Below, piece after piece: positions 1 to 64,000 of a stretch of DNA of 64,000 nucleotides. The notes below the pieces were generated by a model. That model was not told where the DNA came from. It did not search any database and saw nothing but the letters and a program-made list of their open reading frames with translations. The position numbers and the translations under genes were made by a program. The DNA lies in the NCBI GenBank assembly GCA_019359175.1, contig JAHHHU010000006.1:62001-126000 (forward strand). The letters run 5' to 3'. This DNA comes from Phormidium tanganyikae FI6-MK23 (GTDB lineage: Bacteria; Cyanobacteriota; Cyanobacteriia; Leptolyngbyales; Leptolyngbyaceae). Positions within the stretch are counted from its first letter, which is position 1, and every line of letters begins with the position of its first letter.

Positions 1-176
1 GGAACAGTTTGAGAGACTTTGCTGTTCGGAAGATTCGCGACCTTTGGCGTTTTATTCTCAACTGCTGAAATCCCTGCTTCAGTAGGCACAACAGTATCCT
101 GAGCCGTTGCTTTTTGTGCCAAATTAGAGGCAGCAATTAACCCGATCGTACAAGCTGTTAGTGTAGAAAAACGCAT
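1..176 (-). CDS. N-terminus of an exported protein (partial, runs off left edge)
   Basis: An open frame starts at an ATG at 176 and reads leftward out of the window, giving 58 codons. The first 26 residues look like a Sec signal peptide: MRFS, a hydrophobic stretch (TACTIGLIAASNLA), then a likely signal peptidase site after KATA. The mature part that is visible is polar and low in complexity (DTVVPTEAGISAVENKTPK). No domain can be recognised from this fragment, so only export to the periplasm or outside is inferred. It is divergent from the hydrolase at 372. Confidence 0.55.
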   Translation of the reverse strand, partial: MRFSTLTACTIGLIAASNLAQKATAQDTVVPTEAGISAVENKTPKVANLPNSKVSQTV

Positions 177-371
177 CGCTAAACCCGCAGAATAGAGCTT
201 CAAATTGAATCAAACAAACTCAAGATTTAAAAATAGTTGTATCAGAAAATTCAGCGAATAAAACCTGCAAGAAATGATTTTGATTCCAAATTCGTAATCT
301 GATAAACAGCTTTATGTGAAACAGTTGTAGTACCTATTGAAGAACAATCTTAAATCAGAGTTCCCCGCTTT

Positions 372-1160
372 ATGAATCAATCCTTGCATCCGCTCGGTGT
401 TCCTCCTAATGCTTGGTATGTGAACGAATCGATCGCAGATCTCACTCGACCAGAGATGCCCGCCCGATCGATTACGCTCCAAACTGCAACAAAAATATTG
501 CGTCTAGATCTAAACAAATCTGCGCTGATTATCGTAGATATGCAGAACGATTTTTGTCATCCCGACGGGTGGTTATCGCATATCGGAGTCGATGTCACGC
601 CTGCACGATCGCCAATTGTTCCGATCCAGCAATTGCTGCCAATTTTGCGACAAATTGGAATGTCGATCGTTTGGATCAATTGGGGAAATCGCCCGGATTT
701 GTTCAACATTAGTCCTGCCACTCGTTATGTGTACAATCCTACTGGAACGGGAGTCGGACTCGGTGATCCCTTACCGAAAAATCAGGCTCCAGTGCTTGAA
801 AAAGAAAGTTGGGCAGCCGCGATCGTTGATGAGCTTGAACCACCCGAAAGCGATATCAAGATTGATAAGTACCGCATGAGTGGATTTTGGGATACACCGC
901 TGGATAGTATTCTGCGGAACTTGGGAAAGACAACGCTATTCTTTGCGGGTGTGAATGCGGACCAGTGTGTGATGGCTACGCTACAAGATGCGAATTTTCT
1001 CGGCTATGACTGCATTTTGTTAGAGGACTGTACCGCAACGACTTCACCAGAATTTTGCCTTCAAGCAACCTTGTATAATGTGAAACAATGCTTCGGGTTT
1101 GTGAGCGATTCAATTCAACTTTTAGACGGAATTAAAACGAGTATAAAGGTTAAAAATTAG
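372..1160 (+). CDS. Isochorismatase-family cysteine hydrolase
   Basis: A 262-residue cytoplasmic hydrolase of the isochorismatase/nicotinamidase superfamily. After a 45-residue extension the domain opens with ALIIVDMQNDF, which carries the catalytic Asp (D56). The Lys of the triad fits K166 in IDKYRMSGFWDTPL, and the nucleophile is C199 in GVNADQCVMAT. The pattern with an N-terminal extension and the FWDTPL segment resembles the ureidoacrylate (RutB) and biuret hydrolase branches, which cleave amide or carbamoyl bonds. The exact substrate cannot be read from the sequence. It stands alone, with no rut or urea genes beside it. No signal peptide is present. Confidence 0.85.
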   Translation: MNQSLHPLGVPPNAWYVNESIADLTRPEMPARSITLQTATKILRLDLNKSALIIVDMQNDFCHPDGWLSHIGVDVTPARSPIVPIQQLLPILRQIGMSIVWINWGNRPDLFNISPATRYVYNPTGTGVGLGDPLPKNQAPVLEKESWAAAIVDELEPPESDIKIDKYRMSGFWDTPLDSILRNLGKTTLFFAGVNADQCVMATLQDANFLGYDCILLEDCTATTSPEFCLQATLYNVKQCFGFVSDSIQLLDGIKTSIKVKN

Positions 1161-1233
1161 CGGCTCAATTGCCATACTGTTATTTATCTTCTCACTAAAT
1201 TTTCCTGGTGGTGAAAGACCCAGAATGAAGACA

Positions 1234-1242
1234 TGGTATAGT
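1234..1242 (+). promoter_or_regulatory. Extended -10 promoter candidate
   Basis: TGGTATAGT matches an extended -10 element (TGn followed by TATAGT). It lies 28 bases before the ATG at 1271 and covers the alternative GTG at 1241, which is one reason to prefer the ATG. No convincing -35 box is visible. Confidence 0.35.
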
Positions 1243-1270
1243 GTTGCGATTTCTTGGAAGAGAATACAGT

Positions 1271-2290
1271 ATGGCAATTCCTGATAGTTTAAATCCGCTA
1301 GGAGTCCCTGATTTTAATGGCGATGGTCGTACTGATTTATTCAGTTTTAACGCCAATATTCGTACGCCAGAAATCATGTTAATGTCTGGAGTTCGATCGC
1401 TCAGTTCAAGTTCTTTTTCTTTCACTCTTGATGACTGGCAAGACCCCAAATTTGGAGATTTTAATGGAGATCGCAAAACTGATTCAATCTGGCGCAATGA
1501 CAAAGTTGGAGCCAATGCAATTTGGTTGATGAATGGGACTACGATCGAGTCGGCAGCATTTCTCGAACCGCTGCAAGGCGTTTGGACAGATGTAGTGGGC
1601 GATTTTGACGGCAACGGGAAAAGCGATCTACTCTGGTACAACCCCAACACCGGAGACTACCAAGTCTGGCTGATGGACGGGCTGCAACGAGTGAAACAGA
1701 CGAGCGGCAAGATCCAGCAAGGTTGGCAAGCTACGATCGCAGATTTCAACAACGACAATCGCAGCGACGTATTTTGGCGCAACCCGACGACTGGAGAAAA
1801 TGGAGTGTGGACATTCGATCCTCAGACATTAGCAATTTACGGCGAATTCATTCCTTTTAAGTCTCCAACTTGGACACCCGAAATTATTGACTACAACGGC
1901 AACGGGCGCAGTGATACCTATTGGCGCGATCGTTTAACCGGACAGAACCAAGTCTGGACTTGGACGGTGAGCGGTTTACAGCCAAATTCTACGCCGATTG
2001 AGCTTCCCAATGTGGGCGGTGACTTTGTGATCAAAACGGCTGATTTTGAAGGCAATGGCAGAACCGATTTCTTAGTTCGGAATCCGAGTGCTGGAGAAGA
2101 CCAAATTTGGTTGTCAGAAGATACAGGCGTGCAGATCTTGCCGTTTGCTACTCAGTCCGCTGGGTTTCAAGCTGAGATCGGGGACTATAACGGCGATCGC
2201 TTTTCCGATATTCGCTGGACAAGCACAAACGGAGTGCAGGGCACTATTTGGTTTAGCAATGGCATCTTGCCTCGCGCAATGGTGGCATAA
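1271..2290 (+). CDS. Seven-repeat FG-GAP/VCBS-like beta-propeller protein
   Basis: A 339-residue protein made almost wholly of seven repeats of 47 to 51 residues. Each carries a calcium-loop motif of the type DFNGDGRTD, beginning at residues 14, 63, 111, 158, 207, 258 and 305, followed by an aromatic-rich segment (LLWYN, VFWRN, TYWRD). Seven such repeats suggest a complete seven-bladed propeller, as in integrin-like FG-GAP and VCBS proteins that bind Ca2+ and mediate adhesion or surface contact. No signal peptide is visible at this start or at the GTG at 1241. ATG 1271 is chosen because GGAAGAG lies 8 bases upstream. Function unknown; secretion would need a non-classical route. Confidence 0.75.
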   Translation: MAIPDSLNPLGVPDFNGDGRTDLFSFNANIRTPEIMLMSGVRSLSSSSFSFTLDDWQDPKFGDFNGDRKTDSIWRNDKVGANAIWLMNGTTIESAAFLEPLQGVWTDVVGDFDGNGKSDLLWYNPNTGDYQVWLMDGLQRVKQTSGKIQQGWQATIADFNNDNRSDVFWRNPTTGENGVWTFDPQTLAIYGEFIPFKSPTWTPEIIDYNGNGRSDTYWRDRLTGQNQVWTWTVSGLQPNSTPIELPNVGGDFVIKTADFEGNGRTDFLVRNPSAGEDQIWLSEDTGVQILPFATQSAGFQAEIGDYNGDRFSDIRWTSTNGVQGTIWFSNGILPRAMVA

Positions 2291-2294
2291 ATTG

Positions 2295-2335
2295 CAAAGC
2301 GATCGCATCAATCCATTCTCAATGCGATCGCTTTG
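2295..2335. terminator. Bidirectional hairpin terminator with HIP1 in the stem
   Basis: Perfect 14-bp inverted repeat (2295-2308 and 2322-2335) with a 13-base loop, between the convergent FG-GAP gene and the ABC1 kinase gene. Each arm contains the HIP1 octamer GCGATCGC. There is no long T-run, so strength is uncertain. Confidence 0.6.
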
Positions 2336-2357
2336 TAACTCTGACTTCTTCCCGACC

Positions 2358-4361
2358 TTATCGAACAATCGTCAAAGCGGCTGAGGGCTGAACTGAAGCA
2401 GTCGATCGACGAGCTTCCAAATCGTCTTTCAGCAATACTTCTCGAATCAATCGCGCTGCCAATCGCTGACCAAAATCACTGAAGATTTGCTGCCCCATTT
2501 TCTGAGTTTCAGGCTTTGCCAACAAACGCGGAATCAGCGAGAGAATCTTAGTCTGATCGAAGCCACGCGTTTCTCTTAGAATGTTCCACACTCGTTTGAG
2601 ATGATCCAGCGTCGCTTGATTTTCAGGCGGTAACGGCGGACGTTCGACGGCTAAACCGACTCGTTCGCGGAAACCGTAAGAGATGCTTCTCCAAGCCGTT
2701 TGGCTGAGCGAATCTAAACCTTTAACAACTTCGTTGACTAAGCTGACGCGGATGAATTCACCCCGATCGCTAAACAGATAATCTGCTGCTTGATCCAGTG
2801 CTTGGTCTAAGTTGTAGTCTGAATTGTCTCGCGCATTTTTCAGCAAGTTTTCTAACCGATTCCAGCGGAAACTGCCATCCTTGAACAACAAATCGCGCAA
2901 TGATGCCCGCAGTTCTGGAGCTGGATCAGTTAACAACCGCTTGGAAACATAAGGATACGCTTTGCTCAGAACCTTGAAATTGGGATCGACATTGATTGCA
3001 ATTCCTTCAAGCGTGACGAGCGATCGGATAATTAAGGCAAAGAAGGCAGGAACCTGAAACGGATACTCGTACATCAACGCCGATAGCTTATCGGTAATGC
3101 TTTTGATGTTGATTTCAGCCACAGAAGCGCCCAATGCTTCGTTAAACACTTCGGCAAATGCTGGAATGATCGGAGTCAGATCCATCGTCGGAGAAAGGAA
3201 ACCAAGATTCACGTAGTCTTGTGCTAAACCTTCAAAATCTCGGTTGACTAAATGCACGATCGCTTCGATCAAGCCATACCGCTGATACGGTTCGACCTCG
3301 CTCATCATGCCAAAGTCAAGATACGCCAAACGACCATCCGGCATTGCGAGTAGGTTTCCAGGATGCGGATCGGCGTGAAAGAATCCATGTTCTAGAAGCT
3401 GTCTGAGCGAACATTGCACCCCCACCTCAATCAAATGTGTCGCATCAATGCCCTGAGCACGAATCGCTTCCAATTGAGTCAGCTTCATTCCGGTGATCCA
3501 TTCCATCGTCAGAACTCGCCGTCCGGTATATTCCCAATAGATTTTAGGAACATAGATTTCCGGCAGATATCCGTAGAGTTCCGCAAATCGTTCGGCGTTG
3601 TGTCCCTCGTGGGTGTAGTCCATCTCCTCAAAGATGCGAGTCGCAAGTTCGTCTGCGATCGCAACTAGGTTACTCCGAATCTGCTTAATGTTCTTCATCG
3701 CCCATCCTGACAAGCGCCGCAGAATGAACATATCCAGTGCAATACTTCCTGCCAGCCCTGGACGCTGGACTTTCACCGCAACCGTTTCGCCTGTTTTCAG
3801 CTTGGCTTTATAAACCTGACCCAAAGAAGCGGCCGCGATCGGCATCGGACTCATTTCGTCGTAAATCTGATCCGGCGTTTTGCCCAGTTCTTCTCGAATG
3901 AATTGAAACGCAACTTCGTTTGGAAACGGCGGCAACTGATCTTGAAGCTTGGTTAATTCTTCTAAATAAGCTGGCGGCACTAAATCCGGTCGGGTTGAGA
4001 GTGCCTGCCCAATTTTGATAAAAGCAGGGCCTAAATTCGTCAACATCTCGCGCAGATGGATTGCTTGCTGTTGTTGACGCTCGACGCTGTTTCCGGTGAA
4101 CCGATCCCACCACAGTCGAACGGCAAAAAACAGAAAAGGCAGAAAGATTCCAAACGTCCGTCGCCAAACTTTCAGCGATCGAGTCCGATAATATGCCGCA
4201 ATCAAATCAGGGTCATATCGCAGCGTGGTCATATCGCCCTGATTGGGAACTAATGCCAGCTCTGAAGTGATCATGCCATCCTCGGTGCGAATAAACGGAA
4301 GCGTATCCGAAGACTGAGACACATCAGCAATAGAGCGGGACGGAGTGGAGGTTGCGTTCAT
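2358..4361 (-). CDS. ABC1/AarF/UbiB-family atypical protein kinase-like protein
   Basis: A 667-residue member of the ABC1 (ADCK/UbiB) family of atypical kinases or ATPases, which in bacteria and plastids support quinone and prenyl-lipid metabolism. Visible motifs are the family-specific KxGQ (K116-Q119), the Ala-rich loop replacing the Gly-rich loop (AAAS, 176-179), the VAVK lysine (K197), the catalytic-loop region HADPHPGN with D331, and LDFG with D349. A short hydrophobic segment at about 70-82 (FGIFLPFLFFAV) may touch the membrane. The C-terminal 200 residues form the usual helical tail. Cyanobacteria carry several paralogues, so the exact lipid target cannot be assigned. It is convergent with the FG-GAP gene and divergent from recN. 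Confidence 0.9.
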   Translation of the reverse strand: MNATSTPSRSIADVSQSSDTLPFIRTEDGMITSELALVPNQGDMTTLRYDPDLIAAYYRTRSLKVWRRTFGIFLPFLFFAVRLWWDRFTGNSVERQQQQAIHLREMLTNLGPAFIKIGQALSTRPDLVPPAYLEELTKLQDQLPPFPNEVAFQFIREELGKTPDQIYDEMSPMPIAAASLGQVYKAKLKTGETVAVKVQRPGLAGSIALDMFILRRLSGWAMKNIKQIRSNLVAIADELATRIFEEMDYTHEGHNAERFAELYGYLPEIYVPKIYWEYTGRRVLTMEWITGMKLTQLEAIRAQGIDATHLIEVGVQCSLRQLLEHGFFHADPHPGNLLAMPDGRLAYLDFGMMSEVEPYQRYGLIEAIVHLVNRDFEGLAQDYVNLGFLSPTMDLTPIIPAFAEVFNEALGASVAEINIKSITDKLSALMYEYPFQVPAFFALIIRSLVTLEGIAINVDPNFKVLSKAYPYVSKRLLTDPAPELRASLRDLLFKDGSFRWNRLENLLKNARDNSDYNLDQALDQAADYLFSDRGEFIRVSLVNEVVKGLDSLSQTAWRSISYGFRERVGLAVERPPLPPENQATLDHLKRVWNILRETRGFDQTKILSLIPRLLAKPETQKMGQQIFSDFGQRLAARLIREVLLKDDLEARRSTASVQPSAALTIVR

Positions 4362-4547
4362 CGATCAACACCGGAGGCGATTATATAAAGTATTGTAACA
4401 AGAAGCTTGAAAGGGTTTACTGTTCTCAGTTAATCATTTTGTCAAAGCTTTGAGGAGAGTCTCGATCGCCAGATTACCGAATCACTCCCATCAGGAAATC
4501 CTCACCTAGAACGAGAAGCCGCGCAGAAATCCTAATCTGCCTCCCTC

Positions 4548-4576
4548 TTGACGCTGACTTAGAACGCATTTACTAT
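4548..4576 (+). promoter_or_regulatory. Sigma-70-type promoter for recN
   Basis: TTGACG at 4548-4553 and TACTAT at 4571-4576 are separated by exactly 17 bases, a good match to the housekeeping consensus. Transcription would start near 4583, leaving a leader of about 75 bases before recN. The 297-base stretch 4362-4658 otherwise holds only the start region of the kinase gene on the other strand. Confidence 0.6.
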
Positions 4577-4658
4577 AAACAAAACGAAATCTCCCTTGTA
4601 CTCCGTCCCGTCCTCGTTAACATGGAAAGAAGTGCAGATCGTTGTTTTGTGAGTCTTC

Positions 4659-6491
4659 ATGCTATTGTCCCTGCGGATCGAAAATTTTGCGCTGATTGAT
4701 CACCTCGACTTGACGTTTGGGGCAGGACTGCACGTTCTGACCGGAGAAACGGGTGCAGGCAAATCGATTATTTTGGATGCGATCGATGCTGCGCTGGGTG
4801 GCAGGGTCACAGGTCGAGCGGTGCGAACCGGAGAAGAACGCGCCTCGATCGAAGCGACTTTCAAAGTGAATGATCTACTGAAAGCCTGGTTTGAGCAGCA
4901 ACAGATTGATTTGCTTGATGATGAGCTTGCAGTTTGTACTCGTGAAATTGTGGCGCTGGGGAGCGGTCAGCGGAATCGATCGAGAATTAACGGCGTTCTG
5001 GTGAATAAGCAGCAGATGGAAGCGTTGCGCGATCGCTTAGTCGAAATCACCGCGCAGGGGCAGACCGTTCAACTCGGACAGCCTAGCCTCCAGCGAGATT
5101 GGCTCGATAGTTACGGCGGTGTGGCACTGCTCAAACAGCGAGAAGTCGTGGGTCAAACATTTTCGAGCTATCAGCAAGCCGCTCAAGCGCTAGAAAAGCG
5201 CCGACATTCTGAACAACAACGCTTACAGCAGCTTGATTTATTCGAGTATCAATTGCGTGAGTTAAATGCTGCGAATCTCAACGATCCCGATGAACTAGAA
5301 CAATTGGAGCAAGAACGCAAGCGGCTGAGTCATAGCGTGGAATTGCAGCAGCAAAGCTATCAAGTCTATCAGGCGCTTTATCAAAACGAGAATGGGGATG
5401 ATGCTTGTGCGGACTTACTCGGCAAAGCGGAAAGTTTGCTCACTGATATGGTGCGATATGACGAGCAAATTCAGCCGATTCTCGATATCGTGTCTTCTGC
5501 ACTCTCACAAGTCGAAGAAGCAGGACAACAAATCAACGCTTACGGAGATGATCTTGAAACTGATCCGCAGCGGCTCCAAGAAGTCGAAGAACGATTCGTC
5601 GAATTAAAGCAGATTTGTCGAAAGTACGGCCCGAATTTGAGCGATGCGATCGCGCTTCAACAATCGCTCCAAACCGAACTCGAAGAACTCACGGGAGCAG
5701 GGCAATCAATCGAGGAACTCGCCACCCTCACCGAATCCCGCAAAACTCAACTGACTGAAGCCTCAGCACTTCTGACTCAATTGCGCCAATCGACCGCCCA
5801 AGGTTTAGAATCGCGCCTGATCGCAGAACTCAAACCGCTGGCAATGGAAAAAGTGAAATTTCAAGTGGGAATTACACCGATCGCGCCTACAGCAGCGGGA
5901 AGCGATCGTATTACCTATCTCTTCAGCCCGAACCCTGGCGAACCCTTGCAACCGCTCACCGAAATTGCATCGGGCGGGGAAATGAGCCGATTTCTCTTAG
6001 CGCTGCAAGCTTGTTTCTCTCAAGTTGATTCGGCTGAAACGCTTATATTTGACGAAATCGATGTCGGTGTCTCCGGTCGAGTCGCTCAAGCGATCGCAGA
6101 AAAACTCTACCAACTCGGTCGGCATCATCAAGTATTGTGTGTGACTCACCAGCCGATCGTGGCAGCAATGGCGGATCAGCATTTCAACGTGGCGAAACAA
6201 GTAATCGAACTGAGCAACGGATCGCAAAATGGCAACGGAGCCAGCGCGGATCTGAGAACGATTGTGCGAGTGAATCCGCTCAATCAAGAACAGCGTCGTC
6301 AAGAACTCGCCCAGTTAGCCGGCGGTGCTGGATCGTCTGAGAATGGGACGACTGAGGCGGCAGCGATCGCGTTTGCGGATTCATTGTTAGCGCAGGCGAC
6401 GAGTTTGAGAAATGGTGCGGCTCCGGTTGAGGAGCTACCCGAGCCCGTGGAAGTGCCCAAGAGAAAAGCTCGATCGACTCGAAAGCGGTAA
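4659..6491 (+). CDS. recN: DNA repair protein RecN
   Basis: A 610-residue SMC-like ATPase involved in early processing of DNA double-strand breaks. The N-terminus opens with MLLSLRIENFALID and has a Walker A motif GETGAGKS (29-36). A long Gln/Glu-rich coiled coil fills roughly residues 160-380. The C-terminal ATPase half has the ABC signature SGGEMSRFLLAL and Walker B LIFDEIDVGVSG. The last 40 residues are an unusual Pro/Lys/Arg-rich tail (PEPVEVPKRKARSTRKR) that could contact DNA. Length is slightly above the usual 550-570 because of an insertion in the C-terminal lobe and this tail. It is transcribed alone from a good promoter and ends in a hairpin shared with the next gene. Confidence 0.95.
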   Translation: MLLSLRIENFALIDHLDLTFGAGLHVLTGETGAGKSIILDAIDAALGGRVTGRAVRTGEERASIEATFKVNDLLKAWFEQQQIDLLDDELAVCTREIVALGSGQRNRSRINGVLVNKQQMEALRDRLVEITAQGQTVQLGQPSLQRDWLDSYGGVALLKQREVVGQTFSSYQQAAQALEKRRHSEQQRLQQLDLFEYQLRELNAANLNDPDELEQLEQERKRLSHSVELQQQSYQVYQALYQNENGDDACADLLGKAESLLTDMVRYDEQIQPILDIVSSALSQVEEAGQQINAYGDDLETDPQRLQEVEERFVELKQICRKYGPNLSDAIALQQSLQTELEELTGAGQSIEELATLTESRKTQLTEASALLTQLRQSTAQGLESRLIAELKPLAMEKVKFQVGITPIAPTAAGSDRITYLFSPNPGEPLQPLTEIASGGEMSRFLLALQACFSQVDSAETLIFDEIDVGVSGRVAQAIAEKLYQLGRHHQVLCVTHQPIVAAMADQHFNVAKQVIELSNGSQNGNGASADLRTIVRVNPLNQEQRRQELAQLAGGAGSSENGTTEAAAIAFADSLLAQATSLRNGAAPVEELPEPVEVPKRKARSTRKR

Positions 6492-6511
6492 GGGAGTTGC
6501 TGATTGATAAA

Positions 6512-6536
6512 ATCGCAGAGAAACTTTCTCTGCGAT
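6512..6536. terminator. Bidirectional hairpin between recN and the Rieske gene
   Basis: Perfect 12-bp arms (6512-6523 and 6525-6536) around a single central base, placed between two convergent stop codons. The RNA loop would open to at least three bases. Confidence 0.6.
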
Positions 6537-6539
6537 GAT

Positions 6540-7943
6540 CTACTTACGCTTCTCTAGTAGGTTTCTCGCTGGGGTGCGTTGTCCCTCGTAGAATCTGCGC
6601 TCTAGATTGTGCAATACAAGCCAAGCGGAACCTGCAATCACAGGCACGATTGCGGCAAATATTGCAATAAACAAAGAGGAAGGTTGAAAGACGATCGACA
6701 TTAACGGTAACAACGCCCAAGACAATCCGCCCATGATCGCGATCGCGATTTTGAGTTGTTGAATTCGCTTCAAAGCAGTGCGACAGCTTGAACAATGAAT
6801 CGTATGAGAGTGATATCGATCGAGCAATTGTTCGATCGATTGCAATGGCGGTAATGCTTCACCTGGAAATGGATCAGCTTCAAACTCATTCACCCACTTG
6901 CGTAAGCTTGATACAAACGAATCTGCACGAGTCGGCAAGTAGAAAGCTTTCGCGAAGTTCGGACTTCCACCTTTTTCTGTTAAATAACGTTCTTGATAGT
7001 GCAAAAAGATTTGATCGTCCTCAAGCACTGTATTGTTACCTAAATGCGAATACCAACGCGGGGTGAGCTTGATAAAAAAGCTAGGTAGCTTTGAAGCAAA
7101 CTTAAAGGGAAATCGAGCAAAGACGCGACATTCACCTTTTCTCATTGGAGTTGCATACACAACGGTGAGTGTTCGACCAAATTGTTTCGAGGTCAAATCA
7201 TGCCACATCAATGCAGGAGCAATGAACCTGGTATGCTGCGATCCTAATGTTCCTTTGCGCGGCCCTTCTTGCCAGAAGCCTGTAAAGCCTTGTTTATCAG
7301 ACTCTAAAATTTCGAGTTCAACCGGGGAAGCATTCGATCGATTACCTACGGATTTGTGATGCGTAAACGGCACATGACTCGCATCAAGCACATTCTCTAA
7401 CAAAGTCAAAGCATCGTAAGGCAAATCGCGAAAGGTATTCAAACACACCCATTCATCGGGAGATTCTTCCATCGGTTCAATGATTGGGATTTTGACTTGC
7501 TCCGGGTTGTTCTTACCGGGATAAATGAAGAGTAATCCTTGACGTTCAGCGGTGGCATAGGACGCAACACACGCGCGTTTGGATTCGTTGGCTAGAGTTC
7601 CTTCGGGTTGTTGGGGAATACGATCGCACTTTCCATCCCCTTGAAATGCCCATCCGTGATACGGACATTCAAGCAGTCCATCTTCTGCGATTCTGCCTTC
7701 TGAGAGCGGTGCTAATCGATGCGGACATTGATCTTCAAAGGCTCGCCAGCTTTGAGCCGCTGCATCCCACCAAATCACCAGATCTTGTTCTAGAAGCGTG
7801 AACTTTGTGGGCTTCGTTTTGTCCAAATCTTGAATATAGGAAACGGGATACCAAGCTTCTTTCCAATCAAAGCGGGTCGGGTCAGTTCCACCAGCGGGAA
7901 GTGCATTCGCTTGAGTCGATGGAAGATGTTGATCGATCAGCAT
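6540..7943 (-). CDS. PaO-like Rieske oxygenase with C-terminal CxxC and membrane anchor
   Basis: A 467-residue non-haem iron oxygenase related to pheophorbide a oxygenase, Tic55 and ACD1-like proteins of plants and cyanobacteria. The Rieske [2Fe-2S] ligands are C73xH75 and C93xxH96 (CPHR ... CPYHGW). The mononuclear iron site fits H190 and H195 in NVLDASHVPFTHH and an Asp at 309-310. A redox-type CxxC lies at 384-387 (HCSSC), followed by two hydrophobic helices at about 397-418 and 423-446 that would anchor it in a membrane. The family oxygenates chlorophyll breakdown products or related cyclic substrates; the substrate here is unknown. It is convergent with recN and divergent from rnz. Confidence 0.88.
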   Translation of the reverse strand: MLIDQHLPSTQANALPAGGTDPTRFDWKEAWYPVSYIQDLDKTKPTKFTLLEQDLVIWWDAAAQSWRAFEDQCPHRLAPLSEGRIAEDGLLECPYHGWAFQGDGKCDRIPQQPEGTLANESKRACVASYATAERQGLLFIYPGKNNPEQVKIPIIEPMEESPDEWVCLNTFRDLPYDALTLLENVLDASHVPFTHHKSVGNRSNASPVELEILESDKQGFTGFWQEGPRKGTLGSQHTRFIAPALMWHDLTSKQFGRTLTVVYATPMRKGECRVFARFPFKFASKLPSFFIKLTPRWYSHLGNNTVLEDDQIFLHYQERYLTEKGGSPNFAKAFYLPTRADSFVSSLRKWVNEFEADPFPGEALPPLQSIEQLLDRYHSHTIHCSSCRTALKRIQQLKIAIAIMGGLSWALLPLMSIVFQPSSLFIAIFAAIVPVIAGSAWLVLHNLERRFYEGQRTPARNLLEKRK

Positions 7944-8096
7944 GAGCTAGCCCTTTGAAGATTCTCTTTACATATCTTAATGTAAATGGCTCTGTTTTGC
8001 CTCGAACCCGTGTGGCTCAAAGTTTAATTCGATTGCCTCATGGGGAGCGAGTTCCTGTGGCAGTATGAAGAGAGCATATTGAGTTCAGGTGGATCA

Positions 8097-9053
8097 GTGC
8101 AGATTACATTTTTGGGCACGAGTTCTGGGGTTCCCACTCGATCGCGTAATGTTTCTGCGATCGCGCTTCGGTTGCCGCAGCGGGCTGAGGTGTGGCTATT
8201 TGACTGCGGGGAAGGAACGCAACATCAATTTCTCAGAAGCGATTTGCGAGTCAGCCAGATTCGTCGGATCTTCGTGACCCACGTTCACGGCGATCACATT
8301 TTTGGTTTGATGGGATTGTTGGCAAGCTGTGGACTCGCAGGAAATCCAGACCAAATCGATATCTACGGCCCACCTGAATTAGATCAGTATCTCAAGGCGT
8401 GTAAGCGCTACTCGCAGACGCATTTTTCGTATCCGGTAAAATTTCACCCGGTTAGTCCTGGATTGGTGTTTGAAGATGAAGAATTCACGGTGACTTGCAC
8501 GTTACTGAAGCATCGCGTTCCAGCGTTTGGGTATCGGATTGCAGAGAAAGATCGTCCGGGACATTTCAAGGCTGAGATTGCAAAAGAATTGGGGATTCCG
8601 TCGGGGCCGATTTATGGAAAGTTGAAGCGTGGCGAAACGGTGACGCTTGCAGACGGACGCACGATCGATGGAAAAACGCTCTGCGGCGAAACGGAGATCG
8701 GGCGCAAAATGGCTTATTGCACAGACACGGTTTTTTGTGAAAGCGCGATCGAGCTTGCTCGTGATGCGGATGTGTTAATTCATGAAGCCACTTTTGCCCA
8801 CCAAGATGCAGAGCTTGCCTTTCAGCGACTTCATTCCACTTCGACAATGGCGGCTCAAACTGCGTTATTGGCACAAGCGAAGACGCTGATCATGACGCAT
8901 TTTAGTCCGAGATATGCGCCCGGAAATGCGATCGAGATTCGAGATCTTCTCGCTGAAGCCCGCGCTATTTTTCCAAATACTGAACTGGCATCGGATTTCT
9001 GGACGTATGAAGTTCCGAGGCGGGTTGAACAGCCAGAAGAGATCGTGCGTTGA
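8097..9053 (+). CDS. rnz: Ribonuclease Z
   Basis: A metallo-beta-lactamase-fold endonuclease that trims the 3' trailer of tRNA precursors. The N-terminus [19 protein letters not shown] and the zinc motif [10 protein letters not shown] (HxHxDH) are diagnostic, and later metal ligands fit YCTDTVF and HEATFAHQ. The flexible-arm region (about residues 145-195) includes the Gly-rich stretch [11 protein letters not shown]. The frame is open from 8040, but a GTG at 8097 preceded by AGGTGG gives the family-standard start and a normal length of 318 residues. It is followed after about 100 bases by the ABC exporter genes, probably as an independent unit. Confidence 0.93.
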
Positions 9054-9154
9054 TCTAACGTTATTGTTGCGGCAGAAGACGCCTGTCTTGAAGCAGATGC
9101 TAAAAGCTCCTACATCCTGTACGATCGCGAAATTCAACAGTTAGGGGTGTTGTA

Positions 9155-10921
9155 TTGGCTCAATCGATCGAAGACAATCCCGCATCAATGGCTTCACTCA
9201 AGCGAGTGCTGCAAGGCTTGAACGCTCATCGATTTGTTGCGATCGGAGCTGTTTTAAGTCTGCTACTGCTAACGGCTGCAACCGCTGTAACTCCGCAGAT
9301 CTTTCGGTGGGGCATTGATCAAGGAATTGCGGCAAAGAATTTTACCGTGGTGTGGGAGAGTGCAGCCTTAATGGTGATTGCAGCGATCGCGCGGGGGCTG
9401 TTTAACTTTGGGCAAACATTTTGGTCAGAATCAACCTCGCAAGGTCTAGCCTATGATTTGCGTAATCAAATTTTTACCAAAATCGAAACCCTTAGCTTTA
9501 GTTATCACGATCGCGCTCAAACTTCACAGTTGATTACTCGTGCGACCAGCGACATTGAGCAGATTCGATCATTTATCGGAACCAGTTTGATTCAGGTGAT
9601 CGGAGCCGTCGTCACGCTGATTACGATCGCAACCATTTTGCTGATTATGAATTGGCAATTAGCGCTGATCACGCTGACCTCAGTCCCGATCGCAGCGTGG
9701 CTATTAGCGCGATTTTTTAGTCGTAATGGCAGCGTGTTTCAGCGAGTCCAGCAGCAACTTGGCGATCTCAATGCTGTACTGCAAGAAAATCTACTCGGCG
9801 TGCGGGTTGTAAAAGCATTTGTGCGGGAATCGCAAGAGGAAGCGCGATACACAGCTTTGAACAACGAATTAGTTGCAGTCAGCATGAAAACGCTGCATGC
9901 GATTCGGAATACGTTTCCGTTAATTTTTCTGTTGAGCAATTTGATCACGATCGCAGTTATTGGATATGGTGGCGCACAAGTGATCAATCGACAATTTTCG
10001 ATTGGTGAACTGGTTGCGTTTAATTCGTACTTACTATTTATTCTTCAGCCGATTTTGCTGCTCGGATTTGCTGCACCTGCGATCGCGCAAGCGGCAGCAT
10101 CAGCACAGCGAGTCTATGAAGTGCTGGATTCAGAAATTGAAATTCGCGATCGACCGCGTGCCATTCCGTTTGAGAAATGTGGCGGCAGAGTTACGTTTGA
10201 AAACGTCTCGTTTCGCTATCCGGGCGCAACCGTCGAAGCGCTAAAAAATGTCTCCTTTGAAACCAAGCCAAACGAACTGATTGCGATCTTAGGAATGACT
10301 GGATCAGGCAAAAGTACGATCGTGAATCTGCTTCCTCGGTTTTACGACCCAACGCGGGGAGCGGTGCGAATCGATGGACACGATGTTCGAGATTTCACTT
10401 TAATGAGCTTACGATCGCGGATCGGCGTTGTGTTTCAAGAAACAACGCTGTTTTCCGGTACGCTGCGAGAAAATATCGCTTACGCAAAATCTGAAGCCTC
10501 AATCGCAGAAATTATCGAGGCAGCAAAAACCGCTCAAATTCATGACTTTATCGCAGGTCTGCCCGATGGCTATGAGACGATCGTGGGAGAACGCGGAGTT
10601 GGATTATCGGGCGGACAAAAGCAGCGAATCGCGATCGCGCGGACGCTCTTGACTGACTACCGCATTTTAATTCTCGATGACAGCACCTCAGCCGTAGATG
10701 CTAAAACCGCTGCGCAAATTCAGGATGCACTCGATCACTTGATGCACCAAAAAACTTGTACTGCGTTTGTGATCGCGCAGCGCATTACGACCGTTCGGAA
10801 CGCCGATCGTATTTTGCTGATGGATCAAGGCTTGTTAGTGGCACAGGGAACTCACGAAGAACTGATGCACACTAGCCCACTGTACAGCGCGATTTTAGAA
10901 TCTCAGGTAAAACGAGCATGA
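9155..10921 (+). CDS. ABC exporter half-transporter with degenerate catalytic site (subunit 1)
   Basis: A 588-residue type IV ABC exporter subunit: a six-helix transmembrane domain (about 20-320) followed by a nucleotide-binding domain. Walker A is GMTGSGKS (380-387) and the signature is canonical LSGGQ (484-488). Walker B reads LILDD (505-509), with Asp where the catalytic Glu should be, and the H-loop residue is Gln (Q542, in IAQRITT). These changes mark the degenerate site of heterodimeric exporters of the TM287/288 and BmrCD type. The TTG start at 9155 follows AGGGGTG. The stop overlaps the next ATG by four bases (ATGA), so both subunits are made together. The substrate (lipid, drug or peptide) is unknown. 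Confidence 0.9.
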   Translation: MAQSIEDNPASMASLKRVLQGLNAHRFVAIGAVLSLLLLTAATAVTPQIFRWGIDQGIAAKNFTVVWESAALMVIAAIARGLFNFGQTFWSESTSQGLAYDLRNQIFTKIETLSFSYHDRAQTSQLITRATSDIEQIRSFIGTSLIQVIGAVVTLITIATILLIMNWQLALITLTSVPIAAWLLARFFSRNGSVFQRVQQQLGDLNAVLQENLLGVRVVKAFVRESQEEARYTALNNELVAVSMKTLHAIRNTFPLIFLLSNLITIAVIGYGGAQVINRQFSIGELVAFNSYLLFILQPILLLGFAAPAIAQAAASAQRVYEVLDSEIEIRDRPRAIPFEKCGGRVTFENVSFRYPGATVEALKNVSFETKPNELIAILGMTGSGKSTIVNLLPRFYDPTRGAVRIDGHDVRDFTLMSLRSRIGVVFQETTLFSGTLRENIAYAKSEASIAEIIEAAKTAQIHDFIAGLPDGYETIVGERGVGLSGGQKQRIAIARTLLTDYRILILDDSTSAVDAKTAAQIQDALDHLMHQKTCTAFVIAQRITTVRNADRILLMDQGLLVAQGTHEELMHTSPLYSAILESQVKRA

Positions 10922-12723
10922 GCAATTCTTTTGCAGCAACCGAAAAGTCAACTCGCCAAGTGTCAACATTGAGGCGGTTTTTGCAGTATGTACAGCCGTA
11001 CCATAAAGAAGTTCCGATCGCATTGTTCTGTGTGTTGATTGGAGCCGCAACACAGGCTATCGGGCCGTTTTTTATCGGATGGTCGATCGACCACTTTATT
11101 GCCCAAGGCGATCTGCAAAGCTTATTGTTCGTTCTGCTTGCGCTCACAGTCATCTACATCATCGGCGTTCAGGCAATTCGTGAACAGATTGTGCGCGTCG
11201 GTTGGATTGTGCAGCACGTTCTGGCACAACTGCGGCAAGATATCTTTACTAAGGTGCAAAGTTTACCCTTGAGCTATTTCGATCGCAGTGAAGCGGGTGA
11301 TTTGATGAGCCGTTTGCTCAATGATGTCAGCACTGTGAATCAAGCCTTTGGACAAACGATCGCACAAATGCTGGGCAACCTGTTTAGCTTAGTTGGCATT
11401 ATTATTGCCATGTTGTTGATCAATCTACAGCTTGGATTGGTGAGTAATTTCGTCGTGCCGTTGATGATTTTGACAACAGCGATCTTTTCACGCTGGGCGC
11501 GATCGCGGTTTCGAGTCACACGCAAAACGATCGGAGAACTCTCTACCAAGCTGGAAGAAGATATTAGCAGTGTGCGTGAAGCTCAAGCGTTCAATCGCGT
11601 TCAGCTTAACATTGACGAATTTGATCACCTAAATGCTGCAAATCGTGATGCCAATATTCAAGCGGTTGCAATCACGGCAGCGTTTTTACCCTCGATCGAT
11701 TTTCTGAATACGTTAGCGACTGCGGGCGTGTTGGCGTATGGCGGTTATTTAGCAGTAAGCGGACAAGCAACGGTCGGAGTCGTCACTGCATTCTTGATCT
11801 ATGTTCAACAATTTTTCAGACCGATTCAGATTTTGAGCCAGTTTTATACCCAAGCACAATCGGCATTAGCCGGACTCGAACGAATTTTCAGCTTACTCGA
11901 TGAACCTTCGCAGCTCAATGATGCAGAGAATGCGATCGAGATGCCGCCCATTCAGGGAGAAGTCCGATTTCAAAACGTTTCTTTTGGCTACACTCCGAAT
12001 CAGCGAGTGTTGAATCAGGTGAATCTGCTGGCGAAACCTGGACAAACGATCGCGCTTGTAGGGGCAACTGGAGCCGGAAAAAGCACGATCATTAACCTAA
12101 TTCTTCGCTTTTATGATGTGACAAGCGGAGCGGTCACGATCGACGGAACCGATGTCAGATCGGTGACTCAGGCAAGTCTACGCCGTCAAATTGGCATCGT
12201 TTTACAAGACACGATTTTATTTAGCGGAACTGTTGCCGAAAATATTGCGTTTGGCAATCCGAAAGCGACTCACGCAGAGATTGAAAAAGCCGCACAGGTT
12301 GCAAACCTGCATGAACTGATTACAACCTTGCCACAAGGATATTCTACTTATCTGGGTGAACGAGGAGCGATGCTCAGTCAAGGACAGCGACAGTTGATTA
12401 GTATTGCGCGAGCGGTGCTAATTCAGCCTCGAATTTTGATCCTAGACGAAGCGACGAGCAGCATTGATACGCGCACCGAAGCGCTGGTACAAGATGCGAT
12501 CGCCAAGTTGCTTCAAAATCGCACAAGTTTCGTGATTGCTCATCGCCTCAGTACGGTAACTCAAGCCGATCAAGTGCTAGTCGTGCAAGGCGGACAAATT
12601 GTAGAACACGGGACGCATACGGAATTACTTGCACAGCAAGGGATCTACGCGAATCTCTATGCGCTACAACTTGGCTCAAGTACTTCTACGTCGATCGCGC
12701 CTGCCTATAGCAATCCTGATTGA
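10918..12723 (+). CDS. ABC exporter half-transporter with catalytic Glu (subunit 2)
   Basis: The 601-residue partner of the preceding gene, with six transmembrane helices (about 30-320) and a nucleotide-binding domain. Walker A GATGAGKS (382-389), Walker B LILDE (507-511) and H542 are intact, so this subunit carries the competent catalytic residues. Its signature is LSQGQ (486-490) rather than LSGGQ. In heterodimeric exporters the signature of this subunit faces the degenerate Walker motifs of the other, so the two sets of changes fall in the same composite ATP site. That is strong internal evidence for an obligate heterodimer. The 3' end overlaps the convergent glycosyltransferase gene by 19 bases. 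Confidence 0.92.
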   Translation: MSNSFAATEKSTRQVSTLRRFLQYVQPYHKEVPIALFCVLIGAATQAIGPFFIGWSIDHFIAQGDLQSLLFVLLALTVIYIIGVQAIREQIVRVGWIVQHVLAQLRQDIFTKVQSLPLSYFDRSEAGDLMSRLLNDVSTVNQAFGQTIAQMLGNLFSLVGIIIAMLLINLQLGLVSNFVVPLMILTTAIFSRWARSRFRVTRKTIGELSTKLEEDISSVREAQAFNRVQLNIDEFDHLNAANRDANIQAVAITAAFLPSIDFLNTLATAGVLAYGGYLAVSGQATVGVVTAFLIYVQQFFRPIQILSQFYTQAQSALAGLERIFSLLDEPSQLNDAENAIEMPPIQGEVRFQNVSFGYTPNQRVLNQVNLLAKPGQTIALVGATGAGKSTIINLILRFYDVTSGAVTIDGTDVRSVTQASLRRQIGIVLQDTILFSGTVAENIAFGNPKATHAEIEKAAQVANLHELITTLPQGYSTYLGERGAMLSQGQRQLISIARAVLIQPRILILDEATSSIDTRTEALVQDAIAKLLQNRTSFVIAHRLSTVTQADQVLVVQGGQIVEHGTHTELLAQQGIYANLYALQLGSSTSTSIAPAYSNPD

Positions 12724-13928
12724 TTTGTGGAGCGGACATCTTGCCCGGACAGGCTAGAAGCCCGTCCCACATGATTTCTAAATGCAATCAGATCATGAAT
12801 TGCTTGATCAACTTCACTTAAAAACCGAGCTTGTCGATCGCAATACCACTGCTGTGCTTCTTTAAAAGCTTCAGGGGATTGCTCGGCAGATACCACTGCT
12901 GTGAGCAGTTGAGCAAATTGCTGAGGTTCATCCGCGATCGACACAGTTTGAGGTGGATTTGCAACGCCTCTGAGCGAAGTCGTTGTCGAAACAATGCAGG
13001 TTCCAGATGCGATCGCGTCGAGCGTTTTGATCTGAATCCCGCCTCCACTCAGCACCGGGATTGCCATCACTCGTGCTTGCATCATAAATTCTTGCGAATC
13101 CCCGACAAATCCTCGATATCGAATGTTCGGATAGCTATCCATTAGCCAGTCTGCACCTCGTCCCGCGACATGAATCGTTAAAGACTGCGGTAAATGAGGA
13201 TACACGGTTTGCAGAAACCATCGCAGCCCTTCTTCGTTCGGTTTCCAAGACCAGCTTCCGATAATTCCAATATCAAAAGTTTTGGTGATCGGTTCATCGT
13301 GCATTTTTACAAAACCGGATGGTAAGTTGAGCGTTCTCGCCTTCGTGAATTTGGCGAAATAGTTCGCATCATGTTGAGTTAACGCCCAGACTTCTGTAGC
13401 CGATGATGCTAGCCGAGCTTCTCGCGCCTCCACTAACGCAGCTTCGCGTCGATACACCCATTTTGCCAGTCGATTCTGCGATCGCTGATAATGCTGACGA
13501 TAAATCTCGTGTTCTAGATTGTGAGCAACCAGAATGATCTTTGGATGATCAATCACATCGAGCAACCAGCCAACCTGAGAGTGGTCAATGACGATCGCAT
13601 CATACGATTGCGTGTTCAACAGCGACTGAACCTGCTGAATATAGCGCCTCGAAACATACTTAACTTCGGAGTAGGGCAACTGTTTGATCAAGCTGAGTGC
13701 AAACCAGCCGACCGCTTGAAATCGGGCTTTCTTCGTCTCAACCGAACGGTCAGCCACTAAGATTTCATGCTCTGCTTTGTGCAAAGCACCATCTTCTTTG
13801 CGACCATATCCCAGGACGGTCACTGCACATCCAGCTTGCTGGAGTGCATCAATGATGTTTTGAGAAGCAATTTCGCTTCCATGAAGCTTTCGGGCGGGGA
13901 GTACGGTCGTGAGAAACAGGATCTTCAT
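12705..13928 (-). CDS. Family 4-type glycosyltransferase (polysaccharide locus)
   Basis: A 407-residue GT-B glycosyltransferase, last gene of the minus-strand polysaccharide arm. The N-terminal half begins KILFLTTVLPARKLHGSEIASQNI, typical of a GT4 acceptor domain. The C-terminal half contains FDIGIIGSWSWKPNEEGLRWFL and IPVLSGGGIQIKTLDAIASGTCIVST, the donor nucleotide-sugar region. The spacing resembles the sugar transferases found with exopolysaccharide export systems. Donor and acceptor sugars cannot be predicted. No signal peptide; a cytoplasmic, membrane-associated role is inferred. It follows the Wzy-like gene by 42 bases. Confidence 0.82.
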   Translation of the reverse strand: MKILFLTTVLPARKLHGSEIASQNIIDALQQAGCAVTVLGYGRKEDGALHKAEHEILVADRSVETKKARFQAVGWFALSLIKQLPYSEVKYVSRRYIQQVQSLLNTQSYDAIVIDHSQVGWLLDVIDHPKIILVAHNLEHEIYRQHYQRSQNRLAKWVYRREAALVEAREARLASSATEVWALTQHDANYFAKFTKARTLNLPSGFVKMHDEPITKTFDIGIIGSWSWKPNEEGLRWFLQTVYPHLPQSLTIHVAGRGADWLMDSYPNIRYRGFVGDSQEFMMQARVMAIPVLSGGGIQIKTLDAIASGTCIVSTTTSLRGVANPPQTVSIADEPQQFAQLLTAVVSAEQSPEAFKEAQQWYCDRQARFLSEVDQAIHDLIAFRNHVGRASSLSGQDVRSTNQSGLL

Positions 13929-13970
13929 TGTGCTGATTCAAAGAAATAAATACAGATAAAGGACAGCAAA

Positions 13971-15278
13971 CTAAGTCTGCTGCGGGTAAGAATGTTGCGC
14001 TAGGCTTGGGTTTTCGTCGTAGTCCATTGGTGGAGTGCTAAATCGATCGTCAATTTTCAAACGGCGATACTGAATCGCGATCGCAGTCACAAACGAAACA
14101 TAGAGGCTCCATTCCCCCCCTCCAGTTCCCACGCTTAAACTATCGGCACAACTCACCAACGCTGTGAGTACCAGCGTCTCAAGTACCCAGAATATTTCTA
14201 CCGTTTTGAGCCGCAGCAGCAAATAAAACGCTTTGATGAACACAGTGACTAAGCTCAACAGATAGAGTCCTAGCCCAACAATTCCAAGCTGCAAGAACAA
14301 ATCAAGGTAGCCATTGTGAGCATTGAATCGAATGCCTAATCGATACGCCTGAACTGCCCAGGTTTCTGTCAAAATTTGATAAGCCGCACCAGAAGTCCAA
14401 AATGCCGCGTAGCCATGACCAAACCAAAAATGATCGAGTCCTTTTTCGAGCATCATGCGCCAGATCGGTAGTCGTCCATTAAACTCCAAATTCTTACCCA
14501 ACACATCGACGACGATGTACTGCAAATTCAGGAATATTAGTAGAGCGAATCCCAAACTGAAGATCAGTGCAAACGCAACGGAGATTACTCGCGTCTTATA
14601 GTACTGTTTGACAATGCCGTGTAATGGTAAGAGATAAAGCGTGATCAGGAGCGATGCGAGTGCGGTTCTCCCCCGACTTAGCAACAGTAGCGCAACTGCG
14701 ATCGCACACAAGCTCCAGATCAACCAGCGCCACTTCGGACGATTGAGTCCAAGCAGCACGAACAACAAAACCGAAAGCGCCATATTAGACGCGAACAAGT
14801 TCTTAAATTCAAAAATCCCTTTCCAAGATCCAGCAAATTCACCCGTTGTTTCAATCCCCTGTGATGGAAAGACAACGCCCGCAATTAAGCTCAAGACGAT
14901 GCTAATTCCGAGAACGCGAGCGAGTAGCTTCATTTCTCCACTCAGCCCAAAGCGCACCGCGACGTAAACGCCAAAAATTCCGGCTCGCACAAATGATTTT
15001 GTTTCATCCCCAGTGAAATCAGGAGCCACTGACCAAAAGACGGATACTACTGCCATCAGATGCAGCAGCAGCAGCGGGATATCTTTTGTCATCGCAAACA
15101 GAATTTGTCGCCAACAGCCTGATATCACAATCAAACCGAGAAGAACGACATAACTAAGAGTATTGCCGATGCGAATTGCTGGAGCCGGAAGAGCAAGGCC
15201 CAAAAAGTACACGAAATACAGCCCAGCCAACCAGGGTTCGACTTTTTTAGCTAGAAGTTGTAAGTCTCTGAGTTTCAA
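13971..15278 (-). CDS. O-antigen ligase/Wzy-like polysaccharide polymerase
   Basis: A 435-residue integral membrane protein with about ten to twelve hydrophobic helices and a large loop between late helices, as in the O-antigen ligase/polymerase superfamily. The segment around FGHGYAAFWTSGAAYQILTETWAVQAYRLGIRFNAHNGYLDLFLQLGIVG matches the conserved periplasmic loop ending in the HNxYL-type motif of WaaL/Wzy proteins. In a locus with a flippase and a priming transferase, polymerisation of lipid-linked repeat units on the periplasmic side is the likely job. The family does not separate ligase from polymerase by sequence alone. The last 35 residues are polar and cytoplasmic. Confidence 0.82.
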   Translation of the reverse strand: MKLRDLQLLAKKVEPWLAGLYFVYFLGLALPAPAIRIGNTLSYVVLLGLIVISGCWRQILFAMTKDIPLLLLHLMAVVSVFWSVAPDFTGDETKSFVRAGIFGVYVAVRFGLSGEMKLLARVLGISIVLSLIAGVVFPSQGIETTGEFAGSWKGIFEFKNLFASNMALSVLLFVLLGLNRPKWRWLIWSLCAIAVALLLLSRGRTALASLLITLYLLPLHGIVKQYYKTRVISVAFALIFSLGFALLIFLNLQYIVVDVLGKNLEFNGRLPIWRMMLEKGLDHFWFGHGYAAFWTSGAAYQILTETWAVQAYRLGIRFNAHNGYLDLFLQLGIVGLGLYLLSLVTVFIKAFYLLLRLKTVEIFWVLETLVLTALVSCADSLSVGTGGGEWSLYVSFVTAIAIQYRRLKIDDRFSTPPMDYDENPSLAQHSYPQQT

Positions 15279-15335
15279 GGGTTTGTCTCCAAATCTTTGC
15301 TTTGATATTGGTTCGGAATCGCATCGATCCCTGGT

Positions 15336-16592
15336 TTATCGTCGTTTTCGCTGTAGCACGTCCTCGAATAGCGATCGATATCGATGCGCTTGTCGAGATT
15401 GGGTGAATTCCTGTTCGACTTTTTCGCGACAGCGGGCACTCAATCGACGATGGCGATCGACATCCTCGATCGTCCAGGCAATCCCTTGTGCCAAATCATC
15501 GACCCAATAAGGTTGAGCGAGATATCCTGTTTTCTGATGCTCGATCAAATCAGGCATCCCGCCGATCTCAAACGTCACACAGGGAGTTCCGCACGCCATC
15601 GCTTCCATGACCGTATTTGCCAAGTTTTCCTGCGTCGATGGCAAAATGAATACATCTGCCGCCGAGTAAAGCAAAGAGAGCGACAAATCATCTTGAAAAG
15701 TTCCCAGGTAATGAACTTTCATGCCAAATTCTGGGGGATGTTGCGGTCGGTCTGCCCCAAAAACGACTAGCTCTAATGAGTCATTCCATTTCGACTGAGC
15801 CAGGCTTTGTAAAGCAGGCTGTAAGAGATGAAAACCTTTACGTCGATCGCTGGTTGCTGCCATTGCCCCAAACAAGGCGAGATGCTTATCTTGAGGTAAA
15901 CCGAGTGCTTCACGAGCAAAGGCTTGATTGATCGGTCGATAGCGCGTGGTATCCAATCCATTCGGAATCACTTCGATGCGCGAATCGCGAAACAGCGAAC
16001 TCGATCGCGCACAGTCTGCTAACCATTGGCTCAGGGCGACGATCGTTAAATCTGCAGATTTCCAAGCTTTCGATTTTCGCTGCCAGATTGAATGTGACAA
16101 ATCCCGGATGTTCTGGCTTTGAAGCTGTGGACAGCTCCCACAAGATTGAGTGTAGCGATCGCACTCGTCGGTGTAGTGACACCCCCCCGTGAATGCCCAC
16201 ATATCGTGCATCGACCAGACGATCGGGCGCTTTAGCTTTGCAATCGATTCGACTTGGATAAACGCATCATTAATCCAATGTAAGTTCACGACATCTGGAT
16301 TGAGTCGAGCAATTTGAGCCGCGATCGTTTCTGGCAACCATTGAACTGAGAAGATTGCCGATTGGCGATTTCGGTAGCGCTTGAGCGGCAGTGCGTCGAA
16401 GGTGAGTCTTGCTTTTGCGATGCCTTGTTCGATTTGGGTTCTCGGTGCAAGGATGGATCGATCTCCACTCGTTTTTGCCTGCACGAGCATTTGCGAAGAG
16501 GCTCCAATTTGCTGCAATCCTTGATGCAGTCGATAGGCTGCCCGCGCTGCACCTCCATCAATATCCCGACTACTGGCAAGTAAGATTTTCAT
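15336..16592 (-). CDS. GT4 glycosyltransferase
   Basis: A 418-residue GT-B enzyme. The N-terminus MKILLASSRDIDGGAARAAYRLHQGL and DVVNLHWINDAFI are typical of WcaC-like GT4 enzymes that add sugars to a lipid-linked oligosaccharide. The donor-binding half carries the EX7E-like motif in PSTQENLANTVMEAMACGTPCV. A Cys-rich insert CHYTDECDRYTQSCGSCPQL is a family feature. The ATG at 16592 overlaps the stop of the flippase fusion (ATGA) and is preceded by GGAGGT, so the two are translationally coupled. It acts in the cytoplasm on the growing repeat unit; the sugar is unknown. Confidence 0.87.
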   Translation of the reverse strand: MKILLASSRDIDGGAARAAYRLHQGLQQIGASSQMLVQAKTSGDRSILAPRTQIEQGIAKARLTFDALPLKRYRNRQSAIFSVQWLPETIAAQIARLNPDVVNLHWINDAFIQVESIAKLKRPIVWSMHDMWAFTGGCHYTDECDRYTQSCGSCPQLQSQNIRDLSHSIWQRKSKAWKSADLTIVALSQWLADCARSSSLFRDSRIEVIPNGLDTTRYRPINQAFAREALGLPQDKHLALFGAMAATSDRRKGFHLLQPALQSLAQSKWNDSLELVVFGADRPQHPPEFGMKVHYLGTFQDDLSLSLLYSAADVFILPSTQENLANTVMEAMACGTPCVTFEIGGMPDLIEHQKTGYLAQPYWVDDLAQGIAWTIEDVDRHRRLSARCREKVEQEFTQSRQAHRYRSLFEDVLQRKRR

Positions 16593-18571
16593 GCTACCTC
16601 CATAAGTGCGGCAATTTCCTCGGCGGATAGCGCAGATCGATCTCCAATTTTTTTAGCAGGATTCCCCGCCCAAACTTCGTTTTCGGGAATGTTTTCAGTA
16701 ATGACACTATCCGCAGCAACGATCGAGTATTTGCCGATCGCACATCCCGATCGCACTGCGACTCTAGCCCCAAGCCAGACCTGATCACCCAGATAAATCC
16801 CCAGACCCGGATTAAACCCCGTTGGTTGCGATCGAGGTTCTTCAGGGAGATCAGAACTTGAGGCAATGAGTGAAACTCGCTCTGCAATCTGGCAGTTCTG
16901 CCCGATAAAGATTTTTTCACCCAGGGCAAAGAGTTTTGCATGAGGCGCGATCGTGGTTCCGCCTGCGATCGTTAAGCGCCCTTGATGGACTCCGTCAACA
17001 TTAGTCACTGTGATCTCGGACGACCCGCCAATCTTGACCTTCGCTCCGATCCTGATTGCCTGAATATCATCGTAATTGAGTAAGGTCGAAGCATCGATTG
17101 TCAAGCTCTGATAGCGTCGTTTTAGTTGACGATGCCGCTTGAGCTGCGAGGGGAATCGACTCAATGATCTGGAAACGGTTGCAATTCGGTTTGTAGCTTC
17201 AGGCTCACCGTTTGCGGATTGCGAAAATTTCAACGGGTTCGGAACGATTCCCAACGTTTGATAAGTGCGGAGGCTGAAGAATAGTCCTCTCATGATAATG
17301 CTCGTAGCAGTTGCGATCGAGGCTCCTTCTAGCCCAAATTTGGGAATTAACAGCGCGTTGAGAAACACATTGAGAACCGCCGTGATCCCGGTTCCGATCG
17401 CGGTATCTCGCTCTCGTCCGGTCATGAGTAACAGCAAGCCCGATAGCTCAAACGGCGCACTGATCATATAGCCAAGACAAAGGATTGTTAGTGCGGTTTG
17501 TCCTTGAACGAAGGCTGCCCCGAAAATTAGCAAAAACCAGTATCCGACCGCGATCAGCGAGGTAGAGATAGCAGCACAGGAAAACCACAGCAGTCGAGCG
17601 CTACTGTGAGCCACCTGCTCGACCTGTGCTAAATTTCTTGTCGCATACAGTTGAGCGATCGTGGGACCCGTCGCCGCAGAAACTGCCGTTAAACTGAACT
17701 GAATCAGTTGCGCTCCTCGCCCAACCACGGTATAAATCCCTGCGGCACTAGTTCCCTTGATAGCTCCCAACATCAACACATCGATTTGCTGATTGATCGC
17801 AAACATCGCCACGATCATTAAAAATGGAAGGCTGCCGCGAAACCAGTGTTGGGTACGATAAATCGATGACACTTCCTTGATTGGAGTGGGTAAAGCAGTC
17901 CGAAGCTGCCGCACTCCTACCCAGAACGCAACCCCAACGGTGAGGACATAAACGCCCATCATCGAGTACACCGTCAGATACGAAGGCTGAAACACAACAA
18001 TCATTCCAAGCAGTGCCAGGAATAAGAGCGGCTTGATTAACAACTCAGGAAAGTCACTTTTGACAACCTGATTCAGACCTCTCATGCTTCCTTGTCGCAG
18101 TGAAGTTAAGGTTGCAAATGGCAGCGACAACAGCGAAATCCAGAACACCACCAGTAGTTGAAAATTGGCGTGAGCAACCCACGCGGCGGTAATTGCGGCG
18201 ATCGCACCGACCACGACCGACAAAATTAGCGTGATCTCATTCGATCGTCGTAACAGACCTTTGAGCAGTCCCCACTCCGCTTTTGCGTTGTAGATTGCGA
18301 CCTCACGCACCAAATATTCGGGGAGTCCCAAGCAGGCGGGCACTCCTAGAAAGCCGACCCAGGTAATGGCATAGATATAGTCTCCATATCCAGACGCGCC
18401 GAGGGTTCGAGCCAAGCAAATATTCGTGATGAAGGCGATGCCAAGCGAGAACACTTTGACAGCAAACGATCCAGCAGCTTTGCGAACAACTGGATTTTGA
18501 ACTGCGATCGTCTTGATTTTGCTTAAGACTTTCATCAGCGGGTTTTTGGTCGAAACTCGATGCGTCTCCAT
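16589..18571 (-). CDS. Polysaccharide flippase fused to a hexapeptide-repeat acyltransferase
   Basis: A 660-residue protein with two parts. Residues about 25-445 are a polytopic flippase of the MVF/Wzx superfamily with around 12-14 helices, which would move lipid-linked repeat units across the inner membrane. A basic linker (about 460-500) leads to a left-handed beta-helix acyltransferase domain (about 506-645). That part ends with GDQVWLGARVAVRSGCAIG and NEVWAGNPAKKIG, hallmarks of the maltose/galactoside acetyltransferase branch. The usual catalytic His position in this branch appears to read ASSSD (about 570-574), so activity is uncertain. One reading frame spans both halves with no stop. 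Wzx flippases normally end near residue 480, so the fusion is unusual. Confidence 0.85.
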   Translation of the reverse strand: METHRVSTKNPLMKVLSKIKTIAVQNPVVRKAAGSFAVKVFSLGIAFITNICLARTLGASGYGDYIYAITWVGFLGVPACLGLPEYLVREVAIYNAKAEWGLLKGLLRRSNEITLILSVVVGAIAAITAAWVAHANFQLLVVFWISLLSLPFATLTSLRQGSMRGLNQVVKSDFPELLIKPLLFLALLGMIVVFQPSYLTVYSMMGVYVLTVGVAFWVGVRQLRTALPTPIKEVSSIYRTQHWFRGSLPFLMIVAMFAINQQIDVLMLGAIKGTSAAGIYTVVGRGAQLIQFSLTAVSAATGPTIAQLYATRNLAQVEQVAHSSARLLWFSCAAISTSLIAVGYWFLLIFGAAFVQGQTALTILCLGYMISAPFELSGLLLLMTGRERDTAIGTGITAVLNVFLNALLIPKFGLEGASIATATSIIMRGLFFSLRTYQTLGIVPNPLKFSQSANGEPEATNRIATVSRSLSRFPSQLKRHRQLKRRYQSLTIDASTLLNYDDIQAIRIGAKVKIGGSSEITVTNVDGVHQGRLTIAGGTTIAPHAKLFALGEKIFIGQNCQIAERVSLIASSSDLPEEPRSQPTGFNPGLGIYLGDQVWLGARVAVRSGCAIGKYSIVAADSVITENIPENEVWAGNPAKKIGDRSALSAEEIAALMEVA

Positions 18572-18623
18572 GATTTAAATACCACTCAGTCAATCTGTAG
18601 TTAGAAAAAACAATCCGGTTTGC

Positions 18624-19808
18624 TCAATGATCGCACTCAGAAGCATTCGCTTGATGAGTCATTCTGTCGCTGAGTTGATGAAGATACGCTTCACGCTGCT
18701 GCATTTCTGCGGTTGGTGACAGTCCCGCTGTTGCGAGGATCTTTTTCCAACGGTAAACCCAGTCATGCTTTTGCAATGATCCCACAACGTTATTTAGCCT
18801 AATTCGATCGAGCCGCTCCGGTTGAGCATCAAGATCAGCAATCACCTGCGCGATTTCTGGTGCATTAAATGGCATCGGAATCACCGCATCGTCCCAATCA
18901 AAAGACTGGCGAAAAAGCTCAGATGCTGGGGGACAACCGATCATCACTGTTCCGGCGGCGGCTCCTTCAAAAAAGCGGTAGCCGATTTCTTGATTGCCCT
19001 TCACTTTGGCTGGCTCATCGACACAAGAGTAATTTGCAATGAAATAGCGACTTCGTTTGAGTAGGTTAGCATACATGATTCGATGCTCTTGCGGCTTCAT
19101 TGTCCTTAGATTTGCGGCGGTGTCGTAGTAATAAAAGAAATCTGTGGATTGGCTTAGATTGAGTAACGCCGTGTGAGTAATAGACGATCGCCGTCCGAGT
19201 GATGCTAAGTCGATGCCTCGTTCTGGAAAACTTGGAAACGGACAAAATCTCAGCGTATCGACCCCAAAAGGCAGATACACACAAGGACACTGAGTATAGT
19301 TCGCAATCTCGTTTGTGCTATTGTTCGTGACCAAATAGATGGCATCAAAATGCTTCAAGGGTTCCAACAAATAAAGACGATTTTGCAGCCATTCGTCGTT
19401 GTTCCAGGATTCCATGATGTAGCAAATCGCCTTCTTGCACCGACTGCGCCAGTTTTTCAGCGATTTTAATGCTTGTAGCTCAAAAATATTTCTGAACACT
19501 ACAAAAAATAAATCATAGTGGTGTTCAAGCTCTTGCACAGCATTAAATCCGGGTGTAATCCAGTTCGATAAACGTCGCGATCGCGTAATTTGATAAGCAG
19601 TCGTGTAAACCTGACGGGAGAGATCAGGAGAACGCTCATAGGTCAACAAGTCAGCATGATCAAATTCGCGAATCAGGTCTTCGATCTCATAGATTGCGGC
19701 ATCGGTGACGCGATCACGGGTTTTACGAGCGGATAACAAACAAACACGGGCTAATTGTTTTGTTTCAGTCTCCGCACAGGCTAATCTATCTTCTACAACC
19801 AAGCTCAT
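18624..19808 (-). CDS. Glycosyltransferase-like protein of the polysaccharide locus
   Basis: A 394-residue cytoplasmic protein resembling GT-B glycosyltransferases, without a close family call. The second half has NSTNEIANYTQCPCVYLPFGVDTLRF and, near residue 300, GYRFFEGAAAGTVMIG, which fits the acidic/Gly donor-binding motif of group 1 transferases. The N-terminal half (ARKTRDRVTDAAIYEIEDLI, LFFVVFRNIFELQAL) is divergent. It sits between the priming transferase and the flippase fusion, so it likely adds an early sugar. Gaps to its neighbours are 52 and 86 bases, in line with one transcript. Glycosyltransferase activity is inferred; the sugar is unknown. Confidence 0.7.
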   Translation of the reverse strand: MSLVVEDRLACAETETKQLARVCLLSARKTRDRVTDAAIYEIEDLIREFDHADLLTYERSPDLSRQVYTTAYQITRSRRLSNWITPGFNAVQELEHHYDLFFVVFRNIFELQALKSLKNWRSRCKKAICYIMESWNNDEWLQNRLYLLEPLKHFDAIYLVTNNSTNEIANYTQCPCVYLPFGVDTLRFCPFPSFPERGIDLASLGRRSSITHTALLNLSQSTDFFYYYDTAANLRTMKPQEHRIMYANLLKRSRYFIANYSCVDEPAKVKGNQEIGYRFFEGAAAGTVMIGCPPASELFRQSFDWDDAVIPMPFNAPEIAQVIADLDAQPERLDRIRLNNVVGSLQKHDWVYRWKKILATAGLSPTAEMQQREAYLHQLSDRMTHQANASECDH

Positions 19809-19894
19809 CGTCTCTATCTACTCGTTACCGGGTTAACTCACATTGCTCAATGGATGCACCGTTCGCACACAGCCAGACGTACAAAATCGGAGAG

Positions 19895-21370
19895 CTAATA
19901 TGCGCCAGTTTTCTGGAGCACAACCCTCACCGTCTGTAAGATGATTTTTAAGTCCAGCCAAAGCGACCAATCTTTGATGTAAACCATGTCCAATCTGAGA
20001 ACTTCGTCAAAGTTGTCGATCTCCGATCGACCCGAAACTTGCCACATTCCGGTGATTCCAGGCAAAACGGCGTGGCGGATGAAATCATGTTCTGAGAACT
20101 TCTCGACATCTCGCATTGGGAGCGGTCGAGGACCCACAAAACTCATCTCACCAAACAACACATTGAACACCTGCGGCAGTTCGTCCAGGCTATAACGGCG
20201 CAAGAATTTACCCACACGAGTCACGCGGGGATCGTCTTTCATCTTGAAGAGAACGCCATCGCGATTTTCGTTCTGGCTTTCTAGTTCTCGTTGTAGTTCA
20301 GCCGCGTTGATGACCATGGTGCGGAATTTCCAGACGCTAAACGGGCGATTTTGTAAGCCAATGCGCGTTTGGCGAAAGAAAATCGGTCCTGGAGAATCTA
20401 GCTTAATCAGAATGGCGATCGCCAAGTAAACCGGGAAAGTCAACAACAAAAACAGAACAGACGCGAGAAAATCAAAACCGCGTTTTACCTGAAACTCAAT
20501 TCCAGCGATCGTAGGAGGGGCAAACGTTGCTGTGTAGAGTTCTGGAAGCTGCCAAACCTGTGAATTAGAGGAACAGATATTGCTAGACAACAAAACACAG
20601 ATGTGAAGCGTGATGCCTGCATTGCGAAGATCCCAGTAGATCAGCATCAATTCTCTTGCAGGAAACTGGGCGCACAAAAAGACCTCAGAAACTCCTAATC
20701 GGCACAGACGCTGAATAGCTGCTGCGCGGTTTTCGTCGCTGAGTTGCTGCGGGTCATTCCATCCCGCTACCGTATAGTGAGGTTTTCGCCCTAGCACGGG
20801 AACGACTCGCTTCGCTTGATCCGGTTGACAGAAGATGAAAACAGGATGGCGAACTGTTCCAATTTTCCGTGCGCCCTGAATGGCAAGATCGATCGAGAAT
20901 CGACTCAACAGCACAAAGACTAAGCCCAGAAATACAAACCAAGCAAATGGAATAAGCGAATGGGCTTCTGATGGATCTGGAACTAAAGTGGTTAACGCGA
21001 TCGCACCATCCACCAGCAGGAGTGTTGTGATCAGCTTGGTCGAATCGCGCCAGGAGTCACCTTCTCGATAAAGTCCAACTACGGCGAAAATGCCGATCGT
21101 CAAAAGCGCTGTAGGGGTAAAGGAGATGACTCGTTCATGAACGTGGAGAGAAACGCTTAAATCGGTTCCGCTCACCTGCGCTATCCGCCACGCCAGAAAT
21201 AGCATTGAAAAATCAAGCGCTAGCAGAATCAAGATACGCAGCCAACCAATGACGCTTCCCTGACGAAACTGATAAGAGACAGGAGATCGTAAATCTCTTG
21301 CTCGTTGTGTATTCGAGGGCGGTAAGGCGCGATTGAATGATTCCGCCGGAGGAGAAACTTGAGAAGCCAT
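19895..21370 (-). CDS. Polyprenyl glycosylphosphotransferase (WbaP/WcaJ-type)
   Basis: A 491-residue initiating enzyme that moves a sugar 1-phosphate from a nucleotide sugar to undecaprenyl phosphate. Four to five helices lie between residues 40 and 165, followed by a CoA-binding-like soluble region (about 175-290). The catalytic bacterial sugar transferase domain starts at KRGFD (296), has the re-entrant helix LDSPGPIFFRQTRIG, and then KFRTM (348-352), DELPQVFNVLFGEMSFVGPRP and GITGMWQVSGRS. It is the first gene of the minus-strand arm and so starts both the transcript and repeat-unit synthesis. Glucose-1-P or galactose-1-P is the usual donor, not determined here. Confidence 0.93.
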   Translation of the reverse strand: MASQVSPPAESFNRALPPSNTQRARDLRSPVSYQFRQGSVIGWLRILILLALDFSMLFLAWRIAQVSGTDLSVSLHVHERVISFTPTALLTIGIFAVVGLYREGDSWRDSTKLITTLLLVDGAIALTTLVPDPSEAHSLIPFAWFVFLGLVFVLLSRFSIDLAIQGARKIGTVRHPVFIFCQPDQAKRVVPVLGRKPHYTVAGWNDPQQLSDENRAAAIQRLCRLGVSEVFLCAQFPARELMLIYWDLRNAGITLHICVLLSSNICSSNSQVWQLPELYTATFAPPTIAGIEFQVKRGFDFLASVLFLLLTFPVYLAIAILIKLDSPGPIFFRQTRIGLQNRPFSVWKFRTMVINAAELQRELESQNENRDGVLFKMKDDPRVTRVGKFLRRYSLDELPQVFNVLFGEMSFVGPRPLPMRDVEKFSEHDFIRHAVLPGITGMWQVSGRSEIDNFDEVLRLDMVYIKDWSLWLDLKIILQTVRVVLQKTGAY

Positions 21371-22121
21371 AAGTGTCTGAATCTCGCAGAAATGGAAATC
21401 AAAATAAATATTTCAGGAACATATCGTTGCACCACCAGCAGAGTAGTGAGGCAATTTTTCAGTAGAGATGCACAAACTTGCCTATCGGAACCACCCTAAT
21501 CACCTTGAGAAGTAGTCTTGTCAGTCTAAACACTCGGTCAATCTGGACATTTATAGCGACTCCGAATATATACAGAGGATTAGAGTAGCTTTCCTTGAGT
21601 ATCGTCGTTGGAGCGAATCTTAATATAGTTAGACCTAAGTAGCCAAGCAGACTCCACCCGGTTTTACATAAGCTTCACGCAGAAGCGATATAAAAAGGAC
21701 ACGACTCCATAGTTTTACGCAGATTGAGCTTCATGCTCTAATTTAGAATCTAGTCGTACTTTATACTTCCAACACTGGCTCAATCGCCAGGGCAGAATTC
21801 GTAGATGTTCTGCTGCTGCTGAATCTTGATCGGCTCAATTCATTACAGTCTGCGGTCTTCAGAGTTCGGATAATCTGAGGGATTAGATTTTCATATTCGA
21901 TGAAAAATAAATACTGAGGATGTTGAGTTTTCAGTTTTACTTTTGTTTTATCTAATTCTACCGAGACGACGAATATTCGTCCTGCCGCTAATTTCATTGA
22001 TTTCACGGTTTCACTTCTCTTAAAGGAAAGATGAACTTGCGAAAAACTGCTTGATTTATACTGAGGAAATTATCTAGACTCCACCTACGTTTAATGTCAC
22101 AGCAAGACGAGACCTGATCAC
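21371..22121. other. 751-bp divergent intergenic region of the polysaccharide locus
   Basis: No supported gene lies here. The stretch is AT-rich compared with its flanks and must hold the promoters for both arms. It contains a perfect 14-bp palindrome GACGAATATTCGTC at 21968-21981, a possible operator. A GTG-initiated minus-strand frame of 81 codons (22006 to 21761) has a weak upstream GAGAAG, but its composition gives no family and I do not call it. No clear -35/-10 pair stood out. Confidence 0.4.
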
Positions 22122-23180
22122 ATGAAAGTATTGATTACTGGCTCTAGTGGCTTGATTGGTTCGGAAGCGGTGGAGTACTACGATCGCGCCGGACATCAGG
22201 TAATCGGAATCGACAACAACATGAGAGCCAAGTTTTTTGGCGCTCAGGGCGATACACTTTGGAATCTCAAGCGACTGCAAAGCCGTACCGCTCAGTTTGA
22301 GCATTACAGCATCGATATTCGAGATCGTGAGAGTGTCTTCGAGCTGTTTCAAGCACATTCGTTTGCTCTAATCATCCACTGTGCAGCGCAGCCCTCGCAC
22401 GACAAAGCTTGTCAAATTCCCCTGTTAGATTTTGAGGTAAACGCGCTCGGAACAGTCAATCTACTCGAAGCAACGCGCCAGTTTTGCCCAGAGGCAGTAT
22501 TCATTCACATGAGTACGAACAAAGTATACGGCGATTCGCCTAACGAAATCCCTCGAACCGAGCTAGAGAAGCGGTATGACTATGCAAACGCTGAGGACTT
22601 TCACGGTGTTGCTGAAACCTGCCGCATCGATCGAACCCTGCATTCGCTCTTTGGCGCTTCCAAGACCGCAGCCGATGTCGTCGCGCAGGAGTACGGTCGA
22701 TATTTTGGTATGAAAGTCGGTGTGTTTCGCGGCGGTTGTCTCACTGGTCCTTCGCATTCAGGGGTTGAGTTGCACGGATTCTTGTCGTACTTAGTCAAAG
22801 TCGCGCTGACCGGAGGAACCTACAAAGTCTTTGGTTATCAAGGGAAGCAAGTCCGCGACAACATTCATAGCTATGACGTGATTCAAGCGTTTGAGGCGTT
22901 TCGTCACAGTCCAAAACCTGGAGAAGTCTATAACTTGGGTGGTGGACGCGAAAACAGTGTTTCAGTGTTAGAAGCTTTTGACTGGGTTGAGTCCATCAGT
23001 GGTCGAAAAGTGAATTGGGTGTATGTCGATCAGAATCGGATTGGTGATCACATTTGCTATATCTCTGACTTACGCAAAATGAAAGCCGATTTTCCGGATT
23101 GGTCGATTACGCGCAGTTTGTCCAACATCTTTGAAGAGATGGTTGCGGCAGAAGTCGAGCGACTGGCAGTGACAGTCTAA
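22122..23180 (+). CDS. NAD-dependent nucleotide-sugar epimerase (CDP-paratose 2-epimerase-like)
   Basis: A 352-residue extended short-chain dehydrogenase. The Rossmann motif TGSSGLIG (6-13) binds NAD, and STNKVYG (131-137) supplies the active-site Thr/Ser region. The segments [11 protein letters not shown] and [22 protein letters not shown] match the group usually labelled CDP-paratose 2-epimerase. Where the catalytic YxxxK is expected the protein reads FGASK, with F177 and K181, so the proton-donating Tyr appears replaced. It opens the plus-strand arm and probably supplies or modifies a nucleotide sugar for the polysaccharide. The next gene is 248 bases away, in a stretch with no visible gene. 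Confidence 0.85.
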
Positions 23181-23428
23181 TTTCTCGATCGAGGGAAACA
23201 GTTAAACGCTACAGCATCTACAACAATTGCACTGCAACTTAAGAGCTGGTGCGAATCCGAGCAGAATCCCTTGCACAAAATGGTTTGACTGCTCATTAGC
23301 TAGGATTTGGGGTTGCAAATTCTTTTGGAGCGATGCCCTGCTTTGAAGCTTGCGTAGCAATTGCTCCTGCAATCTTGTCGTGCTGCATAAGTCAAATTAC
23401 AACGCTGTGAAGGTTAAGGTGCTTATTT

Positions 23429-24790
23429 ATGTCAGAACTGTATGCGATGCAATCTATGACAAGTTCAAGGCAGCCGAGAGATCACGATCGATTTATGATC
23501 TTTGATCTTGATGCTCGTGGTCATCATCCAGGCTACATTCAGCACTTAATTCGGTATTGGTGCGACCATGATCTTCCTGGGCATCTAGATGTGCTAGTTT
23601 CGCAAAAATTTGTGCAGCGGCACCCGAATATTGTTGACATCGCGACCAACCATCCCAAAATTCGGTTTGTGACGATCACCAAGGTTGAGCAAGCGAAGCT
23701 ATTCGATAGTGATGCGTTAGCGGATTCATTCAAAGGTCGGATTATTCGCGCTTTTCAAGAATGGCGGTTGTTACGCAGGTATGCAGTTTCGCTAGGTACG
23801 ACTCACATTCTGTTGATGTATCTCGATAAGATCCTGCTGCGCTTGGCGTTTGGTGTGAAACTTCCCTGTGCGGTGAGCGCTATTTATTTCCGTCCGTTGC
23901 TGCACTATGCTTTCTTTCCAAACTATAGCCTTGAAGGAAAGGAAGGATTTTGGCAGTGGCGCGATCGAGTCTGTCTGGCGCGATTCTTACCCCAGCGCAA
24001 GCTGCAAACGCTGTTCTGTCTCGATCAGTTTGCAGCCGATTACATCAATCAAGTGTATGGCACCACAAAAGCCGTTCATCTTGCTGATCCAGTCCAGCGC
24101 TATGCTCATGCGGATACTGAAGCTGAACAACTAAAAACTCGCTTAGGAATTGAGCCAGATCGCAGCGTGTTTCTGATGTTTGGAGCCTTGGAAAACGATC
24201 GCAAAGGATTGAGTCAAACCTTAGATGCGATCGAACACTTGCCACCTGCATTGTGTCGGCGGATGACGATTGTTCTCGCTGGGACAATCACGCCCGAAAA
24301 ACGTAGGGAACTCGACGCGCGAATCGCTCAAGTGACTCAAACTTACCCGATTCAGATTGTGACTCAGTACGAATTTGTTCCGGATGAAGCGATTCATCCT
24401 TACTTTCAAATGTCTGATGTCATTTTAGTTCCCTATCAGCGTCACATTGGCATGAGTGCGATCTTAGTCCGCGCGGCTGCGGCTCAAAAACCTGTACTTG
24501 CCTCAGATTTTGGCGTGACCGGAGAACTGACTCGACGCTATCAGTTGGGATTAGCGATCGATGCTGCTTCACCCGAAGCCATTAGTAAAGCCATGATGCG
24601 CTTTTTGCTCGAAATTCCCAATGAGTTGTGCAACCCAGTCAAGCAAAAGCAGTTTGCCGATCGCAATACGGCTGACCAATTCGCCAGCCAGATCTTTCAG
24701 GCTTTGTACGACACCCGTTCTCGTGATGGTCGCAAGTTTGCAAACCCCCTATCTGATTCCGCGCAACTCAGCCAATCCTATAGACCATGA
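23429..24790 (+). CDS. GT4-type glycosyltransferase
   Basis: A 453-residue GT-B glycosyltransferase. The first half starts DHDRFMIFDLDARGHHPGYIQHL, a Gly-rich acceptor-domain start. The second half contains FLMFGALENDRKGLSQTLDAI and DVILVPYQRHIGMSAILVRAAAAQKPVLASDFG, the donor-binding region. A later in-frame ATG (residue 7 or 10) could be the true start, since no strong ribosome-binding site is seen before 23429. Its stop overlaps the start of the WecG-type gene (ATGA), so both probably work on the same repeat unit in the cytoplasm. The sugar is unknown. Confidence 0.82.
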   Translation: MSELYAMQSMTSSRQPRDHDRFMIFDLDARGHHPGYIQHLIRYWCDHDLPGHLDVLVSQKFVQRHPNIVDIATNHPKIRFVTITKVEQAKLFDSDALADSFKGRIIRAFQEWRLLRRYAVSLGTTHILLMYLDKILLRLAFGVKLPCAVSAIYFRPLLHYAFFPNYSLEGKEGFWQWRDRVCLARFLPQRKLQTLFCLDQFAADYINQVYGTTKAVHLADPVQRYAHADTEAEQLKTRLGIEPDRSVFLMFGALENDRKGLSQTLDAIEHLPPALCRRMTIVLAGTITPEKRRELDARIAQVTQTYPIQIVTQYEFVPDEAIHPYFQMSDVILVPYQRHIGMSAILVRAAAAQKPVLASDFGVTGELTRRYQLGLAIDAASPEAISKAMMRFLLEIPNELCNPVKQKQFADRNTADQFASQIFQALYDTRSRDGRKFANPLSDSAQLSQSYRP

Positions 24791-25581
24791 CTCCTGCAAC
24801 TTCTCTCGACAAACAATTCGAGGAAATCGTCCTCCTAAACACCCGGTTTCATAAGCTTACTGTCCACGATTTGATCGCATCGATTGTTCAAGCTGCTAAG
24901 TCAAGCGAAAAAACGACCATTGCTCATGTCAATGTGCGGGGTATGAATTTCGCCTGCTCAATGCCTTGGTATCGTCGCTTTATCAATCAGGCGAATTTGG
25001 TCTTCTGTGACGGATTCGGAGTGCTGCTTGGGGCGAAACTCAATGGGCATAAAGTGTGTTCCTGCCATCGCATGACTTGTCCCGACTACATTGAATCCTT
25101 AGCAAAAGCCTGCGAGCAGCAAGGGGTTTCATTGTTTTTGTTAGCGGGTGAACCTGGCGTAACGGATCGCGCGATCGCGAAGCTTACTGCGATCGCGCCG
25201 AATCTGAAAATTCAAGGTCATCATGGCTATTTTGCAAAAATCGGAGCCGAAAACGATGCAGTGATCGAGCAGATTAACCGCTTCCAGCCTGATGTTTTGT
25301 ACGTTGGGTTTGGAATGCCGCTGCAAGAACGCTGGATCGCAGACAACTACGATCGCGTTGATACTCGCGTCTTTTTGCCACTTGGAGCCTGCCTCGACTT
25401 TTATACAGGGGCAGTGTATCGCGGACCGCAATGGTTGACCGATTTAGGATTTGAGTGGTTAACGCGACTGATCACAAAACCCGGTCAACTCTGGCAGCGC
25501 TACATTTTGGGCAATCCTCTCTTTCTGAGCCGAATCTTGATTGAGTCTTTTAGAAGACATCTTGGTTTTAGTAAGTCCTAG
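24787..25581 (+). CDS. WecG/TagA/CpsF-family (GT26) glycosyltransferase
   Basis: A 264-residue GT26 enzyme. Family landmarks are HVNVRGMNFACSMPWYRRFINQANLVFCDGFGVL with the conserved Asp D75, GVSLFLLAGEPGVTDRAIAKL, VLYVGFGMPLQERWI, and the C-terminal GFEWLTRLITKPGQLWQRY that contacts the membrane. Family members transfer ManNAc or ManNAcA from UDP onto a lipid-linked GlcNAc; the donor here is not proven. It is translationally coupled to the previous glycosyltransferase by a four-base overlap. Length is typical of the family. Confidence 0.92.
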   Translation: MTPATSLDKQFEEIVLLNTRFHKLTVHDLIASIVQAAKSSEKTTIAHVNVRGMNFACSMPWYRRFINQANLVFCDGFGVLLGAKLNGHKVCSCHRMTCPDYIESLAKACEQQGVSLFLLAGEPGVTDRAIAKLTAIAPNLKIQGHHGYFAKIGAENDAVIEQINRFQPDVLYVGFGMPLQERWIADNYDRVDTRVFLPLGACLDFYTGAVYRGPQWLTDLGFEWLTRLITKPGQLWQRYILGNPLFLSRILIESFRRHLGFSKS

Positions 25582-25666
25582 CGTTAGACCATTCTGAGCT
25601 TTTCAATCTATCCCGTTTTTCATTGGCATCAATCTACTAATTTCTGTGTTCTTCGATGAGGTTTCT

Positions 25667-26617
25667 ATGTTACTTTCTCAGTCCCCAAGCACGATCAAAG
25701 TTATCCGGGAGCCGTTTCCCTACATCATTATTGACAACCTGCTTGATGATGATCTCGCGCATCAAGTCGAGCATGAATTTCCCAAGCTAGAAGAAATGCC
25801 CCGTCACTCTCCCGACTATCAGTTGTTAGATGGGTGGCACTCGAATCCGCATGATGCAGCGCTTGCCCATCGTCCAGGTCTAAAACGCCTATTTAAACTG
25901 CTCGAATCATCGGAGTTCAGAGCGCAGTTGGGCGAAGTGTTCGGGGTTGAGCAGCCTTTGTTTTGTGATCCAGAGTATCAAGGAGCCGGATTGTTAGCGG
26001 CGAAGAAAGGAGGAGTTCATAAAATCCACCGCGATCGCAATCGCCATCTAACCACGCATTTCTATCGGCGTTTAACCTTACTCGTTTACTTCAACATCGG
26101 TTGGCAGCAGGGGTATGGCGGTGAACTGAATTTGTGGGACAAGAAGATCCGGGAAAACGTTACTCTGCCGCCGCTGTTCAACCGCTGTGTCGTATTTGAG
26201 AACACGCGGCACGCTTTTCACAGTGTCTCTGATGTGAATTTGCCGGAGGGAATGATCCGTAAAGCCGTTAACTTCTATTACTACACCGAGCATCCTGCTC
26301 CTTCTGAGCGACACACGCACGTTCATGATACTGAGTTCTTTGCCTCGCCCGGAGAGAAGCTCAAGTTTTGGCGGTATGTTGCGACTACCCGCTTTCCGTT
26401 GCTCTTGATAGATACTGCGATCAATCGCAACGAGTTCGCCTCGAAGTTTCTTCAAAAGAGTGGAATACGATCGACTTCTCTCCGATTAGCAGCCGCATTC
26501 TTCAAGGCGACTTCTCCAGCAAAATACCAGAAGCTCATGCGATCAGGTCGATGGAACCTATCCCAGAAGCCCAATCCCAAACTGATTCAATACTGGAAGG
26601 ACTACAACAGGGCATAA
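25667..26617 (+). CDS. 2-oxoglutarate/Fe(II)-dependent oxygenase (prolyl-4-hydroxylase-like)
   Basis: A 316-residue protein with a double-stranded beta-helix oxygenase domain in residues about 15-210. The iron ligands are H121 and D123 (KIHRDRN) and H185 (HAFHSV), and R199 is placed to bind 2-oxoglutarate. GYGGELNLWD is the conserved central strand. A C-terminal 100-residue basic helical tail has no recognisable domain. The frame is open from GTG 25646, but ATG 25667 is chosen because GATGAGG lies just upstream. Its place in the polysaccharide arm suggests hydroxylation of a sugar, lipid carrier or protein, which is inference only. Confidence 0.8.
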   Translation: MLLSQSPSTIKVIREPFPYIIIDNLLDDDLAHQVEHEFPKLEEMPRHSPDYQLLDGWHSNPHDAALAHRPGLKRLFKLLESSEFRAQLGEVFGVEQPLFCDPEYQGAGLLAAKKGGVHKIHRDRNRHLTTHFYRRLTLLVYFNIGWQQGYGGELNLWDKKIRENVTLPPLFNRCVVFENTRHAFHSVSDVNLPEGMIRKAVNFYYYTEHPAPSERHTHVHDTEFFASPGEKLKFWRYVATTRFPLLLIDTAINRNEFASKFLQKSGIRSTSLRLAAAFFKATSPAKYQKLMRSGRWNLSQKPNPKLIQYWKDYNRA

Positions 26618-26690
26618 TTCTGGTTCTGTTGCAAAAAGAGTGAGGTGGCTTGCGAGAATGACAGATTGTGTTGTTCTCGCAGGTCTGTTA

Positions 26691-26863
26691 ACTGGCGAGT
26701 TCGATAGAAGTGGTTCGCTTCGGTTGTAACTCCGGGAAGCCCCCTAAATCCCCCATTCTGGGAGACTTTGAATCGGAATCTTTGGCTTGAAGTCCCCCAG
26801 AATGGGGGATTTAGGGGGCAGAAGCCGTCAACACCGGAGCGAGAGAACCCGTCGAACTGGCGT
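26691..26863. mobile_element. MITE-like element, copy A (173 bp) with 7-bp target duplication
   Basis: Non-coding element flanked on both sides by TCTGTTA (26684-26690 and 26864-26870). The ends are ACTGGCGAGTTCGA and the inverse of GTCGAACTGGCGT. Inside lies a long palindrome: 30-base arms at 26739-26768 and 26790-26819 matching 29/30, starting GCCCCCTAAATCCCCC, around a 21-base spacer. Each arm contains a mini-hairpin CCCCC-ATTCT-GGG(G/A)G. It fills the gap 26618-26928 between the oxygenase and the GH10 gene. No transposase is encoded, so movement would depend on an enzyme made elsewhere. Confidence 0.75.
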
Positions 26864-26928
26864 TCTGTTAACTGACGAGTTAACCGCAGAAGAGTATCCG
26901 ATCGGGGTTCGATTTTTAGGAGGCACGT

Positions 26929-28077
26929 ATGACCCTTTCTAGGCGACGAACATTACAACTCGGTTTAGGTGCGTTCGCCAGTGCAGGCTGTGCGGGAATG
27001 CACAACCCTGGTGAAGCATCGAACGATCCGCCGCAAAATTTTTCGGTTAGCGGACAGATGCAATTAAAGCAGCGAGCAGCAGCCAAAGGACTAATCTACG
27101 GAGCAGCAGGAAGCTACCCGTCGCTGTCTCAGAACCCGGAGTATGCCAAGCTGTTTGCTCAAGCCTGCGGCATCTTAGTCACAGAAAACGAATTGAAATG
27201 GTTAGCGCTGCGTCCTGAACCCGATTGCTATGACTTTACGAAAAGCGATTGGCTTGCTCAATTTGCCCAACAGAATGGATTGCTGTTTCGGGGACATACG
27301 CTTGCTTGGAATCAGGCAAACCCAGATTGGTTAAAGCAAGTTTCTCGACAAGATGCTGAGAAAGTTTTGACTCAGCATATCAGCACCGTGGTCAAGCACT
27401 ACGCTGGGAAAATTCATTCTTGGGACGTGGTGAACGAAGCGATCGCAGGTGTACTGAGTGAGCGATCGGACGGACTGCAAACTTCACCCTGGCTAGCACT
27501 GCTCGATAAGGAGTACATTGATATCGCTTTTCGAGCGGCTGCGGCGGCCGATCCTAAAGCTTTGCTCGTTTACAACGATACTGCACTCGACTACGACACC
27601 CCTGAAGACAACAGAACTAGATCGGCAGTCCTTGACTTACTGCAATCGCTCAAATCCCGCAATGTTCCGGTTCAAGCGCTCGGCATTCAAGCGCATTTGG
27701 AAGCTGCGGAAACGCGGTTTAACGCGAAAAAATTGAGGCAATTTCTCAGCGAGATTGCGAGTATGGGTCTCAAAATTTTGATCACAGAATTGGATGTTAG
27801 CGATCGCGGTCTGCCCGGAGATATCGCGATGCGCGATCGTGCGGTCGCTCATGCGTATGAAGAATACCTCTCGGTTGTTTTGGATGAACCTGCGGTGATT
27901 GCGGTGTTAACCTGGGGGATCAGCGATCGCTATACTTGGCTTGCCGATTTTGCGCCTCGGAGCGATGGTCAGCCAGTACGGACGCTGCCATATACGGATG
28001 ATTTGCGTCCTAAGCTAGCGTGGAATGCGATCGCGCGGGCGTTTGATGGCGCACCCAAGCGGAGTGCTTCAATTTGA
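26929..28077 (+). CDS. Exported GH10 glycosidase (endo-1,4-beta-xylanase family)
   Basis: A 382-residue glycoside hydrolase family 10 protein. The acid/base is E170 (WDVVNEA) and the nucleophile E287 (ITELDVS). The substrate residues TENELKW (85-91), GHTLAW (122-127) and H256 are also present. After GHTLAW the sequence is NQAN, where xylanases usually have H-x-Q, so the -1/-2 subsites differ. The N-terminus has a twin-arginine motif (SRRRTLQ, 4-10) and a hydrophobic stretch ending ASAGC, possibly a weak lipobox at C21; export by Tat is inferred. AGGAGG stands 6 bases before the ATG. It likely trims or releases the polysaccharide made by the locus. Confidence 0.88.
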   Translation: MTLSRRRTLQLGLGAFASAGCAGMHNPGEASNDPPQNFSVSGQMQLKQRAAAKGLIYGAAGSYPSLSQNPEYAKLFAQACGILVTENELKWLALRPEPDCYDFTKSDWLAQFAQQNGLLFRGHTLAWNQANPDWLKQVSRQDAEKVLTQHISTVVKHYAGKIHSWDVVNEAIAGVLSERSDGLQTSPWLALLDKEYIDIAFRAAAAADPKALLVYNDTALDYDTPEDNRTRSAVLDLLQSLKSRNVPVQALGIQAHLEAAETRFNAKKLRQFLSEIASMGLKILITELDVSDRGLPGDIAMRDRAVAHAYEEYLSVVLDEPAVIAVLTWGISDRYTWLADFAPRSDGQPVRTLPYTDDLRPKLAWNAIARAFDGAPKRSASI

Positions 28078-29289
28078 CCCGATCAATCGAGCAACTCGAA
28101 GCGCGGAGGTGATTGCTCCTTCATGTAAGCCATCTCCGAGATAAGCGCCTGCATGATATGTATGATGCTCTCCGTTCATTTCAATCACTTCATCGCGATA
28201 TTGAAATGCATCCGTTGTGTATAACGGGGTGTAATGTTGCTGCTGGTGAATCATGCGATCGCGATCGATCATCTCTTCTAGCTGAAACGACAAGAAATGA
28301 TGTTGGGATGACGAAAGACCACAAAGCTGATTGAGATAGCTGTTGTATCCCCAATGATTGTTCGTTTGGAAAAAGTCGAATTCTGAAGGGTGGTGAATGC
28401 GAAAATTTTCATACACAGAGGTATCAGTATGAATGGTCGTGACCGCAACGTTCGCTTTCCAACCTGAGAACCGCCTGATTTCAGCTTCAGTTGGATCTGC
28501 TAACAGTGTCATTACTTGGTCGGGTGGTGTCGCAAACACCACTTTATCAAACTCTTGAGCTTCACCATTGGATTGCTCAATTTTCACCTGATCGGCGCTT
28601 CTATAAATATGAGCAATTTCTACATCTAGTAGAACTTTTCCCTTGAAGCGCTCTAGAATTTTTTCAATGTAGCTATACACACCCCCTTTCACTCTAAGCC
28701 AACTAACCGCTATGTAATCTCGTAGCATTGGAATCGCTAGTTTTGCTGGAAAATCATCAATTAAATCGAGCGGGATCGAGTAGCTATATAGGGTTAGTAG
28801 CTTGAGCCAGAGACTAGCAATACTGTGATCTCCAAGATACTGGGAGAGGGGCTGATTGTCAGTATTCTGCACGCTTGCAAATCGCGTTTTTAACCACAAT
28901 GGAGCAGAACGAGCATGGAGTAGATTGAATCGGATTGTTTCGATCAAGCGTTGGAGACCTGCAAAATTCTGATGCGTTGCAACCTTTGATAAAATGCGAT
29001 CACCATTCTTAAAAAATAAAGCAGAACCAATGTCGATCGGCTCTAGTTCTACATCCAACTCTTGCATCAATGCAATAAAATTGTGAAATGCAGTCGGAAA
29101 TTCGAGTGCTCCACTTTCTAAAATATCAGTGCATTCAGCACAGTTCGGCTTCACGTTTTTATTCAGCGTCCGAATGTGTCCTCCTAACATAGGTTGCCGC
29201 TCGAACACCGTTACAGAATGTCCTTGCTTGTCGAGCAGATAGGCTGTTACCATGCCACTCGCACCACCCCCGATCACAGCGATTTTCAT
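28069..29289 (-). CDS. FAD-dependent amine-oxidase-like oxidoreductase
   Basis: A 406-residue flavoprotein of the amine oxidase/predicted NAD-FAD-binding protein group (COG2907-like). The N-terminal dinucleotide motif is AVIGGGASGMVTAYLL with the acidic end FERQ, followed by GGHIRTL. FATPPDQVMTLLADPTEAEIRRF and HAGAYLGDGLHEGAITSALRVARLI form the C-terminal FAD contacts. Homologues often lie with cyclopropane fatty acid synthase genes, but none are here. It overlaps the convergent GH10 gene by 9 bases and follows the 513-residue flavoprotein by 38 bases, so the two are probably co-transcribed. Substrate unknown. Confidence 0.8.
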   Translation of the reverse strand: MKIAVIGGGASGMVTAYLLDKQGHSVTVFERQPMLGGHIRTLNKNVKPNCAECTDILESGALEFPTAFHNFIALMQELDVELEPIDIGSALFFKNGDRILSKVATHQNFAGLQRLIETIRFNLLHARSAPLWLKTRFASVQNTDNQPLSQYLGDHSIASLWLKLLTLYSYSIPLDLIDDFPAKLAIPMLRDYIAVSWLRVKGGVYSYIEKILERFKGKVLLDVEIAHIYRSADQVKIEQSNGEAQEFDKVVFATPPDQVMTLLADPTEAEIRRFSGWKANVAVTTIHTDTSVYENFRIHHPSEFDFFQTNNHWGYNSYLNQLCGLSSSQHHFLSFQLEEMIDRDRMIHQQQHYTPLYTTDAFQYRDEVIEMNGEHHTYHAGAYLGDGLHEGAITSALRVARLIGSN

Positions 29290-29327
29290 AGTGACCTCTT
29301 AATTGATCAACTTGCACAATCGTTCGA

Positions 29328-30866
29328 TCAGCCATCGCCTAAAATTACATCGCCAGACAAACGTTGATAAAGCAGTGCCCCTGTCCAAATCGTTGGAGCA
29401 AAGCCCGGATAGCCCGACGAAGCATTGCAGAAATAGAATTGATTGAGCGAAGTCTCATGATTTAGCCGTCCTAGTCCCATATTGCGCGGCGTGAGATTAG
29501 AACCGTAAGAATTGCCCTGGGGACACCAGCAATAGCGCTCATTTGTGGTTGGACTACCCGTGATCTGAAAGACTAAATGCTTTCTGAAATTTGGAACATA
29601 GTGAGCCTCTACTACATCGAGCATTGAATCTAAGATTTCCTGCTTCTTTTTGTTGTAGGCTTTACGATCGCGATCGCGCAATTGCCGAAAATAGTCATAG
29701 TTCGCAACGGTGAGAAATTCAACGACTTGGCAATCTTCGGGACAGTCTCGACTCGCATCGGTTAGCAATGTCGGCGTTGTGATGGCGAAACTAGGATTAG
29801 AAAAGTCATGTCGATCGTACATCTGTGCGAAGGCTTCATTTAAGCTCTGATGTCCGGTGTGTGAGACATTCCACTTACCAAATCCGTAGTCTCGTAGGTC
29901 AAGATCTTTAACCACACAGTAAGCCATAAAATTCGATGCAGAATACTCATAGTTGAGCTTTCGACGAACGGTTTTAGAGAACTTTTCTTCACCGATCATT
30001 TTGGCGGCTTTCTGGGGATCAATGTTGCAAATGATCGTGTTTCCGGTAAATTCAGCGGTTTGGTGCGTTGTCAAATCCATTGCTTCAACGCCCGTTACCG
30101 TTTTACCTGTGACTCTGAAGTTGGTGACTTCGTGATTGAGCAGCACTTTTCCACCTTGCGATTCGATCACCTTCACAAATGCGTTAACTACATCTTCAAA
30201 GTGGTTCGTGGCGTAAAATGCACCTGCTTGATAGCCTCGAAATAATGCAACCCAGGCGTAGAACGAAAGTTGATCTGGGGGGAGTAGAAAATCGAGCCAT
30301 TGCAGCGCGAGTAAGGTTTGGGCTGCTTGGGGAAGCTTGAACTTATCAAAGACATCTTGAAGCGTACTATTGAGATGTTGAGCCGCGCAGAGTACTTCAC
30401 TCGCAGATTGCAATAGTTCAGCGGGCTTGACCGGAGGAGCAAGTTTTTTCAAGCCTGCACCTGTTTTTTCAACCTCTTGAACGAATCCACGAATGCGATC
30501 GCGATCATTTGGAAACAATACCGACAATCGCTGAATGAGTTCTTCTGGCTCGGATGGAATATCTAACGAATATCCTGGCATCCGCATATGATCAAAGCCC
30601 TTTGGGTCATACCGTTCAAAGGTCACACTCTGTTCTAAGCCCAGTTTTTTCAGGACTCGATTCACCGTTTGCCCTTCACCACAGTCCCAAACGTAGTGCA
30701 GTTGAGCATTAAAGGTATATTGTTTTGCCAGGGTAAACGTATGCCCAAAGCCTCCTGGATGCTCATGAGCTTCAAGGATTTGCACCGTTTTCCCAGCGTT
30801 CGCCATCAAAGCGCCGAAGACTAATGCTGATAGACCGCTGCCAACAATCAGGTAATCCGGTTGCAT
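29328..30866 (-). CDS. Phytoene desaturase/RetSat-like FAD oxidoreductase
   Basis: A flavoprotein of the carotenoid desaturase-isomerase superfamily, about 512 residues. The N-terminus PDYLIVGSGLSALVFGALMANAGKTVQILEAHEHPGGFGHTF is a textbook FAD motif. The C-terminus NMGLGRLNHETSLNQFYFCNASSGYPGFAPTIWTGALLYQRL matches the conserved desaturase end. The ATG at 30866 is chosen over the TTG at 30881 because GGGGA lies 8 bases before it. Family members saturate, desaturate or isomerise polyenes such as carotenoids or retinol. It does not look like a standard CrtI, CrtP or CrtH, so the substrate is open. It is the first gene of a two-flavoprotein operon. Confidence 0.8.
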   Translation of the reverse strand: MQPDYLIVGSGLSALVFGALMANAGKTVQILEAHEHPGGFGHTFTLAKQYTFNAQLHYVWDCGEGQTVNRVLKKLGLEQSVTFERYDPKGFDHMRMPGYSLDIPSEPEELIQRLSVLFPNDRDRIRGFVQEVEKTGAGLKKLAPPVKPAELLQSASEVLCAAQHLNSTLQDVFDKFKLPQAAQTLLALQWLDFLLPPDQLSFYAWVALFRGYQAGAFYATNHFEDVVNAFVKVIESQGGKVLLNHEVTNFRVTGKTVTGVEAMDLTTHQTAEFTGNTIICNIDPQKAAKMIGEEKFSKTVRRKLNYEYSASNFMAYCVVKDLDLRDYGFGKWNVSHTGHQSLNEAFAQMYDRHDFSNPSFAITTPTLLTDASRDCPEDCQVVEFLTVANYDYFRQLRDRDRKAYNKKKQEILDSMLDVVEAHYVPNFRKHLVFQITGSPTTNERYCWCPQGNSYGSNLTPRNMGLGRLNHETSLNQFYFCNASSGYPGFAPTIWTGALLYQRLSGDVILGDG

Positions 30867-31094
30867 GGAATGATTCCCCAAACGATAATGTCGTGTCGCT
30901 ATCGTGTCGGTGACTGTGTACGTTCGTCAAATATTCGGATGAACTTTAAGTTATCCAACCGCAGCAATATAAAAATCTACCTTTCGAGTTAGGTCAGAAT
31001 CAGAACTGTAAAAGAAATGACTCTACCTCGGTGCAATGAGAGGGTTGATTTTTCTAAAATAGTCTTTTAATGGAAGGGTTCGCTTCTAATTGGT

Positions 31095-32666
31095 ATGGCT
31101 ACAATGCATGATCGTGCAGACTCACAAGCACAAGGATTTTTGAAATGGGCGATCGCGCTTACTGCCTCGCTTGGCGCGATTCTTGAAGTGATTGATACCA
31201 GCATTGTGAATGTTGCCTTAACGGACATTCAAGCGACGCTGGGTGCAACGGTGAGTGAAGTCGGATGGGTAGTGACAGGATATGCGATCGCCAACGTCGT
31301 TTTGATTCCGCTGTCTGCTTGGTTGGGCGATGTATTTGGGAAGAAAACGTACTTTGTGTTTTCGATGGTGGGGTTTACCTTGGCTTCGGTGCTGTGTGGC
31401 TTTGCAGCCAATCTGCCCATGTTGATCGTGGCTAGAATTCTGCAAGGGTTGTTTGGGGGTGGATTGTTGGCGAAGGCGCAGGCGATTTTGTTTGAAACCT
31501 TTCCACCCGCAGAACAGGGATTAGCCCAAGCAGTGTTTGGTGTGGGGGTGATCGCAGGCCCAGCGATCGGACCAACATTGGGCGGATATCTGACGGATAG
31601 TTTAGGGTGGCGCTGGATTTTCTTTATTAACTTGCCCGTTGGGATTATAGCGGTCATGATGGCGATCGTATTTCTGCCACCTGATCAAATGCTGGGTCAA
31701 AAAAATCGTCAGCGAGTCGATTGGCTAGGAATTGCGTTGTTAGTGGTTGCGGTCGGCAGCTTACAGACCTTCTTAGAAGAAGGGGAGCAAGATGACTGGT
31801 TTAATTCTCAGTTCATTACAACCTTAGCGATCGCCGCAGTGGTTGGACTGGTCTTATTTGTCTGGCACGAACTAAGGACAAAAAATTCGGCAGTAGATTT
31901 ACGAGTGTTGCGACATCGATCGCTGGCTGCAGGAAGCCTTTACTCTGGCATTTTGGGCATGGGGCTTTATGGTGCATTGTTTGCTGTGCCGCTGTTTGCT
32001 CAAAGCGTATTGCGATTTACAGCCACGCAAACAGGTTGGTTACTCGCTCCAGGTGCGCTGGCATCTGCGATCGTGATGGTGATTTTGGGCAAGATTTCGA
32101 CCAAGGTTGATGCGCGAATTCTAATTGCGATCGGAGCCGTTGGAACGACGTTGGTGATGTTCCAACTCTCCAGCATTACGCCGCAAACAGGTCGAGATGA
32201 TTTGTTTATTCCTTTACTTTGGCGGGGAGCAGTCACGGTTTTGATGTTCTTGCCGTTGAGTTTAGCGACCTTGGGGTCATTGCCGAAGCAGGATATTTCT
32301 GCGGGGTCAGGCTTTTATAATCTGACGCGCCAACTTGGAGGTAGTATTGGGATTGCAATCTTGACGACGCTGTTGGCTCAAAGAGAAGCATTTCACAAAG
32401 CGAATTTACTAGAGAATCTGAGTGCGTATAATCCACAAACGATCGAGCGACTGAATTCGATCTCAGGTGCATTACAAAGCCGTGGATCAAATGCCGCCTC
32501 TGCTTCTCAACAAGCATTGTCTTCGCTGAATCAATTGGTAAATTTGCAGGCAGCGATATTGTCTTATGCAGACATTTTTCGCTTTGTTGGCATTGTCTTT
32601 TTAGCTTCCTTACCGTTATTGCTCTTTCTCGGAAAAGGCGGGGGAAAACCTTCGATCGGGCATTGA
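31095..32666 (+). CDS. DHA2-family MFS efflux pump (EmrB/QacA type)
   Basis: A 523-residue drug:H+ antiporter with about 14 transmembrane helices. Characteristic parts are the first helix ILEVIDTSIVNVALTDIQATLG, the motif A region WLGDVFGKKTYFVFSM, and motif C-like GVGVIAGPAIGPTLGGYLTDSLGWRWIFFINLPVG. Such pumps sit in the inner membrane and usually export hydrophobic drugs, often with an EmrA-type adaptor. No adaptor gene is adjacent, and the upstream gap (30882-31094) shows no regulator. It is convergent with the YihY gene, 35 bases apart. Confidence 0.9.
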   Translation: MATMHDRADSQAQGFLKWAIALTASLGAILEVIDTSIVNVALTDIQATLGATVSEVGWVVTGYAIANVVLIPLSAWLGDVFGKKTYFVFSMVGFTLASVLCGFAANLPMLIVARILQGLFGGGLLAKAQAILFETFPPAEQGLAQAVFGVGVIAGPAIGPTLGGYLTDSLGWRWIFFINLPVGIIAVMMAIVFLPPDQMLGQKNRQRVDWLGIALLVVAVGSLQTFLEEGEQDDWFNSQFITTLAIAAVVGLVLFVWHELRTKNSAVDLRVLRHRSLAAGSLYSGILGMGLYGALFAVPLFAQSVLRFTATQTGWLLAPGALASAIVMVILGKISTKVDARILIAIGAVGTTLVMFQLSSITPQTGRDDLFIPLLWRGAVTVLMFLPLSLATLGSLPKQDISAGSGFYNLTRQLGGSIGIAILTTLLAQREAFHKANLLENLSAYNPQTIERLNSISGALQSRGSNAASASQQALSSLNQLVNLQAAILSYADIFRFVGIVFLASLPLLLFLGKGGGKPSIGH

Positions 32667-32701
32667 GCATCTGAATTTGACCGAAGTTTTTTGCCACAAA
32701 G

Positions 32702-33622
32702 TTAGACTTCTCGATCGCGCTTTGCTGCCGGATTGATGGTTTGCTCTTGCACTGAAACCGCATGGCTCGAAGGCTCGATCGGTCTTCCTCGATATTTAGA
32801 ATAAACCTGGGTGAACTCTGCACCAAATAGTAAAATTTGCGCTGAATAAAACACCCAAAGCAACACAACAACTAACGATCCAGCCGCACCATAAGTAGAA
32901 CCTACGCTACTGTTACCGAGATAAAGACCGATCAAAAATTTACCAATATTAAAGAGAAGGGCAGTAACAGCAGATCCAACCCACAAATTTTTCCAGGGAA
33001 CTTTCACATCAGGAAGAAACTTATAGATTGAAGCAAACAGTACAGTAACCAATGCAAACGAGATTGCAAAATTAAGAAAACGCCCGACCTGAAACGCTTC
33101 AGGGAGAAAACCACCAAAATAAGAACTAACTCCCGAAAATGCTGCGGACAACACTAACGAAACCAGCAGGAGAAATCCAATCACCAACACCATCGCAAAC
33201 GACAAAAACCGAGCCTGCACAAAGCTTTTAACCGCTCGTCCCGGCTTTGGTTTCACTTCCCAAATCGTGTTTAATGCCGTCTGCAACTGACCAAAAACAC
33301 CCGATGCCCCAAAGATCAAAAATCCAACCCCAATCAGCGTCGCAACTCCGCCCCCTGATCCTGGCTTATTCGCATTCTGGATCATCGATTGAATAAACTC
33401 TGCACCCTCTCGACCGACTAATCCTTGAATCTGCCGAACAATCTCACCGCGAGCCGCTTCCTCACCATAGACTGCACCCGCGATCGCAATCACAATAATC
33501 AACAACGGCGCTAAAGAAAACATCGTGTAATACGCCAACGCTGCTGCAAGTAACGGAACATTATCTTCGTTCCATTCCGTCACCGTATCGCGCACCAATC
33601 GCACAATCGTTTTAAATCTCAT
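32702..33622 (-). CDS. YihY/BrkB-family inner membrane protein
   Basis: A 306-residue polytopic protein with six predicted helices. The start FKTIVRLVRDTVTEWNEDNVPLLAAALAYYTMFSLAPLLIIVIAIAG and the later LQTALNTIWEVKPKPGRAVKSFVQARFLSFAMVLVIGFLLLVSL are standard for YihY (formerly rRNA-processing BN) proteins. The family is widespread; its function is not settled, with proposals in transport and virulence. The C-terminal 40 residues are polar and cytoplasmic. It is divergent from the GlsB-like gene across a 302-base intergenic region. Confidence 0.88.
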   Translation of the reverse strand: MRFKTIVRLVRDTVTEWNEDNVPLLAAALAYYTMFSLAPLLIIVIAIAGAVYGEEAARGEIVRQIQGLVGREGAEFIQSMIQNANKPGSGGGVATLIGVGFLIFGASGVFGQLQTALNTIWEVKPKPGRAVKSFVQARFLSFAMVLVIGFLLLVSLVLSAAFSGVSSYFGGFLPEAFQVGRFLNFAISFALVTVLFASIYKFLPDVKVPWKNLWVGSAVTALLFNIGKFLIGLYLGNSSVGSTYGAAGSLVVVLLWVFYSAQILLFGAEFTQVYSKYRGRPIEPSSHAVSVQEQTINPAAKRDREV

Positions 33623-33924
33623 CGTCTTTAAATTCTAAAAGTGCTTATAGGAGATCGACTCTACACGAAAACGCGATCGCACGTCATCGCTCACAGGGCA
33701 GAACTAAGTTCTATCCTGTGATTGAGGGCGATCGAGAAATTCCTCTAACTGTTTCAAGCTGCGAATCCATCTTCAGAAGGGTACAAACGATACAATCACT
33801 CTGGTAAGTTGTACACATGAAACGTTGCTCTAAGAAGATCGTTTTTGAAGCATCAAAATGATTATTCTGTCAATCTTAGAGTGAATTCATTATTTCCAAT
33901 TTATTAAACAGTAAGGAGAATACT
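33623..33924. promoter_or_regulatory. Divergent intergenic region with a strong dyad
   Basis: No gene is visible. An imperfect inverted repeat at 33691-33721 (TCACAGG on the left, CCTGTGA on the right) is centred on GAACTAAGTTC and has only two unpaired or wobble positions per 15-base arm. It could be an operator or an RNA hairpin serving the YihY or GlsB-like gene. AAGGAGA stands 6 bases before the GlsB-like ATG, an unusually strong ribosome-binding site for this window. Confidence 0.45.
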
Positions 33925-34194
33925 ATGAATATCTTAGCTTGGGTCGTTTTGGGACTGTTGGCAGGCGCGATCGCAAAAGCAATTTATCCAGGTCATCAAG
34001 GCGGCGGGCTGCTCACCACAATGCTTTTAGGAATTGTGGGTGCATTCCTTGGCGGAACCTTGGTGTCAGTTCTTGAAACAGGATCACTCGCATTTACTGC
34101 CACTTCACTCAGCATTCCCGGCGTAGTTGTCGCAGTATTGGGCGCAATGTTGGCAATCTTTATCTACCAAAAGTTTGCTCGTCGCGCTTACTAA
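33925..34194 (+). CDS. GlsB/YeaQ/YmgE-family stress-response membrane protein
   Basis: An 89-residue membrane protein of the transglycosylase-associated (GlsB/YeaQ/YmgE) family. It has three hydrophobic segments: ILAWVVLGLLAGAIAKAI, LLTTMLLGIVGAFLGGTLV and IPGVVVAVLGAMLAIFIY. The segment YPGHQGGGLL carries the typical Gly-rich motif after the first helix. In other bacteria such proteins rise under general or envelope stress. The strong AAGGAGA site implies high expression. The following acidic protein gene begins 39 bases downstream and is probably in the same transcript. Confidence 0.9.
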   Translation: MNILAWVVLGLLAGAIAKAIYPGHQGGGLLTTMLLGIVGAFLGGTLVSVLETGSLAFTATSLSIPGVVVAVLGAMLAIFIYQKFARRAY

Positions 34195-34233
34195 AGTTCG
34201 GTTACATACTGCAAACTGTACGATGAGGAAAAT

Positions 34234-34641
34234 GTGATGAGTCAAGATAGACAAGTTGCGACCGATAGCTCCGATCGCGCTCAAAGCGATGCCTACGATC
34301 CGCATATTATTCCCGCTGAGACTGCTGCTCGCAAAGAACGCGAAGGTGGCGAATTCAAAACCGTTCCGACTGAAGAGCGTGAAGCCTCCGCACCAACAGA
34401 TGATCAAACTGATCCAGAAAGCATTCACACCACGGGCGGGTATACCGTGGATCAAGAAGGCTTGCTGAACAACTATGCGATCGAGCCGGAAATATATTAC
34501 GAAGTTCCGGGCGATGCGCGTCAAGTGGAAGAAGAACTTCACGAAGAGCGCGTTGAGGAATACCGCGAAATGAATCAGGACGAAGAAGGAAAGCTGACGA
34601 TGGAAGGCGATCAGCGCGGTCGAGGAACCGGAGCCGTCTAG
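34234..34641 (+). CDS. Highly acidic, probably disordered protein of unknown function
   Basis: A 135-residue protein rich in Glu, Asp, Arg, Gln and Thr with almost no hydrophobic core, so largely unstructured. The more ordered part may be VDQEGLLNNYAIEPEIYYEVPGDARQVEEELHEERVEEY (about 72-110), which has helix-forming acidic and basic residues. No domain is recognised. Its position behind the GlsB-like stress gene, with a short gap and a terminator just after it, suggests a stress-related partner. GATGAGGAAA lies before the ATG. Confidence 0.7.
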   Translation: MMSQDRQVATDSSDRAQSDAYDPHIIPAETAARKEREGGEFKTVPTEEREASAPTDDQTDPESIHTTGGYTVDQEGLLNNYAIEPEIYYEVPGDARQVEEELHEERVEEYREMNQDEEGKLTMEGDQRGRGTGAV

Positions 34642-34666
34642 TTTTAGTGTCATGGTCATGTCGATC

Positions 34667-34704
34667 AATGGGTGATTTGGAGCAATCTGAATCACCCATT
34701 TTTT
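34667..34704 (+). terminator. Rho-independent terminator after the GlsB-like operon
   Basis: Perfect 11-bp stem (34667-34677 with 34690-34700), a 12-base loop and a run of six T. It terminates the plus-strand pair; the esterase gene converges from the other side. Confidence 0.75.
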
Positions 34705-34710
34705 CAACGA

Positions 34711-35679
34711 TCAGCGCTTCGATATCGATCGACCTTCTTCTACGGCTCTAAACCGTTCTCCAACATAGGTCAACGAATCCGCCAAATGTTTATGCCAAAA
34801 TCCCCAGCCCACATCTTGCCCCTTCACGCCATGCCCACCGGGAAATTCATTAAACTGATTTTCCACCTCAAGCTGATTGAGGACTTGATGAAACTCCCGC
34901 GATTGGTCTAAATATTTGCCGTCTCCTTCACCTGCATCGAGATAGATTGCCAGCGATCGACGAGTTTGCGGATCAAGCGTTTTAACAAACTCGATCGGGC
35001 TATTTTCCGTGCCGCTCTTATCAATGAAATAGCCGCTATGACTGAATAGTGTCTTAAAAATCTGCGGATGATGCAAGCCAACGTTTAGCGCACCCCATCC
35101 TCCCGAAGACAATCCCCCGATCGCCCAAAATCCCGGATCAGATTGTGTTCGATAGCGCGTTTTGATTTCCTGAACTAACTCCTCCCCGATCGCGCTTACC
35201 ACATCGCCATATCGCCCATTGATATACTCCGGATCCCAGAGCGCGCTCGTTCCCCGGCTATCATTTCCGTCCGGTGTCACAATAATCGACAGCGGCAGCT
35301 TTCCACTCGCGTACAAACCTTCAATCACCTTCAACGCTTTGCCTTTGATAAACCAAGCGGTCGGATCGCCATGTCCACCATGCAACAGAAAAATAACCGG
35401 ATATTGATCTTGCGGCTGTTGATCATATCCTGGTGGTAGAACAATCCCATAAGTGCGATCGCTGCCAAACACCTGACTCTGATAAGTCTCAATCTGATAG
35501 TTCAGCGTTGATTTTACAGGCGGCTTCAGGATTTTAAGTTGCGAGACTGTTTGAGAGGCAGAAGGTGCGGGAATCGGTGCTGAGGGTTTGGGTGGCGAGT
35601 TGATCGAGTTAGATGCTGACAGTGAGCATCCAATTAACAGCGTGAAAGAAGCAGCGCTCAGAAGTCTTTTTAAGCTCAT
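34711..35679 (-). CDS. Lipoprotein esterase of the esterase D/feruloyl-esterase-like family
   Basis: A 322-residue alpha/beta hydrolase. The N-terminus MSLKRLLSAASFTLLIGC is a lipoprotein signal with lipobox LIGC (C18), so the mature enzyme would be membrane-tethered on the outer side. A Ser/Pro-rich linker (19-55) follows. The nucleophile elbow is GGLSSGG with S191, the oxyanion region is FLLHGGHGD, and the catalytic His is H283 in the segment FPGGHG or a nearby His. The family cleaves small acyl esters such as feruloyl or acetyl groups on carbohydrates. It is not part of a visible operon. Confidence 0.85.
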   Translation of the reverse strand: MSLKRLLSAASFTLLIGCSLSASNSINSPPKPSAPIPAPSASQTVSQLKILKPPVKSTLNYQIETYQSQVFGSDRTYGIVLPPGYDQQPQDQYPVIFLLHGGHGDPTAWFIKGKALKVIEGLYASGKLPLSIIVTPDGNDSRGTSALWDPEYINGRYGDVVSAIGEELVQEIKTRYRTQSDPGFWAIGGLSSGGWGALNVGLHHPQIFKTLFSHSGYFIDKSGTENSPIEFVKTLDPQTRRSLAIYLDAGEGDGKYLDQSREFHQVLNQLEVENQFNEFPGGHGVKGQDVGWGFWHKHLADSLTYVGERFRAVEEGRSISKR

Positions 35680-36032
35680 AACAGCGCGTTTGAGGGGCGA
35701 CAGCAGAGGAGACGCAGAATCTCGACCGCAAGTACCGTAGCAAAGCCGATCGGGGATTCACAGTTTTCTTTAATTGGACGATTAGCACAATCATCCTACC
35801 GTATGCCTCCGAGGATGGAGCAGCGAAAGGTAAAGAAATCAGAAAGAATGCCAAAGCTACGGGAGTTGTCGCCAATTCTCAATTTGTAGAAATTCTTTGT
35901 GCTTCTATCAATCCGATTTTGATCAAATCACAGAACTGCAAACGCTCGATTGGTCAAAAGAATGACGAGATTAGATCGATCATATCTCTAATTTATGTGT
36001 ACCTCGATCGTGATTTGAATCAGCTTCTTCTC
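35680..36032. other. 353-bp gap without a supported gene
   Basis: Short open frames here overlap neighbouring genes or lack a start context and recognisable residues. The region carries the promoter of the esterase gene on the minus strand and the 3' flank of the acetyltransferase gene. I see no repeat, RNA gene or strong hairpin. Confidence 0.4.
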
Positions 36033-36614
36033 TCACAAACTTTGCACTTCTTTTCTCAAAAACATCCGTCTCGGTCTTCCCAAAAACCAATCCCAACTCG
36101 GCTGAATTTCTTCCAACCGATACTCCAACTTAAAATAAAGCCGTTTCGCCGCCTCATTCGTTTCCAAGACGTGCAGATAAATATGACGATAGCCCCACTC
36201 GCGCACAAACGGTTCACACGCCAATAGCAACTGTTGAGCGACTCCCTGCCGCCTCACCTCTTCCCGTACCGCCAAATTTGACAGATAAAGATATTGGCTA
36301 GTGTGCGGCTGCCAAGGATTCGACGGGCGTAAGCCGAGTTCGACCGTTCCCACAATTCGTTCTGCGCGATCACTCGTATCGATCGCGACCAAGCACACAT
36401 AATTCGGCACCGGGATGCGCGTCCGACTGCGAAGATCCTCGTGAATTCCGACTCGAATAATCGGACTCAGCCACGGCAAAAACGACGGATACAGCGGAAA
36501 GCTGTCTACCAAAATTCCCGCAATCTCATACAAATCCGAAGGCTGCACTGCCCGAATTCGATAGCGAGTAGGACTCGAAAAATCTGTTTGACGCGAAGAA
36601 ACGCTCACAAGCAC
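36033..36614 (-). CDS. GNAT-family N-acetyltransferase
   Basis: A 193-residue acetyltransferase of the GNAT superfamily. The N-terminal strand-helix is YRIRAVQPSDLYEIAGILVDSF. The acetyl-CoA motif A is LAVREEVRRQGVAQQLLLACEPFVREWG, with the RxxGxA pyrophosphate-binding loop, and motif B is IYLHVLETNEAAKRLYFKLEYRL. The start is a GTG at 36614, with a second GTG at 36608 equally possible because no clear ribosome-binding site is present. The substrate, a protein N-terminus or a small amine, cannot be told. The HpxZ-like gene lies 68 bases upstream on the same strand. Confidence 0.85.
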   Translation of the reverse strand: MLVSVSSRQTDFSSPTRYRIRAVQPSDLYEIAGILVDSFPLYPSFLPWLSPIIRVGIHEDLRSRTRIPVPNYVCLVAIDTSDRAERIVGTVELGLRPSNPWQPHTSQYLYLSNLAVREEVRRQGVAQQLLLACEPFVREWGYRHIYLHVLETNEAAKRLYFKLEYRLEEIQPSWDWFLGRPRRMFLRKEVQSL

Positions 36615-36682
36615 CGACTAACCCAACATTCACATCCTAAATCAGCTTGTCCGAAACGGTTGTAAAAAACCATCGCAGCAGG

Positions 36683-37048
36683 TCAAATCACCGAAACGTG
36701 CGCGGCGATCACACGCCATCCGTCGGATGTCCGCATCCAGGTTTGGCTTTGTCGTCCTAATTTGCCCGATCGCATAAATTCTGTGTTCGCGGTTGCAAAA
36801 TCCTGCCCATAAGTCGTAATCACCGTGTTTTGCAACGTGCGATCGAGTCCTGTGGAAGATCGACCTGCACGAAATTGTGCGATCGCATTGTAACCGTACA
36901 AATTCTCGGTTGCCCCATAGCGAATCGTGTGCGGACTTTGCCAAAAAAGCTGATCCAAAACCGCAACATCATTGTTGATCAATGCCTTTTCGTATTGCTC
37001 AAACACAGCGGTTACTTCCGCCAACACATCAGGCAGATTAATTTCCAT
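36683..37048 (-). CDS. HpxZ/AtzH-like SnoaL-fold protein
   Basis: A 121-residue NTF2/SnoaL-like protein of the AtzH/HpxZ group (DUF3225). The body [57 protein letters not shown] and the end [25 protein letters not shown] match this group closely. HpxZ is linked to oxalurate breakdown and AtzH to allophanate routes, usually with an amidase beside it. No amidase is adjacent here, so a role in that pathway is unproven. The isochorismatase-like gene at 372 is the only related hydrolase in the window. Confidence 0.78.
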
Positions 37049-37145
37049 CGGTTTTACGTCTCAACCTTTAAGACTATACTCCCCTGTAGATTTCAAATCT
37101 CGTTGAATTCGCTACGGTTTGACTATTCCGACTTCGCGATTTGAA

Positions 37146-38222
37146 ATGATGAATTTAGCCGTTGAAGAGCTTCCTACCGAAATTCCAACCGCTCCGATCG
37201 AGTCTGCCGAAGCGGTCGGATTGCAATATGTCAATGACGAAATGCCCGGAATTCGACGGAAGCGATCGGGAAAAAGCTTTCTTTATTTTGATCCAAATGG
37301 CGATCGAATTAAAGATGAGAAAACGATTCAGCGGATCAATTCTCTCGCGATTCCGCCTGCTTATAAAGATGTGTGGATTTGTCCGCTCGATAATGGACAT
37401 CTGCAGGCGACCGGACGAGATGCAAAAGGGCGAAAGCAGTATCGATATCATCCGCTTTGGCGATCGATTCGCGATCAGACAAAATTCTCTCGCATGATTG
37501 CCTTTAGTCAGGCACTCCCTGAGATCCGCCGCCGATTGGATCAGGATCTCGCACAAACTGGATTACCAAAACAAAAAGTTTTAGCAACCGTTCTAAAACT
37601 GATGGAATTAACGCGAATTCGGGTGGGAAACGAAGAATACGCGAAAACCAATCATTCCTATGGTTTAACGACACTGCACAATGATCATGTGAATATTCGC
37701 GGATCAAAAGTACAGTTTCAATTTCGAGGAAAAAGTGGCGTTGATCATGAGATCGAAGTGAGCGATAAGCGACTGGCAAAAATTGTCAAACGTTGCCAAG
37801 ATCTTCCTGGTCAAGAACTTTTTCAATATTTGGGCGAGAATAATCAACCACAAGATATCAAATCGAGCGACGTGAATGATTATTTGAGGGAAATTACGGG
37901 ACAAGATTTTACTGCAAAAGATTTTCGGACTTGGGCAGGAACCGTTTTAGCGGCTTCTCATTTAGCTGAGATTGGAAAATTCACCTCTCAAACGGCGGCA
38001 AAAAAGAATATTACCCAAGCGATCAAAACCGTTTCATCTTATTTAGGAAATCGCCCTGCAACGTGCCGAAAGTATTACATTCATCCGAACATTTTAGAAG
38101 CCTATTTAGATGAATCGCTGCATGATTTTGTGGAAAAACATAGCGCGATCGTCATCGAAGACAGGCACGCACTCCGGACAGAAGAACTGATCGTCGTTGC
38201 CTTACTGACCGAGAAACCATAG
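37146..38222 (+). CDS. Poxvirus-type DNA topoisomerase IB
   Basis: A 358-residue type IB topoisomerase that relaxes supercoils through a 3'-phosphotyrosine link. The N-terminal domain has GIRRKRSGKSFLYFDPNGDRIKDEKTIQRI and IPPAYKDVWICPLDNGHLQATGRDAKGRKQYRYH, standard for the bacterial branch. Catalytic residues by alignment to the viral enzyme are R159 (RIRVGNEEY), K196 (FRGKSG), R261 (DFRTWAGT) and the nucleophile Y311 (CRKYYIHP). The frame is open from a TTG at 37119; the tandem ATGs at 37146 and 37149 are more likely starts. Bacterial copies are sporadic and often acquired by transfer. Confidence 0.9.
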   Translation: MMNLAVEELPTEIPTAPIESAEAVGLQYVNDEMPGIRRKRSGKSFLYFDPNGDRIKDEKTIQRINSLAIPPAYKDVWICPLDNGHLQATGRDAKGRKQYRYHPLWRSIRDQTKFSRMIAFSQALPEIRRRLDQDLAQTGLPKQKVLATVLKLMELTRIRVGNEEYAKTNHSYGLTTLHNDHVNIRGSKVQFQFRGKSGVDHEIEVSDKRLAKIVKRCQDLPGQELFQYLGENNQPQDIKSSDVNDYLREITGQDFTAKDFRTWAGTVLAASHLAEIGKFTSQTAAKKNITQAIKTVSSYLGNRPATCRKYYIHPNILEAYLDESLHDFVEKHSAIVIEDRHALRTEELIVVALLTEKP

Positions 38223-38319
38223 AACTGCTCACACCCAAGTTCGATAGAATCGGTCGTCTGAAACACCGGACTCACGGTAAAGTAGGGGAAGATTTATTAA
38301 GAAGCATTACATCGGGTTC

Positions 38320-39513
38320 ATGGATCTGCGATTTCTGTACAGTCAGCTACTCGTTCAATGCCTCCTCGGAATCTCTGCGATTGTCCTTGCAGAACTGATA
38401 CGGGACGCTTACCACCTTGCCGGACACTACTGGCAACCCCTGAGACGATTTCATAATTTACATCACAAAGCCTATCGTCCTGATTTGACGATCGCGAGTT
38501 TGGAAGTGTACCAGCGAGCGCAGCTTTATAATGATGTCCCCGAAGCGATGGCGATGTTTAGTGCCACAGTGCTACTGGCTGGACTGACCGAAATGCCGGG
38601 ATTCTGGCTCGGAGCGCTGTACTCAGTGGCATTTTTGATCCCGGCACTGGCACGATCGCAAGGGCTACTTTTACAAACTGATGTCACTCACAAACCCGGC
38701 GATCTAATCGACATTCCGAAGCCGTGGGTTGTGAACCGGACGTATCACTGGCGGCATCATTTTGATCAGCCGAATGCTTATTTCTGTGGTCACTTTACGA
38801 TCGTAGATAAAATGCTTGGAACCAGTTTGGCACTCAAAGATAAAGTGGTAGCGGTAACGGGCGCATCAGGCGCACTCGGACAGGCGCTAGTCGCAGAATT
38901 GACGCAGCAAGGGGCAAGAGTGGTGGCGCTGACGACCAGCGAGACTGCAAGATTTGATTCTAAAGTCGAGGTGTTGCGCTGGCAGATTGGAGCCGAAGAA
39001 GAACTGCGATCGCGCCTTCAGAAAGTGGATATTTTCATTTTGAATCATGGCGTGAATGTGTACGGAGATCGATCTGCGGAAGCGATTCAGACTTCTTACG
39101 AGGTCAATACTTTCTCGACTTGGAAGCTGGCGGAATTGTTTTTGGATACGGTTAATCAGTCTTCGCACAAGGCAATTAAAGAGCTTTGGATCAATACTTC
39201 AGAAGCAGAAGTGAATCCCGCTTTTAGCCCGCTTTATGAATTGTCGAAGCGCACTTTAGGCGACTTAATTACGTTGCGCCGATTAGATGCACCTTGTATT
39301 ATTCGCAAGCTGATTTTAGGCCCGTTTAAGAGTGACCTAAATCCTCATGGTGTGATGTCACCTTCCGGAGTAGCTTGGGCGATCGTTGCTTTAGCAAAAC
39401 GGGATTTTCGAGACATTATTGTAACGATTAATCCGCTCACCTATGCTCTATTTCCAGTTAAAGAGGCGTTGCAGTCGATTTACTTTCGGTTATTTACTCG
39501 ATCGAATTCCTAA
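38320..39513 (+). CDS. Fatty-acid hydroxylase/sterol-desaturase domain fused to a short-chain dehydrogenase
   Basis: A 397-residue membrane protein with two domains. Residues 1-165 are a di-iron hydroxylase/desaturase with histidine clusters H32xxxH36, H45xxHH49 and H143xxHH147 between hydrophobic helices. Residues about 172-390 are an SDR: TGASGALG (180-187) binds NAD(P), NHG at 242-244, S294 and Y306xxxK310 form the active site. The fusion is known in cyanobacteria and annotated as bifunctional sterol desaturase/short-chain dehydrogenase, but its substrate is not established. A hydroxylation followed by oxidation or reduction at the same carbon is a reasonable inference. It stands alone with its own terminator. 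Confidence 0.87.
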   Translation: MDLRFLYSQLLVQCLLGISAIVLAELIRDAYHLAGHYWQPLRRFHNLHHKAYRPDLTIASLEVYQRAQLYNDVPEAMAMFSATVLLAGLTEMPGFWLGALYSVAFLIPALARSQGLLLQTDVTHKPGDLIDIPKPWVVNRTYHWRHHFDQPNAYFCGHFTIVDKMLGTSLALKDKVVAVTGASGALGQALVAELTQQGARVVALTTSETARFDSKVEVLRWQIGAEEELRSRLQKVDIFILNHGVNVYGDRSAEAIQTSYEVNTFSTWKLAELFLDTVNQSSHKAIKELWINTSEAEVNPAFSPLYELSKRTLGDLITLRRLDAPCIIRKLILGPFKSDLNPHGVMSPSGVAWAIVALAKRDFRDIIVTINPLTYALFPVKEALQSIYFRLFTRSNS

Positions 39514-39539
39514 TCGTCTTTTGGATTTCTGATGGTGTG

Positions 39540-39573
39540 AGAACTCCGATTCTTCTAAAAAGGTCGGAGTTCT
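39540..39573 (+). terminator. Hairpin terminator after the desaturase/SDR fusion gene
   Basis: Perfect 10-bp arms (39540-39549 and 39564-39573) with a 14-base loop, lying between two convergent genes. Only a short T-rich tail follows. Confidence 0.5.
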
Positions 39574-39634
39574 GTCGTTTCTGTAGAATTAAGCAGAAGC
39601 AGGCGAGGAAAGCTTATAACGATCAATGAAGTGT

Positions 39635-40666
39635 TCACCGCAAGGGTAATTCGATCGAGAGTTCTGTGCCTTGATTCTCGATCGACTGACACCGTAATTC
39701 CCCGTGATGCCGCTCTCTGATGATTTGATAGGCGATCGATAATCCTAATCCGGTTCCTTTCCCGATCGGTTTTGTCGTAAAAAACGGATCGAAGATTTGC
39801 GTCTGAATTTCTTTAGGGATTTCAGTTCCGTTGTCTGCAATGCACACTCGAATCTGATGTCCGTTCACCTCGGTGCGAATCGTAATCATTGGCTGCCAGT
39901 TTACTGTGTTCGATCGACTTTCCAACGCATCGATCGCATTACTCAGCAAGTTCATAAACACCTGGTTTAATGCCCCGGCAGAACACTCAATCTTCGGTAA
40001 ATTGCCATAGTGCTTTATCACTTGGATCTCTGGCTTCAAGCGGGAGCCTAAAATCATCAAAGTACTATCTAGCCCTTCGTGCAAATCAACGGTTTTGAGT
40101 TCCGCCTCATCGAGTCTCGAAAATGTTCGCAGCAGTCCTACAATTTCTTCGATGCATTCTGCTCCGGTTTGCATCGATTGCAAAACTTTAGACAAGTCCT
40201 CCATCACAAAGGGCAGATCAACTTCTTCGATCAAAGCATCCACTTCAGCTTCTTCGCTTTGATATGCCTGAACTACTTGCATCAAAGTACTTGCATACTG
40301 CTGGGCATGAAGGAGATTTCCATAGATAAAGTTAATCGGATTGTTGATCTCGTGCGCTACTCCAGCCACTAACTGACCCAAACTCAACATTTTTTCGCTT
40401 TGAACCAGTTGAGTCTGCGTGCATTTGAGTTTCGATAGGGCTTGCTCTAACTCTGCGGCTTGATGCTGGAGTGTTTCATGATTGCTCTGAATCGTCGCGC
40501 GGGACTGCTGCAAATCCCTGATCGCTTTTCGCAAAAGTGCTTCTTTACGATCGTTGGTTTGCTCTAGCTCAACCTGACTATTTTGCGATCGCTGCAACTT
40601 TTTCTGCAAGATGCGATTTTCTTTTTCGAGGCTCTGAATGCGCTGCTGAAGCTCAGTAAGTTCCAT
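39635..40666 (-). CDS. Coiled-coil sensor histidine kinase
   Basis: A 343-residue soluble histidine kinase without its own sensor domain. Residues 1-95 are a Gln/Glu/Lys-rich coiled coil. The phosphorylation site is H105 in LVAGVAHEINNPINFIYGN. The ATPase domain has the N box LSNAIDAL, the G1 box CIADNGTEIP and the G2 box GTGLGLSIAYQI. Residues around LRTFSRLDEAEL link the dimerisation helices to the ATPase. Its ATG lies 2 bases after the stop of the FIST gene with AGGAAC upstream, so the FIST protein is the likely input module. No response regulator is adjacent. Confidence 0.9.
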   Translation of the reverse strand: MELTELQQRIQSLEKENRILQKKLQRSQNSQVELEQTNDRKEALLRKAIRDLQQSRATIQSNHETLQHQAAELEQALSKLKCTQTQLVQSEKMLSLGQLVAGVAHEINNPINFIYGNLLHAQQYASTLMQVVQAYQSEEAEVDALIEEVDLPFVMEDLSKVLQSMQTGAECIEEIVGLLRTFSRLDEAELKTVDLHEGLDSTLMILGSRLKPEIQVIKHYGNLPKIECSAGALNQVFMNLLSNAIDALESRSNTVNWQPMITIRTEVNGHQIRVCIADNGTEIPKEIQTQIFDPFFTTKPIGKGTGLGLSIAYQIIRERHHGELRCQSIENQGTELSIELPLR

Positions 40667-40668
40667 GA

Positions 40669-41811
40669 CTAAGTTCCTAGAAGGAGCGTTACAAGCGTGT
40701 GATTGTGTAACCGACTGATGCCGAATTCGCTCGAAGGCGAGAGTTCTCCATAGGTGTAGAAACCGCTACAGCTAATGGTGTCGGGCAAGCACGATCGCAT
40801 CAATTCATACTCTTCGCGCACTCGGCTCCCTAGGATTTTGAAGCGACAGTCACAACTGAAAACCAATGCAATGTGAGGATTGCTTCCCGGATACGATTGC
40901 ACTGCCTGAAAAATTGCAGTTTTAGAAGCAGTGAGAATATCATCGCGACTTGCGGTACTCACTTGCACGATCGCACCTTCGGGAACCCCTGCAAGGCATT
41001 GCAAAACACCCTCGGATGAATTTGGCAAACAGCCACGTAGATAGAACGAAGAATCTTCTGGCTCAAGAACAGCTAGGGGATGTTCTGGAACCGGATTTAA
41101 ACCACCGAGATGCTTTTGATAAAAGGGTAAAGCGGGCTGATCGTCGATCGTATAAATTTCGCTGCCTGCTGATTTCGTGACCTGCCCCGGCGTACTAATT
41201 GGCTGCCACCCGCTCGAAATGCCATGCGAAAATTTTAGTGCTTCACCATAGAACAGCAAAACGGGAACTGCATCAGTTAGAACTTCGGTTTTATAGAACT
41301 GGTAGGTTGCCTGAAAGCGGTAGTCATCAGTTGCCATTCCACCAAAAATTGGAAAATGCTTTCCTAATGCTGTGTGTAGTGCATTCAAAATTACAGAACC
41401 ATTTACGCTCAGTCCGTCTGGAACCGTAATACATAACCGAGCAGGACGATCTCTTTTCGCGTGTTCGATCGCACTTTGCGCCGCTGCGATCGCATCCTCA
41501 CTCATGTTCCGCCCCACACCCGCCCGAATCTCAATTTCATCTGAGCAAAAGAGCGTTAATACGACCGAATCTTGCTGAAATCGCAATTCATCTGACATCT
41601 CTGCATCGCTGGTGCAGCCGATCAACTCTAAGTTTGGAAAGGCTTGATTGATAGCTTGCAGCATCAGCGCGTGGTCAAAATCGATTGCGGCAAAGAGTAA
41701 TCCAGCTTGAGGCATGAATCCATCAAGAGCGGTTTTGCACTGGGTAATCACTTCTGCGATCGCGCTTTGTGAATCTGGATCGTCGCTGTGTCCAAAAACG
41801 GCTTCTAGCAT
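40669..41811 (-). CDS. FIST-domain sensory protein
   Basis: A 380-residue protein with FIST_N (about 25-220) and FIST_C (about 225-365) domains. Landmarks are NLELIGCTSDAEMSDELRFQQDSVVLTLF, FPIFGGMATDDYRF, LKFSHGISSGWQPIS and the C-terminal FSCDCRFKILGSRVREEYELMR with SGFYTYGELSPS. FIST domains are predicted to bind small ligands such as amino acids and are normally found fused or next to signalling proteins. Here it is a separate protein encoded directly before a sensorless kinase. No transmembrane segment is visible, so sensing is cytoplasmic. Confidence 0.88.
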   Translation of the reverse strand: MLEAVFGHSDDPDSQSAIAEVITQCKTALDGFMPQAGLLFAAIDFDHALMLQAINQAFPNLELIGCTSDAEMSDELRFQQDSVVLTLFCSDEIEIRAGVGRNMSEDAIAAAQSAIEHAKRDRPARLCITVPDGLSVNGSVILNALHTALGKHFPIFGGMATDDYRFQATYQFYKTEVLTDAVPVLLFYGEALKFSHGISSGWQPISTPGQVTKSAGSEIYTIDDQPALPFYQKHLGGLNPVPEHPLAVLEPEDSSFYLRGCLPNSSEGVLQCLAGVPEGAIVQVSTASRDDILTASKTAIFQAVQSYPGSNPHIALVFSCDCRFKILGSRVREEYELMRSCLPDTISCSGFYTYGELSPSSEFGISRLHNHTLVTLLLGT

Positions 41812-41965
41812 GATGAACTGGGGGCTTGAAACTACTCCTAAAGTTCCCGATCGCTGAATGAACGAAACAGATTTTTTTTACAGTTCGTAATCTTGCGGCG
41901 TTCCTATCCGGCGACGTTTTAGACTTGTAAAGGATTGCTGTTTATTTCCTCCGCTGTGACAGTCT

Positions 41966-42949
41966 ATGTTTCCAAATCATCGCCCTCGTCGGTTACGCAA
42001 CCACCCCCAACTGCGCCGCATGGTGCGGGAAAACGTTTTAACAATCAGTGATTTGATTTATCCTTTATTTGCTGTGCCGGGTGAGAGCATCGCGAATGAA
42101 GTGAGATCGATGCCGGGGGTTTATCAGTTATCGATCGATAAAATCGTCGAAGAAGCAAAGCAGGTTTACGATCTCGGCATTCCGTCGATTATTTTGTTTG
42201 GTATTCCAGACGATAAGGATATTGAAGCAACCGGAGCCTGGCACGATTGCGGCATTGTGCAAAAAGCAGCAACTGCGGTTAAAGAAGCGGTTCCAGAACT
42301 GATCGTGATTGCGGACACTTGTTTGTGTGAGTACACTTCACATGGGCATTGTGGCTATTTGCAAGTGGGTGATTTGACTGGGCGCGTTCTCAACGATCCG
42401 ACTTTGGAACTGTTGAAGAAAACCGCAGTCTCGCAAGCAAAAGCGGGAGCCGATATCATTGCGCCTTCGGGAATGATGGATGGCTTTGTGGGTGCGATTC
42501 GGGAGGGACTGGACGAAGCGGGATTTCAAGATATTCCGATTTTGTCTTATGCGGCGAAGTATGCGTCGGCTTATTATGGCCCGTTCCGAGATGCGGCAGA
42601 TTCAACTCCGCAATTTGGCGATCGACGCACTTATCAGATGGATCCTGGCAACGCACGAGAAGCAATTAAGGAAATTGAACTCGATATCGCAGAAGGTGCG
42701 GATATGCTGATGGTTAAGCCTGCTTTGGCTTACATGGATATCATTCACCAAGTCAAGCAAGCCTCAAATCTTCCGGTCGCGGCTTACAATGTGTCGGGTG
42801 AGTACGCCATGGTGAAAGCCGCTGCGCTCAATGGCTGGATTGATGAAGAACGAGTCGTGATGGAGACGTTGCTTGGCTTCAAGCGGGCGGGAGCAGATTT
42901 GATTCTGACTTATCACGCGAAAGATGCAGCACGTTGGTTGGGTGCTTGA
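41966..42949 (+). CDS. hemB: Porphobilinogen synthase (delta-aminolevulinic acid dehydratase)
   Basis: A 327-residue enzyme that condenses two 5-aminolevulinate molecules to porphobilinogen on the way to haem and chlorophyll. The Schiff-base lysines are K198 ([17 protein letters not shown]) and K251 ([12 protein letters not shown]). The metal segment [14 protein letters not shown] keeps C119, C121 and C129, the zinc-type ligands, rather than the Asp set of plant enzymes. R10-K-type start [22 protein letters not shown] is typical. It is a lone gene ending in a 42-base palindromic terminator. Confidence 0.96.
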
Positions 42950-42971
42950 TTAGTTTGATCTGAAAAAAGAT

Positions 42972-43013
42972 AGATAAAGAGCGATCGAGAAGCTTCTCGA
43001 TCGCTCTTTATCT
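42972..43013. terminator. Perfect 42-bp palindromic bidirectional terminator
   Basis: Every base of 42972-43013 pairs in a 21+21 inverted repeat centred on AAGCTT. It lies between the convergent hemB and phoX genes, one base from the phoX stop codon. The stem contains GCGATCGAG, an HIP1-like core. The outer AAAGA and TCTTTA parts provide a T-rich tail on both strands. Confidence 0.75.
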
Positions 43014-43014
43014 A

Positions 43015-45222
43015 CTACGCCGAAGTGATGTTTTTACGATCGCTTCTTGTTACCACCACGACACAAGGTTTCGGCGCGGCGTTGGCAGTTTTAGTTGGGA
43101 AATTCGAGCCGATCGGAACTTGGCGCATTTGGGTGTAATCCTTACCGTCTGCGCTTTTCATTGCAAATTTTCGGGTTTCGGATTTCAGGTTTTGGCGAAT
43201 GCCGTTGCTTTCTCCGGGATGTTGGACTGAGAGAAAAAGCGTTTGTCGATCGTGGCTCAAAAAGGAACCAGTGAGTTCTGCTTCCATTGGAGCCATAGCA
43301 AACAGATAAGCATTTCCAGCATTTGCGCCCGATGTTGGAATAAACCATAAGCTATTGTTGCCAAACAATCCGCGTAGATTCGATTGGCTGATCGGGGCTC
43401 CATTCTTACCAATCCGTTTCGGAACCGCTTTATTGAGCTTGTCAGAGGACATATCAGTCACAATCCACACATGACCATCTGGATCAATCAGAAGGTTATC
43501 AGGATTCGAGAAACCTGCTCCACCCGCAGTCGGTTCGCCACCCATTGCCATCATTTTCCAGCGAAAAGTCATCGCAGCAGGATCATTGTTGTCTTCGGTA
43601 ACGTGCATCACGAAGCCATATTCGTAAGGTGCTTCACCGTTTGGCCCTTTGAACACGCGCTTATCGGGGCCGCCATCTTTGCTATCGGGTGATCCAGAAG
43701 TAAAGGAAATGTACAGAGAGCCATCGGGTGCGATCTCAGTGTCTTCGGGTCGCGCTGTACAGGTTGCACCACAAGCATTTGCAGCATAGTGAGCATCAAT
43801 CAGAATCGCACCTTGTTTCTCGGTAGGATTGCCTTCGTAGAGGTCGCTCAAGGTTTTGAATTGCTGCTTGTATTTATCGATCGCGCTCTTGTTCCGAACG
43901 CTCATAAACCCACCATCGGGGCGTTTTGGAAGATTGATCATGCCACCAACGATCGTAGAGGGATCTTCAGGCGCGATCGAAGTCTCCGGTTTTAGTGCAA
44001 TCCAGCGTCCTGTGCCGTCTTCGTTGAATTTTGCAGCGTAGAGCATTCCATCCGCAAGCAGGCGAGAATTAGCTTTATCTTGTGGATCAGTGACCGAATC
44101 GCGGCTGACAAACTTATAGATATGCCCGCTCCGTCGATCGCATCCGGAATAGAAGGCTAACGGTTTTCCTGCTTCCACTCGTACCCCGACCGCTTCATGA
44201 CGGTAGCGACCGAGCCAAGTATGCTTCGTCCCAAAGTCATTCGGATTTGCTGGATCGACTTCAACAATCCAGCCGTATTTATTCCCTGCTAAACCGAAGA
44301 CGTTCCCTTGTCCAGAGACTTCCTCTTCATCGATTTTGAACATCGCGCGATCGGGTGGAAAAGAGGTTCCATCGGCATGAACCGGATCAGGAACTTGGTT
44401 CTGAATGTTTTCTTCTGCACTGAGAACGGTTCCCCAAGGAGTCGTGCCGCCTGCACAGTTGCCAAACGTACCAATAATGCGATCGCCCAATTGATCTAAA
44501 TAGCCTTTGCCAGATTTCTTCTCAAATACTGCTTTTGCGGCTCCGGTGCATTTGAGATAGCGATCGTCTTCTAGTCCTGAGATTCCGGTGATTCGTCGAT
44601 CGACCTTCGAGAAAGTCCGCTCCCACTGACCTGCTGCATTCTTGCGAATCGAAATCACGCCCATTCCTTGATCGATCAAAGCTTCTTTAGAAATGGTCTT
44701 GATCTGAGCTTTGAGCGGGTTTTTTTCAGGGAGTGCGAAGGCATTTAAACCTGTTCCCTTAGTCTTTTTGAGTGCTTTCTCAACGACTGCGCTCGGAAGT
44801 TCTTTACCAAGAACTTTGGAGTAGGTTTGCAGCCAGGGAATAGCACTGATGTACTCAAAGTTAATGGTTAGAAAACCTTCGTTCGGAACAGTTTCCACAA
44901 AAGAGAGGTAATCATTGTTGTAGCCAAACCGCGAATCTCCGATTTTATCGCCCCAAGCACCAATCACATCGTAGGAAAAGCCTTCTGGAACAATCAGATC
45001 ATCCGCAATTTCAAACTGATTAATGGTGCTACTTTTAGCATCTGTGAGCAGCGACATCGGACTTTGAATCGGCTTAAAGCTAATATTTGTGAGAGTTCCA
45101 GTTGTTTCTGCGGACTGAAACGGCATTGAAAACTTCTGGCTATTTTTTGTCAAGCTTGCGATCGCAGTGGTTCCAGCAGCAGCACCCAAGAAAAGTAAGA
45201 GATTCCGGCGTTTCATCGGCAT
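43015..45222 (-). CDS. phoX: PhoX-family alkaline phosphatase (DUF839)
   Basis: A protein of about 735 residues of the PhoX family, secreted phosphomonoesterases that use calcium and iron. The start MPMKRRNLLLFLGAAAGTTAIAS is a Tat signal with twin Arg; the frame is open from 45333, but those 37 extra residues do not resemble a signal and are left out. DUF839 signatures include FGNCAGGTTPWGTVLSAEENIQ, YGWIVEVDPANP, HEAVGVRVEAGKPLAFYSGCDRRSGHIYKFVS and FSNPDNLLIDPDGHVWIVTDM. PhoX releases phosphate from organic esters in the periplasm and is usually under phosphate control; no pho box was identified here. Confidence 0.9.
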   Translation of the reverse strand: MPMKRRNLLLFLGAAAGTTAIASLTKNSQKFSMPFQSAETTGTLTNISFKPIQSPMSLLTDAKSSTINQFEIADDLIVPEGFSYDVIGAWGDKIGDSRFGYNNDYLSFVETVPNEGFLTINFEYISAIPWLQTYSKVLGKELPSAVVEKALKKTKGTGLNAFALPEKNPLKAQIKTISKEALIDQGMGVISIRKNAAGQWERTFSKVDRRITGISGLEDDRYLKCTGAAKAVFEKKSGKGYLDQLGDRIIGTFGNCAGGTTPWGTVLSAEENIQNQVPDPVHADGTSFPPDRAMFKIDEEEVSGQGNVFGLAGNKYGWIVEVDPANPNDFGTKHTWLGRYRHEAVGVRVEAGKPLAFYSGCDRRSGHIYKFVSRDSVTDPQDKANSRLLADGMLYAAKFNEDGTGRWIALKPETSIAPEDPSTIVGGMINLPKRPDGGFMSVRNKSAIDKYKQQFKTLSDLYEGNPTEKQGAILIDAHYAANACGATCTARPEDTEIAPDGSLYISFTSGSPDSKDGGPDKRVFKGPNGEAPYEYGFVMHVTEDNNDPAAMTFRWKMMAMGGEPTAGGAGFSNPDNLLIDPDGHVWIVTDMSSDKLNKAVPKRIGKNGAPISQSNLRGLFGNNSLWFIPTSGANAGNAYLFAMAPMEAELTGSFLSHDRQTLFLSVQHPGESNGIRQNLKSETRKFAMKSADGKDYTQMRQVPIGSNFPTKTANAAPKPCVVVVTRSDRKNITSA

Positions 45223-45471
45223 ATGGGTAGAATTCCAGTAGAGATTCGCCTCAGTCTTAACAAAAGTTTGGCACTCAGAGGTTAAGGCGGGGTAAAAGAT
45301 GGGCGTGCTAGAGCAGCACGATCGCTGGTTCACAGATTTAGTAACAAGGTGCTAAACCCAAAACTAGTAGATTGTGTTGGTGCAAAGCACAGCTTTTCAA
45401 AGATGAGAGCAACAAAAGCGACTAATCACACTACAATCAAATTAACTGCGCTTCAAATCAAGGAACTTACA

Positions 45472-45972
45472 GTGCCAACTATCCTCAACGAAACCCTCAA
45501 AGCTGAACTAGAACAAACGCGCGCGCGTTTGTTGAGTGAGCAAGACACGATCGCTCAAACGGTTAGCAAACAAGCAGAAGAAGAAATCGATCGAGTGCTA
45601 GGCTACATCAATTCTCTACTTGGAGAAGATGCTCCTAGCACCCCCGCTAGCAAGCCAGATAGCAAACCAAAAGCTGCTCCCTCAGAGCCAAAAACAGCCC
45701 CTCCTGCTTCCAAAACAGGTCAGTCCTATGATGCCTCAGCACTCAAGGCAAAATTCAAAGGACTCAAACCCATGGAAGCCATTCTGAAAGTTTTGGCAGA
45801 TGAGAAGCATCCTTTATCGATCGATGATCTGATCAATCAGCTTTACGATGCTTTTGATCAAGTGGACATTGCTAAAGCAAGAAGAAGTGTCGCGATCACG
45901 ACAAAACACGCCGAACGACGCGGATTACTTCGGAAGGTTCAAGATAATCCTTCGCGATTTGAAAGCGTCTAA
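45472..45972 (+). CDS. Small protein with a coiled coil and a winged-helix-like C-terminus
   Basis: A 166-residue protein of unknown function. Residues about 5-45 form a Glu/Gln coiled coil (ETLKAELEQTRARLLSEQDTIAQTVSKQAEEEIDRV). A Pro/Ala/Lys-rich linker (about 52-85) follows. The C-terminal 70 residues (LKPMEAILKVLADEKHPLSIDDLINQLY ... ARRSVAITTKHAERRGLLRKV) look like a winged-helix of HARE-HTH type, which can bind DNA or act in protein contacts. The frame is open from 45349, but a GTG at 45472 preceded by AAGGAAC gives a more natural start. It is convergent with a membrane hydrolase and ends before a strong hairpin. Confidence 0.65.
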   Translation: MPTILNETLKAELEQTRARLLSEQDTIAQTVSKQAEEEIDRVLGYINSLLGEDAPSTPASKPDSKPKAAPSEPKTAPPASKTGQSYDASALKAKFKGLKPMEAILKVLADEKHPLSIDDLINQLYDAFDQVDIAKARRSVAITTKHAERRGLLRKVQDNPSRFESV

Positions 45973-46002
45973 TCGCGAACCGTCTGTAGAATAGGCACGA
46001 TT

Positions 46003-46044
46003 AAAGCGGTTCTATCTCCAATGTCCAAGAGATAGAACCGCTTT
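46003..46044. terminator. Bidirectional hairpin terminator
   Basis: Perfect 16-bp arms (46003-46018 and 46029-46044) with a 10-base loop, between two convergent genes at 45972 and 46055. A-rich and T-rich ends occur on both sides. Confidence 0.7.
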
Positions 46045-46054
46045 GATCGAAGTT

Positions 46055-47497
46055 CTAAGCAAGCGGAAAACCTGCGGCTAAGAGCCACGCGAAAAGGAAT
46101 GCACTCGCGATCGCAACACTCCAACTTTCTCGGACTTGAGACGATACGATCGATAATAGAGTGATCAGCACCGGAAACAAGGGCAGCAGTAAAAACATAA
46201 ATCCAAGCTGTGGCAAAAATTGCAGTACTAACACAAATCCACCAATCAGCGCAGTACTTTGTGCAACTCCCCAAATCATGCGCTGTCCAGCATTTCGATT
46301 TTGTTGAGCGATTTCAGTCGCTAAAAACCACGGGAGCGACGCGATCGCAATGATTCCCCACACGCCCAACCGTGCTGGAATCAACACCGACTGCAACCAC
46401 ACTATCTGCGCCATTGCTCCTACTGCAATCCAGAGCGCTGTAAACACACCAATACCCAGCAGAACTGACCGCAAACCCAGATGTGGAACCTGGCGCAAAA
46501 CAAGTAGCCAAATGGTTCCCGCCATCAAAAACCAAAGCGCTACTGCTCCACCCACTTGAACGCCGCCTAAAGTTTGTAAGTCGATCGCTCGATCGAGCAA
46601 AACCAGTCCAGCAGTCGGGACAATCGAAGAAAGAGCTAATCCACCCCAACGCTGTAACGCCGAGATCGATAAAGGTGCGATCTCAATCTGCAAACTCGGC
46701 ATCACCGCAGCAAGACCGATCAGCCAGCCAATTAGATGAACCCCTTGCCAGAGCATTCGACGATCGACATACTGATTTTGCTGTTGCTGTCCAAAAGTAC
46801 GATCGAGCCATTGTCGCGCCGCATCATGACTGACAGAGTTAAACAAAATCGTAATGTGTTCTACGTTAGGGACAAGAACAAACTCGCGCCCTCTTCCCAA
46901 TGCAACATCAGCATTGATGCCGCCTGCTTGCTGAAGGATACGTTCCGCATTGCGAATAAATCCCCCTTCCCAGCTTCCGGCTTGTAGCTGCAAATTGCGG
47001 GGCTGTTCGGGGGTGACAGTTGCGCCTGTGGGAGAGATTGCAACGGTAGCAAAAAAATCACCGGCATGGTCGATCGCAGCAGTCATGACAGCACCACTCC
47101 CCATCGAATGTCCGAGTACTGCGAGTCGAGTTTGATCAACTTTGGGCTGTTGTGCGATCGCGTTCCAGGCGGTTTCAAAGTTGCGCTGAAGTGAATCGGA
47201 CTGCAAGCGATTTGGGTTTGCTCCGTGACCATCCCAATCCCAAAGCATCACCGCATAACCTGCTCGTGCTAACACATGACCATAAGTGAGCATGAGTTGT
47301 TTTGAGCCAGAGTAACCGTGTGCCACCAACACCCCCGGAACCAACCGCACTGATTTTGGAGCGAGATAGAGCAAGGGAATTCCTTCTCGATCGAACGATC
47401 GCACAATCAGCCCTGAACGCGCCGTAAAAATGCCCCACCAGGAGAGAGCAATGAGCAGTCCCGCTACGACTAGCAGTCCGATTTGGCGTGGCTTCAA
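46055..47497 (-). CDS. Alpha/beta hydrolase fused to a multi-helix membrane domain
   Basis: A 480-residue protein. Residues 6-26 are a transmembrane helix. Residues about 50-235 form an alpha/beta hydrolase domain with the oxyanion region LVAHGYSGSK, nucleophile S131 in LGHSMGSG, and a probable catalytic His, H214 (VPNVEHITILF). The C-terminal half (about 250-475) has six or seven hydrophobic helices with no recognised motif. The hydrolase would face the periplasm if the first helix inserts with its N-terminus inside. Its substrate is unknown; peptidase or lipase-like activity is equally possible. It is followed by a strong terminator. Confidence 0.75.
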   Translation of the reverse strand: MKPRQIGLLVVAGLLIALSWWGIFTARSGLIVRSFDREGIPLLYLAPKSVRLVPGVLVAHGYSGSKQLMLTYGHVLARAGYAVMLWDWDGHGANPNRLQSDSLQRNFETAWNAIAQQPKVDQTRLAVLGHSMGSGAVMTAAIDHAGDFFATVAISPTGATVTPEQPRNLQLQAGSWEGGFIRNAERILQQAGGINADVALGRGREFVLVPNVEHITILFNSVSHDAARQWLDRTFGQQQQNQYVDRRMLWQGVHLIGWLIGLAAVMPSLQIEIAPLSISALQRWGGLALSSIVPTAGLVLLDRAIDLQTLGGVQVGGAVALWFLMAGTIWLLVLRQVPHLGLRSVLLGIGVFTALWIAVGAMAQIVWLQSVLIPARLGVWGIIAIASLPWFLATEIAQQNRNAGQRMIWGVAQSTALIGGFVLVLQFLPQLGFMFLLLPLFPVLITLLSIVSSQVRESWSVAIASAFLFAWLLAAGFPLA

Positions 47498-47613
47498 TTT
47501 GGATTTCCTCAGCGAAATGTGAACGTCGATCGTGACGCAGATATCTGCAATGTAAGCGACTTACACGATCGCTTCAAGCCCGAAAACGACGATCATTTAA
47601 GCTTTTTTTTCTT

Positions 47614-48135
47614 CTAATTCAGCTTTGTGCCGCATTGAGAGCAAAAGCGATCGTCTTCTTTTACTTCTCTGCCACACTGCGAACAAAAGCGCGAAGTCGA
47701 ATGACTAGACTGCGAAGTTGAAGTCGCCATGCTCAGGTTCAGATTCCCCATGTTCATCTCCATCGGCTCCATTCGCATCGACATATTGCCCATGCGAAGC
47801 GGCTCTAGAGGCTTCATCTCTGGCGCTTTAGAGTCTGCCACATATCGCAGCGGAACCTCTAGCGCTCCCAACATTAAGGGAACCTCGCTTAACAAGCTAA
47901 TACTATTGGATTGCAGCCGGACATAATACGATCGCTGATTTGACTCAACCTGCAAAATAAAACCAGAAGTCGTTTTGAACACCATCGGAGAGGCAGACCA
48001 CTTGCCGAGGGACAGACTCATCTGCTGACTTTGTTGCTGTCCAGCGCTGCGGCTTTCCCAGGTAATCAGGGTTTGAGTGCCTGCATTCTCGATCGCTAAC
48101 GATTGCCCCTGTCCCAAATTTGCTATGTACGTCAT
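47614..48135 (-). CDS. Met-rich protein with a C-terminal zinc ribbon
   Basis: A 173-residue protein. The N-terminal 105 residues (TYIANLGQGQSLAIENAGTQTLITWESRS and so on) look like a beta-rich domain of unknown function. Residues 115-136 carry eight Met in 22 positions (RMGNMSMRMEPMEMNMG), an unusual linker. A zinc ribbon closes the protein with Cys at 151, 154, 165 and 168 (CSQCG, CSQCG). The frame opens at GTG 48165, but ATG 48135 with AAGG upstream fits better. It is divergent from the ATP-grasp gene. Metal or oxidation sensing is a possible role but only inferred. Confidence 0.68.
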   Translation of the reverse strand: MTYIANLGQGQSLAIENAGTQTLITWESRSAGQQQSQQMSLSLGKWSASPMVFKTTSGFILQVESNQRSYYVRLQSNSISLLSEVPLMLGALEVPLRYVADSKAPEMKPLEPLRMGNMSMRMEPMEMNMGNLNLSMATSTSQSSHSTSRFCSQCGREVKEDDRFCSQCGTKLN

Positions 48136-48302
48136 CGCAACCTTGGCAGAATTCCACTTCTTCACCTTGCAACGTTCATCAGTCGATCGAACCGTTTCGT
48201 TATATTTCTTGATTACATTCGTGACAAATTTCGTATTCAGCTTTACAGCTTAGAAGGTTCAGTCAATTCTATTAATCAAGTAGCTTGATAAGGTGATTGG
48301 CT

Positions 48303-49733
48303 GTGAAGTTAGCAAATTATGATCCAGGGCACTTTTACGATGAGTTGTTTGACGCACCCGGATCGCCTCGAAAAGAAGTGATTCCGCTAGTTGATCGCAT
48401 TAATTCACTCTCGATCGAGGAAATTCAGCGTCGGCAGCAAGCTGCTCAGGTTGCATTGTTCAAAATGGGCGTGACCTTCAACGTTTACAGCGACAATCAA
48501 GGAACCGAGAAGATCTTTCCGTTTGATATTTTGCCAAGAACGATCGCGGCTGCGGAATGGCAAGTTTTGGAAAAAGGACTGAAGCAGCGAATTTACGCGC
48601 TGAATCAATTTCTCGCGGATGTGTATGGGGATCAGAAGATTATCAGCGATGGCGTGATTCCCGCAGATGTGGTGTATTCGTCTCAAGGATTTCTCAAGCC
48701 TTGTGTGGGTTTGAAGCCACCGAAAGGAATCTGGTCGCACATTAGCGGGATGGATTTGGTGCGCGATCGAGACGGTCAGTGGTACATCCTCGAAGACAAT
48801 TTGCGCTGTCCGTCTGGCGTGTCTTATGTGCTAGAAGGGCGGCGGATTATGAAAAGTACGCTGCCACTGGTCTTTGATCGAATGCAAATTCAGCCCGTGG
48901 AAGAGTATCCGAGTCATTTGCTTGAGACATTGCTGAATCTTGCACCTGATTATATTGATGATCCGACGGTTGTTTTACTCACGCCGGGGATTTATAACTC
49001 TGCTTATTTTGAACATTCTTATCTGGCTCAACAGATGGGAGTTGAATTAGTCGAAGGGCGCGATTTGGTCGTGTCTGATGGTTATCTTCAGATGCGAACG
49101 ACAAAGGGTTTGAAGCGGGTCGATGTGATTTATCGTCGGATTGATGATGAGTTTATTGATCCGCTGGCGTTTCGTCCCGATTCGCTGTTGGGCATTCCAG
49201 GATTGATGGAAGTTTATCGATCGGGTCGCTTGGGTCTTGCGAACGCGCTAGGAACTGGAGTCGCAGACGATAAAGTGATTTATGCTTATGTGCCGCAGAT
49301 GATTCGGTACTACTTGGGCGAAGATGCAATTCTCGCGAATGTGCCGACTTATCTCTGTTGGGAGCCATCGCAGTTAGATCATGTGCTGGCGAATCTCGAT
49401 AAATTGGTGGTCAAGGCTGCGAATGAATCGGGCGGCTATGGAATGCTGATCGGGACACAATCGACTCAAGCAGAGCGAGAAGTATTCGCGGCAAAGATTA
49501 AAGCGGCTCCACGAAACTATATTGCTCAACCGACGCTTTCTTTATCGCGCGTTCCGGCTTTGATGGGCGACGAGTTTGAAGGCTGTCATGTGGATTTGCG
49601 CCCCTACATTTTGTATGGGGAGGATATCTATGTGACTCCGGGTGGTTTGACTCGTGTGGCGCTGAAGAAGGGATCGCTTGTAGTGAATTCCTCTCAGGGC
49701 GGTGGCTATAAAGATACTTGGATTGTGAGTTGA
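48303..49733 (+). CDS. Circularly permuted ATP-grasp protein (DUF404/DUF407)
   Basis: A 476-residue circularly permuted type 2 ATP-grasp enzyme. It opens with [12 protein letters not shown] and has the conserved [38 protein letters not shown], the ATP site [25 protein letters not shown], and C-terminal [14 protein letters not shown] with [30 protein letters not shown]-type strands (here [14 protein letters not shown]). The family is thought to form peptide-like bonds and typically partners alpha-E and transglutaminase-like proteins. The frame opens at TTG 48297; GTG 48303 fits the AAGGTG ribosome-binding site better. The alpha-E partner follows after a repeat. Confidence 0.9.
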
Positions 49734-49785
49734 GGTGGGCTTGTTGCACGTAAGACGCTCTTCGCTTCGTTTTAGTCGGATAGCT

Positions 49786-49953
49786 GCCCCCTAAATTCCC
49801 CATTCTGGGGGACTTTGAAAAGATGAAGCGATGTTGTGATTAAGTGAACGTGCTTTTGAAAGACACCACCTAAATTCGACTTCTACAGTCTTGTCTATCT
49901 ACTCAATTCATTTTCAATTCTCAAAGTCCCCCATCCTGGGGGATTTAGGGGGC
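49786..49953. repeat. Degenerate relative of the MITE-like element, copy B
   Basis: Inverted arms of 30 bases at 49786-49815 and 49924-49953 belong to the same family as copies A and C (GCCCCCTAAAT ... GGACTT), but the spacer is 108 bases instead of 21 and unrelated. The left flank (TTCGCTTCGTTTT) resembles the inverted right flank of copy C, while the terminal repeats are not clear and no target duplication was found. It lies in the 267-base gap between the ATP-grasp and alpha-E genes. Confidence 0.65.
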
Positions 49954-50000
49954 GAACCCCTAACAATCTGAACTCAAAGTTGTTTTATTAGAGACCAAAA

Positions 50001-50948
50001 ATGTTAAGTCGAGTAGCAGATTCGATCTATTGGATGAATCGATATGTGGAACGTGCAGAAAACATTGCGCGATTCATTGATGTGAATCTAACCTTGCTGT
50101 TAGATGTACCGATCGGGGTTTCGCAGCAGTGGAAACCGTTAATTCTGACGACGGGCGATTTGCCCATTTTTGAAGAACGATACGGAGAAGCAAACGCGGC
50201 GAATGTGATCCGATTTTTGACCTTCGATCGTACTTATCCGAATTCGATTATTTCCTGTCTTCATGCCGCCCGCGAAAATGCGCGATCGATGCGTGAAATC
50301 ATTTCTTCAGAGATGTGGCAACAAATCAATGCGTTTTATCACTTTGTCAATGATGCTGCAAACGAAGAGACACTTAATTTTCAGACCTTTTTCAGGGAGG
50401 TTAAGCTATCCAGTCACTTGTTTGCGGGAATTGCGAGTGCAACGATGACGCATAACGAAGGGTGGCATTTTGGACTGATAGGGCGCTGGCTAGAACGAGC
50501 AGACAAAACCAGTCGAATCGTGGATGTGAAGTACTTTATTCTATTGCCATCAGTGCGCGATGTCGGGACAACCTTGGATCAGTTGCAGTGGATTGCATTA
50601 CTACGATCGACAAGTGCGTATGAAATGTATCGGAAACGTGGACTGCATCGAATTACACCCACTTCAGTCGCAGAATTCTTAGTCCTCGATCGAGAATTTC
50701 CTCGATCGATTCGCTACTGCATTCGACAAACAGAGCGATCTTTGCATCAAATCACTGGAACCCCTCAAGGCTCGTGGAATACAGGCGTTGAGCGTTGTCT
50801 TGGAAAACTGCGATCGGACTTGGATTATTTAACGATCGACGATGTGATGGAAGCTGGACTGCATGAATTTCTCGACGATCTACAGCGACGCACAAACGAA
50901 GTTGGAATCAAACTTTCTGAAACCTTTTTTGCAGTGCAACCTGTTTAA
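50001..50948 (+). CDS. Alpha-E domain protein (DUF403)
   Basis: A 315-residue all-helical protein of the alpha-E family. The N-terminus MLSRVADSIYWMNRYVERAENIARFIDVNLTLLLD is the family signature. AARENARSMREIISSEMWQQINAFYHFV and GWHFGLIGRWLERADKTSRIVDVKYFILLP are further conserved Glu/Arg-rich helices. It normally lies directly behind the circularly permuted ATP-grasp gene and is predicted to work with it in peptide-bond or modification chemistry. Here a palindromic repeat separates the two, and another element stands just after this gene. No transglutaminase-like or protease partner follows in the window. Confidence 0.9.
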   Translation: MLSRVADSIYWMNRYVERAENIARFIDVNLTLLLDVPIGVSQQWKPLILTTGDLPIFEERYGEANAANVIRFLTFDRTYPNSIISCLHAARENARSMREIISSEMWQQINAFYHFVNDAANEETLNFQTFFREVKLSSHLFAGIASATMTHNEGWHFGLIGRWLERADKTSRIVDVKYFILLPSVRDVGTTLDQLQWIALLRSTSAYEMYRKRGLHRITPTSVAEFLVLDREFPRSIRYCIRQTERSLHQITGTPQGSWNTGVERCLGKLRSDLDYLTIDDVMEAGLHEFLDDLQRRTNEVGIKLSETFFAVQPV

Positions 50949-51085
50949 TGAAATTTAGAATTGAAAGAAATGCCTTTTGCCATTCGGTAAGAGGCTTCAA
51001 TTCAACACAAGCTTGGCATTCTGAGACTGCGGTACACAGATAGCAAGATCTCGATGAACTTTAGCAATGATCTGGTGATTATTTA

Positions 51086-51256
51086 ACGTCAGTTCGACAG
51101 AAGTGGCTTGCTCCGTTTGGGAATCCAGGAAGCCCCCTAAATCCCCCAGAATGGGGGACTTCAAGCCAAAGCTTCCGGTTCAAAGTCCCCCATTCTGGGG
51201 GATTTAGGGGGCAGAAGCCGCTTGCAACGAAGCGAAAAAACTCGTCGAACTGACGT
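51086..51256. mobile_element. MITE-like element, copy C (171 bp) with 7-bp target duplication
   Basis: Flanked by TTATTTA at 51079-51085 and 51257-51263. The terminal inverted repeat is perfect over 13 bases: ACGTCAGTTCGAC at 51086-51098 against GTCGAACTGACGT at 51244-51256. The inner arms (51132-51161 and 51183-51212) match 30/30. Flank lengths (46 and 44 bases) and spacer length (21) equal those of copy A apart from 2 bases. It occupies the gap 50949-51314 between the convergent alpha-E and hybrid kinase genes; nothing else is visible there. Confidence 0.8.
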
Positions 51257-51314
51257 TTATTTAAGCCCCAAGAGATCGCAACATATGCAGGATAAAGCCA
51301 AGCTATCCTCTGGT

Positions 51315-53159
51315 TTAGCAAGTCAGTCCAGCATCAAGTAAAGCAGTTCTTAGTTGCGCGATCGCTTCTGATTGCAAATTTGCCTGCTTTGAGAGAACTG
51401 CGACCACGCGCGTTTGAGTCAGTTGTTTCAATTCTGTCGCACTTACCTGTTTTGAGGTCATGATGATCACCGGAATTGCGCGAGTGGCTGAGTCGGCTTT
51501 TAGCTGCTCTAACACTTCAAAGCCATCAATTCCGGGCATCAATAGATCAAGTACGATCGCGTTAGGTTGCTCAGTTTTGGCGCGGTAAAGTCCTTCGTAT
51601 CCATCTTTTGCTTCTATCGCTGTGCAGGATAGCTGAGAGAGCAAATGAGCGATCGTATAGCGAGAAGTCGCTTCATCATCAATGATGAGAACTTTCTGAG
51701 CAAATTGATCTACTTCAGATGGGTTGATTGATGCTGTACTTTGAGCTTTGGGATCGTTTGGTTGCGGTAAGGAAGCTGTCTGATAGCGAATGGGCAAGGT
51801 AACACAGAACGTAGAGCCACCTTCTAAGGAACTACTCACACCGATGCTTCCTCCGAGTAGCTCTGCTAATCTTTTACACAGCGGTAGTCCAAGTCCGGTT
51901 CCCTTAAATCGACGTTGCAGCGGGTGATCGATTTGAACGAATTCTTCAAAAATGCGCTGCTGATCTTCGATCGCAATTCCAATTCCAGTATCTGAAACGG
52001 TAAATACGATCGTTTGATCGGCTCCTGGTTTTGCGCTCACTCGGACTTCTCCGCATTCGGTAAATTTCAGCGCATTAGAAACAAAGTTCCGCAGAATTTG
52101 AGAGATCTTGCCTTCATCCGTGTATAAAACAGGTAGATTTGCACCATCCTCAAAGACTAATTTTACTGCACTATTTTGACTGAGTAGCGGACGCAGCATT
52201 CCCCGTAAAGCACCAAATAGCTCCTCAACTTGAAAAGTAGTTACATTGACTTCAACTTTGCCCGCTTCCACTTTTGCTAGATCCAGCAAATCATTGACTA
52301 ATTCAGTCAGCGATTCTGCCGATCGACGAATGAAGGTGACTTGCTTCTCTTGCTCTTCGCCCAAATCGCCGTCTAAGTGATCGAGCAACATATCAGAGAG
52401 ATTGAGAATGCCATTGAGCGGAGTGCGAAACTCATGACTGAGATCTGCAAGAAATCGCGTCTTTAGTTCACTTGCTTTTTGGAGTGACTCAGCACGATCG
52501 TTTAACTCTGCATACAGCGCCACAACGCCACGGTTGGTGTCTTCTAGCTCTTGATTTAATCGAGTGAGTTCCTCTTGTTGTTGTCGAAGTTCTTCTAATG
52601 CGGTTAATAGTTCCTGATTTTGTTGCTGAACTTCAGCGTAAGGGTTTTGAGGATCTTGACGTAAAAGTTGATCAACGAGTTGTCCGATCTGCTGTTGAGT
52701 CAGAATTGCACTGTGCTTGGGAAGATATTTGAGCAGATAAACGATAGTTCCTCTTCCCGCTTGAGAGTCAATCTCTACAGCATCCATTAACCGTTTTGTA
52801 CCGATTAGGCCTAGTCCCATTCCAGTTGTCGATCGATGGTTTCCGCTCAAAATTGCAGGTAAATTGTCGATGCCAGATCCAGAGTCCGAAACGCGCATTA
52901 ACAAGGCTTGGGAAGGCTCTTTGGTGATGGAAAACTCAGCTTTTCCGCCTCCAGCATACAAAAAGGCATTCCTAACAATTTCGGAAATCGCAGTCGAAAT
53001 GCGAGTTTGCTCCTGAGTATCAAAACCAAGCTGATCAGCAATCTGGCGGGCACGTTGACGCGCTAAAACAACATCTTGCTCATAGCGAATCTCGACGGTA
53101 AGGATCGCTAGCTTTGATAGTTCAGAGAGGTTGTTTTGCTTGCGATCGAAAAAATTCAT
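51315..53159 (-). CDS. Hybrid kinase: RsbT-like ATPase, histidine kinase and receiver
   Basis: A 614-residue protein, last gene of the stressosome module. Residues about 15-145 are an RsbT/RsbW-type ATPase (TVEIRYEQDVVLARQRARQIADQLGF ... TGMGLGLIGTKRLMD). A coiled coil spans about 175-230. The HisKA domain has H242 (FLADLSHEFRTPLNG), and the second ATPase domain has SNALKF, SDTGIGI and GTGLGLPLCKRL. A receiver domain (about 487-605) has the phospho-acceptor D538 in VLDLLMPG. The start ATG shares one base with the upstream stop (TGATG), behind GAGGAGG. It probably converts stressosome state into phosphotransfer; the final output is not in the window. Confidence 0.92.
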   Translation of the reverse strand: MNFFDRKQNNLSELSKLAILTVEIRYEQDVVLARQRARQIADQLGFDTQEQTRISTAISEIVRNAFLYAGGGKAEFSITKEPSQALLMRVSDSGSGIDNLPAILSGNHRSTTGMGLGLIGTKRLMDAVEIDSQAGRGTIVYLLKYLPKHSAILTQQQIGQLVDQLLRQDPQNPYAEVQQQNQELLTALEELRQQQEELTRLNQELEDTNRGVVALYAELNDRAESLQKASELKTRFLADLSHEFRTPLNGILNLSDMLLDHLDGDLGEEQEKQVTFIRRSAESLTELVNDLLDLAKVEAGKVEVNVTTFQVEELFGALRGMLRPLLSQNSAVKLVFEDGANLPVLYTDEGKISQILRNFVSNALKFTECGEVRVSAKPGADQTIVFTVSDTGIGIAIEDQQRIFEEFVQIDHPLQRRFKGTGLGLPLCKRLAELLGGSIGVSSSLEGGSTFCVTLPIRYQTASLPQPNDPKAQSTASINPSEVDQFAQKVLIIDDEATSRYTIAHLLSQLSCTAIEAKDGYEGLYRAKTEQPNAIVLDLLMPGIDGFEVLEQLKADSATRAIPVIIMTSKQVSATELKQLTQTRVVAVLSKQANLQSEAIAQLRTALLDAGLTC

Positions 53160-54193
53160 CACGCCTCCTCATTTCTCAACTTCGCGACGAGAACAGCAAC
53201 ATCATCTGGCGCTCCTGCGGGGTTCCGCACACCAGATCGCTGAAAATCTCGATATAGAATCGCCGCAATCAAAGCAGGATGCCGATTGATCAAACCAGGA
53301 TAGCGATCGAGCATCCATTGTGTTCCTAATCCATCTGAGTGCATCACGAGCAAAGATTCGGCTGACCAAGGGTAGGAAAACTCAGCCACTTTACGAACCG
53401 TTAACCCCAGTGTGCCGTTGTAAGACACCATACTGCGGCTCGAACTTCTAGTAACGATCGCTCCAAAAATGTTGCCGATCCCCGCATATCGAATCAGTTG
53501 TGCGCTTGGTAGAATTTCAGCGATCGCGGCGACTGCTCCTCGTGTACTGCGTAATCCTGCATGAATTTTGTCTAAAATCTCTGCGGGATGTAAGTCTGCA
53601 TGGGCTCGAAAAATCTTCACCGCTGTTCGTGATGCTTCAGCGGCTAAAGTACCCGATCCTAATCCATCTGCAACGAGAATCAGAGCGCGATCGCGCTGTT
53701 GTTCGATCGCCCAAGCATCTCCAGAGATTTCTCCTCGGCGTTTCGGCAGATTCACAGTTCCCACTTCAAAAGGTGCATTTGCTTCCTCATGCTGCGCCCA
53801 CAATCGCGAAACTAGAGCCGTTCCCACTTGAGGCAAAGAATAGATATCGAACATTGCAGAGAGTCGCTGAATTGCGCCTAACCCAGTTCCAGGCGTTCCC
53901 GCTGTCGAAAAGCCATCTTGCAAGCATTGACTAACATTCTGAACGCCGGGAGCTGAATCCAGCGCAATGATTTCGATGCCGACCCCTTCAGCAGTCTTAA
54001 GCGGTTGGATTAAGAGTTCTCCGTTTTGCGCGTGTTTGAGTAAGTTCCTAGTTGCTTCGGTGACGATCAGCGCAACTCTTCCGCGATCGGTTTCATCAAA
54101 TCCAAGCTCGATCGAGAGCGTTACAGCAAGTCGTCTTGCTTCACCCACTTGGCTATCTTCGGTAATTGGTAATGCGATCGGTTTTCTAGTCAT
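53159..54193 (-). CDS. RsbT-like ATPase fused to a PP2C (SpoIIE/RsbX-type) phosphatase
   Basis: A 344-residue protein. Residues about 15-135 are an anti-sigma-type ATPase domain with N box EATRNLLKHA and G2 box GTGLGAIQRL. The C-terminal 200 residues are a PP2C phosphatase with metal-binding GDAW, VADGLGSG and the terminal PDDVAVLV. In stressosome operons the phosphatase at this place (RsbX) dephosphorylates RsbS and RsbR to reset the complex. A fused ATPase domain is known in RsbX-like proteins outside Bacillus. ATG 54193 is preferred to TTG 54196. It follows rsbT by 131 bases with no visible gene. Confidence 0.9.
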   Translation of the reverse strand: MTRKPIALPITEDSQVGEARRLAVTLSIELGFDETDRGRVALIVTEATRNLLKHAQNGELLIQPLKTAEGVGIEIIALDSAPGVQNVSQCLQDGFSTAGTPGTGLGAIQRLSAMFDIYSLPQVGTALVSRLWAQHEEANAPFEVGTVNLPKRRGEISGDAWAIEQQRDRALILVADGLGSGTLAAEASRTAVKIFRAHADLHPAEILDKIHAGLRSTRGAVAAIAEILPSAQLIRYAGIGNIFGAIVTRSSSRSMVSYNGTLGLTVRKVAEFSYPWSAESLLVMHSDGLGTQWMLDRYPGLINRHPALIAAILYRDFQRSGVRNPAGAPDDVAVLVAKLRNEEA

Positions 54194-54324
54194 CAATGAT
54201 AGGTGAAGTGAACGATGCGCGACTTAACCTCCGATGAAGAGCTTTTAGCGTTAGAAAATAACAAGGCGAGTCGGCTTTAACAGTACTGCGAGTTGTGGCT
54301 GAGTTCAGACTATCTTTGGAGAGA

Positions 54325-54726
54325 TTATCGCTGCCACCGAATGACTTTGATCCAGGTTCCTTTACCGATCGCTGAAGTGATTTCAAACTCACTTACCAAT
54401 CGCTTTGCGCCTCCTAGCCCGAGTCCTAACCCTTTCCCAGTGGTATAGCCATCTTGCAATGCTAGATCAATATTCGCAATGCCAGGGCCTTGATCCTCAA
54501 AGCTGAGTTGGAGTCCGGTTTGAAGATCGCGCTTTACTTCTTCTAGCGTCACCGTTCCACCGTTGCCATATGTGAGCGTATTCCGAGCTAGTTCACTCGC
54601 AGCGGTAACAATCTTCGTTTGCTCAACCAAGCTAAATTTGAGGCCGATCGCCCACGATCGCACTTTTTGACACACTAAAACAACATCGGACTGCGATCGA
54701 ATCTCGACCACTTCAGGGCTGAACAT
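54325..54726 (-). CDS. rsbT: Stressosome kinase RsbT
   Basis: A 133-residue serine/threonine kinase of the GHKL fold, the same length as Bacillus RsbT. It has VVEIRSQSDVVLVCQKVRSWAIGLKFSLVEQTKIVTAASELARNTLTYG, with the N box, then EDQGPGI and the G2 box GKGLGLGLGGAKRL. RsbT phosphorylates RsbS and RsbR and is then released to act on downstream partners. The frame opens 30 bases earlier, but ATG 54726 has AGGAGA 8 bases upstream and leaves a 14-base overlap with rsbS. The position after rsbS matches the usual R-S-T order. Confidence 0.9.
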   Translation of the reverse strand: MFSPEVVEIRSQSDVVLVCQKVRSWAIGLKFSLVEQTKIVTAASELARNTLTYGNGGTVTLEEVKRDLQTGLQLSFEDQGPGIANIDLALQDGYTTGKGLGLGLGGAKRLVSEFEITSAIGKGTWIKVIRWQR

Positions 54727-55108
54727 GGTTGCCGTTCTCCTGGGATGGCAATCCAAGCGAGTTTTGTAAAAGTGCTATGCCCCTATCTACGCTCAAAGCG
54801 GTGCGAATTCCTGTGAGAGATAGCCCCAACTCGACTAAAGTGATCGCCACCGCAGGCTGCATTCCGACAACAACGGTTTCTGCATCTAAAAGTTGAGAGA
54901 CCGTTGCAATATTGCTCAACACCCGCCCGATGAAGGAGTCTACAATCTCTAGCCCAGAAATGTCGATTAGCACGCCTTTGGCTTCGGTTTTGACAATGCG
55001 ATTGGTGAGATCATCTTGCAGTGTTAAGGCCAAACGATCGTGCATATCCACCTGAATGGTCACCAAAAGAAACTGACCCACTTTCAGAATTGGGATTTTT
55101 TCCACCAC
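54713..55108 (-). CDS. rsbS: Stressosome scaffold STAS protein RsbS
   Basis: A 131-residue single STAS domain protein. The phosphorylation loop is LIDISGLEIVDSFIGRVLSNI with S58 at the position phosphorylated by RsbT in Bacillus. The rest (ETVVVGMQPAVAITLVELGLSLTGIRTALSVDRGIALL) is the typical RsbS fold, and the length fits. RsbS and RsbR build the icosahedral stressosome core that holds RsbT until stress triggers its release. It starts 28 bases after the RsbR stop and overlaps rsbT by 14 bases. Confidence 0.92.
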   Translation of the reverse strand: MVEKIPILKVGQFLLVTIQVDMHDRLALTLQDDLTNRIVKTEAKGVLIDISGLEIVDSFIGRVLSNIATVSQLLDAETVVVGMQPAVAITLVELGLSLTGIRTALSVDRGIALLQNSLGLPSQENGNHVQP

Positions 55109-55136
55109 GCTACCTCAATGCAAAGAATTGCATGAC

Positions 55137-56000
55137 TTAATCTTGTTTTGGAACGACTTTTAATCCTTGCTGCTTGAGCGCGATCGCAAACGCATCGGCT
55201 AGAGTCGCTTTCGTAATCACAGCGGAAAGGTCTACTCCTAAATGTACGATCGTTTGCGCGATTTGGGGACGAATGCCGCTGATGATACAGTCAGTTCCCA
55301 TCAATCGAGCGGCAGCAACCGTTTTAAGTAGGTGCTGTGCGACGAGTGTATCGACCGTAGGCACTCCGGTGATGTCAATAATCACAACTTGCGCTCCCGT
55401 TTCGACAATCTGCTGAAGCAGAGATTCCATCACGATTTGAGTTCGGGTGCTGTCTAGCGTCCCAATCATCGGCAGCGCGAGAATGCCTTGCCAGAGCTTG
55501 ACCACGGGCGTAGAGAGTTCTAGAAGTTCTTCTTGCTGGCGCAGAATGGTTTCTTCACGGGCTTTTTGATAAACCTCCATTGTCCAGAGTCCGAGCTGAT
55601 CGAGCAGCGTAGTTAAAGACGCGATCGCATCAGTAAAGAGATCGCCCTGCTGAGAAACTCCCTGCCGCAAGCGATCAAACAATGGTTTTTTGAAGGAGAA
55701 CACAAACAGCGCCACTTCTGAGGGTGTAAAGCCTTGCTGCACACGAGAGCGAGAAATATCAGCCAAAAACTGACGTACACTGCTCCATTCTGGAGCTTGA
55801 ACATCGCTTAAGTTGTAATGCTGAACGGCACTGCGTAACAGGCGTAAAAACTCTATACATTGCTGATCGAGTTCGCCTTTGCGAATCAAATCGCGCCGCA
55901 ACAGCTCAGACGTTTCTAGCTCTGTTTGCCATTCTTGCAGGAGTCCGGCTTCGTCTTGTTCCAGAATCTCGGCAATTTTGCTGGCACTACTGATTGGCAT
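55137..56000 (-). CDS. rsbR: Stressosome sensor RsbR (N-terminal RsbRD-like, C-terminal STAS)
   Basis: A 287-residue co-antagonist. Residues about 10-150 are a helical RsbRD/globin-like sensory domain (EQDEAGLLQEWQTELETSELLRRD ... SRVQQGFTPSEVALFVFSFKK). A linker helix (145-165) leads to the STAS domain (165-285), with LWQGILALPMIGTLDSTRTQIV and VIIDITGVPTVDTLVAQHLL. T218 in VDT corresponds to one RsbT phosphorylation site, and S184/T185 lie at the other. ATG 56000 is chosen over 56015 because GGAG lies 9 bases upstream. It is the first gene of the module; the signal sensed is unknown. Confidence 0.9.
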   Translation of the reverse strand: MPISSASKIAEILEQDEAGLLQEWQTELETSELLRRDLIRKGELDQQCIEFLRLLRSAVQHYNLSDVQAPEWSSVRQFLADISRSRVQQGFTPSEVALFVFSFKKPLFDRLRQGVSQQGDLFTDAIASLTTLLDQLGLWTMEVYQKAREETILRQQEELLELSTPVVKLWQGILALPMIGTLDSTRTQIVMESLLQQIVETGAQVVIIDITGVPTVDTLVAQHLLKTVAAARLMGTDCIISGIRPQIAQTIVHLGVDLSAVITKATLADAFAIALKQQGLKVVPKQD

Positions 56001-56142
56001 TCTCGATCGCTCCATTCCACACTCTAAGTTCTAGCTAACCGTAGGAGTTCGTTCTTACGGAATACATCCTGGGACAGATCTGTTGAAGTCTTTCTAATTT
56101 TGAATGAGAAACAATGTAGGTAATTGATGATTCTTTGGTTCT

Positions 56143-58080
56143 TTATCTTATAAGTGCAACGATCGCTTCGATGAGTTGTTCAACATCTAGCGGCTTTGAG
56201 AGATGAATGCGATATCCAACAGCAAACGCTTGCTGCTTCACCGATTCATCAAGATAGGCAGTCAGCGCGATCGCAGGGATCGACTGATCTGGAATTAGAC
56301 CGCGAATTTCACGCAGCAGCATATACCCATCCTTTCCGGGCATTGCAATATCACTGACTAGAATCGCGGGACAAAACGCCTGAAATTGCTTGATCGCTTC
56401 GTCTGCCGAAGTCGCGATCGCAACGATCGCACCTTGATCCTCTAAGACAAATCTGACAAATTCGAGGCTATCAAAGTCATCATCTACGAGTAGAACTTTT
56501 AGCCCGTTTAAGCCGTCCTGAACTTGCAAACTGGGCGGAGAACTATCGATCAGCGGCAATGTGACAGCAAAGGTCGCGCCTTGTTCTGCGCCTCGACTGG
56601 TTGCAGTAATTGTGCCTTCGTGCAATTCAACTAGCTCACGCGAGATCGCAAGTCCGAGTCCCAATCCATCCTGCGATCTCGGTGCATTCGTTTGGGCTTG
56701 TCGAAAGCGATCAAACACAAACGGCAAAAACTCTGCACTAATCCCTTTCCCGGTGTCACTGACGCAAATTTCGATGTGTGCATCTCGACGGGTTAAGGCA
56801 ATTTCGACTCGCCCCTGCTCAGGCGTGAATTTGATTGCATTCGTAAGCAGGTTCCAAACCACTTGCTGCAAACGGTTTGGATCTCCTAACACTTCATTCA
56901 CAGCGTGATCAATGTTCGATTCGATTTGAATCTGTTTTACTTCAGCGAGTGGACGAACCATATCGATCGCGGCTTCAATCACGAGCGGCAAACTGAGCGG
57001 AACGCGATCGATTCGCAAATTGCCTTGCACCATGCGGGAAACATCTAGCAAATCCTCGATGAGCTGCAATTGATTTTTTGCACTACGTTCGATCGATTGC
57101 AATGCACGAGTCAAAGTCGCGGAATCGGGGGCTTTTGATTGCAATAGTTTTGACCAACCAAAGATAGAATTGAGCGGCGATCGTAGTTCATGCGCCACGA
57201 TTGCAAGAAATTCATCTTTGCTATGGTTTGCAGTTTCGGCTTCTGTACGTGCGACTTGAGCTTGATGTAATAGTTCATCGCGTTCGGCTTGAGCTTGTAC
57301 TCGATCGGTGACATCGCGCCACGCGGAAACAAATCCATCCTCTAGTTTTGACGATCGAATGTCATAAAACCGCGCGAGATCCTGATCCCCAACCGTATCA
57401 GAATACTCAAATGATTCTTTAATGAGTGGTTCCCCAGTTTCCACGATTCGACAATGTTCTGCAAATGCACCGCTTTCACGATAGTGCGGAAACGTTTCAG
57501 AAAGTGTTTTCCCAATCGCGTCTTCGCTCAACCGATTACTTTCAAGAGCAATCCGATTCCAGTAGTCAATCCGAAAGTCGATAATTTGTCCGGTGTCGTC
57601 TCGAACTGTGGAACAGATGCCAAAGCAATCGAGCAAGTTTTCGATCGAAGTCCGAAACCGTTCTTCGCTCTGTTGAAGTTTGCGGCGCAGATCAGCATTT
57701 TCGATCGCGCTTCGCATTGCCGATCTCATTTCTTCCGGTACGGTTTGCCCTTTCACAAAATAATCTTCAGCACCATGCTTAAAGGCAGTTGCAGCCGTTA
57801 CCGCATCGTCATAACAACTCACCACAACGACAGGCGGACAAGCTCCCTGCGTCTGCGCTTTCAGTCGGTTTAAAAACTCAAATCCATCCAAGTCGGGCAG
57901 CTTGATATCTAACAAAATTCCGTCCGGTAGCTGCGTTCGGCAAAGCGCTAATCCTTCTGCTGCGGAGGTGCTTTCAAGAATGGTATAGGAGACCTGAGAG
58001 TCAGCCAGCAAATACCGTCTGAAGATATAACGATCGGTTTCAGAATCTTCGACGATCAAGACGGTTCGGTGCTGTATCAT
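56143..58080 (-). CDS. Hybrid histidine kinase: receiver-PAS-HisKA-ATPase-receiver
   Basis: A 645-residue soluble phosphorelay kinase. The N-terminal receiver (about 5-125) has D58 in GILLDIKLPD. A PAS domain spans about 138-262, with the downstream AWRDVTDRVQ border. HisKA carries H297 (FLAIVAHELRSPLNSIFGWSKLL), and the ATPase has NLLTNAIKF, VSDTGKGIS and GLGLGLAISREL. A C-terminal receiver (about 527-640) has D577 in LVSDIAMPGKDG. ATG 58080 follows GGAG by 6 bases and replaces the upstream 58098 start. It lies 142 bases upstream of rsbR on the same strand, so it may share regulation with the stressosome module. Confidence 0.92.
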   Translation of the reverse strand: MIQHRTVLIVEDSETDRYIFRRYLLADSQVSYTILESTSAAEGLALCRTQLPDGILLDIKLPDLDGFEFLNRLKAQTQGACPPVVVVSCYDDAVTAATAFKHGAEDYFVKGQTVPEEMRSAMRSAIENADLRRKLQQSEERFRTSIENLLDCFGICSTVRDDTGQIIDFRIDYWNRIALESNRLSEDAIGKTLSETFPHYRESGAFAEHCRIVETGEPLIKESFEYSDTVGDQDLARFYDIRSSKLEDGFVSAWRDVTDRVQAQAERDELLHQAQVARTEAETANHSKDEFLAIVAHELRSPLNSIFGWSKLLQSKAPDSATLTRALQSIERSAKNQLQLIEDLLDVSRMVQGNLRIDRVPLSLPLVIEAAIDMVRPLAEVKQIQIESNIDHAVNEVLGDPNRLQQVVWNLLTNAIKFTPEQGRVEIALTRRDAHIEICVSDTGKGISAEFLPFVFDRFRQAQTNAPRSQDGLGLGLAISRELVELHEGTITATSRGAEQGATFAVTLPLIDSSPPSLQVQDGLNGLKVLLVDDDFDSLEFVRFVLEDQGAIVAIATSADEAIKQFQAFCPAILVSDIAMPGKDGYMLLREIRGLIPDQSIPAIALTAYLDESVKQQAFAVGYRIHLSKPLDVEQLIEAIVALIR

Positions 58081-58499
58081 ATGATCTCCAGCGTACATAG
58101 CGGCGAAATTGAATTGCGCTATGTGAATTTAAACAGGGATAGCATAATCCTATGAGAAATGGTTTTTTATTAATCGAAGCAATACAAATCGAAGCGATAC
58201 AGAAAGTATTAATTTGAAGTGCGATCGCCTTTTCAAAACGGTTAATCTTAAATCTGCTGATTCTTCGTACCCATTTCGGCAAATTCAGCGTTTAAGAAGC
58301 TTTGCCTCCTCACTTTAGTTCTCACACGGAAGTAAATGAGGAGGGTTGGTCTTGTTTGTTAATTTCATCTTCAACTTACCAAAGTATTTCGCGCTTAAGT
58401 CGGAGTCACACCGAAACATTACCGTGATCGCTTTTGACGTGCTATCGATCGCCCGTTCGTGGTTTGAACACGGACGGGACAGAAACAAGCTCAAAAGCA
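58081..58499. other. 419-bp gap without a supported gene
   Basis: Two short minus-strand frames (up to 80 codons) have no family match, poor start context and Cys/Ser/Arg-rich shadow-like composition. The region holds the promoter of the hybrid kinase gene and the 3' flank of the DUF2358 gene. I see no strong hairpin or repeat. Confidence 0.4.
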
Positions 58500-58883
58500 T
58501 CACGCACTTGCATTAAAAATCTGCTTCACCACATCCAACCGCGAACAATCCCAGTAATCCAAATGAGACGAAATCAATCCCTCTGAATTGACCTTCAGCT
58601 CACTTTTCCCCGAAATCGCCATTCGCGGCTTCCAAGGCAATGGAGCATTCCAGCTCAACGTCCAACGAGTTTGAATCTCATCTTCAACTTGCTCGATCGA
58701 ATGCAAATCCATTCGCACATTGATAAACGTCGTCCGAATAAACTTGATCATCGCGCGATATCGATCGACTCCGCGAAACCGATTCGTCGGATCTTGAAAA
58801 AACACATCCGAGGCATAGATGCTATAGGTCTGATCGACTGGAAATCGTGCATAATCCTCGCGCAACACTTCCACTAAATTCAC
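58500..58883 (-). CDS. DUF2358 protein
   Basis: A 127-residue protein of the DUF2358 family, found in cyanobacteria and plants and built on an NTF2-like fold. VEVLREDYARFPVDQTYSIYASDVFFQDPTNRFRGVDRYRAMIKFI and RWTLSWNAPLPWKPRMAISGKSELKV are the conserved parts. The function is unknown. The frame opens earlier, but a GTG at 58883 preceded by GAGGTGGA overlaps the upstream stop as GTGA, giving tight translational coupling with the CesT-like gene. The two proteins may act together. Confidence 0.85.
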   Translation of the reverse strand: MNLVEVLREDYARFPVDQTYSIYASDVFFQDPTNRFRGVDRYRAMIKFIRTTFINVRMDLHSIEQVEDEIQTRWTLSWNAPLPWKPRMAISGKSELKVNSEGLISSHLDYWDCSRLDVVKQIFNASA

Positions 58884-59446
58884 GACTCCACCTCGTCCCA
58901 CAATCGTCTTAACTGTCGCTGCCAAGCCTCCATCGTCTCAGACCGCGACTGCGATCCCATCGCCAAATCCCCCATGACCCCCTCTTGATAAAAGCGATCG
59001 AGCGTTTGCATCGTCGCCTCTAAAGATTGTCCCTGCCGTTTTGCCCCTTGCACAATCTGCCGAATTCGCTTGTCCACAAACGTATTAAAGATTTCATCCA
59101 ATCCCTGTTGCCGCAAAGCTAACAATCGCTGAATTACAGATTGCAAATCCTCGATCGACAATCCCGCCATCGAATGCTGAAACACTGTCCAAAGCACTCC
59201 TTGATGCAGTGCGTAGCGCGTTTCTTGAGTCAGATCAAAATTCGACTCTAAAAGCTGTTCCCAATATGGTTCAGCATCTTGAGCAGGCGCGATCGGCAAC
59301 AACACGCGCAGCCAACTCTGATCGTCTGATAACAATACCAATAATCGAAACTGCGGCGTTTCAATCTGAAACGATCCCGCAGCCAGCGATTGAACCTGCT
59401 CCCCAAATAGAGCACTCAACGTCGAGGTCAATTCATCTAAAGTCAT
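58880..59446 (-). CDS. CesT/YbjN-like chaperone-fold protein of unknown role
   Basis: A 188-residue cytoplasmic protein. The first 120 residues (TLDELTSTLSALFGEQVQSLAAGSFQIETPQFRLLVLLSDDQSWLRVLLPI ... LLESNFDLTQETRYALHQGVLWTVFQH) resemble the type III secretion chaperone (CesT) or YbjN fold. The helical C-terminus (EIFNTFVDKRIRQIVQGAKRQGQSLEATMQTLDRFYQEG) is specific to cyanobacterial homologues. No secretion system genes are nearby. It overlaps the DUF2358 gene by four bases. ATG 59446 is preferred to the TTG at 59452. Confidence 0.7.
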   Translation of the reverse strand: MTLDELTSTLSALFGEQVQSLAAGSFQIETPQFRLLVLLSDDQSWLRVLLPIAPAQDAEPYWEQLLESNFDLTQETRYALHQGVLWTVFQHSMAGLSIEDLQSVIQRLLALRQQGLDEIFNTFVDKRIRQIVQGAKRQGQSLEATMQTLDRFYQEGVMGDLAMGSQSRSETMEAWQRQLRRLWDEVES

Positions 59447-59531
59447 AATCAATAGAGCACAGATAGATTAGAGAGCAAACCAACTGCAAAGTAGGCTGCT
59501 CTCTCCTTTAATGTAATCCCAACACTCCCAC

Positions 59532-59562
59532 AAAAAAACCTGACCAATCACTTGATCAGGTT
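59532..59562 (-). terminator. Rho-independent terminator after the DUF4912 gene
   Basis: On the minus strand a 10-bp stem (59553-59562 with 59537-59546, one G-U pair) and a 6-base loop are followed by seven T. It stands 60 bases after the DUF4912 stop and before the CesT-like gene, so the two are separate transcripts. Confidence 0.75.
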
Positions 59563-59621
59563 GGAAGGGAGAACTCCGAGAAGGATGAAAGACTCGGTTT
59601 GATCATCCTTCGTCGTTTAAT

Positions 59622-60881
59622 TTAAGCCAGCCATTCTTCGACGGCTTCTTCTTTCGCATTGGTGCGACGTGCAGGCGTTTCACGCTCAAACTTCATGTGA
59701 ATCTCGCGATTCTGTTCGCCATCTGCCGCGACCGCCATGATCGGGAAGTCGATCAACCCATCCTGGAAGGACATTTGGAAGCGGAAGGTTCCGTCCGAGT
59801 TGAGCTTGACTGGGCGACCGCCGATCGTCACAGTCGCATCCGGTTCTGTTGCGCCATAGACGATCAGTTCGGCATCTGCAATCAGCCAGAATTTACGCGG
59901 ACGAATCGGAGGTGCAGAAGCCGAGAAGCCGACACCCGACATCGTTAGACCGGAAGCAGTCGGAAGCGCCCACATTCCCACACCCGACGGGAACACATAA
60001 GAACTAATCGTTTCTAGATGCGGTGCTGCGGCAGAATGCTGCATCGAACCGTAAAGCGATCCCGCGATTCGCATCGCTTCGGTCGTTTGTGCCATGCCGA
60101 AGATTTGATCGTAAATCGGGTTTCCGCCTTGAACGCCACCGTTAACGCCCGCAACCGAGGACTTCTGGGCTGGGGGAACCAATTCTGCAAAGGTCTGTCC
60201 GCGCAGATCTTCATCCCACGCTAAGGTGATGAACTGATCTTCGATCCAGTCAGAAGGATAGACCGGAGGCACTCGCACCGGAGCCGATCGCGCTAATAGG
60301 AGCCAGCGTCCATCTGCCGCACGGTAGCCCACTTCGATCGCATAATCTCGATCGCTCAACGGAACAGGTAAATACCATTCCCGCGCCATCTCATCACAGG
60401 GATACTCTTGCACACTGTGCGGACTTTGGTACTCCAGATTGACATCTGTGACATCGTATACGCGCAGGGCTAACTGTTGTCCACCTTGGCGGCGCAACTC
60501 CTGCTTGTGGTCGTTGGGAATATCCCAATACGTATACGCCCACTGGGGATCACGCGGCATTAAAACAATTCGGCTTTCTCCGTATCCTTCCGGGAGATCA
60601 ATCAGGTCGGCATCGACCATTGATAAAATATTTGCGCTTACAACAGGCTCTAATTGAGGATCATCTTGTCCAACGTCGAATTTGGTTGCTTCCACGGCTT
60701 CTTGTGCCTCTAGGGTACGGGACGGGGTAGGGGTTGAAAATCGAGTCCGTTCAATCTCCTGAATTGATGCGAGCAGTTGATCTTTCCGCATCCGGCTATA
60801 GCGCGATACGCCATATTCGCTGGCAACTCGACGTAGTTGTCGCAGCGTCATTTCAGTGAGAGGGGGACGTTCTGTAGCCAT
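59622..60881 (-). CDS. DUF4912 protein with Rho-N-like N-terminus
   Basis: A 419-residue protein. The N-terminal 45 residues (LTEMTLRQLRRVASEYGVSRYSRMRKDQLLASIQEIE) are a Rho-N/SAP-like helical domain that may bind nucleic acid. The DUF4912 domain spans about 95-225 (ESRIVLMPRDPQWAYTYWDIPNDHKQELRRQGG and EVGYRAADGRWLLLARSAPVRVPP). The C-terminus (about 328-405) looks like a beta-sandwich (YGATEPDATVTIGGRPVKLNSDGTFRFQMSF). It is widespread in cyanobacteria with no assigned function. GGAGAAGTG precedes the ATG. It is divergent from the DUF2993 gene. Confidence 0.85.
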   Translation of the reverse strand: MATERPPLTEMTLRQLRRVASEYGVSRYSRMRKDQLLASIQEIERTRFSTPTPSRTLEAQEAVEATKFDVGQDDPQLEPVVSANILSMVDADLIDLPEGYGESRIVLMPRDPQWAYTYWDIPNDHKQELRRQGGQQLALRVYDVTDVNLEYQSPHSVQEYPCDEMAREWYLPVPLSDRDYAIEVGYRAADGRWLLLARSAPVRVPPVYPSDWIEDQFITLAWDEDLRGQTFAELVPPAQKSSVAGVNGGVQGGNPIYDQIFGMAQTTEAMRIAGSLYGSMQHSAAAPHLETISSYVFPSGVGMWALPTASGLTMSGVGFSASAPPIRPRKFWLIADAELIVYGATEPDATVTIGGRPVKLNSDGTFRFQMSFQDGLIDFPIMAVAADGEQNREIHMKFERETPARRTNAKEEAVEEWLA

Positions 60882-61251
60882 ATCACTTCTCCGTGATTTG
60901 TGTGTCAGTCCTTTCTCAAGCGGTCAGGCATCTCTTTGAGCGCATATTCGCGGTCAGGGGATCACCAAAACTAGGTTTACTAATTTTCGGGGATCGCAAG
61001 ATGCTTCATATACTGCAACAAACCCTCAGATCGATCAAGGGGTGGGAGCGCTTGATTGATCTGGCTTTTACGAGTTTGCAGGCGGTTGAGGGATCGTTTT
61101 GTCAGAATTCCATGACAATTGTAGCGATCTGGGATCGGTCATTGGCGCAAGTGGGATCACGATTTGGAACTTTTTATCGAGGTTTCCTGACAATTAGGAG
61201 AAGGAATTGCTTTCCTGTACACTGCTGTAAACAATCCTTGATTAACCTCGT
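60882..61251. other. 370-bp divergent intergenic region
   Basis: A 120-codon plus-strand frame from 60893 fills most of this gap, but its composition is shadow-like and it ends exactly on the next start, so I do not call it. An 11-base inverted repeat (61029-61039 and 61051-61061, one mismatch) with a G-rich loop is present. Promoters for both flanking genes must lie here. Confidence 0.4.
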
Positions 61252-62034
61252 ATGACTTTGGGCGATCGCGAAACCACCGAATCTGAAGAAATGACCCCAG
61301 AATCGATCGAGCCTTCTGGCAAAGGGAGCCGATTGATCAGTAAAGTCCTCGCGCCAGCGGTTCGTCTCTGGCTGCGATCGCAGGTCGAACAAGTCGAAGC
61401 GCTACAAGTCGAGATCACGGCAGGCGATCGCCAAATTCTTTCTGGCTATATTCAGCAAATCGCGATCTCTGCAAAAAACGCGATTTATCAAGGACTAGCC
61501 CTGAATCAAATTCAACTGACTGGACAAAATATTCGAGTCAACGCAGGTCAGATCGTGCGAGGCAAGCCGTTACAATTGCTAGAACCGATCCGAATTCAGG
61601 GATCAGTTTTGCTCGAAGAAGCTGACTTGAATGCGTCTCTCAAAGCTCCTTTATTAAAAGCAGGCGTAACAGAATTTTTACTGACGCTGCTGCGCTCTGG
61701 TGCAGCGGGCATTGGCAGCAATCGAGACTTGAATCTGCAAAATTTCACGATTCAATTGAGATCGCAGCAAGTCGTTCTCGGTGCAACCTTAGTGTCAGAC
61801 AGCGGCAACGAAACCCCGATCGCGATTCGGACTGGATTTGCTCTCGCCGCCCCAAACTTACTCAAACTCGTGAACCCTCAATGGCTTCCTCATGCCACCG
61901 CAAAACGAGGATTACCGCTTTCTGATCTCGATGGCTACACCTTTAATTTGGGAGATGAAACTGAGATTCACGAATTGGCGATCGACCCCGAAAAAGTGAC
62001 CTGCCAAGGAAAACTAATCGTTCTTCCAGCGTAG
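61252..62034 (+). CDS. DUF2993 (LmeA-like) lipid-binding-fold protein
   Basis: A 260-residue protein of the DUF2993 family, distantly related to the mycobacterial phospholipid-binding LmeA. VLAPAVRLWLRSQVEQVEALQVEITAGDRQILSGYIQQIAISAKNAIYQGLALNQIQLTGQNIRV carries the usual repeating strand pattern of the first domain. IRIQGSVLLEEADLNASLKAPLLKAGVTEFLLTLL opens the second half. Cyanobacterial members lack a clear signal peptide, as here, so localisation is uncertain. Lipid binding is inferred from the family fold. The FHA gene follows after about 230 bases. Confidence 0.85.
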   Translation: MTLGDRETTESEEMTPESIEPSGKGSRLISKVLAPAVRLWLRSQVEQVEALQVEITAGDRQILSGYIQQIAISAKNAIYQGLALNQIQLTGQNIRVNAGQIVRGKPLQLLEPIRIQGSVLLEEADLNASLKAPLLKAGVTEFLLTLLRSGAAGIGSNRDLNLQNFTIQLRSQQVVLGATLVSDSGNETPIAIRTGFALAAPNLLKLVNPQWLPHATAKRGLPLSDLDGYTFNLGDETEIHELAIDPEKVTCQGKLIVLPA

Positions 62035-62265
62035 ACTTCGCAGAATACCCATCTGAAGATGCAGGCTAACAAGACAACCGAAATCTTTGAGAGTCGCTAC
62101 TGTTCGACTAAATTTCGCTGAATTTTCTACAGCTTCACCTGAAATATCGAATCCGTTGTGGCTACACTGCTTGATGAAGTAGCTCCACCGAATAATGACG
62201 ACAATTCTTGTTGCAAAAGGAAATTCCAAACGAAGCCGCCCGCGACGCTGGAACTTTCTTGCGTC

Positions 62266-62793
62266 ATGACTGATATTCCCAATCACCCAACTCCCGCCAT
62301 GATTTGCTGGAAAACTTACGTTCAATTTGCAGCACTGCGATCGAGAAAACTCCTCTCACAGCGCAATATTGAACCTGAACCGCCCGACGAAAAAGAAATC
62401 GAAACGGGGGTCGATTGTCGCCCTCGATTGCTGTTGCGACTTCCAGACGGCATGATTTATTTCTGGTTACACAACCAGCAGAATTGGCGAATTGGGCGCA
62501 GCAAAGACTGTGATATCGTGCTGGCGGATCAGTGCGTATCGAGATATCACGCTACGGTACAGAGGGTCGAACCGGGTGAGTTCTACTTGATGGATCTAAA
62601 CAGCTATAACGGGTCGTTTATCAACGGGCGACGAGTGCGAGAGATTTCCCGAATTCATTCCGGTGATCGCTTAAATTTTGGGCAGATCGAGCTTGAGTTT
62701 TACGATGGAACGTTCAGCCGAGTCGAACCCTCTAAACCTGAGGAAGTAACGGCAGAACTAAAGTCACAAAGTAGTAGACCAATGGTGCGGTAA
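62266..62793 (+). CDS. FHA-domain protein
   Basis: A protein of about 175 residues with a C-terminal forkhead-associated domain that binds phosphothreonine peptides. Conserved FHA residues are GRSKDCDIVL (77-86, with the Arg and Ser), SRYHA (92-96) and NGSFING (115-121). The first 50 residues are low in structure. The frame opens at GTG 62158; ATG 62266 is preferred, and ATG 62299 is also possible. The last 62 bases overlap the convergent cdsA gene. Its kinase partner is not in the window. Confidence 0.82.
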   Translation: MTDIPNHPTPAMICWKTYVQFAALRSRKLLSQRNIEPEPPDEKEIETGVDCRPRLLLRLPDGMIYFWLHNQQNWRIGRSKDCDIVLADQCVSRYHATVQRVEPGEFYLMDLNSYNGSFINGRRVREISRIHSGDRLNFGQIELEFYDGTFSRVEPSKPEEVTAELKSQSSRPMVR

Positions 62794-63604
62794 AGACGTA
62801 GCTATCCGCACGATCGAGAATGCCGCCGTGTCCCGGAATTAACTGACCTGAATCTTTCACACCCGCATCGCGTTTCATCATCGATTCGGTTAAGTCTCCG
62901 AGCAAGCTGGCAATCCCGACCAACAAGCCGAGTGATACTCCCGTGATGGGCCATCCTGACCAGTTGAGATACCAGGACCCAACGACCGCAACCGTTACAC
63001 TAGCAGACACTCCAAAGACTGCACCTTCGACGGTCTTTTTGGGGCTGATATCGGAAAGGCGAGTGCGACCAATCCAGCGACCGACGGTATAGGCTCCAAT
63101 GTCTGCTGCCCACATACAGACAAAGGCCAACAGCGTGTGAGTCAGCCCTTGAGGAAGTGCGTCCAAGCCTTGCCATGAGGTAAGCCAGAAGCCATCAAGC
63201 GGAAGATTACTCATATCCGCTTGTTCAAGCGATCGCAATCGAATCCAAAAGCTCGGCAAATATCCCACATAAAACAGCCCCAAAATCGAGGCGGAAATAT
63301 CTGCGATCGTGGCAAATTTTGGCTGAAAGAGGAGATAGAAACAGATCAGCGTTCCGGCAACGGGGAAGATCGCGTCTGCTAGAGCGGGATTGAGATTCGA
63401 GATGAAGAGAAGGATCTGCGTCACAACGAGCGTCGTTTTGACGGCTGGGGCGATTCCTTTGGCGCGGACAAGTTCAAAATACTCTAGCTGTCCCAGGTAG
63501 ATGATGACAGCGAAAAAGGCAGTGAAATACCACCCGCCTAGTAAGAACATTACCAAAGCGACGGCGATCGCGACAATGCCACTGAGAATGCGAGACCAAG
63601 GCAT
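62732..63604 (-). CDS. cdsA: Phosphatidate cytidylyltransferase
   Basis: A 290-residue integral membrane enzyme that makes CDP-diacylglycerol from phosphatidic acid and CTP, feeding phosphatidylglycerol synthesis. About eight helices are visible. The family signature is SMMKRDAGVKDSGQLIPGHGGILDRADS (about 242-270), with conserved KDSG and HGGxxDR residues. The frame opens at TTG 63655, but homologues begin at MPWSRI, so ATG 63604 is chosen. The end VYYFVTLVLPLLPQV is normal for cyanobacterial CdsA, so the 62-base overlap with the FHA gene is real. Confidence 0.93.
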   Translation of the reverse strand: MPWSRILSGIVAIAVALVMFLLGGWYFTAFFAVIIYLGQLEYFELVRAKGIAPAVKTTLVVTQILLFISNLNPALADAIFPVAGTLICFYLLFQPKFATIADISASILGLFYVGYLPSFWIRLRSLEQADMSNLPLDGFWLTSWQGLDALPQGLTHTLLAFVCMWAADIGAYTVGRWIGRTRLSDISPKKTVEGAVFGVSASVTVAVVGSWYLNWSGWPITGVSLGLLVGIASLLGDLTESMMKRDAGVKDSGQLIPGHGGILDRADSYVFTAPLVYYFVTLVLPLLPQV

Positions 63605-63744
63605 AAGATTTTCAGCGTTCACAACAGAAACTTGGTCTAACTGTCCCTTTCTCAACCTGCGAAGTCGGTGTTGTTCAGAGTTACATTCAGGTTAAGAAGG
63701 TTAAGAGTCATTTGGATCACTTTATCAGAGTGCAGCATGAAATT

Positions 63745-64000
63745 TCATTCGAGCTTTTCGCCGCTGAGGACGAAGATCGGATCGACAGCCACAAAGGATT
63801 GGCTGGTGCCACGAGTTTCGAGGCGATTTATTGCAGATTGCACAACTTCGATATTTCGGGCGTGAAGTTCGGCAAAGCTTTCTGAAATTTTGTACAGATT
63901 CTCTAGGTTCGCGGCAGTTGCGACGATTCGACCTTGGGGTTTGAGCAGTCGCCACACTTCAGCCAAAATTTCTTTGATCGATCGACCGCCTTCGATACAA
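63745..64000 (-). CDS. cbiT: C-terminus of cobalt-precorrin-6B/7 methyltransferase (CbiT), partial
   Basis: The last 84 codons of a SAM-dependent methyltransferase that enters from the right edge. EGGRSIKEILAEVWRLLKPQGRIVATAANLENL, ELHARNIEVVQSAINRL and SQSFVAVDPIFVLSGEKL match the C-terminus of CbiT, which methylates C15 and decarboxylates the corrin precursor in cobalamin synthesis. The start and the SAM motif I lie outside the window. The 140 bases to cdsA hold no gene. Confidence 0.85.
   Translation of the reverse strand, partial: CIEGGRSIKEILAEVWRLLKPQGRIVATAANLENLYKISESFAELHARNIEVVQSAINRLETRGTSQSFVAVDPIFVLSGEKLE

Follow-up and report, generated by a model that had tools for sequence, protein, structure and literature searches.

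The window, which denotes the whole stretch of 64,000 nucleotides analysed here, harbours a five-gene operon on the minus strand (51315-56015) in which a predicted RsbRST stressosome module is followed by an RsbX-type phosphatase and a hybrid histidine kinase, both carrying an RsbT-like domain in their own chain. On balance we stop slightly short of an even call that the stressosome here signals to a two-component phosphorelay in place of sigma-B, with an RsbT-fused kinase that is docked and then released. The gene order RsbR, RsbS, RsbT, RsbT::PP2C and RsbT::HisKA-HATPase-REC, already proposed in the initial annotation, is confirmed by the open reading frames and Pfam, with all genes on the minus strand and the end of RsbR moved from 56000 to 56015. 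Two gene pairs, rsbS/rsbT and phosphatase/kinase, overlap.

The RsbR-type co-antagonist (55137-56015) combines an RsbRD_N sensor domain (Pfam, 6.4e-26) with a STAS domain (7.8e-15) and, when aligned to RsbR chains from cryo-EM, conserves both STAS threonine phosphosites (VDT and AQT). RsbS (54713-55108) consists of a single STAS domain that matches the solved RsbS structures 6jhk and 6qcm (phmmer, 7.6e-32 and 1.7e-29), and alignment to solved RsbS chains shows that the phospho-serine is conserved (VDSFI). RsbT (54325-54726, ATG start) is a stand-alone GHKL domain (Pfam HATPase_c/HATPase_c_2) with 40% identity to Listeria RsbT. In a residue census its N-box, G1 and G2 are intact, while position 19 is a cysteine where 67 of 68 rows have the arginine corresponding to R19 of Listeria RsbT. 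The sensor-STAS, STAS and GHKL kinase genes of an RsbRST module are thus adjacent and in that order; their products may assemble into the megadalton core and release RsbT upon stress. The earlier claim that sigma-B, RsbV and RsbW genes are absent nearby also holds. A scan of 13 proteins from 46055 to 62034, i.e. the five operon products, a second hybrid kinase and seven neighbours, revealed neither a sigma factor nor additional STAS or single-domain HATPase_c_2 proteins, and in this range rsbRST has no RsbU, RsbV, RsbW or SigB beside it. Four single-domain HATPase_c_2 (RsbW-like) genes are located on other contigs of the genome.

The fourth gene (53159-54196, with the ATG at 54193 as the probable start) had been described as a fusion of an ATPase with a PP2C phosphatase. 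Pfam supports this fusion, assigning an RsbT-like domain (HATPase_c_2) and a PP2C/SpoIIE domain, and the phosphatase type can now be added. The PP2C half matches Listeria RsbX with 77.6 bits, while RsbU is not among the reported matches, and we reject an RsbU-like phosphatase. With a PP2C domain closer to RsbX and a place within the rsbRST operon, the protein is likely a feedback phosphatase of the RsbX type, from whose single-domain form it departs by the added RsbT-like domain.

The last gene (51315-53162) encodes an RsbT-like domain, a coiled coil, HisKA, HATPase_c and a receiver. The RsbT-like domain comprises residues 17-147 (52722-53114; Pfam HATPase_c_2, 5.4e-16). It precedes HisKA with the phospho-histidine box SHEFRTPLN (52260-52463, 1.2e-19), the catalytic HATPase_c domain of the histidine kinase (51789-52118, 4.1e-41 for the best stretch) and a C-terminal receiver (Response_reg) with the phospho-aspartate motif LDLLMPG (51375-51692, 1.5e-17), and the protein has all the elements of a hybrid histidine kinase. 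That the N-terminal domain groups with RsbT, as had been suggested, is borne out by its profile match, its place in the tree, its motifs and the predicted fold. It shares 37.7% identity with Listeria RsbT versus 28% with Listeria RsbW. The AlphaFold2 model of the domain (block pLDDT 87-94, falling to 67-78 around model residues 81-100) is closest to SpoIIAB (VIA Z 15.5-16.3) and RsbW (14.1-14.2), followed by LvrC of Leptospira (11.3) and SiaB (10.0), with histidine-kinase catalytic domains at 9.1 or below (RetS); as no RsbT chain was listed in this comparison, it identifies an RsbW/SpoIIAB/RsbT type.

In the tree of RsbT-like domains (133 columns kept, bootstrap unsettled, operon RsbT rows included and Listeria RsbT left out) three separate clusters emerge, made up of the hybrid domains (24 rows, 88/98), the phosphatase domains (24, 100/99) and most RsbT rows (24, 99/97); the RsbT rows of three distant genomes fall outside the main RsbT group. 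All three kinds lie inside a group (93/87) that excludes SpoIIAB, RsbW-like rows and a kinase catalytic domain, with one of four own-genome ORFs omitted from the outgroups. Tree, Listeria identities and predicted fold together reject an ordinary kinase catalytic domain or an RsbW. We abandoned the view of the hybrid domain as the truer RsbT because Listeria RsbT is matched best by the operon RsbT in 65 of 68 loci and by the hybrid in 3. One operon hence holds three RsbT paralogues, one free, one on an RsbX-type phosphatase and one on a hybrid histidine kinase, each of which groups with its like across phyla.

Residues 19, 23 and 24 of RsbT have been implicated in RsbU binding, and Asp92 is predicted to touch the RsbU linker (PMC12143880). 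In the census R19 and R23 are present in 68/68 hybrids each, and residue 24 is variable in all three kinds of RsbT domain. Asp92 occurs in only 2/68 hybrids, compared to 67/68 RsbT and 68/68 phosphatase domains. Because Asp92 is so rarely present, the N-terminal domain of the hybrid is assigned from its sequence as an RsbT paralogue with an altered surface rather than RsbT itself. The ATPase motifs are retained: the putative catalytic Glu45 in 68/68 of each kind, the G1 Asp in 68/68 RsbT, 67/68 hybrid and 68/68 phosphatase domains, and in the hybrids the N-box Asn (67/68, partly conditioned by the search pattern), the G1 Gly (67/68) and the G2 Gly (67/68, counted outside the main census; an alignment holding wrong-frame outgroup rows was set aside, and the census has none). 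Such conservation would fit a second Ser/Thr kinase that phosphorylates RsbS and RsbR, or its own receiver or linker, and feeds back from the kinase to the stressosome instead of carrying its output. We regard this as improbable, since the ATP boxes may serve docking alone and can be lost, as in the decayed domain of the Caballeronia hybrid, where the N-box Asn and the G1 Asp are missing.

The operon is not peculiar to the window. All five genes occur in order in 67 of the best 80 related loci, and in 8 of the 13 exceptions a contig end truncates the locus; because the same genes recur in the same order, a chance arrangement is excluded. In these relatives the genes share one strand, with median gaps of about 16, -26, 1 and 2 nt (from longest-ORF starts). 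A phosphatase-hybrid pair without RST nearby was found in 5 of the 80 loci, and no RsbS was seen in two of the five genomes concerned, each of them a metagenome bin. Named strains with the operon belong to Cyanobacteriota, Pseudomonadota, Thermodesulfobacteriota and Deinococcota, and metagenome bins, which make up many of the non-cyanobacterial loci and whose phylum rests on the bin label, add others; a restriction to cyanobacteria is thus rejected. Our genome searches scored the first candidates per genome (e.g. 8 of up to 150; 16), so that their counts are lower bounds. Of 244 genomes sampled from its own phylum at least 9 contain the full hybrid, all of them with RsbS, and two other RsbS genomes gave no full hybrid match. 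The hybrid thus co-occurs with rsbRST in both samples, and a hybrid living mostly without a stressosome is rejected. Neither of the two outcomes that the initial annotation had named as refuting, an N-terminal domain failing to group with RsbT/RsbW or a hybrid mostly without rsbRST, has been observed.

The ETNRGVVALYAEL linker between the RsbT-like domain and HisKA (residues 202-232; 52467-52559) sits on one predicted 73-residue helix that enters HisKA in the AlphaFold2 model. No other stretch compared in 81 sequences is as conserved; the mean modal frequency is 0.86 for the linker versus 0.69 for the RsbT-like domain. The loci behind these figures were chosen by the patterns [QH][QR]QNQELL and TA[VI]SEI[AVG]RN, a choice biased towards the N-box and the first coiled-coil half but not towards residues 202-232. 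Searching the phylum with the linker retrieved hybrid genomes only (at least 3 of 98). In Pseudomonadota it retrieved at least 12 of 349 genomes; in all 12 the kinase lies beside rsbT, and in seven it is without the fused RsbT domain (T-less). These T-less kinases belong to one proteobacterial clade that has kept the operon and the conserved linker (ETN[RQ]G..ALY.ELD), with NQG in place of NRG in 5 of 7. In the kinase-core tree, which is without rows L191, L193 and L194 because the linker pattern failed to match them, they form one clade (100/99), with a topology compatible with either loss or gain of the RsbT domain. With operon and linker retained, the fused domain is dispensable in this clade, which speaks against an essential role of the fusion, and the linker itself may receive RsbT.

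RsbU_N is the known receptor of RsbT. Pfam does not assign this domain (PF08673) to the hybrid, and a search of the window's genome with a threshold of E 0.01 gave no match. Of 23 hybrid genomes elsewhere, 22 are without a match at E 0.001, and the match in the remaining one lies exactly at the curated cut-off; within the phylum sample, 6 of the 8 further hybrid genomes show matches at E 0.01, all below that cut-off.

These observations bear on a model in which stress-released free RsbT binds the kinase linker in trans, as it does the RsbU linker, and switches the kinase on, the fused domain only modulating or competing. The exceptional conservation of the linker, its confinement in the phylum to hybrid genomes and its constant proximity to rsbT in Pseudomonadota, also where the fused domain is missing, are in line with it. 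So are R19, R23 and D92, kept by RsbT in 8/8 T-less operons examined, and the near-invariant D92 of RsbT in hybrid operons although 22 of the 23 hybrid genomes searched at E 0.001 are without an RsbU_N match; moreover, RsbT turns the RsbU linker into a coiled coil, according to the part of PMC12143880 available. We nevertheless consider the model unlikely. It leaves the persistence of an RsbT-like domain with intact motifs in four phyla unexplained; the linker is by eye unlike that of Listeria RsbU and mostly NQG in T-less kinases, conservation of a helix that enters HisKA would be expected in any single kinase family, and the window RsbT has Cys19. At the other extreme, the fused domain could be a relic or mere dimerisation cap without stressosome role, its link to the operon being historical. 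An entire T-less clade managing without it speaks for this, but the motifs kept in 67-68 of 68 hybrids and the close linkage to rsbRST argue otherwise. The module has moreover been reused: an RsbT-like domain sits on a HisKA_2 kinase in Phaeobacter and in genome G386, and in G414 and G422 it precedes another HisKA family. All in all we regard the relic as very improbable.

In the docked-and-released reading that we prefer, the RsbT-like domain of the kinase would at rest dock, as RsbT does, on the STAS surfaces of RsbS and RsbR and hold the kinase on the complex. Upon stress, phosphorylation of RsbS and RsbR by RsbT would free it, and the RsbT-like domain and coiled-coil linker could then adopt an active arrangement, comparable to that of RsbT on the RsbU linker in trans. 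The HisKA-HATPase core would start a His-Asp relay via its own receiver and perhaps a second hybrid kinase, and the RsbT-like domain of the phosphatase would bring RsbX activity to phospho-RsbS and phospho-RsbR and thereby reset the complex. This reading is favoured by the recurrent gene order, by the co-occurrence of hybrid and RsbS, by the grouping, motifs, R19/R23 and predicted fold of the hybrid domain, and by the missing RsbU_N matches in the window's genome and in 22 of the 23 genomes elsewhere. Against it count the T-less clade, the decayed Caballeronia domain, the rarity of Asp92 and the variable residue 24, the five loci without RST nearby, and the RsbU_N matches at or below the cut-off. 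The second hybrid kinase (56143-58098, minus strand; REC, a middle part without domain assignment, HisKA, HATPase_c and REC by Pfam) lies 127 nt upstream of rsbR. It shares 37-43% identity with hybrid-adjacent kinase genes in most of the 29 other matches listed, part of which may be general kinase likeness, and in 51 of the 67 complete relatives the hybrid is directly followed by a kinase gene. It is thus a possible partner of the fused kinase. More speculatively, and in our view rather doubtful, the fused kinase might represent a partner switch in one chain, its RsbT-like domain alternating between the RsbS/RsbR STAS surface and its own ETNRGVVALYAELD coiled-coil linker. The linker would then be a general, so far unnamed receptor of RsbT-type domains through which stressosomes of many phyla are coupled to histidine kinases, with the RsbT domain in cis (the window operon, D. 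radiodurans) or in trans (the T-less proteobacterial kinases).

The conserved operon described here, with an RsbT module physically on a kinase, bears on how stressosomes without sigma-B pass on their signal. Its natural variants, with no RsbT domain, another kinase or RsbU_N instead, make it possible to test directly which component transmits the signal. We found no histidine kinase with a fused RsbT domain described in the open literature searched, in the portions available to us; key reviews lie outside that search, and an earlier description is possible. Coupling of a stressosome to a two-component system as such is already known from Vibrio vulnificus (PMC9237108). Like the window, its rsbRSTX modules with two-component output (VvD1/VvD2) encode RsbR, RsbS, RsbT, an RsbX-type phosphatase and then HisKA/REC proteins, with sigma-B, RsbV and RsbW absent. 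The accessible sections of PMC9237108 and PMC10014275, however, call RsbX a single-domain phosphatase and do not speak of an RsbT domain on the kinase that follows, whereas both window proteins carry one; no positive interaction of RsbT with the downstream kinase VvD1 was obtained, as far as the available text of PMC9237108 goes. Kinases of the RsbU_N type (same source, in part; here L040 and L041) likewise neighbour rsbRST and have an N-terminal element that supposedly links them to RsbT, but there the adaptor RsbU_N receives RsbT where the window kinase has an RsbT-like domain. The Bacillus/Listeria operon rsbRSTUVW-sigB-rsbX shares RsbR, RsbS, RsbT and an RsbX-like phosphatase domain, while the window operon is without adjacent RsbU, RsbV, RsbW and SigB and ends in a histidine kinase. 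RsbK/RsbY of Bacillus cereus also ties a hybrid histidine kinase to a stress partner switch, but its kinase acts above the phosphatase and the excerpts of PMC7522486 consulted do not mention an RsbT domain. A further counterpart is found on pMP1 of Deinococcus radiodurans, with RsbR, RsbS, RsbT, RsbT::phosphatase, an RsbT-HisKA-HATPase-REC fusion and a further kinase. Co-regulation with an anti-sigma-factor operon has been suggested for the kinases DR_B0028 and DR_B0029 (PMC6501615, in part), and DR_B0028 would be the RsbT-fused one. Gene inactivation is practised in this organism (PMC8363230, in part).

Open reading frames and Pfam matches bear out the initial annotation in placing five genes on the minus strand: rsbR (55137-56015), with both Thr sites retained; rsbS (54713-55108), whose product can be aligned almost end to end with solved RsbS, the phospho-Ser being conserved; a stand-alone rsbT (54325-54726); a fusion of an RsbT-like domain with a PP2C/SpoIIE phosphatase (53159-54196); and, termed the hybrid below, a fusion of another RsbT-like domain with HisKA-HATPase-REC (51315-53162). 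Since the phosphatase half scores 77.6 bits against Listeria RsbX, with RsbU unreported in the same comparison, its sequence is best interpreted as an RsbX carrying an extra RsbT-like domain. Upstream of rsbR, at a distance of 127 nt, a second hybrid kinase is encoded (56143-58098). The hybrid gene is followed shortly downstream by a palindromic repeat of about 74 nt (51132-51205, CCCCCAGAATGGGGGA type); this type has 73 matches in its own genome, counting both strands of the palindrome and hence at fewer places. Adjoining the operon on the plus strand (48297-50948) are genes for a circularly permuted ATP-grasp protein and then an Alpha-E protein.

The N-terminal domain of the hybrid matches HATPase_c_2 (Pfam, 5.4e-16), and the window's copy is 37.7% identical to Listeria RsbT compared to 28% to Listeria RsbW. 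In an 81-row tree that also includes SpoIIAB, RsbW-like proteins and one kinase CA domain, the hybrid, RsbT and phosphatase domains form one group (93/87) without these three outsiders, which supports the proposed kinship with RsbT. Hybrid domains (88/98), the main RsbT set (99/97) and phosphatase domains (100/99) form separate groups of 24 rows each, with three RsbT rows of distant genomes falling outside the main RsbT group. The three RsbT paralogues were likely already distinct before the operon spread. An AlphaFold2 model of the N-terminal part of the hybrid (mean pLDDT 84.5) matches SpoIIAB (Z 15.5-16.3), RsbW (Z 14) and histidine-kinase catalytic domains (Z at most 9.1), and ends in a single 73-residue helix leading into HisKA.

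The domain with its coiled-coil linker occurs in 9 of 244 genomes of the phylum Cyanobacteriota, and an RsbT-type match alone in two more; RsbS turned up in exactly these 11. All nine hybrid genomes thus carry RsbS, as expected from the suggested co-occurrence with rsbRST, and all nine (the window and eight relatives) share one order of the five genes. Such counts from genome samples are lower bounds. A scan of species genomes yielded at least 456 relatives, the best 80 of which were examined as loci: 67 have the complete ordered operon, 8 run into a contig end, and in 5 the last two genes have no RST close by, RsbS lying elsewhere in three of these five genomes. A kinase gene lies directly 3' of the hybrid in 51 of the 67 complete relatives (4 end at the contig end, 12 lack it); with these genes the window's second kinase mostly shares 37-43% identity. 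By label, 19 of the best 80 are non-cyanobacterial; they include the named strains Desulforhopalus vacuolatus and Alsobacter metallidurans, and the rest are mostly metagenome bins. Domain plus linker is found in 7 of 349 Pseudomonadota genomes (the sample centre among them; 8 loci, 7 in the full operon) and in 3 of 149 Acidobacteriota genomes (centre included; all in the full operon), and an RsbT-type match alone in 16 and 10 more, respectively. In D. radiodurans the operon with the fused kinase resides on megaplasmid pMP1. The available text of PMC6501615 lists DR_B0028, by our inference this fused kinase, among regulatory proteins raised after vacuum exposure and gives DR_B0028/DR_B0029 as presumably co-regulated with an anti-sigma-factor operon.

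We then compared residues across 68 loci (the window together with the 67 complete relatives). In RsbT, hybrid and phosphatase domains alike, the putative catalytic Glu45 is invariant (68/68 each), and the G1 Asp is retained in 68, 67 and 68, respectively. The accessible portions of PMC12143880 and PMC9237128 implicate R19, R23 and residue 24 of RsbT in RsbU binding and predict that Asp92 contacts the RsbU linker. R19 is kept in 67, 68 and 68 loci (RsbT, hybrid, phosphatase), R23 in 68, 68 and none, and Asp92 in 67, 2 and 68, while residue 24 is variable. The exception at the R19 position is the window's stand-alone RsbT (54325-54726), with Cys against Arg in the remaining 67 of 68 rows. Among the stretches compared in 81 sequences, linker residues 202-232 are the most conserved (mean modal frequency 0.86), followed by HisKA (0.83), HATPase (0.76), the first half of the coiled coil (0.75), the RsbT-like domain (0.69) and REC (0.52). 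A linker search of 98 genomes of the phylum matched three, all hybrid genomes.

Several natural variants occur. At an E value of 1e-14, 12 of 349 Pseudomonadota genomes have linker kinases, five with the fused domain and seven without it; rsbT adjoins the kinase in all 12, and all seven domain-less kinases stand in operons of rsbR, rsbS, rsbT and the RsbX-type fusion. Their linker core reads NRG in two and NQG in five, and together with a Variovorax plasmid kinase they form one clade (100/99). A Caballeronia plasmid hybrid (L139, ~4980-6743) has a decayed RsbT-like domain that has lost the N-box Asn and G1 Asp, while linker and kinase start are intact. On the 29-kb Xanthomonas vasicola plasmid pXVH29 (L218), annotation gives an unbroken series of two STAS proteins, an anti-sigma regulatory factor, two ATP-binding proteins and a response regulator; the second ATP-binding protein bears the linker and, judged from its length, probably lacks the RsbT-like domain. 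Hybrids of 518-530 aa at L031, L032 and L034 end in an apparently shortened receiver domain, and REC seems to have been lost in this lineage.

The kinase type also varies. In Phaeobacter and genome G386 the RsbT domain sits on a HisKA_2 kinase, and in G414 and G422 another HisKA family follows domain and linker. HisKA_2 kinases with an RsbT-like domain (L138:5875-7035, L192:2955-4121) close operons of rsbR, rsbS, rsbT and the phosphatase fusion. G044, a distant cyanobacterial genome, has two kinases beside rsbRST with RsbU_N in place of the RsbT domain. At one of its loci the RsbT-like domain of the phosphatase is a separate gene inside the phosphatase group (100/99), an indication that originally independent genes were fused. 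At an E value of 0.01, RsbU_N has no match in the window's genome and matches in six of the eight other hybrid genomes of the phylum sample, all under the curated cut-off; of 23 more hybrid genomes, searched at an E value of 0.001, a single one gives a match, with a score right at the cut-off.

From the observed gene content, homology, motifs, linkage and variants we infer the following course. The kinase would dock on RsbS/RsbR via its own RsbT-like domain, phosphorylation would release it, and kinase control and then relay to the second kinase would follow. Fusion plus linkage is most simply read as docking of the kinase followed by its release on phosphorylation, and a docked kinase would mirror an RsbX whose tether is a domain of this kind too. 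The existence of the domain-less clade, together with the conservation of the linker, speaks for a role of the linker as well, perhaps as the site of action for an RsbT-type domain by analogy to RsbT acting on RsbU, for which the consulted part of PMC12143880 gives the precedent. The docking and linker readings would be compatible if the RsbT-like domain alternates between STAS domains and its own linker.

In the literature searched, as far as the sources were available and with a 2005 review and a 2001 Deinococcus analysis outside it, an RsbT domain on RsbX or on a kinase finds no mention. The available text of PMC9237108 describes stressosome modules with HisKA/REC proteins downstream, in line with the earlier statement that modules coupled to two-component proteins are known. 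In the modules described there RsbX is a single-domain protein, whereas here it is fused to an RsbT-like domain, and some carry RsbU_N on the downstream protein, while here an RsbT-like domain is found on the kinase.
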